Origin: Perkinsus olseni
Taxonomy: Eukaryota > Perkinsozoa > Perkinsida > Perkinsidae
Length of the DNA stretch: 64,000 nt
Direction of reading: 5' to 3'
NCBI GenBank assembly: GCA_013115135.1
Contig: JABANP010000041.1
Location: forward strand, 124,001-188,000
Shown: piece after piece, positions 1-64,000 of the stretch
Layout: each line of letters opens with the position of its first letter
Numbering within the stretch: position 1 is the first letter of the stretch
Position numbers and translations under genes: made by a program
The notes under the pieces: model-generated
The model's input: only the letters and a program-made list of their open reading frames with translations
Database searches by the model: none
Told to the model about the DNA's origin: nothing

Positions 1-3000
1 GGCGAGCGGTAGTGCTGTGATACTCAGCATGGTCATGTTCTCCTTATGCAACCTGTGAGACCGTGTCACCATCCTCACCTCCAGTGGATGCTTAAGCATC
101 GTTTTTTTGATCGTAATATGCCTCTCACAAAACAGGGGTATCCGTCGATTTTTATATTCCCGTTTCATATTAATGGACGAAGACATTACTATCGCGTTGA
201 AGTGGGCAGGGTGAGCTCGAGCTGCCTCTTCGTGTAGTTGTTATCGCAGCAGTCGCCGGTGGTGATGTCCGCGCCGCCAGCATCAACCTCGGATACTCCT
301 AATGGTAATGCGTTCTCGTCGTATTTGGCCGTGGTTGTGAGGGCTTCGTTGCAGTCGTGCACGGCTTTCTTGGGGCCTTGGCGGAGGCAGCGACGGCTTC
401 CAATCAAGGGTGATGACGCTAAAGTACCGGCGGACCGGGCCATGTCTCTGTAAGATGCGGGGGAGATGTGGTATTGTGATAGTGATGGCGGTCTTATTGT
501 TCAGTATTGAATCCCTGAACAACGCTACTGTGAAGCCCCAATGGGCGACCCTGCTGTTCCCAGTGTTGGGAGATCTCCTGCAAGGCTTGCGAAAAGAGAT
601 GGAGGCTCCGAAGAGGGTAGTATCGGGGTTCTGGCCTGAGGTGATGGCTCACTGTATGATGGTGCAGGTGGCTCTGCTGAGCTCCCATCCGGTCTGGGGT
701 GCCCTTATCGACTTCGTTTTCAACACAGCAGTACTGAGTGGTACTCCCTAATGATCTCCTCTCGGCCACTGCTGCCTACCGTAAAGGAGCACCCAAGAAG
801 GTCAATACGACCAGAGCTGCTGTGGACGCTGGTAGTACTCCGGGAGGGGATACGAGCGTGCTGGGGAACACACCGCGCCTGGCCATGGGAACTTGAGGGT
901 ATTCTGTCGTGCTGTCGACTCGGGGCTCCAATTGTAATGAATCCCATCTTTTGATAAGTACTTTCTCCACGGGAAACCATTGGGTGGGTGACCATCTGTA
1001 TCGGATAAGTATCGCTATCATCACGTGTCACGTCGAAGGGAAGATCGAGAGTGACTAGCAAGACTCAAAAAACTTCTAGCAGAACGCGGCCGTGTTCATT
1101 TCAGGCGTGGAACTGCTCCTAACCTTCTCGGCCTCCGCAGTACTCCGAGCTGCGCCGTTGAGAATAGTATCATCAGGAAGCTCGGAGGATCCAGCAGCTC
1201 GACTCTGGCGACTTTTGGGTGCAAAAGATACCAGCGAGTTCTCGGTTGAGACTCGACTGTGGTTGTTGCCTTTGATAAGAACTACTGGAGGTTGCGGCTG
1301 CCAGTTGTCCGATTGGGTTACCATCATGCTCCCAGCAGCGGTGTTTGTGAATAATGTGGCCAAAAGCAGTAAGTGTCGCTCGCCCTTCGCCGCCCCCCCA
1401 ATGGGGCGTGGGTTCCCGAGAGGGGTTTTTGGTTTGCTGAGGGTGGCGTTGAGGGAGTGGTGTCTTGCTCAGATGAGTCTGTGGACCCGACTAGAGCTCG
1501 AAAGCTCTTCACTGTAGTAGAGCAGCTTTGGGAAGTTCTGCCTTCTATGATTGATGGCTGTAATAGTCGGTGCTGGGCTTTTTGCACTTTTTCTATCAGA
1601 ATTTCCTCCATGTATCAGGTGTCGATCTGCCGCAAGCACTCACGATGCAGAATAGCGTTCTTGGCAAAACCGTATTAGGAGCAGCGACGACTCGCAACCA
1701 GCGAACTTCGGAGGTACTGCTGTGTCACACGGGAGGCGACCTCATCATTGTGGGAAGGTGCATTAGTCGTGGCTCAGGTACAGGAGTCAGCCTTGCGGGC
1801 TATGAGGGTCCTCGGGGAGGAGTGTTCTCGGCGGTGGCCAGATCGGGACCAGAGCGCCCCGAAGGGAAGTCCTGGCAGTCGGCGATAAGTTCATCAACCC
1901 GTTATGTAGGATATCCTTTGCTGTGCGCGACGGGGAGGGATGGCGAGTGTAGGTTCGATGTATATGGGAGAGTCGAGTGTGAAGTTGAGGGACCTGCTTG
2001 TTGAGGCAATCACTGCGGTTGCTAAGAGGTAGGAGAAGTGGTACAACAGTTAAGGGTTAGACTAGCCAACCTGGAGGTCCCTGGATCGATACCCTCCGAC
2101 TGCTCTTTTTCCGCAGTTGCTGTACCCTCCAAGTTCTCCAAACAGTCTTCACCAACGTCACTAAGCAGCTCGTTCAGGAGAGCCAGAAGGACTCAACTGA
2201 CGTAGTGGCGATCAGCCCCTTCCTTGTACCATCACCGCTTCCCCCTAGGTTGTGTCGGACCTGAGCGAGCTCTGCTTGGCCCTCCTGCCAGCCGTCCCCG
2301 CCTCAGGCAGGCAGCTGGTGGTCGGCAAGGTGTTTACTCCCCTCATGAAGTAAGCATGGCTGCTCCCACCCGTGTGCCATTTTCGTATCTCCTAGGAATC
2401 CCTGTGCTCCTGCGAGGCTCCAAAAGGCAGCCTATCGAGCCACTCGTATCGCGGTCGAGGCCGGGAGACTTCTCCAATACTGTGGAGGTGGGCGTCGGGT
2501 GGAATGCACCAAATCATTCAGTCAGTATTATCCAGGCCCTCCTAGAGCTGCTCAGTACAGTACCATCATCAGCCCAGACGATCAAGCATAGACTGCTGCT
2601 GGCGAGGTCGCTGCTGCAGTCCGTTGAGGGTGAGCAGGAGAAGCCCGTCTTGGCGGCACTCATCCCGGAGGCGATGGTGGCCACGCGAGACCCCGGGGCT
2701 CAGGTAGGACGAGTATAGAGAAAATGCAAGAGTGGGCAAGGCACGCAAGATTGCTTCATGTTACTGTTATTACGGTTGGCGGGAAGCTAAAATCTTAGCG
2801 GAGCGATGCAAGTGAGCCTCTGCCACTGCAGGTGCGCATTCTCGGATGGACTCTCCTCACGGACGCTTGCCGGCGTTGTGCGGCATCCGGTAACTCCCTG
2901 CTGGCCCTCATTAACATCGTCTGCGCTGGCCTCGCTGGCAGCTCAGTGGACATGGTCTGCGCTTCAGTGGAGACGCTAGGTAGACTCACGCGAGCTCACT

Positions 3001-5133
3001 TGCAATCTTGCATTTCCTCAACGTACAGGTCTCGTGGTGGAGCAGTGCTGGCCCATGGATGGCGATGTATCCACCGCTACTGCCAGCAATCCCTTCGCGG
3101 CTTCTGCTGCGCCTTCGGAGTCGACCCAGCGGGCCTCTCTCCTCCGGGAAGTGGTGAAGACTGTGATGTTGGTCCGAGCTGACGGCAGGGCGATCGAAAA
3201 ACCCCTGTTCAAGAGCTTGCTGCTTTTTGTAATGAGTCGGGCACGGAAGGAGTTGGGTCGGACCCCCATAGGTGGCTGAGAGGGAGCTGCGTGATGACGG
3301 TCTTTCCCTCTTTAGACTCGGTCGTGTTTGCGTGTTGGAGATGGTCTGAACGCCGAGTGCCTGCAGATGTACCACAAGCTGACTCTGAGTGCGGAGGGAA
3401 GGAATCAGATGCAGCTGAAGATGGGCATGAGGAGGCTGATGGAGAAGCTGGGGAAGCGGGTTGGTTGGGCAGGAGTTGGCGGCGGCAACACCGGAGGAGC
3501 ATCGGCCTTTAGTGAAGCATGTAATACTCATATCCTAGGGAGTCCCTAGTAGGGACGGGTTCAGTGGTAGTGGATTGTCATCGGTGACAGGTCCAGAAGC
3601 AGCTTGAGCGTGAACGCCGCCGTCGTATCATGGAGCGGTCTGCAGCAGCAGCAGCTGGTGATGAGAGGAGGGCTAACGGCAGCACCGCCGAGGTAAGAAT
3701 ACGTAGTGAGTGCCCATCAACTCCGTACATTGGAGATCGTCGTATGACGGAGGAGTCTCTATGCACGATCAAGCATCATGAATCCGACAGTGTACACTTA
3801 TTGCGAACAGTGGTCCGAAGGAGGTGCTCTTGGTGGTGATGGTTGATCCCGTGAAGCCGTGGTCGCCGTAGCAGCTCGAGGTCTTCAGTCGGATTCAAAA
3901 GCTTTCTCTCGGGCAGTTCTGATCGGAATCGGCACGCCTTAAAATCAGCTAGCTCTGTAGAGATTGGCTGAATAATCATCAGAGGGTTCCTTCAGGGTCA
4001 GTCTACGTCGGACGAGTCGTCGGAGGACGAAGAGGATGAACGTCATCGTGTAGCGAAGAGCTCGACGGGCAAGGCCAACTTCATCATTGACGAGGCCGGC
4101 GATGAGCCTTTGGATCTGCTGGGCCACGGCGGTCAGAAGGGCGTGAGGGAGTCTGATGGTAGACGAAGGAAGTCGGCTTTGGGCAGCAAAATGCTGAAGG
4201 AAGAGGATGGAAAGATCATTGTTGAGGTTATTTCCGACCTGTTCTGTATCTTGCAAGCTACGACGTAAGATTCAGGTCCCTGAGGAAGCAGCAGGACAGA
4301 AGAAGTCATCTGAGAAGTTGGAGGAGACGGCTCCGAAGAAAAGAAGGGCCTCGGCCGTTTGGCAGAAGTAAGAATGTTAATGCTATCCCTATTTTTATTA
4401 TTTTCCAACTCTACCGGAAAAATTCGATAGGGGACAGGAGGAAGCCCCCCTCCGTGTTAGGGTCTGTAGAATAGGTCCTTGGGATGCTTACAGTGCTTCT
4501 GTCGCGGAAGGTGTGGCGTCCTGCGGATCTATCTGCGTCTGAGCAGATACGCGCGGCGAAGAAGGGAGCTCGTCGAGCGAGGCTCCAGCATGATGTCAAG
4601 GGACTAGACCAGTGCGCTCCAGGTAGGTCAGGCATATCCATCTGCCATACCACTCCTTTGGGAACTCGTCAGGTGCCAAGAATCGCGGGTCTGGTGATGC
4701 CCAAAGGCAAGCGGCTGTGCTGCAGCCCTACGCTTACGTCCGGCTCAACCCTAAGCTTGTCAAGGAGAAGTAAACTTCGGATCGGGGGGCTTGTTCGGGT
4801 CCCGCCTTTCCCCTAGCATTCCGTTGATGCTCGTACCAGTGTATTTTGAAGCCCCTGTCGGTGGCTAAATGGGCGGCTATAGGGTCTGTACGGCCGAGCC
4901 GCGTCCAAAGAATATTTGAAAAAGGATAAGAATTTCAGAATTTCCCCTCTCCTGCGCTCCAGTCCGTCCATTGGCGATGTCCATCGTGATCAGGTTTAAG
5001 TCAGGAGTCCATCCGGAGCATCGATAGGGTTGTGAAGGCCGGTGAGGAGGAGAAGAAGAAGGCTCGAATAGTGTCTAAGAAATCCAAGCTGAGCATCTCG
5101 AAGAGTAACAACCGTGGCAAGAGGCGCCGTTGA
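1..5133 (+). CDS. RRP12: RRP12-like ribosome biogenesis/export protein, 5'-incomplete, many short introns
   Basis: RRP12 is a HEAT-repeat nucleolar factor needed for pre-40S and pre-60S maturation and export. Exon pieces in order match the family: a stretch ending in RLWLLPLIR (about 1250-1290), helical repeats around 2110-2340 and 2530-2705 (IPEAMVATRD), LTDACRRC at 2830-2990, then the charged tail. The tail has an acidic block SDESSEDEEDE (4013-4040), FIIDEAGDEPLDLLG (4085-4125), a basic KKGARRAR segment (4560), PYAYVRLNPKLVKEK (4730-4770) and a Lys/Arg-rich end KSNNRGKRRR with stop at 5131-5133. The acidic-then-basic tail with a PYAY motif is typical of RRP12. Introns of about 40-120 nt separate the exons, for example 2341-2396. 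I cannot identify the start; the gene probably begins before the window, and the first 400 bases are only tentatively included. The NBP35 start lies only about 140 bp downstream. Confidence 0.75.
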
Positions 5134-5275
5134 TGATGACCGTCACGGCACGAGCCACAACGTCTTTACTTGTACCAGCAACCGCTTACTCTTCCAACGT
5201 TTCTACGCAGGATCACGGCAGCTGAGTTGACCGGAAAGGAATCTTCCGCGTGCGCAGAGAGTATCTTTGTCCCTT

Positions 5276-6683
5276 ATGTCCGACTCTACCTCAAGCTTGG
5301 ATTCCCGAGCATTAGTGCTTGGAGCGGCCGTGGGAGCTGGAGTGGCCCTGTGGGCCTCCAGCGACTTCCTCCCGGCTGTTCGAGATCGGTACCAACTGTA
5401 CCAGCTACGTCGCCGACAGCAAAAAGCTGCGGCCAGCGCTGGTCAGTCCCCGAGCCCTGAGGTTCCTGAGAATGCTCCGGAATCCTGCCCCGGCGTTGGC
5501 AGTGATGCGGCGGGGAAGGCTGATGGTTGCGCTGGATGCCCCAATCAAAAGGCTTGTGCCAGCGGCGCCGGCAAGGAGGAGGATCCGATGGTCAACGAAG
5601 TGGCATATAAGTTGCGGAATGTATGGTACTGATGGAGGGGGTATTTGTGAAGAGTTCGGCTGTTTAGGTTAAAAGGAAAAATCCTCATTCTTTCCGGCAA
5701 GGGCGGCGTGGGAAAGTCGACCGTTTCGTCCCAGCTGGCCTTCACTCTGGCCAATTCGGACAGGGACGTCGGCCTTCTGGATGTGGATATCTGCGGCCCG
5801 AGCATCCCTCGGATGTTGGGCATCAACGATGGCGAAGTACATCAATCAGCTGAGGGGTGGCAGCCTGTTTACGTTGATGACAGACTGGCTGTTATGAGCA
5901 TCGGATTCATGCTTACCAATAAGGTGAGTATCTTAGGTCGACCATGGCAAGATACAAAGAGGTTCGATCAGGATGATGCCATTGTCTGGCGTGGCCCTCG
6001 CAAGCACGGTCTGATCCGTCAGTTCCTGACGGATGTTACTTGGGGCAACTTGGACGTCCTGCTGGTCGATACTCCTCCAGGTGAGGGGCCGTTTAGTCTC
6101 CACTGCTCAGTACAGCAGCTGTGGACTCAGGAACCTCCGATGAGCATTTGTCGATGGTTAACTACTTGAAGGACTGTCAACCAGACGGGGCGGTTCTCGT
6201 CACGACGCCGCAAGAAGTGGCTCTGCAGGACGTGAGTTTCCAGTTTGAATCGTCGTCCGCTATTTCGCTCGAGCTCAGGTCCGGAAAGAGATCAACTTCT
6301 GCCGAGGGGTCGGCCTTCCGATTATCGGCGTTATCGAGAATATGAGCGGCTTTGAATGCCCTTGTTGCGGCAAAGTCAGCGAAATCTTCATGCCAAATAC
6401 CGGCGGAGCGAAGCAGATGTGCAAGGACATGGACGTGAGAACGACTCACTGTTGAAGTATTAATGAGCATGCTTTCAAGGTCCCCTTCCTCGGATCGATT
6501 CCGTTGAATAACGAGCTCCAGGCAGCCTGCGAGAAGGGACTGCCGATCATCGGACTTGGCCCGGACTCTAAGCCTGCTCAGGCCGTCAAGGAGATCTCAG
6601 AGAAAATCGTAAGATCGGTTCTCAAGGGCTGCGGTGATGATGGTGGTATCAGATGCATAAAGTGGAGGAGAGGCCTGTGGTGA
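5276..6683 (+). CDS. NBP35: NBP35/NUBP1-type P-loop Fe-S scaffold ATPase with N-terminal membrane segment; six exons
   Basis: This is the cytosolic Fe-S assembly (CIA) scaffold of the Mrp/NBP35 family. Exons by frame: 5276-5625, 5668-5923, 5972-6080, 6131-6231, 6279-6434 and 6480-6683; introns are 42-50 nt, all GT-AG, and the exons sum to an open frame of 391 residues. Visible motifs: the N-terminal cluster C-x13-C-x2-C-x5-C (starts SCPGVGSD, ends NQKAC), the deviant Walker [10 protein letters not shown], a switch region DTPPGTSDEH, and the C-terminal FECPCCGK cluster ligand. The ATG at 5276 is preferred to an in-frame TTG at 5267. Residues about 12-28 ([17 protein letters not shown]) form a hydrophobic helix before a basic stretch, absent from yeast and human NBP35. 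Toxoplasma NBP35 is reported to be anchored on the mitochondrial surface by such a helix, so the same location is inferred here. The last 25 residues are less conserved. Confidence 0.95.
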
Positions 6684-7597
6684 AGGGAGCCTACGGGTCG
6701 GACTTTTGAAGGAGAAGGAAGATTGAGGAGAATTGTTCAATACATTTAACTGTTCCTTCGAGCTAGGATGAGTTGTTGCGTTTAATGAAGTGAGCTGAAG
6801 GAGCCGCTACCACGTTGAAAGCCACTTGAGGTGATAGCAATACTACACCAAGTCCTAGGAAAGGATAAGGCTTACTAACTTGACTACTTCCATGAGCATT
6901 GCTATCTTGAAACTAGCTTGTCACAGCTCAGCTCAGTAGGCTCGCTCAACATTCAATGTTGTCCTTACACCTCCCTACTGGTGTAGGCGAAAATATGGCA
7001 AACACCGCGAGAAGCGGAAACTTTGAGAACCATCATATGAGGAACTGTTCTTGAAGTGAAGACCACCGCGCAGGATCATCATGAGTTTGGACTATTGAGA
7101 AGTCTATGCGACGTGTGTAGTCGTTTCCCTATTCTCGAGGCCAAACCATCAACGTGAAAAGTTCGGCGGAGAGGTCGCAGGGTGTAAATGCGGGTACAGG
7201 TAACAGCTGATGAGTAAGCTATTGGCGAACAGCGAGTACTGAAATTATTTTCGCGAATAAGGAGCTGAGAGGAACATCAGGACGGAAACATCTCGCAAGA
7301 CCCCTTCGCTCATGTGATGGAAGGACGATGGGCGACCAACGGCCATGCGGCACTGCCGGCAGTCTGCCGCAACGGCAGTGATATTGGCAACGTTGACGGA
7401 GGACTTTATTCCTCTCGCATCCTGTTCGACGGATGGGACGGGCCCAACCTGGGCAGCCCAAGCCATCTTCTCAGGGGCGTGAGCATCTGTTCTACAGTGC
7501 GCGAGGACGATGACGTGAATCGGCTCATGTGCATTGAGATAAGACAGGGAAACCAGGTTCCCGGAACCTCTTGATTCACGGGCCACGGCCCCAACGG
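6684..7597. other. Intergenic stretch, no convincing gene
   Basis: About 0.9 kb between the NBP35 stop and the left LTR of the retrotransposon. Overlapping short open frames exist near 7220-7660 on both strands, but they overlap each other, lack recognisable motifs and one runs into the LTR. I see no gene, RNA or repeat here. Confidence 0.5.
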
Positions 7598-7758
7598 TGA
7601 CAGTGGTTACCCTTCTTGGACTTAGGATCCACTGTGTGGTCACCCTCGGACTCGCTAACACCACTCTTGGGAGTCATATAGCCGAGAGTTGAATTGGTCA
7701 CTGTGATGGATGGAATAAAGACTGAGAACAATCATATACAATTTATACAACGATATAC

Positions 7759-7802
<44 letters not shown>

Positions 7803-7875
7803 GTCAGTGGTGCAGAGACGGTATCTTGAAACCGTCAGAGTCTTGCAAGTTGCACGTAGTCATCACACTGTGACA
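7598..7875 (-). repeat. 3' LTR of the BEL/Pao element (278 bp)
   Basis: Direct repeat of 11692-11948. It contains 14 ATC triplets (7760-7801) against 7 in the other LTR; the remaining bases agree by eye. The stop codon of the pol frame (7863-7865) lies inside it. Confidence 0.95.
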
Positions 7876-10800
7876 CTCCCCCCCCCCTCGGCACAGCGGG
7901 CGCCAAAGAAGGAGCAGGTAACCTTGCTGTCACACGACTTGAATCTATTGGCCGTAATCTCATCCGTCATATGCCAAGCCTGACACTTGGCATTGGAGCA
8001 CTGGAGCCAATGTTGCACTCCTGGGTCTTCTTCTCTCTCGTAATACTTGACCATGTTGGACACCAGTTGTAGAGGTGAGATGTCCCGAGTAGAATGTCGA
8101 CCGCCACAGGCCGTCACCTCAATCCTCCTTAACTGAGGAGACACTACCTCAGTGACCTTATAAGGGCCACAGAAGGAAGGGGTTAGTTTATCCTTAGCCG
8201 GGCAATAGACCAGCACCAAGTCACCCACAGCAATGTCCGCACAGTTGGATGCTGATTTACCATAGCGGCGTTGAAGTGCTGCTTGTTGCTCCTCTCGATT
8301 CTTGATCCAAAACTGAATATATCTGCTGAAGTTTCCTCTCCATCTCTCTTGCTCGGCATTGTAGAGCTTGTTGAGATAGGCATACTCTTGAGGGGCGAAT
8401 AGATGCCGAATACCTGTAAAGCACTCATCATCCAACCCCACGATACGATGTTCCCACGGTCGCCGGGCTCCAGCGCCGAATATCAGATCAATAGGAGCCA
8501 GAGGAGACTCAGCTGAGTAGGGAGAGATATTCATCGAGAGCTGGGAGAGACCGATATAATTCGGCCAGCTGGACTTATCCTCCCCATTCATAACCTGCAC
8601 CTTGATAAACTTACGTACGTGGGCATGGCCTCGTTCAAACCATCCGCAGTAAGGTCCACCGTGCGGTGGCATTACCGCCACCGCCACATTCATCGAGTAG
8701 AGCCATTTCTTCAGACGATGAAGTTGTCCTTTTTGAAGCCATGGTGTACCCGGGGTGAAGCCATCAGTTACAACGCAGGCTGGGTAGGAGATGTCACCGA
8801 ATAGTTGTTGGAGCACAATGATCACCTGGTTGACAGTACAATGAGTGACCGGTCTTAACCAGGTATAGTGAGTCACCCCACAGGTGATGCTCAAAATTCC
8901 CCTGAATACGACAGAGGAACCAACGAACTTTCCCTCAGGCATTATCATAAAGTCGATGGCCACCACTTGAGCTGGTCTGGTGCCCTTGAATGAAACTCTC
9001 CCCCATACCTTTGTCGTCCTTCTCGAGGCATTGATCACTTGGCACTGATGACATGTACGGAGACGCTGATTCACCAGGGTAGATAACCGAGGGCAGTAGA
9101 AGTTGAACTTGACGGCCGGTCCGACCTTGTCGGTTCCCAGATGTCCAACCAAATCATGAACTTTATCAATGACACTGTTGATGAAGGACGGGTCTTCTCG
9201 TGCCAAAGCAACCTTCTTCATGACGTCGCCCTTCGTGTCAACACAGGAAATTCGGTAGAGTAACCCGTCTTCTGCTACTTCATAGAGGGGACCTTCAACC
9301 TCAACGAACCGCCGAGGTAAGGTAAACGTCTCATCCCATCTCTTGCCATTAGTGTACCACCTTCCCAATTCCCTCAGTAGGGTTGACCTTTGTTGGTGAT
9401 CCAGTAGTTTGTTGGTGTCGAACACATCCGAGACGTTGAAAGACGGTAGTACATCCCCACTATCGGTCGTACCAGCGACAGCGCAGAGCTGCTGTTCCGC
9501 ACCATCTTCAGCTTCATCATCACCGTGAGAACCTTGGGTAGGATTATAAGAAGCCAATGATAAGCCAGAAGCGACCAAGCGAGCTTCCTTGATGCTGAGC
9601 GATAGGCAAGCGTGATCTCCGGCATTCTCAGGGAAAATAACTCCGCGAGAAGGTGAGTCAGCAACATTCCGAGAACCATTTACATGGCTAACACACCAGC
9701 CAAAGCTTCGACAGGTAGCTCGGATGTAGGTGATCCACTTGGCCTCTATCTTGGAGAGCTTCTTGTCTCCACCCTTGAGCCGGAACACACTGATAGCCGA
9801 ATCCGTGTATAGGAACCATCGAAGCTGGGATGTCGAACGGATCAGTCCGGCCTCCTCGAGAATATTGGCCACCTTAACCATAGCTTCGCAGCCTCTAAAT
9901 AGTGCATAGAGTTCCTTCTTGGGAATGGTCCAGCTCTCCATAGAGTTCGTAGAGCCGAAGATTCCTCCAATACCACGGAACACCACCAGAGGCGCCTCCT
10001 CTTGAGCCCTTGTTTCCGCAGATTCCCTAGGAGGGCAACATAATATTGCGGCCCAGGCCGCACCACTGGCATCAGTGTAACAGTAGAGCTCCTCAAAGGC
10101 GACAGCGCGGGGAATCCGCAAATTTGCCGATTTCAGGTTGGCAACCCACTCAAGAAGTCTCTCCTCGTCTTCTCCTCGTAGTGGATCATCCCATGATATA
10201 CCGCTTTGATTGGCGAGTCTCATGTTGAGCCTAGCCTTGATCGATACGGACAGGTACAAACCCATCGGATCATACCACGAGGAGTATATGGCCAGTAACT
10301 TGCGCCTCGTCAAGGGAACACCCTGGCCGATATCTGACAGGGCCGTCTCCAACGCCGCTGGCAGAGTGATCATGATAATATCAGGTGAATCACCTTGTGG
10401 GATAAACCAACCGTACCCCAGGTGGCCGAAGTACCCCTCGCTGTCTATGGTGCTGACCCTCTTTTTGTCTTGGGTGTGGAAGTCCTTGGCATTTAGGTTG
10501 TTCACCAGAGTCTGCTCGTCCTTCACCAAGTCTTCTCGAGAGTCACTCACCAGTTTGAGATCATCCACGTACCAGCAGAGGAAGGACTTGGTATCACTTC
10601 TTGTATCATCCATGATGGGCTTGATGGACTGGAAGAGGCATGCCGGTGAAAAGCCCCAGCCAAAGGCCAGGACCGTCCACTGCCAAAATTCATCAAATAT
10701 GTAAATGCTTGCATAGGGCAAGCACGTCGTGCCCAGCTTGATGCCATGGAATGCAGACGATAGATCTAGGGAGATGGCGTGACAGCCACATCTCCATATC

Positions 10801-11771
10801 AGAAGGTTGGCCAGGATACCCGAGTCGCCGTCAGTCGAGCCTTTCCGAACCCACTGATTGATTCTACGGCCATCCACCGTAAGTCGGACCTTCTTTGCTG
10901 ACCAACCATCGGTAGTAGGGCCAACCTCCTTTATCACCGGCCTCAATGGTATGAAGTGGGAGCAGTCAGCCTTCTTGACCTTAACGACTCGACCAGAATC
11001 AACCAGAGTTTGGAACTCCTTCTGAAGGGCTATCTTCTCATCTGGAGAGAGGCCATTAAACATAGACCTATTTCTCCCAATCGCCTCCTTCAAATTCGGA
11101 GCTGGCCTTGTCGAGTCAGTCCACGGAAAATCCTTGAGTTCATACCAAGACGTTCCATCAGTGCCAGTGCAGACTTCGAGGGCTAGGGGGTCAGTCCACT
11201 TGCCAGTATGTAGAGTCCCTCCGATATCATCAGGCACCACCTCAGGTTCAAGTGTCATGCCGCACGATAGCAGAGCATCTTTGCCAGTGTACTCATAAGT
11301 ACAGTCACCTCCATCAGGGTGCTCACTCGAATTGAGTGCATCAGTATCAAAGAAAACCGCCGGTTCGACAGTATCCTTGTTGAAGTGAAGTCGAACCCCC
11401 AGTTGGAATAGACCAGGCGTACCGACCACGAGGTCAAAGGCCAACGTGGGAACCACCCAGCACCAGATGCTCACTCTCGAGTGCGTAGTTTCAATAGATA
11501 TTGTAGAGCCACCCAATGGCTTCACCTTCTGTAGCCCATCAGCCAGACCAATGCTGGGCTGATTATCACAGTTCTCGATTGGAGCTGAAAGTTTACTGGC
11601 AAACTCACGGCTCACAAGATTAACGGTAGAACCAGTGTCCAATAGCGCAATCACGTCCAAGGAATCGGTCAAACGGTCAATCCCGGTAGAATGACAGTGG
11701 TTACCCTTCTTGGACTTAGGATCCACTGTGTGGTCACCCTCGGACTCGCTAACACCACTCTTGGGAGTCAT
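7863..11771 (-). CDS. Retrotransposon Pol: aspartic protease, reverse transcriptase, RNase H, integrase, CW-like zinc finger
   Basis: The open frame runs from 11825 (a TTG) with its first ATG at 11771; residue numbers below count from 11825 (1320 codons). Protease LLDTGSTVNLV at 61-71. RT about 270-470 with catalytic YVDD at 419-422. After the RT comes the BEL/Pao-type connector (YDPMGLYLSVSIKA near 517-531, then WDDPL and IPRA). RNase H 582-728 with D585, E638, D675, D723. Integrase: zinc site H890/H895/C925/C928 and catalytic D958, D1021, E1064, the last spacing 42 residues rather than 35. An integrase C-terminal barrel (GDLVLVYCPAKDK) follows. Residues 1272-1311 hold W1273, C1276, C1281, W1284, C1298, C1304, the ligand pattern of CW-type zinc fingers. 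No stop or frameshift interrupts it, so it looks recently active. The first 60 residues do not resemble gag. Confidence 0.93.
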   Translation of the reverse strand: MTPKSGVSESEGDHTVDPKSKKGNHCHSTGIDRLTDSLDVIALLDTGSTVNLVSREFASKLSAPIENCDNQPSIGLADGLQKVKPLGGSTISIETTHSRVSIWCWVVPTLAFDLVVGTPGLFQLGVRLHFNKDTVEPAVFFDTDALNSSEHPDGGDCTYEYTGKDALLSCGMTLEPEVVPDDIGGTLHTGKWTDPLALEVCTGTDGTSWYELKDFPWTDSTRPAPNLKEAIGRNRSMFNGLSPDEKIALQKEFQTLVDSGRVVKVKKADCSHFIPLRPVIKEVGPTTDGWSAKKVRLTVDGRRINQWVRKGSTDGDSGILANLLIWRCGCHAISLDLSSAFHGIKLGTTCLPYASIYIFDEFWQWTVLAFGWGFSPACLFQSIKPIMDDTRSDTKSFLCWYVDDLKLVSDSREDLVKDEQTLVNNLNAKDFHTQDKKRVSTIDSEGYFGHLGYGWFIPQGDSPDIIMITLPAALETALSDIGQGVPLTRRKLLAIYSSWYDPMGLYLSVSIKARLNMRLANQSGISWDDPLRGEDEERLLEWVANLKSANLRIPRAVAFEELYCYTDASGAAWAAILCCPPRESAETRAQEEAPLVVFRGIGGIFGSTNSMESWTIPKKELYALFRGCEAMVKVANILEEAGLIRSTSQLRWFLYTDSAISVFRLKGGDKKLSKIEAKWITYIRATCRSFGWCVSHVNGSRNVADSPSRGVIFPENAGDHACLSLSIKEARLVASGLSLASYNPTQGSHGDDEAEDGAEQQLCAVAGTTDSGDVLPSFNVSDVFDTNKLLDHQQRSTLLRELGRWYTNGKRWDETFTLPRRFVEVEGPLYEVAEDGLLYRISCVDTKGDVMKKVALAREDPSFINSVIDKVHDLVGHLGTDKVGPAVKFNFYCPRLSTLVNQRLRTCHQCQVINASRRTTKVWGRVSFKGTRPAQVVAIDFMIMPEGKFVGSSVVFRGILSITCGVTHYTWLRPVTHCTVNQVIIVLQQLFGDISYPACVVTDGFTPGTPWLQKGQLHRLKKWLYSMNVAVAVMPPHGGPYCGWFERGHAHVRKFIKVQVMNGEDKSSWPNYIGLSQLSMNISPYSAESPLAPIDLIFGAGARRPWEHRIVGLDDECFTGIRHLFAPQEYAYLNKLYNAEQERWRGNFSRYIQFWIKNREEQQAALQRRYGKSASNCADIAVGDLVLVYCPAKDKLTPSFCGPYKVTEVVSPQLRRIEVTACGGRHSTRDISPLQLVSNMVKYYEREEDPGVQHWLQCSNAKCQAWHMTDEITANRFKSCDSKVTCSFFGARCAEGGGSVTV

Positions 11772-11948
11772 ATAGCCGAGAGTTGAATTGGTCACTGTGA
11801 TGGATGGAATAAAGACTGAGAACAATCATATACAATTTATACAACGATATACTCATCATCATCATCATCATCATCGTCAGTGGTGCAGAGACGGTATCTT
11901 GAAACCGTCAGAGTCTTGCAAGTTGCACGTAGTCATCACACTGTGACA
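11692..11948 (-). repeat. 5' LTR of the BEL/Pao element (257 bp)
   Basis: In element sense it starts TGTCACAGTG and ends CCACTGTCA. A TATA-like tract (GTATAAATTGTATATG) lies near 11830-11845, a plausible promoter for the pol transcript. The pol frame already opens inside this LTR. Confidence 0.95.
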
Positions 11949-12288
11949 ACGGTGTGGGAGAGTAAGCTCAGCGGTCTGACTAGTGAACCACCGGTCAGCG
12001 ACGGCTGGCCCCGCCCAGCGTGGAACCCTGCGTTTGGCTTCAAACACGCCAGAGCGATGATCGCCCGACGATGCCCGTTCGACGGAGCGTTGAGATGGCC
12101 CATCCCGCCACCGCACTACAGAGAGTATCTTGTGAAACGCTCGGGCGGGGTGAGTATCTGCCGGTCGTGTAGTAATTGATGTGGTCGGTCAATTGAGTCC
12201 AGTGTTTGCGAGATGCCAGACAGCTGTACGGGTCAATGCTGCCCTTCCTTGACCGCTTATTTCCGGCAGAATCTCTCATCTTATTCGA
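11949..12288. other. Upstream flank of the split Thr-rich gene
   Basis: No gene seen. Part (about 12125-12150, reading GAAACGCTCGGGCGGGGTGA) is a diverged reverse complement of the sequence upstream of the other Thr-rich gene copies (CGCCCGAGCGTTTC at 32947, 39973 and 45462), which places it as the 5' flank of that family. Confidence 0.45.
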
Positions 12289-12593
12289 ATGTCGCTCCTC
12301 GCCCTCTCCGTTGCTGTCAGTGCCCTCCAAGGCACCACATACGTGATGGGTTCTACCACTGAGTGCGACGCTGACTGTGCTGCTACTTATCCCGGGTCAT
12401 ATTGTAAATTCTGGAAGACGCCCAGCACTTGCTTTGGCTCGGATGCCCCGTGCTCCTGCGATTCGAGTGCGACGACTGAAGCTCCTCGTAACTGCGACGC
12501 TGGTTGTGCCTCGGATACCCCCGGCTCGTACTGTAAGTACTGGGTGAAGGGGAGGTTCCCAGCCCAAGTTCGTGGCGGAGTGGGGAGGGTCCC

Positions 12594-12719
12594 TGTTGAC
12601 CAATACCTTGGTCACTTGCTCTCTTACTCGATCCTCTAACCCTCTTGTGCGATTCCACCATGGATTACGCTCTTGTGTGAGCTGTTACAACACCCTCATC
12701 CCTTGTTGAGCCTCAGTCA
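12594..12719 (+). repeat. 5' LTR (126 bp) of the miniature retroelement
   Basis: Matches 13749-13874 by eye over its full length, TG...CA ends. Confidence 0.9.
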
Positions 12720-13496
12720 TGGCACATGGTGGAGAACCCGGGCCTCTTCTCGAGTTCCTCGGCCTTGACTCCGTCGAAGCTCTACACTACTTGACCCCTG
12801 TTGACTTGGACGAGCACCTCCGAGCTCAAGACGCCTCGCCTGCTATGAAAGCGGCGATGCGCCGACTTTTTCAGCTTCACTGCAAGCCCTTTTGTACTTC
12901 AACCTCAAGTACTACTTCTCTCTCCCGCCCCTCCCAGGCCCCCTTGCCTGCCTCCGTGGGCGCACAGAACCCGAGTCTCCTCCTCACCTACGACCTCAGC
13001 CTCTCTGGCACTGACCACGTCCCTGCCAACACTCCCACAACGTTCCTTGCCGCTTACTGTGGCCGCACTGATGACCGGCCGCCCTATCTCCACAAGCACA
13101 ATCCTGCCAGCTCCACCCCACAACCTTCTACTTCGCCTTCCCCTACCACTATGGTTTGCGTTGCCGACTCCGCCCATGCCGCCCCCTCACCTGCTGATTG
13201 CACCGTACGCCGTACGGTCTCCAGCCTTCGGTTCCTCTCGCCTTGTGATTGACACTGGTTGCTCCCACTCTCTCCTTTCTCACGATGCCGCGCTCCATCT
13301 TCAACGTCATATCGGCAACCGCTCTACTACTCTGGCACTTGACCCCGTTGCTACTCCCTGCAGCCGATATGCCGGTCTCTCGCCTTGTCCCACTACGACC
13401 CTTCCCCACCCAACCCACGACCCCTATGGCTACTGTGACGACAACGCTTATGACACTCTTCCTGTGCCCATCCACGACGATTACGACACGGACTAA
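12719..13496 (+). pseudogene. Gag-like N-terminus and aspartic-protease motif in two frames
   Basis: The first frame (12719-13252, 177 residues) begins MAHGGEPGPLLEFLGL and has a helical N-terminal third (residues about 20-60, with LDEHLRAQDASPAMKAAMRR) followed by a Pro/Ser/Thr-rich region, a gag-like composition but no zinc knuckle. The second frame, shifted relative to it (13047-13496), carries SSRLVIDTGCSHSLLS at about 13230-13280: the D-T-G active site of a retroviral-type protease. The overlap could be a programmed frameshift or decay. It ends without RT. The ATG overlaps the last base of the LTR. Confidence 0.6.
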
Positions 13497-13748
13497 CACC
13501 TGCCTATCGCTAACCCCTCATCGATGATTAGTATCCGTTGTATACTTTCACTCTACGTGTTATTTACTTCAACACAACAAACCGTTTGTGATGATCCGCT
13601 AATTATTCTTATACGAGATATTGTAAACCTTCTTATCAATTACCTGCTATGTATACACATTTTGCATCCCACTCCATTTTGATGATTAATTGCGCTTCAC
13701 ATGTCTTGACCGATGAACACACACTTTTTAAAAAAAGGGGGGGGAGGA

Positions 13749-13874
13749 TGTTGACCAATACCTTGGTCACTTGCTCTCTTACTCGATCCTCTAACCCTCT
13801 TGTGCGATTCCACCATGGATTACGCTCTTGTGTGAGCTGTTACAACACCCTCATCCCTTGTTGAGCCTCAGTCA
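13749..13874 (+). repeat. 3' LTR (126 bp) of the miniature retroelement
   Basis: Preceded by a polypurine tract. Its last five bases are part of the 9-bp target duplication (13870-13878) of the large TIR element that follows. Confidence 0.9.
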
Positions 13875-13878
13875 TGGC

Positions 13879-14005
13879 GGCAGATGCTTACCGGCGCCCG
13901 AAAAAATCTCGCCCGCCCCGAATTTTCCTCTTTTTCCCCAAATAATACTATTTGTTCCCCGAACGCACTTCAATTTCCCCGAATGTTCCCTACTTGCCCG
14001 GAAGT
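13879..14005 (+). repeat. Left terminal arm of the large TIR element
   Basis: The words CCCGAA, CCCCGAA, CCCCAAA, CCCCGAA, CCCCGAA and CCCGGAA recur with a spacing of about 20 bp. Together with the first 16 bases this is the inverted counterpart of 28390-28511. Confidence 0.78.
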
Positions 14006-14160
14006 TGTTTTCCCCCGGAGATCTCTCTATTTCTCTAGATAGGTATGCGAATCCTGATTGGGAGGGATCAGTGTGATCGCAGTGAATAATTTGAATGATA
14101 AATCAGGTACTGATTTCTGCTGATTTCTGAAGACATGATTTTACTACCTTGGGTTGGTAG

Positions 14161-17100
14161 CTGATGCGACATGTCGGTCCTCACTGTGAAGACGGATGTT
14201 ACTGTGTAACAAGTTGATTAACGAAGACCTTCGCTTCCACCGAGACTGTGAGAGTAGTTCATCAACTCTTGTAGTAATCACATCAATCGGGAGGACTTCC
14301 GAACTCGTCGAAAGGCCGAAGGATCACCGATACAATCATCATCAAGATGCGGCATGTCGGTCCTCACTGTGAAGACGGATGTTACTGTATAACAAGTTGA
14401 GAAACGAAGACTTTCGCTTTCACTGAGACGGTGAGAGTAATTAATCACCTCTTGTAGTAATCACATCAATCGGGAGGACTTCCGAACTCGCCGAAAGGCC
14501 GAAGGATCACCGATACAATCATCATCAAGATGCGGCATGTCGGTCCTCACTGTGAAGACGGATGTTACTGTATAACAAGTTGAGTAACGGAGTATGCGCT
14601 TTCACTGAGACGCTGAGGGTATATCATCAACACTCTCAATAATCACGGCTATCTAAAGGACTCCCGAACTCGTCGAAAGGCCGAAGGATCACCGATACAA
14701 TCATCATCAAGATGCGACATGTCGGTCCTCACTGTGAAGACGGATGTTACTGTATAACAAGTTGATTAACGAGGACTTTCGCTTCCACTGAGACTGTGAG
14801 AGTAATTCGTTAATTCTTGTAGTAATCCCATCAATCGGGAGGACTTCCGAACTCGTCGAAAGGCCGAAGGATCACCGATACAATCATCATCAAGATGCGG
14901 CATGTCGGTCCTCACTGTGAAGACGGATGTTACTGTATAACAAGTTGATTAACGAAGACTTTCGCTTCCACTGAGACTGTGAGAGTAGTTCATCAACTCT
15001 TGTAGTAATCACATCAATCGGGAGGACTTCCGAACTCGTCGAAAGGCCGAAGGATCACCGATACAATCATCATCAAGATGCGGCATGTCGGTCCTCACTG
15101 TGAAGACGGATGTTACTGTATAACAAGTTGAGTAACGAGGACTTTCGCTTCCACTGAGACTGTGAGAGTAGTTCATCAACTCTTGTAGTAATCACATCAA
15201 TCGGGAGGACTTCCGAACTCGTCGAAAGGCCGAAGGATCACCGATACAATCATCATCAAGATGCGGCATGTCGGTCCTCACTGTGAAGACGGATGTTACT
15301 GTATAACAAGTTGATTAACGAAGACTTTCGCTTCCACTGAGACTGTGAGAGTAGTTCATCAACTCTTGTAGTAATCACATCAATCGGGAGGACTTCCGAA
15401 CTCGTCGAAAGGCCGAAGGATCACCGATACAATCATCATCAAGATGCGGCATGTCGGTCCTCACTGTGAAGACGGATGTTACTGTATAACAAGTTGATTA
15501 ACGAAGACTTTCGCTTCCACTGAGACTGTGAGAGTAGTTCATCAACTCTTGTAGTAATCACATCAATCGGGAGGACTTCCGAACTCGTCGAAAGGCCGAA
15601 GGATCACCGATACAATCATCATCAAGATGCGGCATGTCGGTCCTCACTGTGAAGACGGATGTTACTGTATAACAAGTTGAGTAACGGAGACTTTCGCTTT
15701 CACTGAGACTGTGAGAGTAGTTCATCAACTCTTGTAGTAATCACATCAATCGGAGGACTGATGCGGCATGTCGGTCCTCACTGTGAAGACGGATGTTACT
15801 GTGTAACAAGTTGATTAACGAAGACTTTCGCTTCCACTGAGACTGTGAGAGTAGTTCATCAACTCTTGTAGTAATCACATCAATCGGGAGGACTTCCGAA
15901 CTCGTCGAAAGGCCGAAGGATCACCGATACAATCATCATCAAGATGCGGCATGTCGGTCCTCACTGTGAAGACGGATGTTACTGTATAACAAGTTGAGTA
16001 ACGGAGTATGCGCTTTCCACTGAGACGGTGAGGGTAGTATCATCAACTCTTGTAATAATCACGGCTATCTAAAGAGGACTTCCCGAACTCGTCGAAAGGC
16101 CGAAGGATCACCGATACAATCATCATCAAGATGCGGCATGTCGGTCCTCACTGTGAAGACGGATGTTACTGTGTAACAAGTTGATTAACGAAGACTTTCG
16201 CTTCCACTGAGACTGTGAGAGTAGTTCATCAACTCTTGTAGTAATCACATCAATCGGGAGGACTTCCGAGCTCGTCGAAAGGCCGAAGGATCACCGATAC
16301 AATCATCATCAAGATGCGGCATGTCGGTCCTCACTGTGAAGACGGATGTTACTGTATAACAAGTTGAGTAACGGAGTATGCGCTTTCACTGAGACGGTGA
16401 GGGTATATCATCAACACTCTCAATAATCACGGCTATCTAAAGGACTCCCGAACTCGTCGAAAGGCCGAAGGATCACCGATACAATCATCATCAAGAAGCG
16501 GCATGTCGGTCCTCATTGTGAAGACGGATGTTACTGTATAACAAGTTGATTAACGAAGACTTTAGCTTCCACTGAGACTGTGAGAGTAGTTCATCAACTC
16601 TTGTAGTAATCACATCAATCGGGAGGACTTCCGAACTCGTCGAAAGGCCGAAGGATCACCGATACAATCATCATCAAGATGCGGCATGTCGGTCCTCACT
16701 GTGAAGACGGATGTTACTGTGTAACAAGTTGAGTAACGGAGTATGCGCTTTCACTGAGACGCTGAGGGTATATCATCAACACTCTCAATAATCACGGCTA
16801 TCTAAAGGACTCCCGAACTCGTCGAAAGGCCGAAGGATCACCGATACAATCATCATCAAGATGCGACATGTCGGTCCTCACTGTGAAGACGGATGTTACT
16901 GTGTAACAAGTTGATTAACGAAGACCTTCGCTTCCACTGAGACTGTGAGAGTAGTTCATCAACTCTTGTAGTAATCACATCAATCGGGAGGACTTCCGAA
17001 CTCGTCGAAAGGCCGAAGGATCACCGATACAATCATCATCAAGATGCGGCATGTCGGTCCTCACTGTGAAGACGGATGTTACTGTATAACAAGTTGAGTA

Positions 17101-20100
17101 ACGAAGACTTTCGCTTTCCACTGAGACGGTGAGAGTAATTAATCACCTCTTGTAGTAATCACATCAATCGGGAGGACTTCCGAACTCGTCGAAAGGCCGA
17201 AGGATCACCGATACAATCATCATCAAGATGCGGCATGTCGGTCCTCACTGTGAAGACGGATGTTACTGTATAACAAGTTGATTAACGAGGACTTTCGCTT
17301 CCACTGAGACTGTGAGAGTAGTTCATCAACTCTTGTAGTAATCACATCAATCGGGAGGACTTCCGAACTCGTCGAAAGGCCGAAGGATCACCGATACAAT
17401 CATCATCAAGAAGCGTCATGTCGGTCCTCACTGTGAAGACGGATGTTACTGTATAACAAGTTGATTAACGAAGACTTTCGCTTCCACTGAGACGGTGAGA
17501 GTAATTCATCACCTCTTGTAGTAATCACATCAATCGGGAGGACTTCCGAACTCGTCGAAAGGCCGAAGGATCACCGATACAATCATCATCAAGATGCGGC
17601 ATGTCGGTCCTCACTGTGAAGACGGATGTTACTGTGTAACAAGTTGATTAACGAGGACTTTCGCTTCCACTGAGACTGTGAGAGTAGTTCATCAACTCTT
17701 GTAGTAATCACATCAATCGGGAGGACTTCCGAACTCGTCGAAAGGCCGAAGGATCACCGATACAATCATCATCAAGATGCGGCATGTCGGTCCTCACTGT
17801 GAAGACGGATGTTACTGTATAACAAGTTGAGTAACGAAGACTTTCGCTTCCACTGAGACTGTGAGAGTAGTTCATCAACTCTTGTAGTAATCACATCAAT
17901 CGGGAGGACTTCCGAACTCGTCGAAAGGCCGAAGGATCACCGATACAATCATCATCAAGATGCGGCATGTCGGTCCTCACTGTGAAGACGGATGTTACTG
18001 TATAACAAGTTGAGTAACGGAGTATGCGCTTTCACTGAGACGCTGAGGGTATATCATCAACACTCTCAATAATCACGGCTATCTAAAGGACTCCCGAACT
18101 CGTCGAAAGGCCGAAGGATCACCGATACAATCATCATCAAGATGCGACATGTCGGTCCTCACTGTGAAGACGGATGTTACTGTATAACAAGTTGATTAAC
18201 GAAGACTTTCGCTTCCACTGAGACTGTGAGAGTAGTTCATCAACTCTTGTAGTAATGACATCAATCGGGAGGACTTCCGAACTCGTCGAAAGGCCGAAGG
18301 ATCACCGATACAATCATCATCAAGATGCGGCATGTCGGTCCTCACTGTGAAGACGGATGTTACTGTATAACAAGTTGAGTAACGGAGTATGCGCTTTCAC
18401 TGAGACTGTGAGAGTAGTTCATCAACACTCTCAATAATCACGGCTTGGTAGCTGATGCGGCATGTCGGTCCTCACTGTGAAGACGGATGTTACTGTGTAA
18501 CAAGTTGATTAACGAAGCCTTTCGCTTCCACTGAGACTGTGAGAGTAGTTCATCAACTCTTGTAGTAATCACATCAATCGGGAGGACTTCCGAGCTCGTC
18601 GAAAGGCCGAAGGATCACCGATACAATCATCATCAAGATGCGGCATGTCGGTCCTCACTGTGAAGACGGATGTTACTGTATAACAAGTTGAGTAACGGAG
18701 TATGCGCTTTCACTGAGACGGTGAGGGTATATCATCAACACTCTCAATAATCACGGCTATCTAAAGGACTCCCGAACTCGTCGAAAGGCCGAAGGATCAC
18801 CGATACAATCATCATCAAGATGCGACATGTCGGTCCTCACTGTGAAGACGGATGTTACTGTGTAACAAGTTGATTAACGAAGCCTTTCGCTTCCACTGAG
18901 ACTGTGAGAGTAGTTCATCAACTCTTGTAGTAATCACATCAATTGGGAGGACTTCCGAACTCGTCGAAAGGCCGAAGGATCACCGATACAATCATCATCA
19001 AGATGCGGCATGTCGGTCCTCACTGTGAAGACGGATGTTACTGTATAACAAGTTGATTAACGAAGACTTTAGCTTCCACTGAGACTGTGAGAGTAGTTCA
19101 TCAACTCTTGTAGTAATCACATCAATCGGGAGGACTTCCGAGCTCGTCGAAAGGCCGAAGGATCACCGATACAATCATCATCAAGATGCGGCATGTCGGT
19201 CCTCACTGTGAAGACGGATGTTACTGTATAACAAGTTGAGTAACGGAGTATGCGCTTTCACTGAGACGGTGAGGGTATATCATCAACACTCTCAATAATC
19301 ACGGCTATCTAAAGGACTCCCGAACTCGTCGAAAGGCCGAAGGATCACCGATACAATCATCATCAAGAAGCGGCATGTCGGTCCTCATTGTGAAGACGGA
19401 TGTTACTGTATAACAAGTTGATTAACGAAGACTTTAGCTTCCACTGAGACGGTGAGAGTAATTCATCACCTCTTGTAGTAATCACATCAATCGGGAGGAC
19501 TTCCGAACTCGCCGAAAGGCCGAAGGATCACCGATACAATCATCATCAAGATGCGGCATGTCGGTCCTCACTGTGAAGACGGATGTTACTGTATAACAAG
19601 TTGAGTAACGGAGTATGCGCTTTCACTGAGACGCTGAGGGTATATCATCAACACTCTCAATAATCACGGCTATCTAAAGGACTCCCGAACTCGTCGAAAG
19701 GCCGAAGGATCACCGATACAATCATCATCAAGATGCGACATGTCGGTCCTCACTGTGAAGACGGATGTTACTGTGTAACAAGTTGATTAACGAAGACCTT
19801 CGCTTCCACCGAGACTGTGAGAGTAGTTCATCAACTCTTGTAGTAATCACATCAATCGGGAGGACTTCCGAACTCGTCGAAAGGCCGAAGGATCACCGAT
19901 ACAATCATCATCAAGAAGCGTCATGTCGGTCCTCACTGTGAAGACGGATGTAACTGTATAACAAGTTGAGAAACGAAGACTTTCGCTTTCACTGAGACGG
20001 TGAGAGTAATTAATCACCTCTTGTAGTAATCACATCAATCGGGAGGACTTCCGAACTCGCCGAAAGGCCGAAGGATCACCGATACAATCATCATCAAGAT

Positions 20101-23100
20101 GTAGGCACCATGTCGGTCCTCACTGTGAAGACGGATGTTGATGTGTAACAAGTTGATTAACGAGGACTTTCGCTTCCACTGAGACTGTGAGAGTAGTTCA
20201 TCAACTCTTGTAGTAATCACATCAATCGGGAGGACTTCCGAACTCGTCGAAAGGCCGAAGGATCACCGATACAATCATCATCAAGAAGCGTCATGTCGGT
20301 CCTCACTGTGAAGACGGATGTAACTGTATAACAAGTTGAGAAACGAAGACTTTCGCTTTCACTGAGACGGTGAGAGTAATTCATCACCTCTTGTAGTAAT
20401 CACATCAATCGGGAGGACTTCCGAACTCGCCGAAAGGCCGAAGGATCACCGATACAATCATCATCAAGATGCGGCATGTCGGTCCTCACTGTGAAGACGG
20501 ATGTTACTGTATAACAAGTTGAGTAACGGAGTATGCGCTTTCACTGAGACGCTGAGGGTATATCATCAACACTCTCAATAATCACGGCTATCTAAAGGCC
20601 TCCCGAACTCGTCGAAAGGCCGAAGGATCACCGATACAATCATCATCAAGATGCGGCATGTCGGTCCTCACTGTGAAGACGGATGTTACTGTATAACAAG
20701 TTGATTAACGAAGACTTTCGCTTCCACTGAGACTGTGAGAGTAATTCATCAACTCTTGTAGTAATCACATCAATCGGGAGGACTTCCGAGCTCGTCGAAA
20801 GGCCGAAGGATCACCGATACAATCATCATCAAGATGCGGCATGTCGGTCCTCACTGTGAAGACGGATGTTACTGTATAACAAGTTGATTAACGAAGACTT
20901 TCGCTTCCACTGAGACTGTGAGAGTAGTTCATCAACTCTTGTAGTAATCACATCAATCGGGAGGACTTCCGAACTCGTCGAAAGGCCGAAGGATCACCGA
21001 TACAATCATCATCAAGATGCGGCATGTCGGTCCTCACTGTGAAGACGGATGTTACTGTATAACAAGTTGATTAACGAAGACTTTCGCTTCCACTGAGACT
21101 GTGAGAGTAGTTCATCAACTCTTGTAGTAATCACATCAATCGGGAGGACTTCCGAACTCGTCGAAAGGCCGAAGGATCACCGATACAATCATCATCAAGA
21201 AGCGGCATGTCGGTCCTCATTGTGAAGACGGATGTTACTGTATAACAAGTTGATTAACGAAGACTTTCGCTTCCACTGAGACTGTGAGAGTAGTTCATCA
21301 ACTCTTGTAGTAATCACATCAATCGGGAGGACTTCCGAACTCGTCGAAAGGCCGAAGGATCACCGATACAATCATCATCAAGATGCGGCATGTCGGTCCT
21401 CACTGTGAAGACGGATGTTACTGTATAACAAGTTGATTAACGAAGACTTTCGCTTCCACTGAGACTGTGAGAGTAGTTCATCAACTCTTGTAGTAATCAC
21501 ATCAATCGGGAGGACTTCCGAACTCGTCGAAAGGCCGAAGGATCACCGATACAATCATCATCAAGATGCGGCATGTCGGTCCTCACTGTGAAGACGGATG
21601 TTACTGTATAACAAGTTGATTAACGAAGACTTTCGCTTCCACTGAGACTGTGAGAGTAGTTCATCAACTCTTGTAGTAATCACATCAATCGGGAGGACTT
21701 CCGAACTCGTCGAAAGGCCGAAGGATCACCGATACAATCATCATCAAGATGCGGCATGTCGGTCCTCACTGTGAAGACGGATGTTACTGTGTAACAAGTT
21801 GATTAACGAAGACTTTCGCTTCCACTGAGACTGTGAGAGTAGTTCATCAACTCTTGTAGTAATCACATCAATCGGGAGGACTTCCGAACTCGTCGAAAGG
21901 CCGAAGGATCACCGATACAATCATCATCAAGATGCGGCATGTCGGTCCTCACTGTGAAGACGGATGTTACTGTATAACAAGTTGATTAACGAAGACTTTC
22001 GCTTCCACTGAGACTGTGAGAGTAGTTCATCAACTCTTGTAGTAATCACATCAATCGGGAGGACTTCCGAGCTCGTCGAAAGGCCGAAGGATCACCGATA
22101 CAATCATCATCAAGATGCGGCATGTCGGTCCTCACTGTGAAGACGGATGTTACTGTATAACAAGTTGAGTAACGGAGTATGCGCTTTCACTGAGACGGTG
22201 AGGGTATATCATCAACACTCTCAATAATCACGGCTATCTAAAGGACTCCCGAACTCGTCGAAAGGCCGAAGGATCACCGATACAATCATCATCAAGATGC
22301 GGCATGTCGGTCCTCACTGTGAAGACGGATGTTACTGTATAACAAGTTGATTAACGAAGACTTTCGCTTCCACTGAGACTGTGAGAGTAGTTCATCAACT
22401 CTTGTAGTAATCACATCAATCGGGAGGACTTCCGAGCTCGTCGAAAGGCCGAAGGATCACCGATACAATCATCATCAAGATGCGGCATGTCGGTCCTCAC
22501 TGTGAAGACGGATGTTACTGTATAACAAGTTGATTAACGAAGACTTTCGCTTCCACTGAGACTGTGAGAGTAGTTCATCAACTCTTGTAGTAATCACATC
22601 AATCGGGAGGACTTCCGAACTCGTCGAAAGGCCGAAGGATCACCGATACAATCATCATCAAGATGCGGCATGTCGGTCCTCACTGTGAAGACGGATGTTA
22701 CTGTGTAACAAGTTGAGTAACGGAGTATGCGCTTTCACTGAGACGCTGAGGGTATATCATCAACACTCTCAATAATCACGGCTATCTAAAGGACTCCCGA
22801 ACTCGTCGAAAGGCCGAAGGATCACCGATACAATCATCATCAAGATGCGACATGTCGGTCCTCACTGTGAAGACGGATGTTACTGTGTAACAAGTTGATT
22901 AACGAAGACTTTCGCTTCCACTGAGACTGTGAGAGTAGTTCATCAACTCTTGTAGTAATCACATCAATCGGGAGGACTTCCGAACTCGTCGAAAGGCCGA
23001 AGGATCACCGATACAATCATCATCAAGATGCGGCATGTCGGTCCTCACTGTGAAGACGGATGTTACTGTGTAACAAGTTGATTAACGAAGACTTTCGCTT

Positions 23101-25057
23101 CCACTGAGACTGTGAGAGTAGTTCATCAACTCTTGTAGTAATCACATCAATCGGGAGGACTTCCGAACTCGTCGAAAGGCCGAAGGATCACCGATACAAT
23201 CATCATCAAGATGCGGCATGTCGGTCCTCACTGTGAAGACGGATGTTACTGTATAACAAGTTGATTAACGAAGACTTTCGCTTCCACTGAGACTGTGAGA
23301 GTAGTTCATCAACTCTTGTAGTAATCACATCAATCGGGAGGACTTCCGAACTCGTCGAAAGGCCGAAGGATCACCGATACAATCATCATCAAGATGCGGC
23401 ATGTCGGTCCTCACTGTGAAGACGGATGTTAATGTGTAACAAGTTGAGTAACGGAGTATGCGCTTTCACTGAGACGCTGAGGGTATATCATCAACACTCT
23501 CAATAATCACGGCTATCTAAAGGACTCCCGAACTCGTCGAAAGGCCGAAGGATCACCGATACAATCATCATCAAGATGCGGCATGTCGGTCCTCACTGTG
23601 AAGACGGATGTTACTGTGTAACAAGTTGATTAACGAAGACCTTCGCTTCCACCAAGACTGTGAGAGTAGTTCATCAACTCTTGTAGTAATCCCATCAATC
23701 GGGAGGACTTCCGAGCTCGTCGAAAGGCCGAAGGATCACCGATACAATCATCATCAAGATGCGGCATGTCGGTCCTCACTGTGAAGACGGATGTTACTGT
23801 GTAACAAGTTGATTAACGAAGACTTTCGCTTCCACTGAGACTGTGAGAGTAGTTCATCAACTCTTGTAGTAATCACATCAATCGGGAGGACTTCCGAACT
23901 CGTCGAAAGGCCGAAGGATCACCGATACAATCATCATCAAGATGCGGCATGTCGGTCCTCACTGTGAAGACGGATGTTACTGTATAACAAGTTGAGTAAC
24001 GGAGTATGCGCTTTCACTGAGACGCTGAGGGTATATCATCAACACTCTCAATAATCACGGCTATCTAAAGGACTCCCGAACTCGTCGAAAGGCCGAAGGA
24101 TCACCGATACAATCATCATCAAGATGCGGCATGTCGGTCCTCACTGTGAAGACGGATGTTACTGTATAACAAGTTGATTAACGAAGACTTTCGCTTCCAC
24201 TGAGACTGTGAGAGTAGTTCATCAACTCTTGTAGTAATCACATCAATCGGGAGGACTTCCGAACTCGTCGAAAGGCCGAAGGATCACCGATACAATCATC
24301 ATCAAGATGCGGCATGTCGGTCCTCACTGTGAAGACGGATGTTACTGTATAACAAGTTGAGTAACGGAGTATGCGCTTTCACTGAGACTGTGAGAGTAAT
24401 TCGTTAATTCTTGTAGTAATCCCATCAATCGGGAGGACTTCCGAACTCGTCGAAAGGCCGAAGGATCACCGATACAATCATCATCAAGATGCGGCATGTC
24501 GGTCCTCACTGTGAAGACGGATGTTACTGTGTAACAAGTTGATTAACGAAGACTTTCGCTTCCACTGAGACTGTGAGAGTAATTCGTTAATTCTTGTAGT
24601 AATCCCATCAATCGGGAGGACTTCCGAGCTCGTCGAAAGGCCGAAGGATCACCGATACAATCATCATCAAGATGCGGCATGTCGGTCCTCACTGTGAAGA
24701 CGGATGTTACTGTATAACAAGTTGATTAACGAAGACTTTCGCTTCCACTGAGACTGTGAGAGTAGTTCATCAACTCTTGTAGTAATCACATCAATCGGGA
24801 GGACTTCCGAACTCGTCGAAAGGCCGAAGGATCACCGATACAATCATCATCAAGATGCGGCATGTCGGTCCTCACTGTGAAGACGGATGTTACTGTATAA
24901 CAAGTTGATTAACGAAGACTTTAGCTTCCACTGAGACTGTGAGAGTAGTTCATCAACTCTTGTAGTAATCACATCAATCGGGAGGACTTCCGAGCTCGTC
25001 GAAAGGCCGAAGGATCACCGATCCAATCATCATCAAGATGCGGCATGTCGGTCCTCA
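14161..25057 (+). repeat. Satellite array: about 60 tandem copies of a 183-bp monomer, two main variants
   Basis: The anchor ATGTCGGTCCTCACTGTGAA recurs every 182-183 bp from 14171 to 25043. About 95 bp of each monomer (from TCGTCGAAAGGCCGAAGG through TATAACAAGTTGA) hardly varies. The other roughly 88 bp comes in two forms: A with GAAGACTTTCGCTTCCACTG...CACATCAATCGGGAGG, and B with GGAGTATGCGCTTTCACTG...CACGGCTATCTAAAGG, which is about 2 bp shorter. B forms (for example 14589, 16373, 18015, 20527, 22174, 23455, 24001) are roughly one in four and scattered, and a few are A/B hybrids (18386, 24367). No long reading frame is kept. The length is close to a nucleosome repeat. There are no unique spacers, so it is not a CRISPR array. 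Confidence 0.97.
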
Positions 25058-26624
25058 TTGCGACGATTTCCATATTTCTTCTATCCCGCGCAAGAAGGCT
25101 CACCATGAGATAGATGAAGCGTATTGCTGGCTCTTCTCTTGCTTCAGATCCATTGCGCTTCACACCCCGGGCATCACAGCGAGTCGCAAGGACCCGATAT
25201 CGCCAAGGCGATGGCGACTCAGCACCCGCAGCATCTGGCGAAGGTAAGAGAAAGATAGCTGATACCTTGCTATGCTGTAATCCGGCTCACATCTGTAACG
25301 GAGTAGTTGGAATCTACTGTTAAGCATCCCTCAGATCCGTCCCTCGCCACACCTTCTGGCTCCCGGCCGCCCGCTGCAATCGTGGACTATCGCAGGCAGA
25401 ATAGCCCAACACATTCGCAATCTGAGGAGCGTAATAGTGAGGGTGTTTTCTGCAAGCCTCTGGATCCCTTCAATATCAAACACTTTAAACTGTTACAGTT
25501 ACCACCCCCTCATCATCCTTTTCGAAAATTAGTCATTTGTAGCCATCATGTCGCGCAGACAGGTCTCTTTTCATTTCTGAGCCGCTCGTGAGCGGTTCCC
25601 ATCATGGAAGAGCCACTCTAGCAAAAACAACACCCAAGCATCGCAGAAGTGCCCATCGCGGCGGTTCGTATAGTCCTCCCATCCGCGAAAGAACCCTTAC
25701 CGGGAGATAGAACGTGCGTATCATTGGCTCTTCTCCTGCTGTAGGTCCATTGTGCGTCACACCTGCCTCACAGCGAGACGCAAGGACCCAGTGTTGTCGA
25801 TCCGATGGCCGTTCAGCATTTGCAGCATCTGAGGAAGGTAAAAATAAAGTAGATACCTTGCTATGCTGTAATCCCGCGCGCATGTCGAGAGGAGTAATTG
25901 TACTCTGCTGCTTGTTAAAATCTCAGACCAATCGCAAGTCACACGGTCTTGCTCTGGGCCACATGCTATGACCCAGGACTATCCAAGGTTGGACAGCCCA
26001 GGGATTTCGCAGTCCAAGGAGCGTAAAGATCAGGATGAGTGTTGCCTTTCGCATCCTCCAATATCAAGCCATTATCACCTATTCTCTGATACGGCGTATT
26101 CAGAAGTAGAGCATTTTTAGCCATCAGATGTCGTTGGGCATACGACGTAGGTAGCTCTCTGCCTCACTCTGAGCCGCTCGTAAGCACTGCGCGTCATGGA
26201 AGAGGCAGTCCAACGAAATCACCACCCCGGAATCGTAGAACAGCCCAGCGCGACGATTTCCATATTTCTTCTATCCCGCGCAAGAAGGCTCACCATGAGA
26301 TAGATGAAGCGTATTGCTGGCTCTTCTCTTGCTTCAGATCCATTGTGCTTCACACCCCCGGCATTACAGCGAGCCCCCAGGACCCAATATCGCCAAGGCG
26401 ATGGCGACTCAGCACCCGCAGCATCTGACGAAGGTAAGAGAAAGATAGCTGATACCTTGCTATGCTGTAATCCGGCTCACATCTGTAACGGAGTAGTTGG
26501 AATCTACTGTTAAGCATCCCTCAGATCCGTCCCTCGCCACACCTTCTGGCTCCCGGCCGCCCGCTGCAATCGTGGACTATCGCAGGCAGAATAGCCCAAC
26601 ACATTCGCAATCTGAGGAGCGTAG
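25058..26624 (+). repeat. Tandem repeat, period about 594 bp, 2.6 copies
   Basis: Copy 1 starts at 25058 (GCGACGATTTCCATATTTC), copy 2 at about 25655 (diverged, CGCGGCGGTTCGTATAG) and copy 3 at 26248 (nearly identical to copy 1 up to 26624). Shared landmarks are ATTG[C/G]TGGCTCTTCTC, GATACCTTGCTATGCTGTAA and GAGCCGCTCGT. Each copy has a short frame of about 50-70 residues (starting KRIAGSSLASDP in copies 1 and 3) followed by GAAGGTAA, which looks like a splice donor, so this may be an amplified gene fragment. The last satellite monomer runs directly into copy 1. Confidence 0.85.
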
Positions 26625-26653
26625 TCCGCAAAAATCACGTTTTCGCACTAGCT

Positions 26654-26965
26654 GTGGCCGATCTCTGTGTAGATCCCCAGAACTGGGAAGCTCGCCATCA
26701 GGACGGTCCCGTTCGGTCTATGACTATGGCCGCTGAGATGATGAATACGAAGCAGCAGGAAGCGAGGATCCTTGCGGTGAGTGCAGATGCTGCGCACGGG
26801 CTGCTCCTGCTCGCAGCTTTGAGTTATATCTTGCTCGAGCAGCCCGATACCACCACACCTCCACTGGCGAAAAGACTTCGGAACCGCCCTCGACCTGATT
26901 ACGTCCAGATGGAGAAGGGCAAGCGTGTTGAAGTTGACAGAGGAATGCTTGCTTGGAGGAACTAG
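26654..26965 (+). CDS. Short open frame of unknown function next to the 594-bp repeats
   Basis: A frame of about 103 codons that opens at a GTG, so its true start may lie in an upstream exon. It has a hydrophobic helix AAHGLLLLAALSYILLEQ (residues about 46-63) and a basic C-terminal end (KRLRNRPRPDYVQMEKGKR). A possible splice acceptor (GCGTAG, 26619-26624) sits where copy 3 of the 594-bp repeat ends. I do not recognise the family. It could be chance, or a remnant of cargo in the TIR element. Confidence 0.25.
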   Translation: MADLCVDPQNWEARHQDGPVRSMTMAAEMMNTKQQEARILAVSADAAHGLLLLAALSYILLEQPDTTTPPLAKRLRNRPRPDYVQMEKGKRVEVDRGMLAWRN

Positions 26966-27442
26966 AACGCATTAGTCAAGTTCTTATGGCGACCTCCTCA
27001 TGCAAGAATACGGAATTCATATTCATATTATGAATGCAACAACGGCAGTCACTGTCTCGCTGTTGAAAACTAATTAATATCATTATACTCCACCTCTCCA
27101 GCTGCTACTGGTGTCGGGTTGTAGTAGATTGGATAGGATGGGTCATCCCTCAGGGATGTCAATGCGACCAGTCCCCAAAAGACTGCCGAACCCTCTGGAG
27201 CTATTGAGAGAACGCATGTCCTCTGATCTGACATATATGACAGTCTGGGAACTAACTCAACACTAACCTTGGCCTGCTGAAAAATTATGTCGAAGCTGTC
27301 GAAACAATCTGCACGACAGAATCTGCACGACAGAATCTGCAGGCATCTCAATCTAATTTTTACCAAGACACACCTCGAAGGATCACGAAGAACCGCGTGT
27401 AAGGGCATAACACTCAACAACTGACTCTCAACTTGAGCATCA

Positions 27443-27661
27443 TATCCCGGGGTCCCCGGGATACAACGTGGAGCATACACGCTTCGCGGCCAGCTGACTC
27501 AGGCGGGTGGGAATCGACAGTACACTGACCACGGACAACCTCAGCAAGGACCTTGTGAGTTCTTCCTCAGCAAGGAAGAAGGCCACCTGATGGCCTTCAT
27601 CCTGAACGGGATACGTCACACTACTGGCATTTCACGTTGGGGCCTCTGGGAAGTGCTTCCC
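27443..27661. repeat. Cluster of consecutive perfect hairpins
   Basis: Perfect inverted repeats follow one another: TATCCCGGGG/CCCCGGGATA (27443-27463, 1-nt centre), CAAGG/CCTTG (27544-27554), TTCTTCCT/AGGAAGAA (27560-27580), GAAGGCCA/TGGCCTTC (27578-27598) and GGGAAG/CTTCCC (27648-27661). They lie upstream of the tRNA-like segment in the right part of the large TIR element. They may be a structured RNA or protein-binding DNA; no known RNA family is recognised. A 136-codon minus frame (27070-27480) overlaps the first hairpin and is probably chance. Confidence 0.6.
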
Positions 27662-27849
27662 GTCTCACGGCCATGTGTCGCGACCAGTCTTGCGTACCCC
27701 TCTGAGGGAAACTGCGTGCGGCTTAGCAGGGGCTAAGGCACCTTGTATCCCCGAGCCGGACTCACTGAGGCTCGAACACGCTTGCCAAGTTGCCTGCTTT
27801 TCCAGTGTATATTTAGGCTGCAGCGGGTATGCGTGCACTTACTTGTCCC

Positions 27850-27919
27850 ATCGAGGGCGCGCGCAACGGCTCGCTGCGCAGCGCTAGCGCGATGCTCGGT
27901 TCGATCCCGAGCGGTTGCA
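27850..27919 (+). other. tRNA-like segment with exact B box and T-run
   Basis: GGTTCGATCCC (27898-27908) is a perfect Pol III B box in a fully paired T-arm (CTCGG/CCGAG). GCGCAACGG resembles the A-box/D-arm of tRNAs. TTTTT follows directly (27919-27924), as at Pol III ends. The arms between D and T are too short for a working tRNA, so this is a tRNA-derived promoter or pseudogene. Confidence 0.5.
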
Positions 27920-28389
27920 TTTTTACTGTATTTTTCGGATTTGCGTAAGGAGGGGGAACCGAGTACGAGGAGTTCTGAACTCCGAGTTCATACCGCGAGA
28001 AGAGTAGAGAAACCATTGCATGTCAGGGAGCACAGTTTGACAGCCTTCGTCAAAGTTTGGAGTTCAAAATGGACACGTTCCCGGTAGTCAGTGACACTGG
28101 CTCAGTGATATAACGAGCGCTCCAGCAAGGATGCTCCTCATCGTGTCATTTCGACGCGTCATCTCAGTCGAACTCGATTGAGGTCGCTTCTGCCTAGTAT
28201 CGCGTTTGGGGTTCAGCAGTTTTTGCGACCCCCAGAACTCTTGGTGTGTAAGGAAGTAGAACCTTCAGATTGATGATTTCATGGCATCCTACACGTCCTT
28301 GACATGGGGTTCATCAATTCTATCATGATCACGGAATGCCAAGGTAGACGCTAGCCATCGGAACGAAAAACGTACCATGAAATCGGGAA

Positions 28390-28511
28390 TATACTCTCGA
28401 AAGCTATTCGGGGACTTAAGAGTCCATTCGGGGAAAGTTGAGCACTTTTCGGGGATTCTGAGTGCTTTTCGGGGCGCGCGAGAATTTTTCGGGGACCTGA
28501 AAGCACCGGCC
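28390..28511 (-). repeat. Right terminal arm of the large TIR element
   Basis: Read as the reverse complement it repeats CCCCGAA five times at 20-21 bp spacing, then ends with the terminal GGCCGGTGCTTTCAGG inverted repeat. The 9-bp target duplication follows at 28512-28520. Confidence 0.8.
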
Positions 28512-28520
28512 AGTCATGGC

Positions 28521-30064
28521 ACAGCGCCCAGTCCCACGTAGCCTCTGCCTGTGACGCGCCGCGAGCCACGATTCGGAACACGAAACTCAGATGTCGATTT
28601 TCGCTCCTGCCCTACCGATTTTCCTGTAAATTTGTGACGACACGTGGAATGAGGTATGAAGGTCATAGTTGGTTTTCTGTGGTCTGGGAAAACTCTGCAA
28701 GTGCTTCAACCATACGATACACGAACAGTGGGCGAGCGCTCTTTCATCTGGCCCGGTGACGCAGGGCTCTACTCCGGCTGCCATATTCCGGCACAACCGT
28801 AGTGACGTTTTCATTATTTCCGAGGAGCGCGCCTCAAGCAACCACCCCATTCAATATGAAGCTTTGTCATCAAGTTCATGACAACAACCGTTGTTGGACA
28901 ACATGACAAGTTAGTCAAGTCGATGAGGTCGACAGTTCTGCAGGGCCCCATGCCAGAGACTACAGCTCCACACTACGCTATACCCTTTGGCTACCACGTT
29001 CACTGTTTGAACCAAATCATAGCTGTTTAGCATTTCTAATATCACCACTTATCAACTGCACTTACCTTCTCCCTCTACCCAGCTATCTCTAACTTTCAGG
29101 GGAAACAGCCAATAGCTTGGGCCCCAAGGTGCTGAGCTCCTGCGGTCAATTCGCTAATGATGAGCGGCTAGTCCTGAGTTGACTACCCTTCGGTCTCCGT
29201 CTTCCTTCAACCACCGTTCATCACCATCGTTATCAACTCATGTCCGTCAACGACAAAACATTGAGCGGACATCCTATTGTGCAGCACATGCCTGTGCAGT
29301 GCAGTGTTCTCCCCATGGTTATTTCATGACTGAACGGTGGACTGCTGTGGGTCATCGGAGTCCAATTGATCGGACCAGCTTCCCATCAATGGAGTGCTCC
29401 ACTAACCAGGCTCACTATGTTCATACATCCGTGAGCCCTTTCGCGGCGGACATCTGAATCAGACGCTGACAACAAGGGCTTTCATGCCAGTCGCATGGTA
29501 TTTTGTTACAATTATCTCTGTATTGCCGATCCTGTATGATATATCAGCTCGCTGATCAGCTCCCCGTATTCGAAAGACCAACCGAGTCCGGCTTGCCACA
29601 TGGAGACTATTCATCTCCCCCTTCGTCTCTAGCTTTGGCCAACAAAGTTGATGTTGCTCATATCGTAGAGTTGTGAAAGGATTAGTCATTCTTCTCGAGC
29701 TGCTGTGGCCGGCGCCCCCGAGCGATCGTGGGGCGCCGGGCACAGCTTCATTATGTAGTACTTGAAAAGGGAGGAAAAGGGTCCACAATCGCGGCGCCTC
29801 TTCGGAAAAATCTGTGACACTATACAACCGACTATACAATATGCCAACCGGCAGCTTATACATAGGCCCAATAGTCTGTGTTGGTCTGCACAAAACTTTC
29901 AATGTACCGGGTGCACTGTGCACATTCTCGGCATTCACTCTCATGTGGGATTTGTTCCACGATCCAAAGACCCATGAGTCTTTGGCGAACGTAAAACGAG
30001 CGGTATAGTACTTTCTCCGCCCGCCTTCATCTCTGGCGCCGTGACAAGTAGCCCTAGGCACCTA
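28521..30064. other. Remaining right part of the insertion in the Thr-rich gene; one unassigned minus frame
   Basis: About 1.5 kb between the large TIR element and the point where the split gene resumes. A minus-strand frame of 200 codons (29459-30061) is the longest. It is of mixed composition, has no recognised domain and ends exactly at the gene junction, so I leave it as uncertain. No LTR or TIR partner of the left flank (12545-12593) was found, so the outermost insertion event remains undefined. Confidence 0.4.
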
Positions 30065-30700
30065 GGACACCCCTAGCGTCTGCCATCTATCCAATGTACC
30101 TTGCACTTGCGAGGACACTTCCAGTGGTTCGGCTACTACAGCAACCGATGCCGAGGAAGTTACTGAGGTCACAACGGCGGCTCCCGAGGGAACTACTGAG
30201 GCTACTCCTACTGGGGACACCACAGAGATGACCAGTCCAGCCGTCGTCACCGATGAGGTTGATGTCACCACCGCGGCTCCTGTGACTGACGAGGTGCCCG
30301 TTACCACCGCGGCTGGGGAGTCTCCCGGTAGAGACAAGGATGATGCCGAGGCTACGACCACCTCCGAGATCGCCACTGCAACGGCAGTCGATGTTGCTAC
30401 GACTACGACTGATGCTCCTGTCGCGACCACTACCGTGGCGGCCCCTCAGCCTACCACGTGACCACTCCCGTCGATGAGGCCGCTGGACGCGATCAGAAGG
30501 ACGAGTCTGATGGGACTACTGAAGCTTACGCTACGTCCGTTGCGTCGACGGTCGAGGGCGTGACCACCGATGCCCCGACTACGACTGTTGCTGCAATCAC
30601 TACTGCCGGTGTTGCTACCTCCGTTGAGGTCACAACCGAAGCCTCACCGACTACTATCGAGACGACTGATGCCCCGACTACTGTCGGCCCGAGTACGTAG

Positions 30701-31821
30701 ATGACTTTTTGGAATGAAGCTTTTGAAGTGTTTGATATACCGCATTTTGTTATGGCCGGCGGTCCAGCATGATGATGTCTTTACCGCTCGTGAAAGAGCT
30801 ATTATGATTGAGTTCCTCGGAGGAAGTCGATTGTGAGGTACGGGAGAGAACCGTAATGTGGTGCAACACTATACTCCCTACCGGCATCCCCCATCAGGAG
30901 GCCTACGCTAGGCGACCTGCGGCCTTCTCGAATATTGGCCCATGATGTGCATCCTCGCATTATTCATTCGACGGAGCGGACTATAGATTGCTGTGATGGT
31001 ATTAGCTGAATCGATCTCAAAGAATGGACGGAAGGAGGTCTTCCCATCCATGGCAATCATCATGTAACGAGCGATGATGGTTAGAGTTTACTTTACCCCG
31101 AGATTTCGTTTGGAACATTGTGGTGATTGTAGGGTAATGCTTGCCTGTAGCAATGGCGTTTGATGAACCGACAGCACCGAGTAACACCCCTGAAGCTACC
31201 GAATGGCAACGCAAAGCATAGATCCGTAACGACCGAGAGAAAAGTTCGTCAAAAAGTCGCTCGTCTTACGTTATTATGGACGGTTCAGAGAGCGTAAAGT
31301 TATTACAAACTCAAAAAATGTTCAGGCTCGGAATGCCCAAACAATCTTAGAAACGGTTTGCCACTCACTGGCTACTTCCTAAAACTGAGCAATAACACGA
31401 GTGTCATCCATTCCTACCCTCCTTCCAGTTGGTAGTCGGGGCACTGTCCGCTTCAGCTTTTGATTCAGGTATCACTCAACAACGACGTATGCGGGCGTCG
31501 AGAGTGGACTATAGACAGCTATGATGACCACAGCAGTCTATAGTCCACTCCGTCGTATGAATCATGCGAGGATGCACATCATGGGCCAATATTCGAGAAG
31601 GTCACAAGTCGCCTAGCGTAGGCCTCCTGATCTAATGCTAGTAGGGAGTATAGTGTTGCACCACCTGTCGGTTCTCTCCCGTACCTCACAATCACCTTCT
31701 TCTGAGGAACTCAATCATAATAGCTCTTTCACGAGCGGTAAAGACATCATCATGCTGGGCCGCCGGCCATAACGAAATGCGGTATATCAAACACTTCAAA
31801 AGCTTCATTCCGAAAAGTCAT
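30701..31821. repeat. Inverted duplication between tail-to-tail Thr-rich genes, with central palindrome
   Basis: 30701-31000 and 31530-31821 are inverted copies of the same 3' flank. The centre has a 13-bp palindrome pair GTGGACTATAGAC/GTCTATAGTCCAC (31505-31517 and 31537-31549). 31017-31430 is the reverse complement of the 3' flank of the other gene family (43700-44090), though no gene body is attached to it here. This is an inverted segmental duplication that puts gene copies 1 and 2 tail to tail. Confidence 0.8.
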
Positions 31822-32772
31822 CTACGTACTCGGGCCGACAGTAGTCGGGGCATCAGTCATCTCGATGGTAGTCGGTGAGGCTCCGGTGGTGACCTCAACG
31901 GAGGTAGCAACACCGGCAGTAGTGATTGCAGCAACAGTCGTAGTCGGGGCATCGGTGGTCACGCCCTCGACCGCAGCTGCTGTGGTGGAGGCTTCAGTAG
32001 TCCCATCAGACTCGTCCTTCTGATCGCGTCCAGCGGCCTCATCGACCGGAGTGGTGACGGAGGCCTCGTCAGTAACAACCGATGCTGAAGTCTCCTCAGA
32101 GGGGGCCGCTGTAGTGGTAGGCTGAGGGGCCGCCACGGTAGTGGTCGCGACAGGAGCATCAGTCGTAGTCGTAGCAACATCGACTGCCGTTGCAGTGGCG
32201 ATCTCGGAGGTGGTAGTCGTGGCCTCGGCATCATCCTTGTCTCTACTGGGAGACTCCCCAGCCGTGATGGTAACGGGCACCTCGTCAGTCACAGGAGCCG
32301 CGGTGGTGACATCAACCTCATCGGTGACGACGGCTGGACTGGTCATCTCGGTGGTGTCCCTAGTAGGAGTAGCCTCAGTAGTTCCCTCGGGAGCCGCCGT
32401 CGTGACCTCAGTGACTTCCTCGACATCGGTTGCTGTAGTAGCCGAACCAGTGGAAGCGTCCTCGCAAGTGCAAGGTACATTGGATAGATGGCAGACGCTA
32501 GGGGTGTCCCAGTACTTACAGTACGAGCCGGGGGTATCCGAGGCACAACCAGCGTCGCAGTTACGAGGAGCTTCAGTCGTCGCACTCGTATCGCAGGAGC
32601 ACGGGGCATCCGAGCCAAAGCAAGTGCTGGGCGTCTTCCAGTATTTACAATAGGACCCGGGATAAGTGGCAGCACAGTCAGCGTCGCACTCAGTGGTAGA
32701 ACCCATCACGTATGTGATACCTTGGAGGGCACTGACGGAGACGACAGCCACGGGGATAGAGCGAAATGGCAT
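31822..32772 (-). CDS. Thr-rich secreted/surface protein, copy 2 (intact, 316 aa)
   Basis: Single-exon gene. The ATG at 32772 follows an in-frame TTG. The N-terminus MPFRSIPVAVVSVSALQG is a likely signal peptide. Two Cys-rich modules follow (about residues 27-62 and 69-105), each with C-x3-C-x7-8-C and SYCKYW then CxC ends; the matching spacing suggests paired disulfides. Residues about 110-316 are a Thr/Ala/Val stalk (repeats like TTAAP, VTDE, TTTT), a mucin-like region fit for O-glycosylation. It ends VGPST without a membrane anchor that I can see, so it is secreted, or wall-bound through other partners. Function unknown. It shares its 3' flank (31530-31821) with copies 3 and 4 and is convergent with copy 1. 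Confidence 0.88.
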   Translation of the reverse strand: MPFRSIPVAVVSVSALQGITYVMGSTTECDADCAATYPGSYCKYWKTPSTCFGSDAPCSCDTSATTEAPRNCDAGCASDTPGSYCKYWDTPSVCHLSNVPCTCEDASTGSATTATDVEEVTEVTTAAPEGTTEATPTRDTTEMTSPAVVTDEVDVTTAAPVTDEVPVTITAGESPSRDKDDAEATTTTSEIATATAVDVATTTTDAPVATTTVAAPQPTTTAAPSEETSASVVTDEASVTTPVDEAAGRDQKDESDGTTEASTTAAAVEGVTTDAPTTTVAAITTAGVATSVEVTTGASPTTIEMTDAPTTVGPST

Positions 32773-34555
32773 CAAGATGGGATGAATGAAGGACTACACT
32801 CTCAGCTAGGTAAGCCACGGAGCCCATTGAACAGGATCCTAGACTTGAAGACGTCCTTACTCAAGAAGTTCCATGAAATATGCCTACATCCGGCTTGATG
32901 GGTAGCCAACGGGACCGTTTCGATCACTGTCGCCGAGAATCATCTCGCCCGAGCGTTTCGGAAGATTCTCCACGTAGTGCGGTGTCCAATTGTTAGAATA
33001 CCGGCAATCCGCCTCGGCCAGCCACCTCTCGTCTATGGACGAGGATGCTCGGGGCACATTTACCCCTATGCAGGGTACATGACATGCAACAGTTTGCAAG
33101 GTTTCCTTAATCCCCCCACCGTTACACAGCAATTGCCGCATGCACTTCAGAGATGAACTACTCCGATCGCAACTCTTGATAGATTATTGGTTCGCTTCAA
33201 AATTACAGTTGACAAATCGTGTGGATTTACATCCGGTGTGTGCCAGTTCCGGTCGCATCGACCATCGCCGGATTAGTTAGATTCAAAGCCGATGTGCTAG
33301 CGTAGTGACGATGAGCTCAGTGTCAAGTCGATCAGTCGGCCCGAATGATGACTCCACGAACAGAGAGAACAGACCATCTCGTTATTCCCTTGATGGGCCC
33401 ATTCTTCATCGTCATGCTGCGGACTCTGCTACAGCTGTGATATAACAGTGCCATACCAGTGTTATACCGCTCGTTGTCGTTGTTCTTCGTTGGCCATTGA
33501 TGATCTCAGCGACGCTCTTAAATCGAGTCACTGGTCACTGACTTGGAATGCATTTGAGTTCCACTCCCGTTACGTGAAACCCTAGTGTTTGACCGTCAAA
33601 CTTTGACGCATAATGTATAATCAGCGGGGACGTTCAGTAAACTGATTCTAATAATCAGAATCGATTCTGAAACTGCATTTACGTGTGAGAACCGATCCCG
33701 AAATCAACTCCGAGTTCCAGAACTAGTTTACCAAGTGGCAACCGATTCCAAGAACCTGCCGAGAATCGATTCTCACACACGACACTTTGGTGATAAAGGA
33801 CGCTTGGCAGCGGTTTCAGGGGAGGTCCGGAGCTCCCACGCGGATTCGCCCGAGTGTCGGACCTCGCATATCTTGGTCGCCACCTAGTGGCCGTTTTACG
33901 CATGTGAGAACCACTGGTCCCTAAGTGCCTGAAATCGAGCCCCAAGCATTAATGTGGAAGGTCACTTGAGGCTTAGTGTGCACTTGAGTTGCTACCTTCG
34001 TGAAAGGTCCCTAAGCTAAGGACCCCTTCAATGAACGGCTGCTCGAGAGAGCCCATGTGAAACCTACTAGTCATCACAACGGTCCTCGAGTGGGCTCGTC
34101 GATAACGTGTGAAACTGACCCCAGACCTTGCTACCTCCGTCGCGTCACGCGTGGAGAAACCTGATTGCACGCGGCAGCAACCGGATTACGTCACCGCGGA
34201 GCAGCTCCCTCGTACTGGACGTCACGTTTCCATCTTTGGGATTGCAGAATCATGATACGCGTGGACGATCCACGGAGACTTTGATATACTCACGGTTGGT
34301 CAACTGGGGTTCTTTCACGGTCATTCCATCAACCCAAGATATTTCTCGAACAGCGTAGTCTTCGATGGGCAGTAGACAGCCGCTAACTGGTCATCGGCGT
34401 CACGATGGATTCCTAAAAAGCCGGGCGAACGTCTACGAGTGGTAGGCTACGACGTCACTAGCAAGGCGTCGGCCTCAGCATATGAGGCACGCTTCCTGCA
34501 TTTGATGGGCTCCATACATTACTTCCTTTGCACGCAGGGTTCTGCCCCGTTCATC
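32773..34555. other. Divergent spacer between Thr-rich copy 2 and the FVYRSK gene
   Basis: The first 470 bp match the 5' flanks of copies 3 and 4 (CGCCCGAGCGTTTCGGAAGA at 32947). 33440-33560 and 34130-34230 match 42100-42210 and 42890-42985. The stretch between (about 33580-34125) has no counterpart there and is rich in repeated GTGTGAGAACC / GTGAAACC words and GAATCGATTC palindromes, so it may be a further decayed insertion. No gene is supported; short frames at 33679-34358 look random. Confidence 0.5.
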
Positions 34556-35575
34556 ATGTATATTTCGTTTATCGTCATGTTTTCCTCTTTATCCTTCCTG
34601 GTCCTTGGCGGCGGCGGGAGTACGCGCCGCGCTCCGCCTCCCAATGGGACGACGCTTCCCCCCTCGACTACGTCATCTGGGGGGAAGTCCACTAGCCCGC
34701 CATCAGGAGGGAAGCCCTTCAGCCCGCCATCAGGAGGGAAGCCTACTATCCAGCCATCTGGGGGAAAGCCCCCGAGCCTGCCATCAGCGATGAAGCCCAC
34801 TGTGGCGCCCTTCGGGGGGCATCCCACCAGTCCGCCATCATGGGGGCGGTACCAGATGGATTACGGAGACTTCGTCTACCGGTCTAAGGGGGCTCCTCAG
34901 GTCACGATGATCCTAAATGTCACCAAGGACGGTAGAGGTATGTTCACGATAGACTGTGGTAGAGGTACATACCGAGATGGCTGGTTCCCACTTCACGAGA
35001 TTGGAGACAATCCATACTACGATAAACTCATCAAGTTCCCGCCCGGAGACGTCCACCATAGGGCATGGCTTGACAATGCTCGCGCTGTATGCCCCGGCGT
35101 CCACATCCCTGACTGGGATTTAAATGAATTCAACGTTAACAGGAACGGCAACGTAGAAACTAGCCTCCACGATGCTACTCAGGTCCTCAAGAGGTGGTGG
35201 GTCCCGTTAGATGCCGGAAGATACTCGTCAAATTATTCGACATCCAACTTCAGGCTGCACTATCAGGTTCAAGGGAATGGATTCGTTCAAGTGCTACTTG
35301 GTTGCCCACCCGGGGGTGGATATAGAGGAGGATTCACTGGCTGGAAGCCTTATCGTCTGGTATCGCAGGGTCCTGGCATGCCCTACTCGCTGACACCTAT
35401 AAGAGGTCATGGCAGTGTACGGGAACTCCTAAACGCATTCGAAATGGTCTGTCCTTTGTGGCGAGGCTCCTTCAAACTTGAGGACTTCGAAATGGTGAGG
35501 TTTGCTACACCTGGTATCATGTATGCCTTCGGGCAGTACCCATACGATCGTCTTTATAGGGACCCTCTAAGTTGA
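34556..35575 (+). CDS. Secreted protein with FVYRSK motif and Pro/Gly repeat, copy 1 (intact, 339 aa)
   Basis: The frame is open from 34439, but the ATG at 34556 (MYISFIVMFSSLSFLVLGGG) gives a clean signal peptide. Residues about 25-100 are a tandem repeat of PPSGGKPxSP-type units (30-bp period, 34670-34850). The conserved part begins DYGDFVYRSKGAPQVTM and contains scattered Cys, LRLVSQG-like (YRLVSQGPG) and the end motif MYAFGQYPYDRLYRDP. Paralogues: 41135-41978 (47% or so by eye in the core, no Pro/Gly repeat) and a fragment at 43354-43642. I do not recognise the fold; it is probably an extracellular lineage-specific family. It is divergent from Thr-rich copy 2, and the two travel together in the duplicated unit. 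Confidence 0.8.
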   Translation: MYISFIVMFSSLSFLVLGGGGSTRRAPPPNGTTLPPSTTSSGGKSTSPPSGGKPFSPPSGGKPTIQPSGGKPPSLPSAMKPTVAPFGGHPTSPPSWGRYQMDYGDFVYRSKGAPQVTMILNVTKDGRGMFTIDCGRGTYRDGWFPLHEIGDNPYYDKLIKFPPGDVHHRAWLDNARAVCPGVHIPDWDLNEFNVNRNGNVETSLHDATQVLKRWWVPLDAGRYSSNYSTSNFRLHYQVQGNGFVQVLLGCPPGGGYRGGFTGWKPYRLVSQGPGMPYSLTPIRGHGSVRELLNAFEMVCPLWRGSFKLEDFEMVRFATPGIMYAFGQYPYDRLYRDPLS

Positions 35576-35898
35576 AGGGCACCCTCGTAACAACGGGTGA
35601 CTTCTTTAAACCGTCTGCTATATCAAGAAATACTGCCGGCCGTGAGCGCCGCCGAGTATTCTGTTTTCTCTCGCCACACGTGAGGTTCAGTTATTTGAAG
35701 TAGCCAGTGAGTGGCAGACCGTTTGTTGAATAGTTCGGGCATTCCGCGTCTGAACATTTTTGTTACCATGAGTCTCTAGCAGCTGTACGGTCTTAGAAGC
35801 CATAATACCGGAAGACGAGCAGCTACGTTTTTAATAGACTTTCTTACAGTCGTTAAAAATCCATGTTTCGAGTTACCACAGTGAGTGAGTATCTTCAG
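35576..35898. other. 3' flank of the FVYRSK gene (duplicated unit)
   Basis: Matches 43643-43925 (for example GAGTATTCTGTTTT and AAGTAGCCAGTGAGTGGCAG). It runs to the insertion point of the 1.2-kb transposon and continues after it at 37121. Nothing else seen. Confidence 0.6.
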
Positions 35899-36100
35899 CG
35901 GTGTAGTCCAACTGGGGCAGTGCCAATTCGGACAGTGGTCAATTCGTACACTTCCCAACTGGGACAGGGGCAAGTCGGACACTCGTGTCAAGGTGGTGCC
36001 AAGTCGGGCACCTCAACTCAGTACCAACTGAGACATTACCGATAGAGACACCACGAAACGCTCATTCGGACAGTACCAACTCGGACACTTACCTGCCCGG

Positions 36101-36152
36101 CCATATGAGCTTGATTTTTCGCGAACCGTTCGCGAAAATCAAGCTCATATGG
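36101..36152. repeat. Near-perfect 25-bp hairpin
   Basis: The left arm starts CCATATGAGCTTGATTTT and the right arm ends AAAATCAAGCTCATATGG. There is one bulged T and a one-base centre (36127). It lies between the left arm and the tRNA-like segment of the 1.2-kb element. Confidence 0.92.
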
Positions 36153-36202
36153 CTACTGCGCGCACGTCGACACCACTGGTTCGGGTATGGCCTCCGGGAT
36201 AT

Positions 36203-36272
36203 CCCTGGCGGGGATCGAACCTGGGTCGCCAGCACGTTAGCCCAGCGTCTTAACCGCTAGACCAATAGTACC
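36203..36272 (-). other. 70-nt tRNA-like segment with A and B boxes
   Basis: On the minus strand TGGTCTAGCGG matches the Pol III A box and GGTTCGATCCC the B box, at tRNA-like spacing. The T-stem has two mismatches and the acceptor ends do not pair, so it is not a working tRNA. It points toward the hairpin 50 nt downstream. Confidence 0.6.
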
Positions 36273-37120
36273 TTTACGACTTTGTCGCGAGTTTTGGGCC
36301 CTTAGCTCCCGAGGTCCCTTGCTGCCACGCGGCACAATAATCTTTTTTCAACGAACTTATGTTGGGTCGGTCTCGAAACTACCTCTATTTGCCCCTCACG
36401 CGTGGTGTCTATCACATAATGACCATAACGTCGGTGGCCTTACTGAGTTTGGCCAGCGCTTCGCTAGAATAAAAGCCTGGGACGCGCGTCGTCAGCCAAC
36501 CCAGACCCGCAACTTGCAGGCCGCAAGCTACATCGGAGAGGGCTAGTGCGGCTACGTTTCCGGCGGAAACTTTACGCAGTATGGTGGGACATCCTGGGCT
36601 GAAGCGCCAGTCCGTCTGAAGGAAGTCGAGTATATCCAATACTTAAGGGCTTGCAGTGCCACGCTCGCACGTTCCAGGCCATCCAAAAAGTACGGTGATG
36701 CGAACTCTGGCAGTAATTCTGATTGCCTAGTAATCAATTTTCAACCTATGCCCTTACATGTGAAGCTGCATGTGCCCGGAGCTTTTTTAACCTATTCCTT
36801 ACAATTCGAATATTGCTTCTCTTACGGTGTGTGTCTTCTTCTGGTTCGGTTGAGTTTCTCCCTTCTCAAGGAATATGCATTGAGTCACTGGGTGCAAAGC
36901 AACCGTCTCAGTTGGCACTGTACGAGTTGTAGTGGCGAGCGAAGTGTCACTGTCCCAAGTGGTCCTGTCTGAATTGGTCCAGGTCGCCCAGCCGTTTTTG
37001 TCCGACTTGCCACTGACTCAGTTGGCAGTGTCCGAATCTGAGCTGTACGGGTTGATACCTTGTACGAGTTGACCACTGTCCGAATTGGCACTGCCTCAGT
37101 TGGGATACACCCATCTTCAG

Positions 37121-37609
37121 GAGTTATCGCTCGGTGTTGTTGATTCATTAAGCATAATTGAAGCAGTCCCGCAAAAAACAGATCTCTCTTTTTGTCACGA
37201 ATTTCAACGTAAACTGAACACACGTCATTTTCGCTTGCTGCCTGATGATTGCTAATAGCGAACGCAATGGCGATCCGCTTGAGAAAGATAAAATTTTCTT
37301 CCATCCGTTACAGCTGATACCATCACAGCAGTCCACTCCGAGGAATGACCCATGCGAGGATACACATCATAGGCAGTTCAACTCAAAAGACAATGCGCCT
37401 ACCATGGTCCTCCTGATTGGCGATGTCGGTTGGGATTATAGTGTTGCACCACCTGTCGGTTCTCTCACGTACCTCACAATCAACTTAGTCTGAGGAACTC
37501 AACTATGATAGCTCTTTCACGCGCGGTAAAGACATCATCGTGCTGGGCCGCCGGCCATAACAAAATGCGGTATATCAAACACTCCAAAAGCTTCATTCCA
37601 GAAAGTCAT
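37121..37609. other. 3' flank shared by both families (between units 1 and 2)
   Basis: Continuation of the FVYRSK 3' flank after the transposon, then the 3' flank of Thr-rich copy 3 (matches 31530-31821 and 44100-44390). No gene. Confidence 0.6.
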
Positions 37610-38560
37610 CTACGTACTCGGGCCGACAGTATTCGGGGCATCAGTCACCTCGATGGTAGTCGGTGAGGCTTCGGTGGTGACCTCAACGGAGGTAGCAACA
37701 CTGGCCGTAGTGATTGCAGCAACAGTCGTAGTCGGGGCATCGGTGGTCACGCCCTCGACCGCAGCTGCTGTGGTGGAGGCTTCAGTAGTCCCATCAGACT
37801 CGTCCTTCTGATCGCGTCCAGCGGCCTCATCGACCGGAGTGGTGACGGAGGCCTCGTCAGTAACAACCGATGGTGTAGTCTCCTCAGAGGGGGCCGCTGT
37901 AGTGGTAGGCTGAAAGGCCGCCACGGTAGTGGTCGCGACAGGAGCATCAGTCGTAGTCGTAGCAACATCGACTGCCGTTGCTGTGGCGATCTCGGAGGTG
38001 GTAGTCGTAGCCTCGGCATCATCCTTGTCTCTACCGGGAGACTCCCCAGCCGCGGTGGTAACGGGCACCTCGTCAGTCACAGGAGCCGCGGTGGTGACAT
38101 CAACCTCATCGGTCACGACGGCTGGACTGGTCATCTCTGTGGTGTCCCCAGTAGGAGTAGCCTCAGCAGTTCCCTCGGGAGCCGCCGTTGTGACCTCAGT
38201 AACTTCCTCGACATCGGTTGCTGTAGTAGCCGAACCAGTGGAAGTGTCCTCGCAAGTGCAAGGTACATTGGATAGATGGCAGACGCTAGGGGTGTCCCAA
38301 TACTTACAGTACGAGCCGGGGGTATCCGAGGCACAACCAGCGTCGCAGTTACGAGGAGCTTCAGTCGTCGCACTCGTATTGCAGGAGCACGGGGTATCCG
38401 AGCCAAAGCAAGTGCTGGGCGTCTTCCAGTATTTACAATAGGACCCGGGATAAGTGGCAGCACAGTCAGCGTCGCACTCAGTGGTAGAACCCATCACGTA
38501 TGCGATACCTTGGAGGGCACTGAAGAAGACGACAGCCACGGGGATAGAGCGAAATGGCAT
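37610..38560 (-). CDS. Thr-rich secreted/surface protein, copy 3 (intact, 316 aa)
   Basis: ATG at 38560. Same layout as copy 2: signal peptide (PVAVVFFSALQG), two Cys-rich SYCKYW modules, long Thr/Ala/Val stalk ending VGPST. It differs from copies 2 and 4 at scattered residues (for example an Asn in place of Asp before TSATT, and AAFQPTT in place of AAPQPTT), most of them single substitutions that keep the frame, which suggests selection for the protein or recent gene conversion. Its 5' flank is interrupted 118 bp upstream of the ATG by the 1.3-kb TIR element, which may have cut away promoter elements. Confidence 0.88.
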   Translation of the reverse strand: MPFRSIPVAVVFFSALQGIAYVMGSTTECDADCAATYPGSYCKYWKTPSTCFGSDTPCSCNTSATTEAPRNCDAGCASDTPGSYCKYWDTPSVCHLSNVPCTCEDTSTGSATTATDVEEVTEVTTAAPEGTAEATPTGDTTEMTSPAVVTDEVDVTTAAPVTDEVPVTTAAGESPGRDKDDAEATTTTSEIATATAVDVATTTTDAPVATTTVAAFQPTTTAAPSEETTPSVVTDEASVTTPVDEAAGRDQKDESDGTTEASTTAAAVEGVTTDAPTTTVAAITTASVATSVEVTTEASPTTIEVTDAPNTVGPST

Positions 38561-39591
38561 CAAGATGGGATGAAAGAAGGACTATGCACCCAGCGAGCTA
38601 AGTCAGTCGCGGAATCCCTCAATCAGATCCGGCTAGTTTTGTAGCGTACGGTATAGATCACTGTCGCCGAGAATCATGGGTGTATCTCATCTCATCCAGT
38701 ATAATTACATCCATCGTGCAGTTCGCCCAAAGGTGCAACTCGTCCATCTCAATTCACCCAGTATAAATTCGCCCATTCTAATTTCATCCAGTGTGACAGT
38801 TTTGCTGTCCCCAGAGGGATTTTGAAACCGTGATGGACGAAATCACCCAGTCTCATCTCATCCAGGACCCGGACAAAGTTGCAACACAAAGCATACAGTG
38901 GCATCAGAAACATCCATGATTGTACTTCACAGTTCAATCGGTCGATCTTAACCGCGACCATATACTAAACGTTGTTGAGATCAAAAAGGACACGCGTGAT
39001 TAACTTCACAAATCATTTAGGAAAACCCTTGATTAGAGACACGCTCGGAGCTCCGCTTAGTGGAAGAGCCTCGTCCACTTTGACTCCCTCTAGCTCTAGT
39101 GAGCGCAGCGCTGCAAATCCTCAAGTAAGTGATATATTGGACATCAGGCAGCTGAACGGGGGTAGGGTGCCAGGGCCTGGCAGCCAGGGTGTACCACAGT
39201 ACTCTGGAAAATTGACATTGTAAGCTCGTTCAAGGGTTAAGGGTTCGCACTCTTTGCGGTTGTTGGTGGGCTTGCGGGAGTTATCTCCACATTGCAAGCG
39301 ATGAAACAAACGATCATACTCGTCATATTGATCAGTTTCAACGAGAAGAATATGATAAAACCCAGGATGGCGCACCGATATCAAATTGTTGAGAGTATGA
39401 TGATAAGCTTCTGCTAAGTTAGACGTCCTATCATCCGGACGTCATGGATCCGGCATGGTTCACGAGAGCGATGTAGAACTACAAGACCAGAAGGAATAAC
39501 GGAAAGCGCGATTGAACGTTTGTAAATGGAACAGGTCGGCTTCAGCAGGGAACCCAGAAGCAAGCGAAAATAGGTGCTTCAATTACGAAAG

Positions 39592-39661
39592 AGCTGTGGT
39601 ATAGCGGTTAGTACGTTGGGCCAGCACGCGAGAGACTCAAGTTCGATCCCGGCCACCAGCT
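39592..39661 (+). other. 70-nt tRNA-like segment with A and B boxes
   Basis: TGGTATAGCGG (A box) and AGTTCGATCCC (B box). The ends AGCTGTGG and CCACCAGCT can pair as an acceptor-like stem with one bulge. The T-stem is poor, so a working tRNA is unlikely. It reads toward the hairpin, whose first arm begins with six T, a Pol III stop signal. Confidence 0.6.
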
Positions 39662-39712
39662 ATCGAGGGTGCCGGCCATCAGGGCACAGAGTGATGGCAG
39701 GCCGGCGGCGGA

Positions 39713-39761
39713 TTTTTTCACATGCCATCGCGAAGCGGCTTCGCGATGGCATGTGAAAAAA
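39713..39761. repeat. Perfect 24-bp hairpin
   Basis: Arms TTTTTTCACATGCCATCG... and ...CGATGGCATGTGAAAAAA pair over 24 bp with a single-base centre at 39737. Confidence 0.95.
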
Positions 39762-39971
39762 TTCGGTGGATGAAAAAACACCTGGGCGAAAAGATACTGG
39801 ATGAAATAGAACTGGGTGAAATGAGAATTTGCATTTTTGGGCGCTCTTTGATGGATGAAATGAGCCGGGTGAAATTGCACTGGATGGAATGGCCGTGGGC
39901 GAGATAAGATTGGATGAGTTGAGTGATGGATGAAATTATACCGGATGAGATGGGTAACACCGGAGAATCAT

Positions 39972-41134
39972 CACGCCCGAGCGTTTCGGAAGATGCTCCA
40001 CGTAGTGCGGTGTCCAATTGTTAGCGGTGCGACTGACAACGCATGGGTTCTTGCCGAAGAGTCTTCAGTGAAGACTAGTAGTCTCCCTCGGGTAATCGTT
40101 GCCTGTCTATGATCGAGGATGTTCTCCGAAGTAGTCTGAGTACATTTATCCCTAGGCAGGCGTGCAACAGGTTGCAATGCTGTAGTAAATTTCTCACTTT
40201 TACACAGCAGTTGCCTCAAAGCACTTCACGAGATGAACTACTCCGACTGCACCGCCAAGAGTCTTGATACGCTTCGATAATCACAGTTGACAAATAGTGT
40301 GGATACACATCCGGTATGTGCCAGTTCGAGGTCCAAAAGTTATCGCCGGTTTAGTTGGTTTTAAAGTTGACATGGTTGACAGGTTGACATGGGCCAGGTC
40401 GCCCCCCTTGGGATCGTCTCGTGAGTATCATCTGCATTGCTCATTGTATTGGGCATCGTCACCTGCATCTTGGCGTCGATTGTAACGGTCCTTAATTATG
40501 AGCAATACATGATTTACTCATCACGTCTTTCTGCTCATAAGGCTTCGACCGTCTTTTCCAGCGTCTCTTCTTCCATCCTCGCGGTCTTCGTCCCAGCCGC
40601 CGCTCCTCGGGCTTTGCCCCTAGCTGCTGTTGCTGCTGCTGTGCCACAGCAGCCGTGACATTTTCGCGTCGATGAGTACCAGTTTGATTGTGTTTTTCGA
40701 GAGCTCGCAGTAGTTGCCACCGACAACTTCTGCGTTACAGAGTTTGGTGGGGTAATAGCCCACTCAGGTCGTCACAATCGCAGCGTAACGCCGCCAGTAC
40801 ACTTTTCCTGGCGCTTATCAATATTCGTGCCGAGTTTAACGAGACGAGAACTCTTCTAAAAAGGACGCAGGACAAAATGGACTAAACCCGCTCGGTCGCA
40901 TCGCACCGCAGATGGCACGGTAGACGGTTCACCGTTAACCATTCAGAGACGAGACGGCTGATAGACTTTCAAATCAACTACTCAGCCGTCGCATGAGCTG
41001 CTCATGGGCCTCACTAGAGATAGCTGATCATCCGCGGAGCAACAGTGACAATCAGCTGTCATGGCCATCCGGCCGCTAACTCTCCCACCGAGTGCTCCAG
41101 GGCACCGAGTCTATCATCTCGTGCGTTACCCCAC
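39972..41134. other. Divergent spacer between Thr-rich copy 3 and FVYQSK copy 2
   Basis: 39972-40400 matches 45460-45850 and 32945-33250 (5' flank of the Thr-rich genes). Short frames at 40437-40885 have low-complexity Ala/Val composition and no support. Nothing else seen. Confidence 0.5.
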
Positions 41135-41978
41135 ATGCAGGCTCTTTTCGTACTCATTATGTCAATTCGCCTCATTGCCTCTCTCGTCTCTGCTGCTTTC
41201 GTTGTTAGCGCTCAAAGCTCCGTTGAATACGGAAACTTCGTCTACCAGTCTAAGGAGGCGAGTCCAGTCACGATGATCGTCAACACCACCGAGGACGGTA
41301 TGGCTCGGTTGTCAATTGAATGTGAAAGTCTATACGAAGGGGATTGGTTCCAGATGCAGGGGCTTCAGGACGACGATGAAGGCCTCTACCCTGACGTTAT
41401 CAATGAGTTCCCCTCTGGATCCTACGAGCAACGCAAACTGACCCACTACAGTCAACAGGTGTGCTCCCAACTCCACATCGAGAGTGGCAACTTCCACAGC
41501 TTCTACATTGATAGCGATGGCAATTTGGAAACTGAGTTCGAGGACGACTACGTCGTTCTCAAACGTGAATGGTTGCCCTTGAGGGAAGGAAGATATTTGT
41601 CTGGTTCGAAATCCCAGCTGAAATTGCAATTCGACGTTTACGCCAGCGGGCTCGTTTATGTGAGGCTTGGCTGCAAGGCAACAGAAGGACGTCCTGCCGA
41701 AGGTGACTTCCCCGCGGAACCTCCAACTCCTGCAGGGGACACTGGCTACAAGCTTCTCCGTCTCGTTAGTCAGGGTGACCACTACGAGCTGACATCCTAC
41801 CCCGGCCGTAGTGACACAGTTAGAGACCTTGCTGACACCTTCGGGCGAGTTTGTCCTGTCTGGAAGGACTCCTTTGATCTCGAAGAAGACTTCAAGGCTG
41901 TACGGTTTCGCTACTCCCGATATTATGTATGCCTTCGGAGACTACATCTACGACCGTCTCTTCAGACACCCTGTCTAA
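41135..41978 (+). pseudogene. Secreted FVYQSK-family protein, copy 2, frameshifted near its end
   Basis: ATG at 41135 (MQALFVLIMSIRLIASLVSA, signal peptide), then the family core beginning EYGNFVYQSKEASPVTM. At about 41908-41912 one extra C (TTTCGCTACTCC where copy 1 has TTTGCTACACC) shifts the frame. Beyond it the other frame still reads DIMYAFGDYIYDRLFRHP with a stop at 41976-41978, the exact family ending. The current frame instead runs to 42028 with an unrelated tail. This is either a very recent mutation or a sequencing error. It lacks the Pro/Gly repeat of copy 1. Confidence 0.75.
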
Positions 41979-43353
41979 AGCGTTTACATCTTATTTTGAA
42001 CGACTTTCTACTGGGGTGTTTTCAATAGCTTGCGGCTATCGTTACCGCCAACCGTGCTAAGCCGGCAGTCATATAATCTCCCCGACAGCCGCTCATAGGG
42101 AAAGTCTTGAGTCACCAGTATTATACCACGCGATAACGTTGTTCCCATCCGCCATTGATGATTTCAGCGACGTCCCTGAATGAGTCACCGGTGACTGATG
42201 TAGACTGCATTGGAGTTTAGCCTCCGCTATAGTGATCCAGATAACACAATACCCACATATGGAAGAAGTCAACCTCAGTCGATTATCCAATCTCAATGAA
42301 TCATTTACACTTGAATGATAGATCGCTTAAGCCTAGCAGTAGACAATATCACAATGCTTTGCGTGGCGAGTGACAGCCGACACGATAACAGTTATATAAA
42401 ACATTGGTGTTTAGCACATAACACAACGCGTTATAGCCTGAAGGAAAGTTTATAACGAGTTAAACTCGGAACGAGTTATGCCCATGTGGTGTAAAACGGG
42501 TAGTGTTCATAACGCGCCAGACGTTACGTCCATCATCTGAGAACTTCTTCGATGATTGTGCCACTTCCACGACGACGGATACTCCACTCCATTTCCAACT
42601 CAAGACTAGAGCTCTTGCTTGAATGATTCTAGATTAACAGTCTGCACCACGATAGAACTTCGACGCCCGGAGACGTCGTCGTGCAGTCGAATCTGAATCA
42701 AAAGAGGTCGCGGAGAGTGCCCCGACTACCAGCTGGAAGAGGGGTAGGAATGGATGACACTTGTGTTATTGACGCGAGTTTCGGCCGTACGTCTGTCTTG
42801 GCAAGAGAAGATGCGAATCTTAGCCTCAGACCTCCTCATGCTCTCCTTACAGAATCCAACCTCAGTCGTGGTGCAGTGCCCGACCACCGGCTTGCTAGCT
42901 CCGTCACCTGACATGCGAAGAAGCCTGATTGTCCCCGGCAGCAGCCGGATTACGTCACCCGGTGACGGTCACCGCGGAGCAGCTTGTGGTGCCAGGAGGC
43001 GTAGCTATAATGGCACGCATACCGACCGCACGCAATCCTGTTCTCTTTTGTGTATGAATATACGCTGACCGATGGTGATACAAAGCGTGTCCCAAGCTAA
43101 GCTTACGTCCCAAGGGAACTACTCAACGCTATAGTTTACGTAGAAACCATTGCAATCCACAATCGTCTATCTACTGCTTGGTACGTGTATACCTGACCGT
43201 CCGACCGTCCTAGTACTTGGTATCCGTATATAGTCTGGTCCTTGAGCTGGTTAATAAGGTTTGGGCAAACTTCCCTTATCTATAACCTCACATTTTGGTA
43301 CCAGCTCCTTGTTAACTACATCCGCAACAACCCGCAAGCTTATCTATTCCTTG
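41979..43353. other. Spacer after FVYQSK copy 2
   Basis: 42100-42210 and 42890-42985 match parts of 33440-34230, so this is a second copy of the unit's spacer. No gene supported; frames of 60-100 codons at 42681-43068 overlap on both strands without motifs. Confidence 0.5.
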
Positions 43354-43642
43354 GTTCATGTGAAGCTTGGCTGCATAGCAGCAGACGGATACCCTGCAGG
43401 AGAGACTGGATAGAAAAACCTATCAACTGGTGAGGAAGGGTCCTGGTGAGCCCTACTCGCTGACACCTACACCAAGTGGTGACACTGTATAGGACCTCTT
43501 ATACCGTTTCAAAGTTGCTTGTCCTTTGTGGCGAAACTCCTACGCACTCCAGGATTTCGAGACGGTGAGGTTTGCCACTCGTGATATTCTGTTTGCCTTC
43601 GGCGAGTACCCATATGATCGCCTTTATAGACACCCTCTGTAA
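43354..43642 (+). pseudogene. 3' fragment of a third FVY(R/Q)SK-family gene
   Basis: Begins inside the core (VHVKLGC, compare VYVRLGC of copy 2) and keeps LVRKGPGEPYSLTP and the end motif LFAFGEYPYDRLYRHPL with TAA at 43640-43642. In-frame stops (GGATAGAAAA near 43408 and GTATAGGACC near 43488) and the missing 5' two-thirds mark it as a pseudogene. It is closer to copy 1 than to copy 2 in the last 60 codons. Confidence 0.8.
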
Positions 43643-44390
43643 ACGGTTCACTATTTCCAGAAATGCTACCGGCCGTGAACGGCGACGAGTATTCTGTTTT
43701 TTCTTGCCACACGTGAGGCTCAGTTTTAGGAAGTAGCCAGTGAGTGGCAGAACGTTTCTAGGATTGTTTGGGCATCCCGAGCCCGAACGTTTTTACCATG
43801 AGTTTGTAATAGCTTTACGCTCTCTGAACAGCCTACAATAACGTAAGATGAGCAACTATTTGACGAACTTTTCTCTCGGTCGTTACGGATCTATGTTTTG
43901 CGTTGCCATTCGGTAGCTTCAGGGGTGTTACTCGGTGCTGTCGGTTCATCAAACGCCATTGCTACAGTCAAGCGTTACCCTACAATCACCACAATTCGTC
44001 AAATAAGCTCAAACCATCATCGCTTGTTACATGATGATTGCCATGGATGGGAAGACCTCCTTCAGTCCGTTCTTTGGGATCGATTCAGCTGATACCATCA
44101 CAGCAGTCTATAGTCCGCTCCATCGAATGAATAATGGATGCACATCATGGGCCAATACTTCGAGAAGGCCGCAAGTCGCCTAGCGCAGGCCTCCTGATGG
44201 GGGATGCCGGTGGGGAGTATAGTGTTGCACCACCTGTCGGTTCTCTCCCGTACCTCACAATCAACTTCCTCTGAGGAACTCAATCATGATAGCTCTTTCA
44301 CGCGCGGTAAAGACATCATCATGCTGGGCCGCCGGCCATAACAAAATGCGGTATATCAAACACTTCAAAAGCTTCATTCCAAAAAGTCAT
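43643..44390. other. 3' flank of both families (between units 2 and 3)
   Basis: Matches 35576-35898 plus 37121-37609 without the transposon, so it gives the empty site of that insertion. The reverse complement of 43700-44090 recurs at 31017-31430. No gene. Confidence 0.65.
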
Positions 44391-45341
44391 CTACGTACTC
44401 GGGCCGACAGTAGTCGGGGCATCAGTCATCTCGATGGTAGTCGGTGAGGCTCCGGTGGTGACCTCAACGGAGGTAGCAACACCGGCAGTAGTGATTGCAG
44501 CAACAGTCGTAGTCGGGGCATCGGTGGTCACGCCCTCGACCGCAGCTGCAGTGGTGGAGGCTTCAGTAGTCCCATCAGACTCGTCCTTCTGATCGCGTCC
44601 AGCGGCCTCATCGACCGGAGTGGTGACGGAGGCCTCGTCAGTAACAACCGATGGTGTAGTCTCCTCAGAGGGGGCCGCTGTAGTGGTAGGCTGAGGGGCC
44701 GCCACGGTAGTGGTCGCGACAGGAGCATCAGTCGTAGTCGTAGCAACATCGACTGCGGTTGCGGTGGCGACCTCGGAGGTGGTAGTCGTGGCCTCGGCAT
44801 CATCCTTGTCTCTACCGGGAGACTCCCCAGCCGCGGTGGTAACGGGCACCTCGTCAGTCACAGGAGCCGCGGTGGTGACATCAACCTCATCGGTGACGAC
44901 GGCTGGACTGGTCATCTCTGTGGTGTCCCCAGTAGGAGTAGCCTCAGTAGTTCCCTCGGGAGCCGCCGTTGTGACCTCAGTAGCTTCCTCGACATCGGTT
45001 GCTGTAGTAGCCGAACCAGTGGAAGTGTCCTCGCAAGTGCAAGGTACATTGGATAGATGGCAGACGCTAGGGGTGTCCCAGTACTTACAGTACGAGCCGG
45101 GGGTATCCGAGGCACAACCAGCGTCGCAGTTACGAGGAGCTTCAGTCGTCGCACTCGTATCGCAGGAGCACGGGGCATCCGACCCAAAGCAAGTGCTGGG
45201 CGTCTTCCAGTATTTACAATAGGACCCGGGATAAGTGGCAGCACAGTCAGCGTCGCACTCAGTGGTGGAACCTATCACGTATGTGATACCTTGGAGGACA
45301 CTGAAGAAGACGACAGCTACGGGGATAGAGCGAAATGGCAT
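44391..45341 (-). CDS. Thr-rich secreted/surface protein, copy 4 (intact, 316 aa)
   Basis: ATG at 45341. Signal peptide PVAVVFFSVLQG, two Cys-rich SYCKYW modules and a Thr/Ala/Val stalk ending VGPST, nearly identical to copies 2 and 3. Its 5' flank (45342-45850) is uninterrupted and so represents the ancestral upstream region, including the CGCCCGAGCGTTTCGGAAGA block at 45462. It is the last member of the array before single-copy genes resume. Confidence 0.88.
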   Translation of the reverse strand: MPFRSIPVAVVFFSVLQGITYVIGSTTECDADCAATYPGSYCKYWKTPSTCFGSDAPCSCDTSATTEAPRNCDAGCASDTPGSYCKYWDTPSVCHLSNVPCTCEDTSTGSATTATDVEEATEVTTAAPEGTTEATPTGDTTEMTSPAVVTDEVDVTTAAPVTDEVPVTTAAGESPGRDKDDAEATTTTSEVATATAVDVATTTTDAPVATTTVAAPQPTTTAAPSEETTPSVVTDEASVTTPVDEAAGRDQKDESDGTTEASTTAAAVEGVTTDAPTTTVAAITTAGVATSVEVTTGASPTTIEMTDAPTTVGPST

Positions 45342-47026
45342 CAAGATGGGATGAAAGAAGGACTATGCACCCAGCGAGCTACGCCAGTCGCGGAATCCCT
45401 CAAGCAGATCCGGCTTGTTTTGTAGCGTACGGTATAGATCACTGTCGCCGAGAATCATCTCGCCCGAGCGTTTCGGAAGATGCTCCACGCAGTGCGGTGT
45501 CCAATTGTTAGCGGTGCGACTGACAACGCATGGGTTCTTGCTGAAGAGTCTTCAGTGAAGACTAGTAGTCTCCCTCGGGTAATCGTTGCCTGTCTATGAT
45601 CGAGGATGTTCTCCGAAGCAGTCTAAGTACATTTATCCCTAAGCAGGCGTGCAGCAGGTTGCAATGCTGTAGTAAATTTCTCACTTTTACACAGCAGTTG
45701 CCTCAAAGCACTTCACGAGATGAACTACTCCGACTGCAACGCGAAGAGTCGTGATACGCTTCGATATCACAGTTGACAAATAGTGTGGATACACATCCGG
45801 TGTGTGCCAGTTCGAGGTCCAAAAGTTATCGCCGGTTTAGTTGGTTTTCAAACTGTATGCCCGACCTTGGTTTCGAGAGTAAGGATTCGAATTGCTCATA
45901 CATCGCCTACCGAGGTGAGATGAGGAACCCATCTTGAAGATGGACGCGGTTATGGCGCGATAATTATCCGCATCGATTAGGGCCAGTTCCCTCTTCGACA
46001 GTCCGGCGTCCATCGTCGAAATGGATACGTGCTGTCTGGCTCGGCTGCGAGGAGAGAATAGACGTCTGTTATGAGATGTATCGAGGATGGTGGTGAACAT
46101 CACTACGAGTCGGTTGAGGCAACGAACGTCAAAGGCTCAGAGGGGCCAGTCCGGTCTGAGTTCACTCTCTCGACTACGAGTAGTATGGTCGGCTTGTGCC
46201 CGTGTAATGCACGCATTGGCAGTCGACGCCCTCGATACTGCAGCACCGGCCTACCGTTAGCGGGGCACCACCTTTTGTGTTATCATTCGGTGCGCTCATC
46301 GCTTGAAGAAACTTGAGCCGCGCGACAACCTGGTTGTTGGATTTCTCAGAATCCCGAATCATCGTCCCCACCTCCAGTCCGACCTTTCAGCACTCTGAGC
46401 TAGTCTTCAGCGCCAAACAGGATAGGGAAAGTCACCACGTGCTAAGTCATTACGCCACCTGTCTTTGTTATAGACGTGCTGTGTTTTCACTAAGCCCGAG
46501 ACCGCGCCCACCAGCATACCCTTATTCAGAGTGGTCCCGGAGGCGGCCGACGGTCTCTCGACTATTCCTGACTCGGTCGAAATCCCTTCCACTTTGGTTT
46601 GATACTTGAAACGACTCTCGGGCCTTCCCAGAAACATTCACTCTTTGTGAGACATGCTTATCAAGTCACATATACAGCATACGATTCCACTTTCGTCTCC
46701 CACTCAGCTTCTTCGATTCATACTCTCGCCACCGTTGAAGTGACCGAGGCACTCCCCGAGTCATCGCCTTCGACCAATTCTCTCGTCTCTTTTGTATCCT
46801 GGCTGCCCTCCTTTCATGCATTCGGCGTGGTAGCTCTCAGTGAGTTGAAGTGGCTGACCATAAAAACGCTCCGTCGACTAGACACCATCAGTAATGACAC
46901 TCACAAACCCCATTTGATTTTGCCTGGCCAATTCATGAGGACCCGCCGAGAGAACGACTTGCCAGCAGCGAACTTCCGTCCAGCACCTCGTTGGTATCTG
47001 CAGAAATCCGCGATTTTCACGAGGGA
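45342..47026. other. End of the duplicated unit and a 1.1-kb stretch of uncertain content
   Basis: 45342-45850 is the Thr-rich 5' flank. From 45850 to 47026 frames on both strands reach 90-150 codons (longest 46599-47054, plus), but none has a recognisable motif or consistent exon structure, so I make no gene call. Confidence 0.4.
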
Positions 47027-48600
47027 TCAGCAGACGGCGTTCTCGTGCCTCTGAATCGGTAGTGCCCAGTCGAGTCGGGCCTTGTAGTGTGCATGAGGAG
47101 GAAGGTCATCCAAGACCTCCTTCAGAGTGTTGATAGCCTGCGTCTGGCTGGAGTGCTTCCACCCGTAGGCCCGCTCTAACACGTTAATCTGGTGACGGGT
47201 TAGACGTCGGTACACGGGGTCTTTGGAGAGACTATGAGCCACTCGCTGTAGAGTGGGGTACCTCGGAGAGGTCGCAGGTGCGATCCCGGCACCTGTCATC
47301 CAGTTGCACTAACCTCATCATGCGTTCCTCAGGATCAATTTCACGGCCAAATTTGGTGCCGCCCAAAACCCCCCGAGGCTGTGCAGCCGGAGTGAAACCG
47401 AAATGGTTATTGAAGGGGTGGAAGTATCTCCACTGGGGTTGGGGCGCTCGAAACTCCGGATAGCCTGCCGCCGTCCTGAAGAGCCAACATGAGAACCGTT
47501 GCACGAGGTTCAGAGTTACTTCAAAATGCCACCCTTGGTCTTCTTAATCCAGTCAAGAACCTGACAATAAATGCTTCGCTCCGCTAAGAATTAGCCAGCA
47601 GGCGTCCTCACATCGGTGACTCCTATCCAGCTTCTGCCTCAGTCGATCCCTAGGGTCATGAGCCCACTCCGTGACCCCTCTGAATGACATGAGAGGCTCG
47701 AGGAGGTCGGGAGGCATGGGGGCCTTGCTGCGGAGCCTTAGCAAATCTGAAGCCACCCGATTCCACTGGTAACTCGTACTCTCTCCCAACTACCATCACT
47801 AGTGTCCAGCGTGTAATCGATCATGCTCTCATCGAGTTGGTTTCGGGCGCACTCGTCTCTCAGCAGCCGCTCCCGTGTCTGCCGCTTCATCATATACGGA
47901 GCCTCGTAGTCCGACAGCTCATTGGTGAGTACAGGGCGGGCCTGCAGACCACATCGGCGGGACACAAAGGGCTCCTACGCATATGCTTCGTGTCGGGGCA
48001 AATCGTCCTCGTTATTGAAAAGTTATAATTGCAGAATTGATACATCCAACCAGCGGAGAAATACGACAAACAGTCAAAATGATCACAATCATTCCTCCAG
48101 CACCCGAAGAAATAGCACCCCTTCAATCAGCGACCTGCTTCTCCAGAACAACCTACGACTTTACGGATACTAACGGCTCTCCCTTGAAGAAGAAATCGCC
48201 ATTGCCATACCAGAGACTACCACGACGACAGCCTATCATCACCCCACCCACCTCGCTGGTCACATGCTTCCTAAAGGCCTGCTTCAATACGTCCACGAAT
48301 CTGTCGCTATCATGAGGTACTTCATCGGCACCCAGACTATCACTGGCGTGCCGATAGACCTCCGAGTACATCTCCGCCTTGAACACGTCCTCCACCAAAG
48401 ACTTTACCACACCATCTTTGAATCGCCAGTGGGCTGCAACGTAAGTCGGCTCCGGCTCCTCGTAGCCCTCGTTCTCCGTCGTTTGCATCTTCTTAGCCAT
48501 TTTCTGCCGCCTCTTGGTCATCCGTCCTCGTCGTCGGCCCGCCCAGAACTGCGCCATGTAACGATTGTACTCTCCTATGAAGGCCCTGCCAAAGTCGAAG
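47027..48600 (-). CDS. Uncharacterised conserved-looking protein with 28-44 nt introns (3' part well resolved)
   Basis: Frames join cleanly across short GT-AG introns from 47790 down to the TGA at 47027: a segment with SKAPMPPDLLEPLMSF, a 28-nt intron, RSIYCQVLDWIKKTKGGILK, a 44-nt intron, TAAGYPEFRAPQPQWRYF and GFTPAAQPRGVLGGTKFG, a 31-nt intron, then RYPTLQRVAHSLSKDPVYRR and the end IQRHENAVC. Upstream exons probably include 47800-47940 (NELSDYEAPYMMKRQTRERL) and 48160-48600 (FGRAFIGEYNRYMAQFW, a Lys/Arg-rich run, then TYVAAHWRFKDGVVKSLVED). The links between these upstream parts are not resolved. The basic, aromatic composition is reminiscent of organellar ribosomal proteins, but I do not recognise the family. 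Confidence 0.55.
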
Positions 48601-49490
48601 GTAACGTCTCTTCAGGACGAGCTCGAAGCCCACCTCTTCTCCTGCAGTTCAAGCTCTCGGCCTTCAGGAACTCTACTACCAACTGGGAGGGACGGGCTGA
48701 GGGAATAAAAGTGATACGCCCCAGCAGGATGGATGAGCGATGGTATCAGCGACCCCCTTACTCGATCTGGTCGGCGCCGGGCCTTTGCTGAGTTTGTCTG
48801 ACCCCGAACGATGACTTGTAGTGCTCCCACATACTCTCGGCGGTCTGCGGCTTCGGAAGGTGTTGGACAGCAGCCTGAGGAAGCCATCATGAGTATCCCC
48901 GGTCATCACGAACACTGCTATGACCTTCAGCCATTCGCTGTACTCCGGTGCCAACGTCCGTCCACTGCCGTCCCCGTGGTGCCGTTGTGCTCGACTCTGC
49001 GCCCTGCCCGACGACTGGTGGCTCCGAGAACGGGCAGCTTTCAGAGTATCTGGAGGTATCAATCGCTCGAGCCCGGGTCACCCCACCTCTGCTAGGCTCA
49101 GTGCGGCGTTGCGTGAAACATTAGATCTGCGACGATAAACACAGACTGTATCAAACAGCTCAGCGTGATCTGATTTATACGCTGAGAACAAATATCGATC
49201 TCACCAGTATTGCTATCGTCTCCTTTTCAGCCGTTGCCGCCGCACTCTTTCCAAAGGCGGCAAGTATATCTGCATTCCCTCCGCTTGTTGCGTCGGACAG
49301 CTTCAACCCACTCGGTCGCAGCAACCCCCTCACCACCAGGCATGCCGGCGGACGGGACATGACCCAGGGACGAAAACAAAACCGCTGACGAGGGCGCAGT
49401 CGGAAAGCAGGGCTGCTGTAGGCGGTGATCGACGCTAAGAAACCACAACTATACAACCAACGTATATCAGAAACATCACAACGACGCAAG
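48601..49490. other. Unresolved region, probably 5' exons and spacer of the minus-strand gene
   Basis: Minus frames include PEYSEWLKVIAVFVMTGDTH (near 48930), which looks protein-like, but neither exon ends nor a start codon can be fixed. Plus-strand frames overlap. No repeat seen. Confidence 0.35.
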
Positions 49491-50640
49491 TCATGCCCTG
49501 CTGAGCTCCAGCCTGCCCCGCCTTCTCCTCCTTCCACGACCCCCACGCCTTATCGGAGCGGCCAGCGGGGGTGGGGCAGCGGCCTCAACCGTAGTGGTCG
49601 ACGCGACAGTATCACCCTCATCTCCTCGAGGTGATGCCGATCCGCATTCTCTGACTAGCAGCTCCACCAGATCTCCCAGATATGCAGCGTTCTGAAGCGG
49701 GATTCTCCACTCCAAAGGATGCTCATGGAAATGATCAGCGATATAACCTCCGTTGACTTGACAGGAGCATCGCTCACACGCACTACCGGATGCCACGGTC
49801 CGAACAGAATTGATATACGGTTCACCACAACGACGACGGTGCCGTCACTCACCTGGTTGCGGTTGTCGAAAGTGTCCGCCCGCACCGCTATAACTCCCGA
49901 CTCCTTATCGTATCGCTTCGGCCCTACCACTTCAGCCATGGTATCCGCATGACTTCTATCAGCAACATCAGTCGCCTTAAAGCAAGCAGTCACCCCTTCC
50001 ATCGAACCCTCGTAACGATTCGGGTTCCTCTCCACCGTCGGAGGGCCCCACCATCTGATATCCATCAGAGGCGACGGTCCACTGGTGGAAAATACCTACG
50101 CCTTGTAATGTATGGTATGAGGGAAGCGGAATCTATGGTCCTCAGTCGGACTCCTCGGCAGATGGCTGCCGTGCTGCAGCGCCGTCAGACCCGTGACGAA
50201 TTGGGATTGATCTCTGAGCAGCAGCAGAAGCAGAAGAGGGAATACTTCCCAGAAAAGTTCCGGTTAGTAACAGCCACACCTTTTCTTCAAGGAAGAGACG
50301 AGGGCCCAGACAGTCGTTCTTAGCAGTATTCAAGCCGGACGAAAAATGCTTAACCACCACCAAAGAAAGCACATTAGCACCCGCTCAATCGTAGTAGGTC
50401 GGTCGCCGAACAGCTCCGGCACGGTAGTATCGAATCGGAGCCGCTCGACGACCGTACTGGCCACCAATGGCAATTGACCATCCTTACATGCCAGCTTTCT
50501 CCTCTTCAAATTCACGCGAAGTTGGAGTAGTGTGAGTGAGACCAGCAAACTCATACATCCGATGCAGCGTGTAGCGACGGAAGTCCTTCTTACGGCGTAT
50601 CTGACGGAGATGGCCAACAGTTCATTGCTTTCCGTCTTCC
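49491..50640 (-). CDS. Uncharacterised gene, minus strand, short introns
   Basis: The 5' part reads KKDFRRYTLHRMYEFAGLTH ... EFEEEKAG, a 31-nt intron (about 50463-50493), then TVVERLRFDTTVPELFGDRP. Further exons read ADTFDNRNQVSDGTVVVVVN (near 49860) and IPLQNAAYLGDLVELLVREC (near 49670), ending in a Gly/Arg-rich basic tail with stop at 49491. The middle (50100-50300) is open in both strands: minus ends in FRFPHTIHYKA, while the plus strand gives a charged, Gln-rich frame (EQQQKQKREYFPEKF), so strand assignment there is doubtful. I do not recognise the family. The Tyr/Phe/Arg-rich start would fit a mitochondrial ribosomal or RNA-binding protein, as a guess only. Confidence 0.4.
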
Positions 50641-50942
50641 AGCCTGCCCTAACGACCCCTCATCACTCTGCGCTACTGAAGGCACTGCCGGCTAGCCAAC
50701 TACTGAACAAACCCTCGCGCTGCAGCAGTCCCCACATGTACCGATGTCGTCATTCCACAAGGGGGGGTTTGACCATTCCTAGCTGCCATTCCAACGTTCT
50801 ACCATCATTCTACCTATTCATATAGGTGAAGGTATCAACATACTCTGGATCATACTGTTTTCAATCCCTATCTATCATTAGAAAATTCCTGTATGAAAAT
50901 CATAAATTATAATTCACTGATGATTCGCACTACTCAATCAAT

Positions 50943-51654
50943 TTAGTGCCAGCCAGTAGCATAGCGACCACTATTGCGCCCACCACCTTCGGCTAACCTC
51001 ATACCACACCTCCCTACTTGGTTCCTGTCCTGTTTCGTCAGCCTCGATACATGCTGTCTGATGTTCTTAGCGATCTCATAAGGGCTCTGCGGGTTGCCGA
51101 TCCGGTCCTCCAATCGCAGTGGTGGGAGGCCCTTCGTCGCCAAATGCTCCGCCGTGGGAATGATTTTTTTCTGCTTCCTCTGTTTCGGCTTCGCAAACCA
51201 CCGCCGACCGCCCAGATGCAACCACGGTGTTTCAAGCGACCGTACATCCACCAAAGAGATGAGGCACGACCGACCGCCTATCAGCTGCCGGGGCGTGGAC
51301 ACCATCAACGGCAGAAAAGAATCAGACTGTCCTGGGAAAACCGCTGGTGATTCTCCGTCAGCAATGCAGATAACACGTACCATCCGAGCGCCCAAATCGA
51401 CAACCCCATCGAGAGATAAAATAGCTCTAACGGAAGCTTCACAGCGTGACTCAAGGCCAATGAGGGCTGATGATTCTGCGGAATCTGTGACCGAGAAGAC
51501 GTAGTGTGTCCGATTCTGACGCTTTAATCGCGTCACCTCGTGAGGACCACTTCATCATTGAGGTGCAGGCAGAGGTGGAGGCAAGCCGAACCAGTCCAGA
51601 TATCAAATCCCTCCGCGACCGCGTCCCTCCATCGTGATTGAGAAAGAAACACAT
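50943..51654 (-). CDS. Uncharacterised minus-strand gene between SEH1 and its downstream neighbour
   Basis: The upstream frame reads WRDAVAEGFDIWTGSACLHL ... LNDEVVLTR (51540-51640). After an unresolved junction near 51510-51540 it continues for about 190 codons (THYVFSVTDSAESSALIG, then VVDLGARMVRVICIADGESP, a basic KPKQRKQKK, ending GGRNSGRYATGWH at 50943). No known domain is evident. Its start would lie about 60 bp beyond the SEH1 stop, in tandem orientation, typical of this gene-dense block. Confidence 0.45.
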
Positions 51655-51713
51655 CAGGCTTCAAGCTGAATACAAATTATCACAAAAATGGTTACGACTT
51701 TGACGGAGGACTA

Positions 51714-54264
51714 CTAAGAACGTTTCGTAGCTGCTGAGGCAGGCGACCTTCGACCCTTCACATCCTCAACCCACTTCCCCTCTCTTGTCCGCTCGCGATG
51801 CCATATCCGCACCTTCATCAACAATTGACAGGGCTGTCACGCGCCACGAAATTACCTGGCCTCCTTCCTGTGCTGTCGCTAATATGGTGCCTGTTAAGTC
51901 CCAAGCGACTCTCCAGACTGGTCCAGCGTTGGGACCGAGGTCGAGAGTTTGAGCGTGGGAGAGGTTGCCGGCCACCGAACAGTTGAATATGCACACTAGG
52001 TTGCTGCTGCCGCAGACAACTAGAATGTCGAAAGGCCTAAAACAAAGTAAGAGACTGAGAGGGGCCTCCTGGGTCATTCTGCAATTCATATCAGAATTAT
52101 ACACGTCTGATGAGGACCCTATCGTACGGTACATTATACGACTCACAATCGCCGCCGTGTACAACTCGTAACAACCAACCAAGCAAACATCCCCCGTCAG
52201 CGCCACACGCGTTATGCTTGCTTAATAATACCACGTTGTGACGCGAATTCGAGCGTTGGGAGATAACGGGGGGAAGTGTTGGACGAGCGGTAACGACCCT
52301 AAGGCGATTTTTCAATAGCTGTGATTAGTGTGCCAACAACATGAGGTTCCAAATGAGCTCATACCGACTGCACCGATTACGAGATCTTCAAATTGTTCAT
52401 GGAATTTTGAAATAGCCTCCAGCAATCCTGCCGTGGCATTAGGAGTGAACACACTCAGACGGCAAGCATTCGGGTCCCTCACCCTTCCTACTACCTGCAT
52501 AGGTTCGGGCGCCCAGGCGACATCCTTGGCAGCCGCCATCCGCCCAGTGCTGTCCTTACAGCCAACTACGCATGACTTCTCCAGCCATCTCCCACCACCT
52601 CCGCCACCAGCAGCCGCAATCTCCGACCGACCGCTGCCTTGCCGTCCCGATTGGTTATCGAGTAGCTTCACCAGACCGCTGTGGCCCACTACGACCAACC
52701 TCTCACACTGCACTATCGAACTGGTGCACCACGACAGAGCTGTCGCCCCTACAGGAAGCATCCTGAACAGTAGAGAAACTCATCAAGTGGCTCCATAAAG
52801 CAGCCAGAGTCAAACGAGGAAGGGAACTGGGTGGGTGAGACCTCTGGGAAGGTTCGGTAACATTGAAAAGCGCACAGTGCTAGTCTTCAGCACACCAGTA
52901 TTCTGGTAATTCACCGTAATCACGACAGGATTTATTCGTAGCTGAGCAAGTTCGTTCCGAGAGACGGGTCAAAAATGAGATCGGAAATGTAATCCATAGG
53001 GTGGCAAGGCGAAACTCTCCCTCCGCCCATGCACCCCCCCGTAGTACGTTTTCTCGTTATTATTCGCATTCCCATCGATGACGCTGGACGGCACCGGCGA
53101 TACAGCAGCTGCTGTATTGAGGGAGTTGGCCCGCAGTCTGCTAACGGTTATGACATCCTCCAACACCCACGTCGCCAGATTAACCGGGTCCATCGCTTCA
53201 TACCTGGGCGGACGATATACTCGCAGATTCAACATCGGATCGAGATGAACAACTAGGCTACGGAAAAAGGTGGCGCACTTCATTATGTGTCAAATGACGA
53301 GGGCAATTTCGTCACCCGATGGAATACTGAGTTACATCGCAGTTTCTGAATCCCGAAGGGTGAATAATCCTGGAGGGAAAATGGCCAATCTTTCTCGAAT
53401 CGTTTCCGGTGTCCTTCGAACGCAATCGCCCTCCGCTATTTATTACGTTCGCACGCATCCGCTTGCACTGCATGAGGCAAGCTTGAGCCCCCATCGACGA
53501 GGGGCAAACTGGATGTCAGTTACGGCATGGGAACTATCGGTCAGGCACGCCCTTTTCCTCCATCGAGTGTTGGTAGCTGAACCAATACAAGTTGACCCAT
53601 TCCGAATCTTTCACTAGCCAACCTAAGATACACCCCTGTACTACATCCCTGACCCCTCATTCCTTTCTGCTTCTCTGTATCATCATCATACTCCTCGCAA
53701 CTCCATATTGAAACCACTCGGTCCTCGCTGCAGCTCGCTATAATCTCACCGAACTCGGGATAAGCCCAATCTGAGCGGAAATATCCGATCCCGCTCCGTG
53801 ATTCAGAACAAAAGGAAACCTCTCATTGAGAGGGTCACTATCCCAACAGCGCCTGCCCTCTGGTAAGGACCAACCTACGGCGTCAATCTAGGAATGGTCG
53901 AGAACAATAGAGCTCATCTTCGACGAACCTATCGCCAAGTTACTACCTAGTCTCCAAATGGGAGCGTTGTGTGCCGATGCTATGCAAGCCTCCAGCTCCC
54001 AATCATCACCATCCTCGCTCACTTTCCAAATTAATATATTCTGCGCTGACGTGCACATCGCCCTGACATAATTCGTATCTTGGACGCTCAACCCCAAGAT
54101 ACTTTCTCGACTTACACCTTATCGCCGTAGTAACTGAAGCTTACATCATGAACATAATCAGAATCGCTCGCTACAGGCACGCCAAACTTAGAGTCTAACA
54201 ATCTCCGCTGCGAGGGCTGCGAGGCCGCGGCCTCCTCGGTTGAAGCGGGGACATGATCAACCAT
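51714..54264 (-). CDS. SEH1: SEH1-like WD40 nucleoporin (Nup107-160/Y complex)
   Basis: SEH1 is a beta-propeller that packs with Nup85 in the nuclear pore Y complex and with Mio/WDR24/WDR59 in the GATOR2/SEA complex. Exon fragments follow the SEH1 propeller in order. The start MVDHVPASTEEAA at 54264; DYVHDVSFSYYGDKV; AMCTSAQNILIWKV and ASAHNAPIWR (53950-54060); WAYPEFGEIIASCSEDRVVS (53700-53780, the hallmark second blade). Then AVTDIQFAPRRWGLKLASCS (53455-53530); VYRPPRYEAMDPVNLATWVL (53150-53225); DVAWAPEP (52490-52530); VWRVAWDLTGTILATAQEGG (51860-51920); and, after a 43-nt intron, VRIWHRERTREGKWVED ending ATKRS with stop at 51714. Introns are numerous and not all ends are fixed. The neighbour PABP lies 456 bp upstream in the same orientation. 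Confidence 0.85.
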
Positions 54265-54720
54265 GACCTCCCCTACAAAGAGAGTTCCCCTAGTGACAAT
54301 AGACTGGACACAACACAGTGAGAAGGTTTAACAAAATCACGTTCACCGCATCATCATCATATTCGAGTATTCATCATCTTCCATCCATCCACAAGCATTT
54401 ATTATTATCATCGTCATCAGCAGCTGCCTAGTTACCGTTTTTATGCTTTTTCTATCAAATTATTAACCTTCGCACCTGTCTTCATCATCATCGTCTTCAT
54501 AATGCCGACATCATCGCATCATCATCTTCATCACACAATTTCTCCGCCAAGATCGCATCACCGATCGGGAGGTAACAACAGAAAATAATAAGTAAAAATG
54601 ACAACGGATAAAAATATAAAACCATCAGGGCTTTCCATAGCCCCGCATTCACGTCATTCGTGATATATAAAAAATAAAAATATCAAATTCGTAATAATGG
54701 ACAACCACCACTTCCATCAA
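54265..54720. other. AT-rich spacer between PABP and SEH1, ATC-rich simple sequence
   Basis: Holds many CATCAT/TCATCA tracts (54345-54550) and A/T-rich runs (54580-54690). It must contain the PABP 3' UTR and the SEH1 upstream region. No conserved box recognised. Confidence 0.5.
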
Positions 54721-57423
<2,703 letters not shown>

Positions 57424-57854
57424 TTTTCTTTTTTTGAGCTTCTTTTAAGTTGCTTTTTGACCCGATCGGATGACCGGATGGTAGGTTAACGGAAAGAACC
57501 GCCGTAACGAACTGAAACGGCGCAAGATACTCCCAGCCGACCTTAAACGTATCTTCCCCCCTTCAACCTCCCCCCAGGCCCCAATCGCTGCCCTACACGC
57601 ACAATGGTGACCATTTGCGGGCCTCTAGAGACCCCTAGCCAGCACGACAGCCCCTGTAGAGGTTAACCTCAAGTAAAGAGCGACCAACCGCCTGCGATTA
57701 CGACCGCGGCGCATTTCGCACACGCCCAGACAATCGATTCCATTTCGAGCGCGTTGTCATCCGTGAGACCCCGGTTCGATCCCCGGCCCCGACACCTTTA
57801 TACCGATTCACACCACTGGACCAACCGTAGCTTCAGGGTTCTTCATCTTCCCAG
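57424..57854. promoter_or_regulatory. Divergent promoter region of PABP and NOC3-like genes
   Basis: 431 bp between two start codons pointing away from each other, so both promoters must lie here. A pyrimidine/purine-skewed run (TTTTTCTTTTTTT, 57424-57436) is directly upstream of the PABP ATG. CCCCGGTTCGATCCCCGG at 57769-57786 contains a B-box-like hairpin but lacks the rest of a tRNA. No TATA box is evident. Confidence 0.5.
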
Positions 57855-59928
57855 ATGGCTACCAAAGATGATGCCCATCGGCTGTGGCCCCTCCTAGAGC
57901 GGCTCAGGCAGCCCTCGGCCATCACCCCGGACACCGTCCCTGTGATGGAGCGGTGGCTGGCCGCGGCGGCCGACAAGATATGTTCCAACCCGAACGAGAA
58001 CATAGACTGGATACAGGTCATCTGGGCCATCTGCGACAACTCCGCCAAGGTCGACAAACGACTAAGTCGCCGGGCAGTCCTTACTGGTGTCGCCGTTGTT
58101 AAGGACATCATACCCGCTTACAAGAGCACTGGGGTGGGGGTGCAAAAAACGAATAAGAAATTGAGCAAACAGGCTGAGGAGATCCTCACCTACGACCTCC
58201 TCGAGTGTGCTTCCCTGTGGACCTTCAATGATTTCGACCGGCTGTTGGCGATGGTAGTGTCGAGTGCTGCTGGTGGTGACACGGCGGCTATCAGAGCGAT
58301 CGAAGGTGTGCTAAAGGATGATGAGGCTGTTGAAGTTGCCACGAAAAAATAGTTATCATGATCGGCAAGGTGAAAAGTCCGCAGCAGTTGGTCCACCTGG
58401 CGCCCGTTACTGAGGCTGGCCAGGACCGATACCAGCAGCAACATCATCGAAGAACAACATAACCTATCCGTTAAACTCGCCTCGGGAGAGGAGGACACCG
58501 ACATCAACCGCGACTTGGACGCTGGCTTCGCTGGCCTTAACAAGGAGCGGGTTCGGAAGGCGGAGGCTGTGGTCCTGGCCGAGGTGTTGGTGGTCTACCT
58601 GAGGGTGCTGCGGACGGCCCATCTGTATCCGAAGGAGGTGATAGTGGAGTGCTTGAAGGGGATCGGGGAGAAGGCTGATGCTGCCAATTTGGAATTGGTC
58701 ATTGAAATAGCTCACGAACTTCGGGATTTCTTCGCTGAGCAACTCGCCAGCGGCAGTGATAATGGACCGCTGTTGGCCGCCCATGCTGCTCTAGCCCTAC
58801 TCAAGCTGGCAGGCTCCTCGGCAGGAAAGGCGATAGGAGAGGTAGTATCGGGGACAGGGGTTAGGGATCGCCGGAGCGAAGAAGTCGAAGTGCTAAACTC
58901 CACCATTAAAGTCAGTGGATTTGATTCCGGGGGCCTAGGACGAGCATGTCTTTCGTTTTTTTATCGGTGACAGGGGCGTACCACTCCTCCCGCAACTCCT
59001 GTGCAACCGCTTGACTGATATGGCATCGGCCTGACTGCTGCTCGACTATCGTTACATCCCGTACTTCGTCGCTGCAGCACATACGAGTGGCTGTCAAGTG
59101 ATCTTCTGTCATCCTCCTCAGCCCGTCCAAGGGGCCCTGGCTACCTGTCTCGAGTCCCTACCAAAGTTACTACGACTTCTGCTAAGTCAAGAGGATGCCA
59201 TCGGCCTCCTGGAGGACCTCTGCCGAGGGGTCATGGGCGTGGACGCCACCCTCGGTGGCAGTAAGAATGCCGCGCCGTGGATGGCCAAGGCGATGGGGGA
59301 GGCGATAGTCACTACACCCTTCGGGAGGGAGTCGGCACACACTCTGTTGGAGATACTTACAAAGTGAGCTAGAGGTGTCAGAATCTGCGTCGCTGGACCG
59401 CCTCTTCAGATTCGGGTCTGTCCGAGGCTGCCTCGATGAAGAGGGTATGATCGTTGGCCTTGACTACACCCATCCGGTGTGTCTCTACTGGACTGCCGTC
59501 GCTGCAGGGTAATGACGATGGTACCGCGTTGGAGTATTCCTCTTCACTGCAGGTTCCACTACGACCCCGAGTGCTCGAAAGTTATCATACCACAACTCCA
59601 CCGATTCTCCCGGGATCTGGACCGCAACCGCCGCGGCGGCAGCAGCCAGACGACTAGCAGCATCTCTGTCAAACGCGCTGTAGTGGCAACAGGTAATACC
59701 GACTCTGAACCCTTACCAGCTCGAAGCAGGCCTCGAATGACGGCGTCGATGATAATACCGTCATCCACGCATTTGACAGGTGATGATGATGTTGATGAGG
59801 TTTCCGCGGTCCTCGAGGATTCCTGGCTTTGGTCCGACTCCCTCCGCAGCAAACGACAAAGGGTATCCGCTATGAACTCTACCAGTAGCGCCACCGCCCT
59901 CAAGAACGCCGCCTCGCGATTCCAGTAA
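57855..59928 (+). CDS. NOC3: NOC3-like nucleolar complex / ribosome biogenesis protein
   Basis: NOC3 pairs with NOC2 in pre-60S intermediates and is also linked to replication licensing in yeast. ATG at 57855. The first exon (to about 58340) contains VVKDIIPAYKSTG and NKKLSKQAEEILTYDLLE, matching the conserved NOC3 segment (KDIIPxYxI followed by a long helix). Later exons carry EAVVLAEVLVVYLRVLRTAH and VIVECLKGIGEKADAANLEL (58555-58700), the second conserved helical repeat. The C-terminal CBF/NOC region includes HPVCLYWTAVAA then, across a 50-nt intron, FHYDPECSKVIIPQL, the family's 'L..HYHP' site. A low-complexity tail ends ALKNAASRFQ with TAA at 59926-59928. Length is about 600 residues, shorter than yeast or human NOC3. 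Intron ends near 58340-58480 are unresolved. Confidence 0.72.
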
Positions 59929-60318
59929 GCCTTCGCTGTGTGCGCCTGTCGAGATGACTTTCCTGTCAGGCCGGTCGCCGCCGCGAAGGACTGGCAAAAT
60001 CGGCTGCCTTCATAAAGATGTTGTTTCGCCCGCCCAACGTTTTCTACTTCCTTTTTAACGGCTCTGTGTTGACTGGTAACTCAACCCATTATGCGGAGAA
60101 AAGGTCTTCATAATAATTTCGTGGCGCGCGAAATTTTCGAGCCGCCTAAGAGGCGTTGGAATCACTCGTCTAAAGGCGCCCATTTATTGCCGATTGGACT
60201 GCTGTCACCGTCAGCTTTGCCGAACGCCTCCGATCCCCAATTTTGGAAGTGGCATCGCAGGCCAAGGTAACTGAAATTAAGGAAATGCAAGACTGTGCAA
60301 GATTGCAAGGGAAGCATG
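59929..60318. other. Convergent spacer between NOC3-like and Tom40-like genes
   Basis: Carries one AATTTCG...CGAAATT palindrome (60115-60135), a motif also seen in introns of PABP and SEH1. No gene. Confidence 0.5.
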
Positions 60319-62160
60319 TTACGGCCCTGTGCCTCGCATTCCGACTGTAGCAGCGATCACACCGGACATCTGCGTCCAGGACTTGGCTGCAACGGTGACT
60401 CCGACCCCGGCGACGGTCGAAAGTCTAGCCTTCAACAACCATGTCTGAGGGGGACGATTTGGGAAAGGAACGGTATGTCGTAGAGATCTCACTCTGTTGG
60501 GCTGCCATGATGCCCCAACTGCGACCTCGGATTTGCCGGTATCTCCGTGACGAGTTGCCTCTACTGCTAGGTCGACATAGTTGGCTACTGCTGCGATATG
60601 CTTATCTTCGAGGATGTTGTAGCACTGAAAGCCGATGCGTCGAAACCCGCAGAGGTTCAATCCCGGCACCTTCCGTTGCATGACGATGAGTTGATGATAG
60701 GCAGCCGTGACTGACTTGGTGGCGCTGTTGTACTCCCCGACCAATTGATAGTCCCCACCACTCGGTATGTAATTAGAATCTCCCGAGGACGCCGAGGAGA
60801 AGGCTCCCACACAACGGTATCTGCAGGATGCAAGGGTCAACCAAAGATACGCCTCACCATCTCACCCAACCTACCCGAAAGGTTCGCCATTCATGCTCAC
60901 TGCGGCTTGGATACCCGCCGAGAGACCTGATAGAGTCGCTCAGAGCAGCAAACTGAAAACTCGGCTGAACTTACCGAATTGCGTCCGTCCCCAGAGCCAG
61001 CCCGAAAACAAGGGGGAAGCCACGTCCTCTGTGATGGTGGAAGAGGAGGAAGCCACTGAGCTGCCGCTGACCCCGCAGCTCTCGCTTGTAGTGGAAGTTG
61101 CGGTACTGGAGCCAGCACTGGCCAGAGGCGACGCACTGTGATGACTAGAGCCCAAGCACACACCGTAGGATGCATCTGTGTAGTCCACGCGTAGACCTAA
61201 GATACCCCCAAATGGGTGGAAGCACGGGTATGTCGCGCGGCTACCAATATTGTTGTCCTCGGCGGTCTTTCCCTGACCCAGGGTGCCGAAGACAGCGGCG
61301 GTGCCCTCGTCCTTTAGACCAATCGGACGGGATATAAAACCACTCGCTGAGAGGCCACCCGAGGTGGTAAGACGTACACTCCCAGCCGCATCAAGCGGGG
61401 ACCAAGGGCCACTGAGCAACAGAGGGCGTTCGAGGAGTACTATCGCACTCCGACCTACTCAGCTGGCAACGAGGCTTTGATTTGAAGGCCGTCCGTGCCG
61501 GTATCCAAATATTCCACCTTCGTCACAGCACCCTTGAGGTCGACACTGTAGGGTATCTAATGACATAGCAGGGCCTCAGGTAGACGTGCAAATTCACGCG
61601 TAAATTGAGAGGAAAATTTTTCTTTGAGGCTCACGATTTTGGGCGGAAAAATGAGGGTTTCAGAGTTTAGTCGCCGATCTAGGCATACCAATGATCTGTA
61701 TAAAATCTGGTTATTTTCCCTCCGAGGCGCGAACCACTCCTAGACGATCCCCTTTGGCATAGCCCTTAGCCGACTAGAGCCACGAACTTCGGAAACCCTA
61801 CTGTGACATTCGCCTCCACCTTAGCGAACGGCGGCTGCTCGGGCGCTACTGAGAATGACAGATGTGCCTGAGAGAAAGCGAATGAGGCTCTGTCCTTCGC
61901 GACCACCGATAAAAGATTCTCACCGCCTCGGCGATGTTCTCATTGAGGACCCTCTGTCTAGGTCTCTGCATCAATAAGTGCTGTGATAACGGTTTAGTGA
62001 AGCGTTCCACTGAGTCGTCGATGACGGTCCGGAACCGAGGCGGTACGAGGACGAAGGACGGCTCCTTGACAGCCTCGGACTCCTCGGAGTCGGAGGCACT
62101 AGACCTGGCGAGAAGAAATGCGAGAGCAGTTCGCGATTTCAGAGGAGTTTCGCAGTGAAA
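60319..62160 (-). CDS. Probable mitochondrial outer-membrane beta-barrel, Tom40-like
   Basis: Tom40 is the protein-import pore of the outer mitochondrial membrane. Read on the minus strand: an acidic N-terminal part (DSEESEAVKEP, then RTVIDDSVERFTKPLSQHLL), a 56-nt intron, SFSVAPEQPPFAKVEANVTV, and alternating-residue strands: KVEYLDTGTDGLQIKASLP, SVRLTTSGGLSASGFISRP, ILGLRVDYTDASYGVCLGSS. Next come a Ser/Thr loop of about 45 residues, then GDYQLVGEYNSATKSVTAAY, YVDLAVEATRHGDTGKSEVA and the end LLKARLSTVAGVGVTVAAKS / MSGVIAATVG, with stop at 60319. The order of the last strands (KxxV-type penultimate strand, short final strands) fits Tom40 better than VDAC by eye, but a VDAC-type porin is not excluded. 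A 45-nt intron at about 60624-60668 starts GTGCCGGGATTGAACC. The start codon is not fixed. Confidence 0.5.
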
Positions 62161-62329
62161 AGTGTATTGCCGTTCGCAGCGACGCGACAGTCCATAAAAA
62201 AGTAACAAATCGTGATGACGAATCGAAAATTTTCTCAAGGTGTGTTTCCAAGGCTCATTGCGATCTTTGGAGATCCTCGACCATCTGCCAGAAGAATCTC
62301 CGTTCTCTATTCGTTCAGGGCCAGCCACA

Positions 62330-63173
62330 CCCTGGTTGGCTCCCCATGGACCTCTCGATCACACAAAATTAACGGAAATAAACGACCACATAAGCAAGCC
62401 AATTTCGGGCCGGTGCCCACCACGGGTCACCTCTTATCTGCCGCGATACTGTCGTAATCCGCTCCTTCGATGGGCGAGGTTGCGCTACTCATACTTGACA
62501 AAGGCACGATTGGAAAATGTAAACTGTGAGAAGGTCTCTTGGCCAGACAAAATGCAGAGAATGACAGTCGACGACGGGGCTCAGTGGCAGAACCACCACT
62601 GGTCGTCGAGTGTCTGCAATCAAGCGAGACTACCGATGAAGGACTACTGAAATCTCTATTTGTCATCCCCAACCTGTCTCACAAGTCGTAGTCTGCAGAG
62701 CCCAGTACTGCTATTCAGGAAAATACAATAGTATAAGAGCTGCTACGGGCGTGAACATGAGCCTGGTGAGATGAGTCACTCCAGACCCCTCGCCAGACTG
62801 CGCCCAGACTCGCCCCTCCACACACCACCCAACTTAGTGAACTTAACAGGTATGCTGTGTGATAACACTATCCAGTATGTTTGTAAACGTGTATTCCAGC
62901 TCGAAACTGTATGCTGAGACGCTCGAGCATCAGCAGAAGGAGGAGCTGGAACTGACGAAAGAATTGTATTTAGTAATGAAGAAGAGTAAACAACAAGAAT
63001 GATAATATAACGCTCTTCAAAAGCAACAGCGGCTGACCGACCAAGTTGGCCGCCACAAATCAAACACTAAACCCTGTGGATGTGAGAAGACCCCTTCGCT
63101 TACGGGGGCCTCAGTGTTGTTCATGCATCCTTGAAACAATGTACAAAATATCACTTTGTGATGGCGAGCTGCG
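62330..63173. other. Spacer between the Tom40-like and tetraspanin-like genes
   Basis: Must include the Tom40-like 5' region and the tetraspanin-like 3' UTR. Overlapping short frames on both strands (62427-63063) show no motif. No repeat seen. Confidence 0.4.
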
Positions 63174-64000
63174 TCATACCTCGACGACCTTAACGCCTGA
63201 AGGTGGCACTTGGACGGAGGTCACAGTGGCAGGCTGGGCTTCGTCCTGGGAATGTTTGTGGTTCTTCTTGCCCCAGATGAGAACGCAGGTGAAGATGGCC
63301 GGAGGCAGGGTGAAGAAGGCGACTACCCAAAGGCCAATCAATGCTCCCAACGCATAGTAGCTGACGGTTTGGATAACCTCAACATTACTAGCACAGAAGC
63401 CTGCAGCTGCCGCCTCGTCGCCGTCAATACCATCCGCGTGAAGGGACTCCCGCATGCACTGATTGTAGGCATTCGAGCCCTGCATGATGTAGTCATCATC
63501 ATTGAGAGTTGTCCCACTAGTGATCCACTTTTGCATCCTGTCTTCAATATCGTCATGATCACAAGTAACCTGGTCACACTTTACCAAAACATCACCAGGA
63601 GTGCAAGTCACATCGCAGTTGTCGTCGCGGAAGACCTTACCGTAACCCTCGCGGATATGGTCGTAAGCATGCTTGTTGCTGCCCCCAAGGTAGTTCAGCT
63701 GACCAGGGCCCATGTGCCTCAGGTTAGTAGAAGTAGCATAGAAAGCACTAGCGCCACACGCCACGATGACGAAGAGACACAGCAGAGCAGCAGTGACCAA
63801 CCAGAATACGATAAGCATGCAGCGGTTCTGCTTCTTAGTGGCCAGGCAGGCAAGGAGGGCGAATATGATCATGATGAAACCAATAAACATGGCGATCCAC
63901 ACCCACCATACTTGCATGAGATCACGCCAGTCTGACTGTAGGTACCAGATGGCGATACCGGCCACCACACCACCTAGGGCGAAGAGGAAGAAGTTGTAGA
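63174..64000 (-). CDS. Tetraspanin-like four-TM membrane protein, 5'-truncated by the window edge
   Basis: Open from the stop at 63174 to the end of the window; the frame continues upstream (YNFFLFALGGVVAGIAIWYL forms TM1). TM2 (WVWIAMFIGFIMIIFALLAC) and TM3 (MLIVFWLVTAALLCLFVIVA) follow closely with a short basic loop KKQNRC. A large extracellular loop of about 120 residues has at least seven Cys (NCDVTCTPGD, KCDQVTCDHDD, QCMRES, FCASN). TM4 (ALGALIGLWVVAFFTLPPAI) leads to a short tail KKNHKHSQDE ending VKVVEV. Topology and sizes fit the tetraspanin fold. The canonical CCG motif of the large loop is absent, as in many protist tetraspanins. No intron is visible in the part seen. Confidence 0.75.
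   Translation of the reverse strand, partial: YNFFLFALGGVVAGIAIWYLQSDWRDLMQVWWVWIAMFIGFIMIIFALLACLATKKQNRCMLIVFWLVTAALLCLFVIVACGASAFYATSTNLRHMGPGQLNYLGGSNKHAYDHIREGYGKVFRDDNCDVTCTPGDVLVKCDQVTCDHDDIEDRMQKWITSGTTLNDDDYIMQGSNAYNQCMRESLHADGIDGDEAAAAGFCASNVEVIQTVSYYALGALIGLWVVAFFTLPPAIFTCVLIWGKKNHKHSQDEAQPATVTSVQVPPSGVKVVEV

What the first reader, a model, noticed from the sequence alone, without database searches (positions are those of the whole stretch)
35899..39962. A transposon class with word-repeat arms, tRNA-like segment and hairpin
35899-37112 and 38678-39962 have almost no internal sequence in common, yet share terminal GGTGT, 8-9 bp target duplications, about 200-bp arms built from one short word repeated every 13-18 bp, and a 70-nt A-box/B-box segment. 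That segment is followed about 50 nt later by a 24-25 bp hairpin. The word is different in each element (CATCCAGTATAATT versus CAATTCGGACAGTG). This suggests binding words that change between families while the plan is kept, and a Pol III transcript ending in or through a hairpin. I know of no described superfamily with this combination.
Basis: seen in the sequence. Interest (0 to 1): 0.9.

Follow-up and report, generated by a model that had tools for sequence, protein, structure and literature searches.

The report
Mutator transposons with tRNA-promoter hairpin cassette
Two short stretches of the Perkinsus olseni genome are cut-down jumping genes of the Mutator kind, from a group of at least four families there whose copies carry a tRNA-promoter-like segment pointing at a near-perfect hairpin beside one end, which is likely a built-in transcription unit that works on the jumping gene itself.

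Summary
Both stretches are transposons with GGTGT ends, 8- and 9-bp target duplications, word-repeat arms, an A-box/B-box segment and a hairpin of about 24 bp. They are not a new superfamily: both carry remnants of one transposase, and a longer copy of the same family (contig C14) encodes a 440-aa frame that just passes Pfam's MULE cut-off. The host is Perkinsus olseni. The plan recurs in four families: 5' arm, hairpin, tRNA-like segment antisense to the transposase and aimed at the hairpin, transposase, 3' arm. The words are diverged forms of one word. Hairpin stems differ between families but stay paired (20 of 24 pairs covary). In 27 of 30 units the first T4+ run after the B-box lies in the hairpin's first arm, so a Pol III transcript would end in the hairpin, not pass through it. 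In one pair of copies the tRNA-like segment plus linker differs at 25% of sites while the rest differs at 0.5%; the A- and B-boxes are largely kept. I read the cassette as a Pol III unit acting in cis on the 5' arm. Transcription and function are untested. Five of 21 arm-anchored places lack part or all of it; one related MULE lacks it entirely. No description was found in the searches made.

The parts
35899..37112 (+). Element 1, non-autonomous MULE copy of family 1, 1214 bp; transposase direction is +
   Evidence: 8-bp duplication ATCTTCAG at 35891-35898 and 37113-37120; longer family-1 copy at C14
35899..36098 (+). Element 1 5' arm of word repeats (CAACTCGGACAGT)
   Evidence: EM motif; 1.7% mean difference in seven pairs of family-1 copies
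36100..36153 (.). Element 1 hairpin, apex TCGCGAACCGTTCGCGA, one bulged base, T-run in the arm met first from the tRNA-like side
36197..36275 (-). Element 1 tRNA-like segment (A-box and B-box within 36212-36264; outer limits approximate), antisense to the transposase and aimed at the hairpin
36337..36699 (+). Element 1 remnant of the transposase C-terminal part, in pieces with a stop
   Evidence: own-genome protein hits C346:160337-160420, 160430-160690 and 160442-160699
36890..37112 (-). Element 1 3' arm of inverted word repeats
38678..39962 (-). Element 2, non-autonomous MULE copy of family 2, 1285 bp; transposase direction is -
   Evidence: 9-bp duplication GAGAATCAT at 38669-38677 and 39963-39971
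38678..38866 (+). Element 2 3' arm of word repeats (TCATTTCATCCAG)
39068..39444 (-). Element 2 remnant of the same transposase (two pieces, one in-frame stop)
   Evidence: C346:163068-163184 and 163151-163444
39590..39665 (+). Element 2 tRNA-like segment (A-box and B-box within 39597-39649; outer limits approximate)
39712..39762 (.). Element 2 hairpin, 24 bp, no mismatch, TTTTTT at its 5' base
39767..39962 (-). Element 2 5' arm of inverted word repeats

Best explanation
Both elements are non-autonomous members of a Perkinsus olseni lineage of Mutator-like (MULE) DNA transposons whose 5' terminal arm is joined to a conserved cassette, a hairpin plus an A-box/B-box segment, that is likely an RNA polymerase III transcription unit acting in cis. 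Shown from sequence: the MULE-type protein, the 8-9 bp duplications, the arms built from diverged forms of one word, the order 5' arm - hairpin - tRNA-like segment (antisense to the transposase) - transposase - 3' arm, the covarying hairpin stems, and a first T4+ run that sits in the hairpin's first arm. Inferred: the words are transposase binding sites; TFIIIC/TFIIIB bind the boxes; Pol III starts at the tRNA-like segment and stops in the hairpin's T-run, giving an RNA of roughly 115-145 nt; this keeps the 5' arm open and walls it off from transcription or silencing. The boxes persist while the DNA between and after them changes faster (4 to 46 times in six pairs) than the rest of the same copies, which fits a transcribed, mutation-prone stretch whose promoter is kept.
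For: Transposase: C14 440-aa frame, PF10551 28.0 bits against a cut-off of 27.6; D-G-T and D-F-E blocks conserved in the five lineages whose core could be aligned. Target duplications: 15 of 24 paired ends exact at 8-10 bp, end shifts of one base allowed, and 4 more of 7 bp or with one mismatch. Plan: family 1, family 2, family 3 C325, family 4 with 40 places in the genome. Hairpin apex pattern 28 sites against 3 for its reversed control. Stem covariation: 97.2% of cells paired (shuffled 69.9%), 20 of 24 pairs with changes on both sides, sliding the partner drops pairing to at most 43.6%. First T4+ run after the B-box in the hairpin's first arm in 27 of 30 units; all five distinct stems have such a run, against 0.08 to 0.51 expected per stem from shuffling its letters. 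Divergence, family 1, seven pairs: linker 0.23, A-box 0.02, B-box 0.06, hairpin 0.01, arm 0.02. C14 against C967: 29/114 in tRNA-like plus linker, 7/1264 in the rest of the element, 2/253 in arm plus hairpin; C499 against C36: 21/112, 22/1294, 1/264. Internal-deletion copies C476, C967, C501 and the family-4 MITEs kept the cassette while losing transposase coding.
Against: No RNA, chromatin or transposition data were available. Rfam's tRNA model found no match at E up to 10 in the 11 units among 13 loci searched, although the 63 tRNAs scored in this genome reach 65-75 bits, so the segment is a promoter-like relic and not a tRNA. Copies with duplications but damaged cassettes exist: L082 (9-bp duplication, no hairpin) and C202:32045-33075 (CTATTGAAC on both sides, lost from mid tRNA-like segment to the last 15 bp of the arm). 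C159 has both arms and a transposase frame but no cassette and no duplication. A related MULE, C359, has word arms and an 8-bp duplication but no cassette. The excess of change is small in some pairs (C476/C967 3/105 against 4/1265; C36/C57 4/109 against 12/1328). In family 2 the 75 bp upstream of the tRNA-like segment are as variable as the linker (0.26 and 0.21). In family 4b the linker is only about three times as variable as the hairpin (0.118 against 0.037) and the B-box is 0.093. The conserved boxes could also reflect selection on DNA binding without transcription.
Confidence: 0.6

Rival explanations
1. The cassette makes a small RNA: Pol III reads tRNA-like segment and hairpin together, and the hairpin is released and diced, as in the tRNA-miRNA RNAs of a murine gammaherpesvirus.
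For: Order and spacing resemble that arrangement as I recall it (one search gave only a listing of papers and the starts of abstracts); stems of 20-27 bp without mismatch in most units and covariation; two family-1 hairpins match the mir-5595 precursor model at E 6e-8 to 1e-6 (47-52 bits).
Against: In 27 of 30 units a run of 4 to 7 T lies in the first arm of the hairpin, before the loop, so most transcripts would stop before the hairpin is complete. The mir-5595 matches are on both strands and far below its gathering score of 100 bits.
Confidence: 0.12
2. The hairpin and boxes act only as DNA: the palindrome extrudes or is bound by transposase or host proteins, and TFIIIC bound at the boxes is a boundary without transcription.
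For: The palindrome is symmetric and near-invariant within families 1 and 2; boxes are kept but the tRNA fold is not.
Against: It does not predict the T-run in the hairpin, nor why in family 1 the fast-changing stretch runs from the tRNA-like start to the hairpin and stops there, leaving the arm beyond unchanged.
Confidence: 0.2
3. The cassette is a passenger: a tRNA-derived insertion in an ancestral element, inherited without function.
For: Some copies lack parts of it and still have target duplications (L082, C202); C359 does without it.
Against: Kept in families whose transposases are as little as 24-27% identical; boxes and stems are conserved while their surroundings change; kept in internal-deletion copies and MITEs.
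Confidence: 0.1
4. The cassette arose or was exchanged several times by recombination between families; fast change of the tRNA-like part is cassette swapping and not mutation.
For: Hairpin apex is shared while neighbouring DNA is not; different tRNA-like middles occur beside near-identical hairpins in family 4a and 4b.
Against: No near-identical donor for C14's tRNA-like part plus linker among 16 other units of families 1-3: the best is about 88% of aligned letters (87 of 99, and 83 of 94) in a gap-tolerant alignment. Only 17 units were compared.
Confidence: 0.25

Closest known systems
Mutator-like elements (MULE, MuDR superfamily)
   Same: PF10551-type transposase, long TIRs, 8-9 bp target duplications (superfamily features from passages of PMC6446971)
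   Different: That survey has no occurrence of 'tRNA' and one of 'hairpin' (about siRNA) in its main text (its supplements were not seen); the Pol III-like cassette and word-built arms here are additional
VANDAL MULEs and their VANC anti-silencing proteins (Arabidopsis)
   Same: Dense same-orientation arrays of a short word that changes between families of one MULE group (passages of PMC5735166)
   Different: There the words lie in non-coding regions (introns, intergenic and terminal) and VANDALs lack TIRs or have short degenerate ones (passages); here the words build the two inverted arms; a VANC-like protein was not searched for
Dada transposons
   Same: DNA transposons linked with tRNA genes; five tRNA-inserted families in Perkinsus marinus (passages of PMC3706591)
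   Different: Dada inserts into tRNA or snRNA genes with 6-7 bp duplications; Dada-U6 and Dada-U1 are described there without terminal inverted repeats; here the tRNA-like segment is inside the element and the duplications are 8-9 bp
tRNA-derived SINEs
   Same: A/B-box tRNA-related segment (recalled)
   Different: Here it sits inside inverted arms of a DNA transposon that also has transposase-bearing copies
tRNA-miRNA RNAs (TMERs) of a murine gammaherpesvirus
   Same: tRNA-like segment followed by hairpin (recalled; only a listing seen)
   Different: Here a T-run lies in the first hairpin arm, so the hairpin would not be completed
Foldback elements (FB, TU, Galileo)
   Same: Long inverted arms built of short internal repeats (recalled)
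   Different: Transposase type and Pol III-like cassette

Membership tests
MULE / Mutator superfamily | Transposase with MULE DDE domain (PF10551) | tested here: met
   C14 28.0 bits against a cut-off of 27.6; a 317-aa piece of C325 24.8 bits, below the cut-off. Elements 1 and 2 hold only remnants of this protein
MULE / Mutator superfamily | Target duplication of 8-11 bp | tested here: met
   8 bp and 9 bp for the two elements; 15 of 24 pairs exact at 8-10 bp, 4 near, 5 none. None seen for C325 (ends read by eye)
MULE / Mutator superfamily | Long terminal inverted repeats | tested here: met
   Arms of about 190-265 bp of inverted word repeats in families 1-4
Dada | Insertion into tRNA or snRNA genes with 6-7 bp duplication | tested here: not met
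   Duplications are 8-9 bp; the tRNA-like segment lies inside the element
VANDAL | Absent or degenerate terminal inverted repeats | tested here: not met
   Inverted word arms present
VANDAL | VANC anti-silencing gene | not tested
   Only forward-strand frames of C14 and C325 were listed, no second long frame there; no homology search for VANC
tRNA-derived SINE | Whole element is Pol III transcribed with a retrotransposed tail | tested here: not met
   Copies are bounded by the arm ends and 8-9 bp duplications, with transposase-bearing relatives
Pol III type 2 transcription unit | A-box and B-box at tRNA-like spacing, downstream T4+ terminator | tested here: met
   Sequence features only
Pol III type 2 transcription unit | Transcript made by Pol III | not testable with these tools
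   No RNA data held
tRNA gene | tRNA cloverleaf recognised by the Rfam tRNA model | tested here: not met
   No tRNA match at E up to 10 in 11 units among 13 loci; ARAGORN 0 in the window

The most novel reading that the evidence does not exclude
A lineage of cut-and-paste MULE transposons depends in cis on its own Pol III transcript: the RNA that starts at the tRNA-like segment and ends inside the palindrome licenses the adjacent 5' arm for transposition or shields it from silencing, and its body evolves under an arms race with the host while promoter boxes and terminator stem are kept.
Probability: 0.17. Interest if true: 0.87.

Novelty: new variant of a known kind. Interest (0 to 1): 0.7.

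Why it matters
DNA transposons are not known to me to carry a dedicated Pol III promoter with a structured terminator as a fixed part of their plan. If the cassette works as read, it links tRNA-type transcription to cut-and-paste transposition and gives a natural series of families in which word, promoter, stem and transposase have diverged side by side. The local excess of change (25% against 0.5% in one pair of copies) is itself a testable case of mutation or exchange confined to a predicted Pol III transcript.

Tried and rejected
New superfamily: rejected, the protein is a MULE. Real tRNA gene: rejected. Dada: rejected on duplication size and position. Unrelated words: rejected, a common core, chosen after seeing the words, is enriched in all eight arm sets (six families). 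Chance hairpins: rejected. A covariance model was built but this genome cannot be searched with one. Protein search of the 5.8-billion set with the C14 frame gave three P. olseni proteins among the 7996 candidates scored, so other hosts could not be compared. Transposase tree: families 1-3 form one group, family 4 with C551 another, C359 a third branch; with no outgroup it does not say whether C359 lost the cassette or never had it. My count of family-4 places (40) is by grouping the 73 matches by hand. EM control used fewer starts for shuffles than for the real arms; repeated with equal settings for elements 1 and 2. The EM word for family 4 came out of phase; I quote that word by eye. In one search the script mis-picked the B-box in C325 and L063; the T-run result is the same with the right one. 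In one search the script printed 'noB' for two L073 units whose B-box differs by one base; I count them as having one. C902 is counted as having a tRNA-like segment although its middle is disrupted and its B-box has one change. Literature searches that listed no such transposon: (open-licence papers only; listings, few papers opened). A high mutation rate of tRNA genes is recalled; the search for it did not list the paper I had in mind.
Full report
What is in the window. Elements 1 (35899-37112) and 2 (38678-39962) are as described: GGTGT ends, exact 8-bp and 9-bp target duplications, arms of about 190-220 bp built of a word repeated about 20 times per pair of arms, an A-box/B-box segment, and a hairpin about 60 nt further on. 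Compared with each other, the two have one significant DNA match, the tRNA-like segment (59 nt, 76%), and one clear protein match, a piece of transposase (42% over 43 aa).

Host and superfamily. The window lies in an assembly of 61.5 Mb and 968 contigs. Two protein hits named Perkinsus olseni sit on contigs of 51,548 and 36,023 bases, the lengths of C325 and C476. A longer family-1 copy at C14:71712-74580, with duplication GTTGTGTCC, encodes a 440-aa frame that just passes the Pfam MULE cut-off (28.0 against 27.6 bits). The 8-11 bp duplications and TIRs of hundreds of bases are stated MULE features (PMC6446971, passages seen).

The plan and its families. Taken in transposase direction the order is 5' arm, hairpin, tRNA-like segment on the opposite strand and aimed at the hairpin, transposase, 3' arm. 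The full order with a long transposase is seen in C14 (family 1) and in C325 (family 3, whose frame is shifted once and which shows no duplication by eye). Family 2 (element 2, C499 and others) shows it with transposase remnants. Family 4 was found through a unit beside another MULE; its unit matches 40 places (grouped by hand from 73 matches). The eight family-4 pairs of ends without transposase measure 495 to 861 bp. A transposase goes with family-4 arms at C159, C424 and C24; it is 24-27% identical to families 1 and 3. C424 keeps tRNA-like segment, hairpin and 5' arm, but a nested element splits the tRNA-like part and its 3' arm was not seen; C24 has lost its 5' end; C159 lacks the cassette.

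The words. EM motifs are CAACTCGGACAGT (family 1), TCATTTCATCCAG (family 2) and AACTCGGGCAGTT (family 3); family 4 reads ACTCGTACAC by eye. The core [AT][CT]TC[AG][TG][AC]CA occurs 3 to 20 times in each of eight arm sets from six families against shuffled means of 0.07 to 0.33. So the word changes between families, but as divergence of one word.

The hairpin. The apex pattern TCGCGAA-n-TTCGCGA has 28 sites against 3 for the reversed pattern. Of the 28, 18 have a tRNA-like segment beside them. Of the other 10, 5 are derivatives with arms (C18, C74, C385, C273, C233:7776), 3 show no such unit (C68:127819, C73, C182) and 2 were not fetched (C620, C799). Across 18 aligned units the stem is 97.2% paired; 20 of 24 pairs are changed on both sides in some sequence and three never vary. 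The rows are related and fall into few families, so these are few independent events counted many times. In family 4, 14 units were found by a strict apex pattern in 15 loci scanned, and 13 have a B-box upstream.

The tRNA-like segment. It is not a tRNA by Rfam (11 units in 13 loci) or ARAGORN (window), although the 63 tRNAs scored in this genome reach 65-75 bits. In seven family-1 pairs the mean difference is A-box 0.02, B-box 0.06, middle 0.10, linker 0.23, hairpin 0.01, arm 0.02; the few bases before the A-box stand at 0.26 because of one 22-base insertion in C516 and changes in C14. In seven family-2 pairs it is A-box 0, B-box 0.03, linker 0.21, hairpin 0.04, arm 0.01, but the DNA upstream also differs (0.26). 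Family 4a gives A-box 0.02, B-box 0.07, linker 0.26, hairpin 0.09; family 4b gives 0.04, 0.09, 0.12, 0.04, a weak contrast. In single pairs the contrast can be large: C14 and C967 differ at 29 of 114 sites in tRNA-like plus linker but at 7 of 1264 in the rest, and C499 and C36 at 21 of 112 against 22 of 1294. It is smaller in C476/C967 (3 of 105 against 4 of 1265) and C36/C57 (4 of 109 against 12 of 1328). So the change looks episodic. C967 and C476 have lost much of the transposase, so the rest of their sequence is a rough neutral yardstick, and loss of constraint alone does not explain the excess. No near-identical donor was found among 16 other units.

The terminator. In 27 of 30 units the first run of four or more T after the B-box lies in the first arm of the hairpin; the three others are C656, L063 (an extra T-run just upstream) and one unit of L065. 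Units of a family share a stem, so this is five distinct stems; shuffling the letters of each arm gives such a run with frequency 0.11, 0.10, 0.12, 0.51 and 0.08. A Pol III transcript would therefore stop inside the hairpin. This speaks against the hairpin as an RNA product and for the hairpin as stop site or block. That is inference from sequence.

How often the cassette is missing. Two searches used only outer 5'-arm sequence. Family 1: 14 places with the 5' arm, 12 read across the inner junction, 10 with both parts (one of them, C902, with a disrupted tRNA-like segment) and 2 with hairpin only (C273, C84). Family 2: 10 places, 9 read, 6 with both, C68 with tRNA-like only, C233:7902 with hairpin only, C736 with neither. 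Places that match only a 3' arm were not followed. Of the 15 exact-duplication copies, one is C359, which shows no cassette; of the other 14, 13 have both parts and L082 lacks the hairpin. Most of those were found through cassette or transposase queries, so that fraction is biased upward; the arm-only counts are less so. C202:32045-33075, with CTATTGAAC on both sides (read by eye), has lost part of the segment, the hairpin and most of the arm. Whether these losses came before or after insertion cannot be told.

Mechanism. I read the cassette as a Pol III type-2 unit kept beside the 5' arm, where it most likely acts in cis: TFIIIC/TFIIIB occupancy and short transcription, stopped by the palindrome, would keep the arm (predicted transposase sites and transposase promoter) open and separate from neighbours. 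The identity of the elements is well supported, the Pol III reading moderately, the cis role weakly.

Novelty. MULE membership makes this a known kind. The cassette as a fixed part of a DNA transposon plan was not listed in searches, which cover open-licence papers only.

Noticed in passing
window 14163-25057: Long 183-bp satellite array. A tRNA array on C778 has the same 183-bp spacing in part, but no tRNA was found in the window's array.
   Followed up: no
window 7863-11825 (-): 1320-aa frame with Pao-type peptidase, reverse transcriptase and integrase zinc domain: a BEL/Pao-like retrotransposon.
   Followed up: no
window 31822-32775, 37610-38563, 44391-45344 (-): Three near-identical 317-aa genes with two cysteine-rich repeats and a threonine-rich tail; one lies between the two elements; no Pfam match for the one tested.
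   Followed up: no
C424:20490-20555, C24:15040-15100, C159:60110-60165 (approximate): Family-4 elements with transposase carry a second tRNA-like segment just inside the 3' end, in the same direction as the first, reading antisense into the transposase (read by eye).
   Followed up: partly
C424:22920-24625 (approximate): Another word-repeat element (word around CAGTAAATA) inserted into the tRNA-like segment of a family-4 copy.
   Followed up: no
C359:14516-17351: MULE with word arms (TTTCGTCCATGATC), duplication GTAGTAGA, but no tRNA-like segment or hairpin found.
   Followed up: partly
C537:20552-20670: Two further perfect palindromes of 31 and 24 bp near the other end of a family-2 copy.
   Followed up: no
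C73:47501-47551: Palindrome of 24 bp with the same apex motif but no arms or A/B-boxes seen beside it.
   Followed up: no
window 29702-29746 and 31502-31550: Two more stem-loops of 17 and 19 bp with one mismatch; no word arms seen in the few hundred bases printed around them.
   Followed up: no
linker of several units, e.g. window 36154-36196 and L004:1470-1515: GC-rich mini-palindromes (GCGCGC... or CCGGCGG...) between the B-box and the main hairpin, differing between copies.
   Followed up: partly
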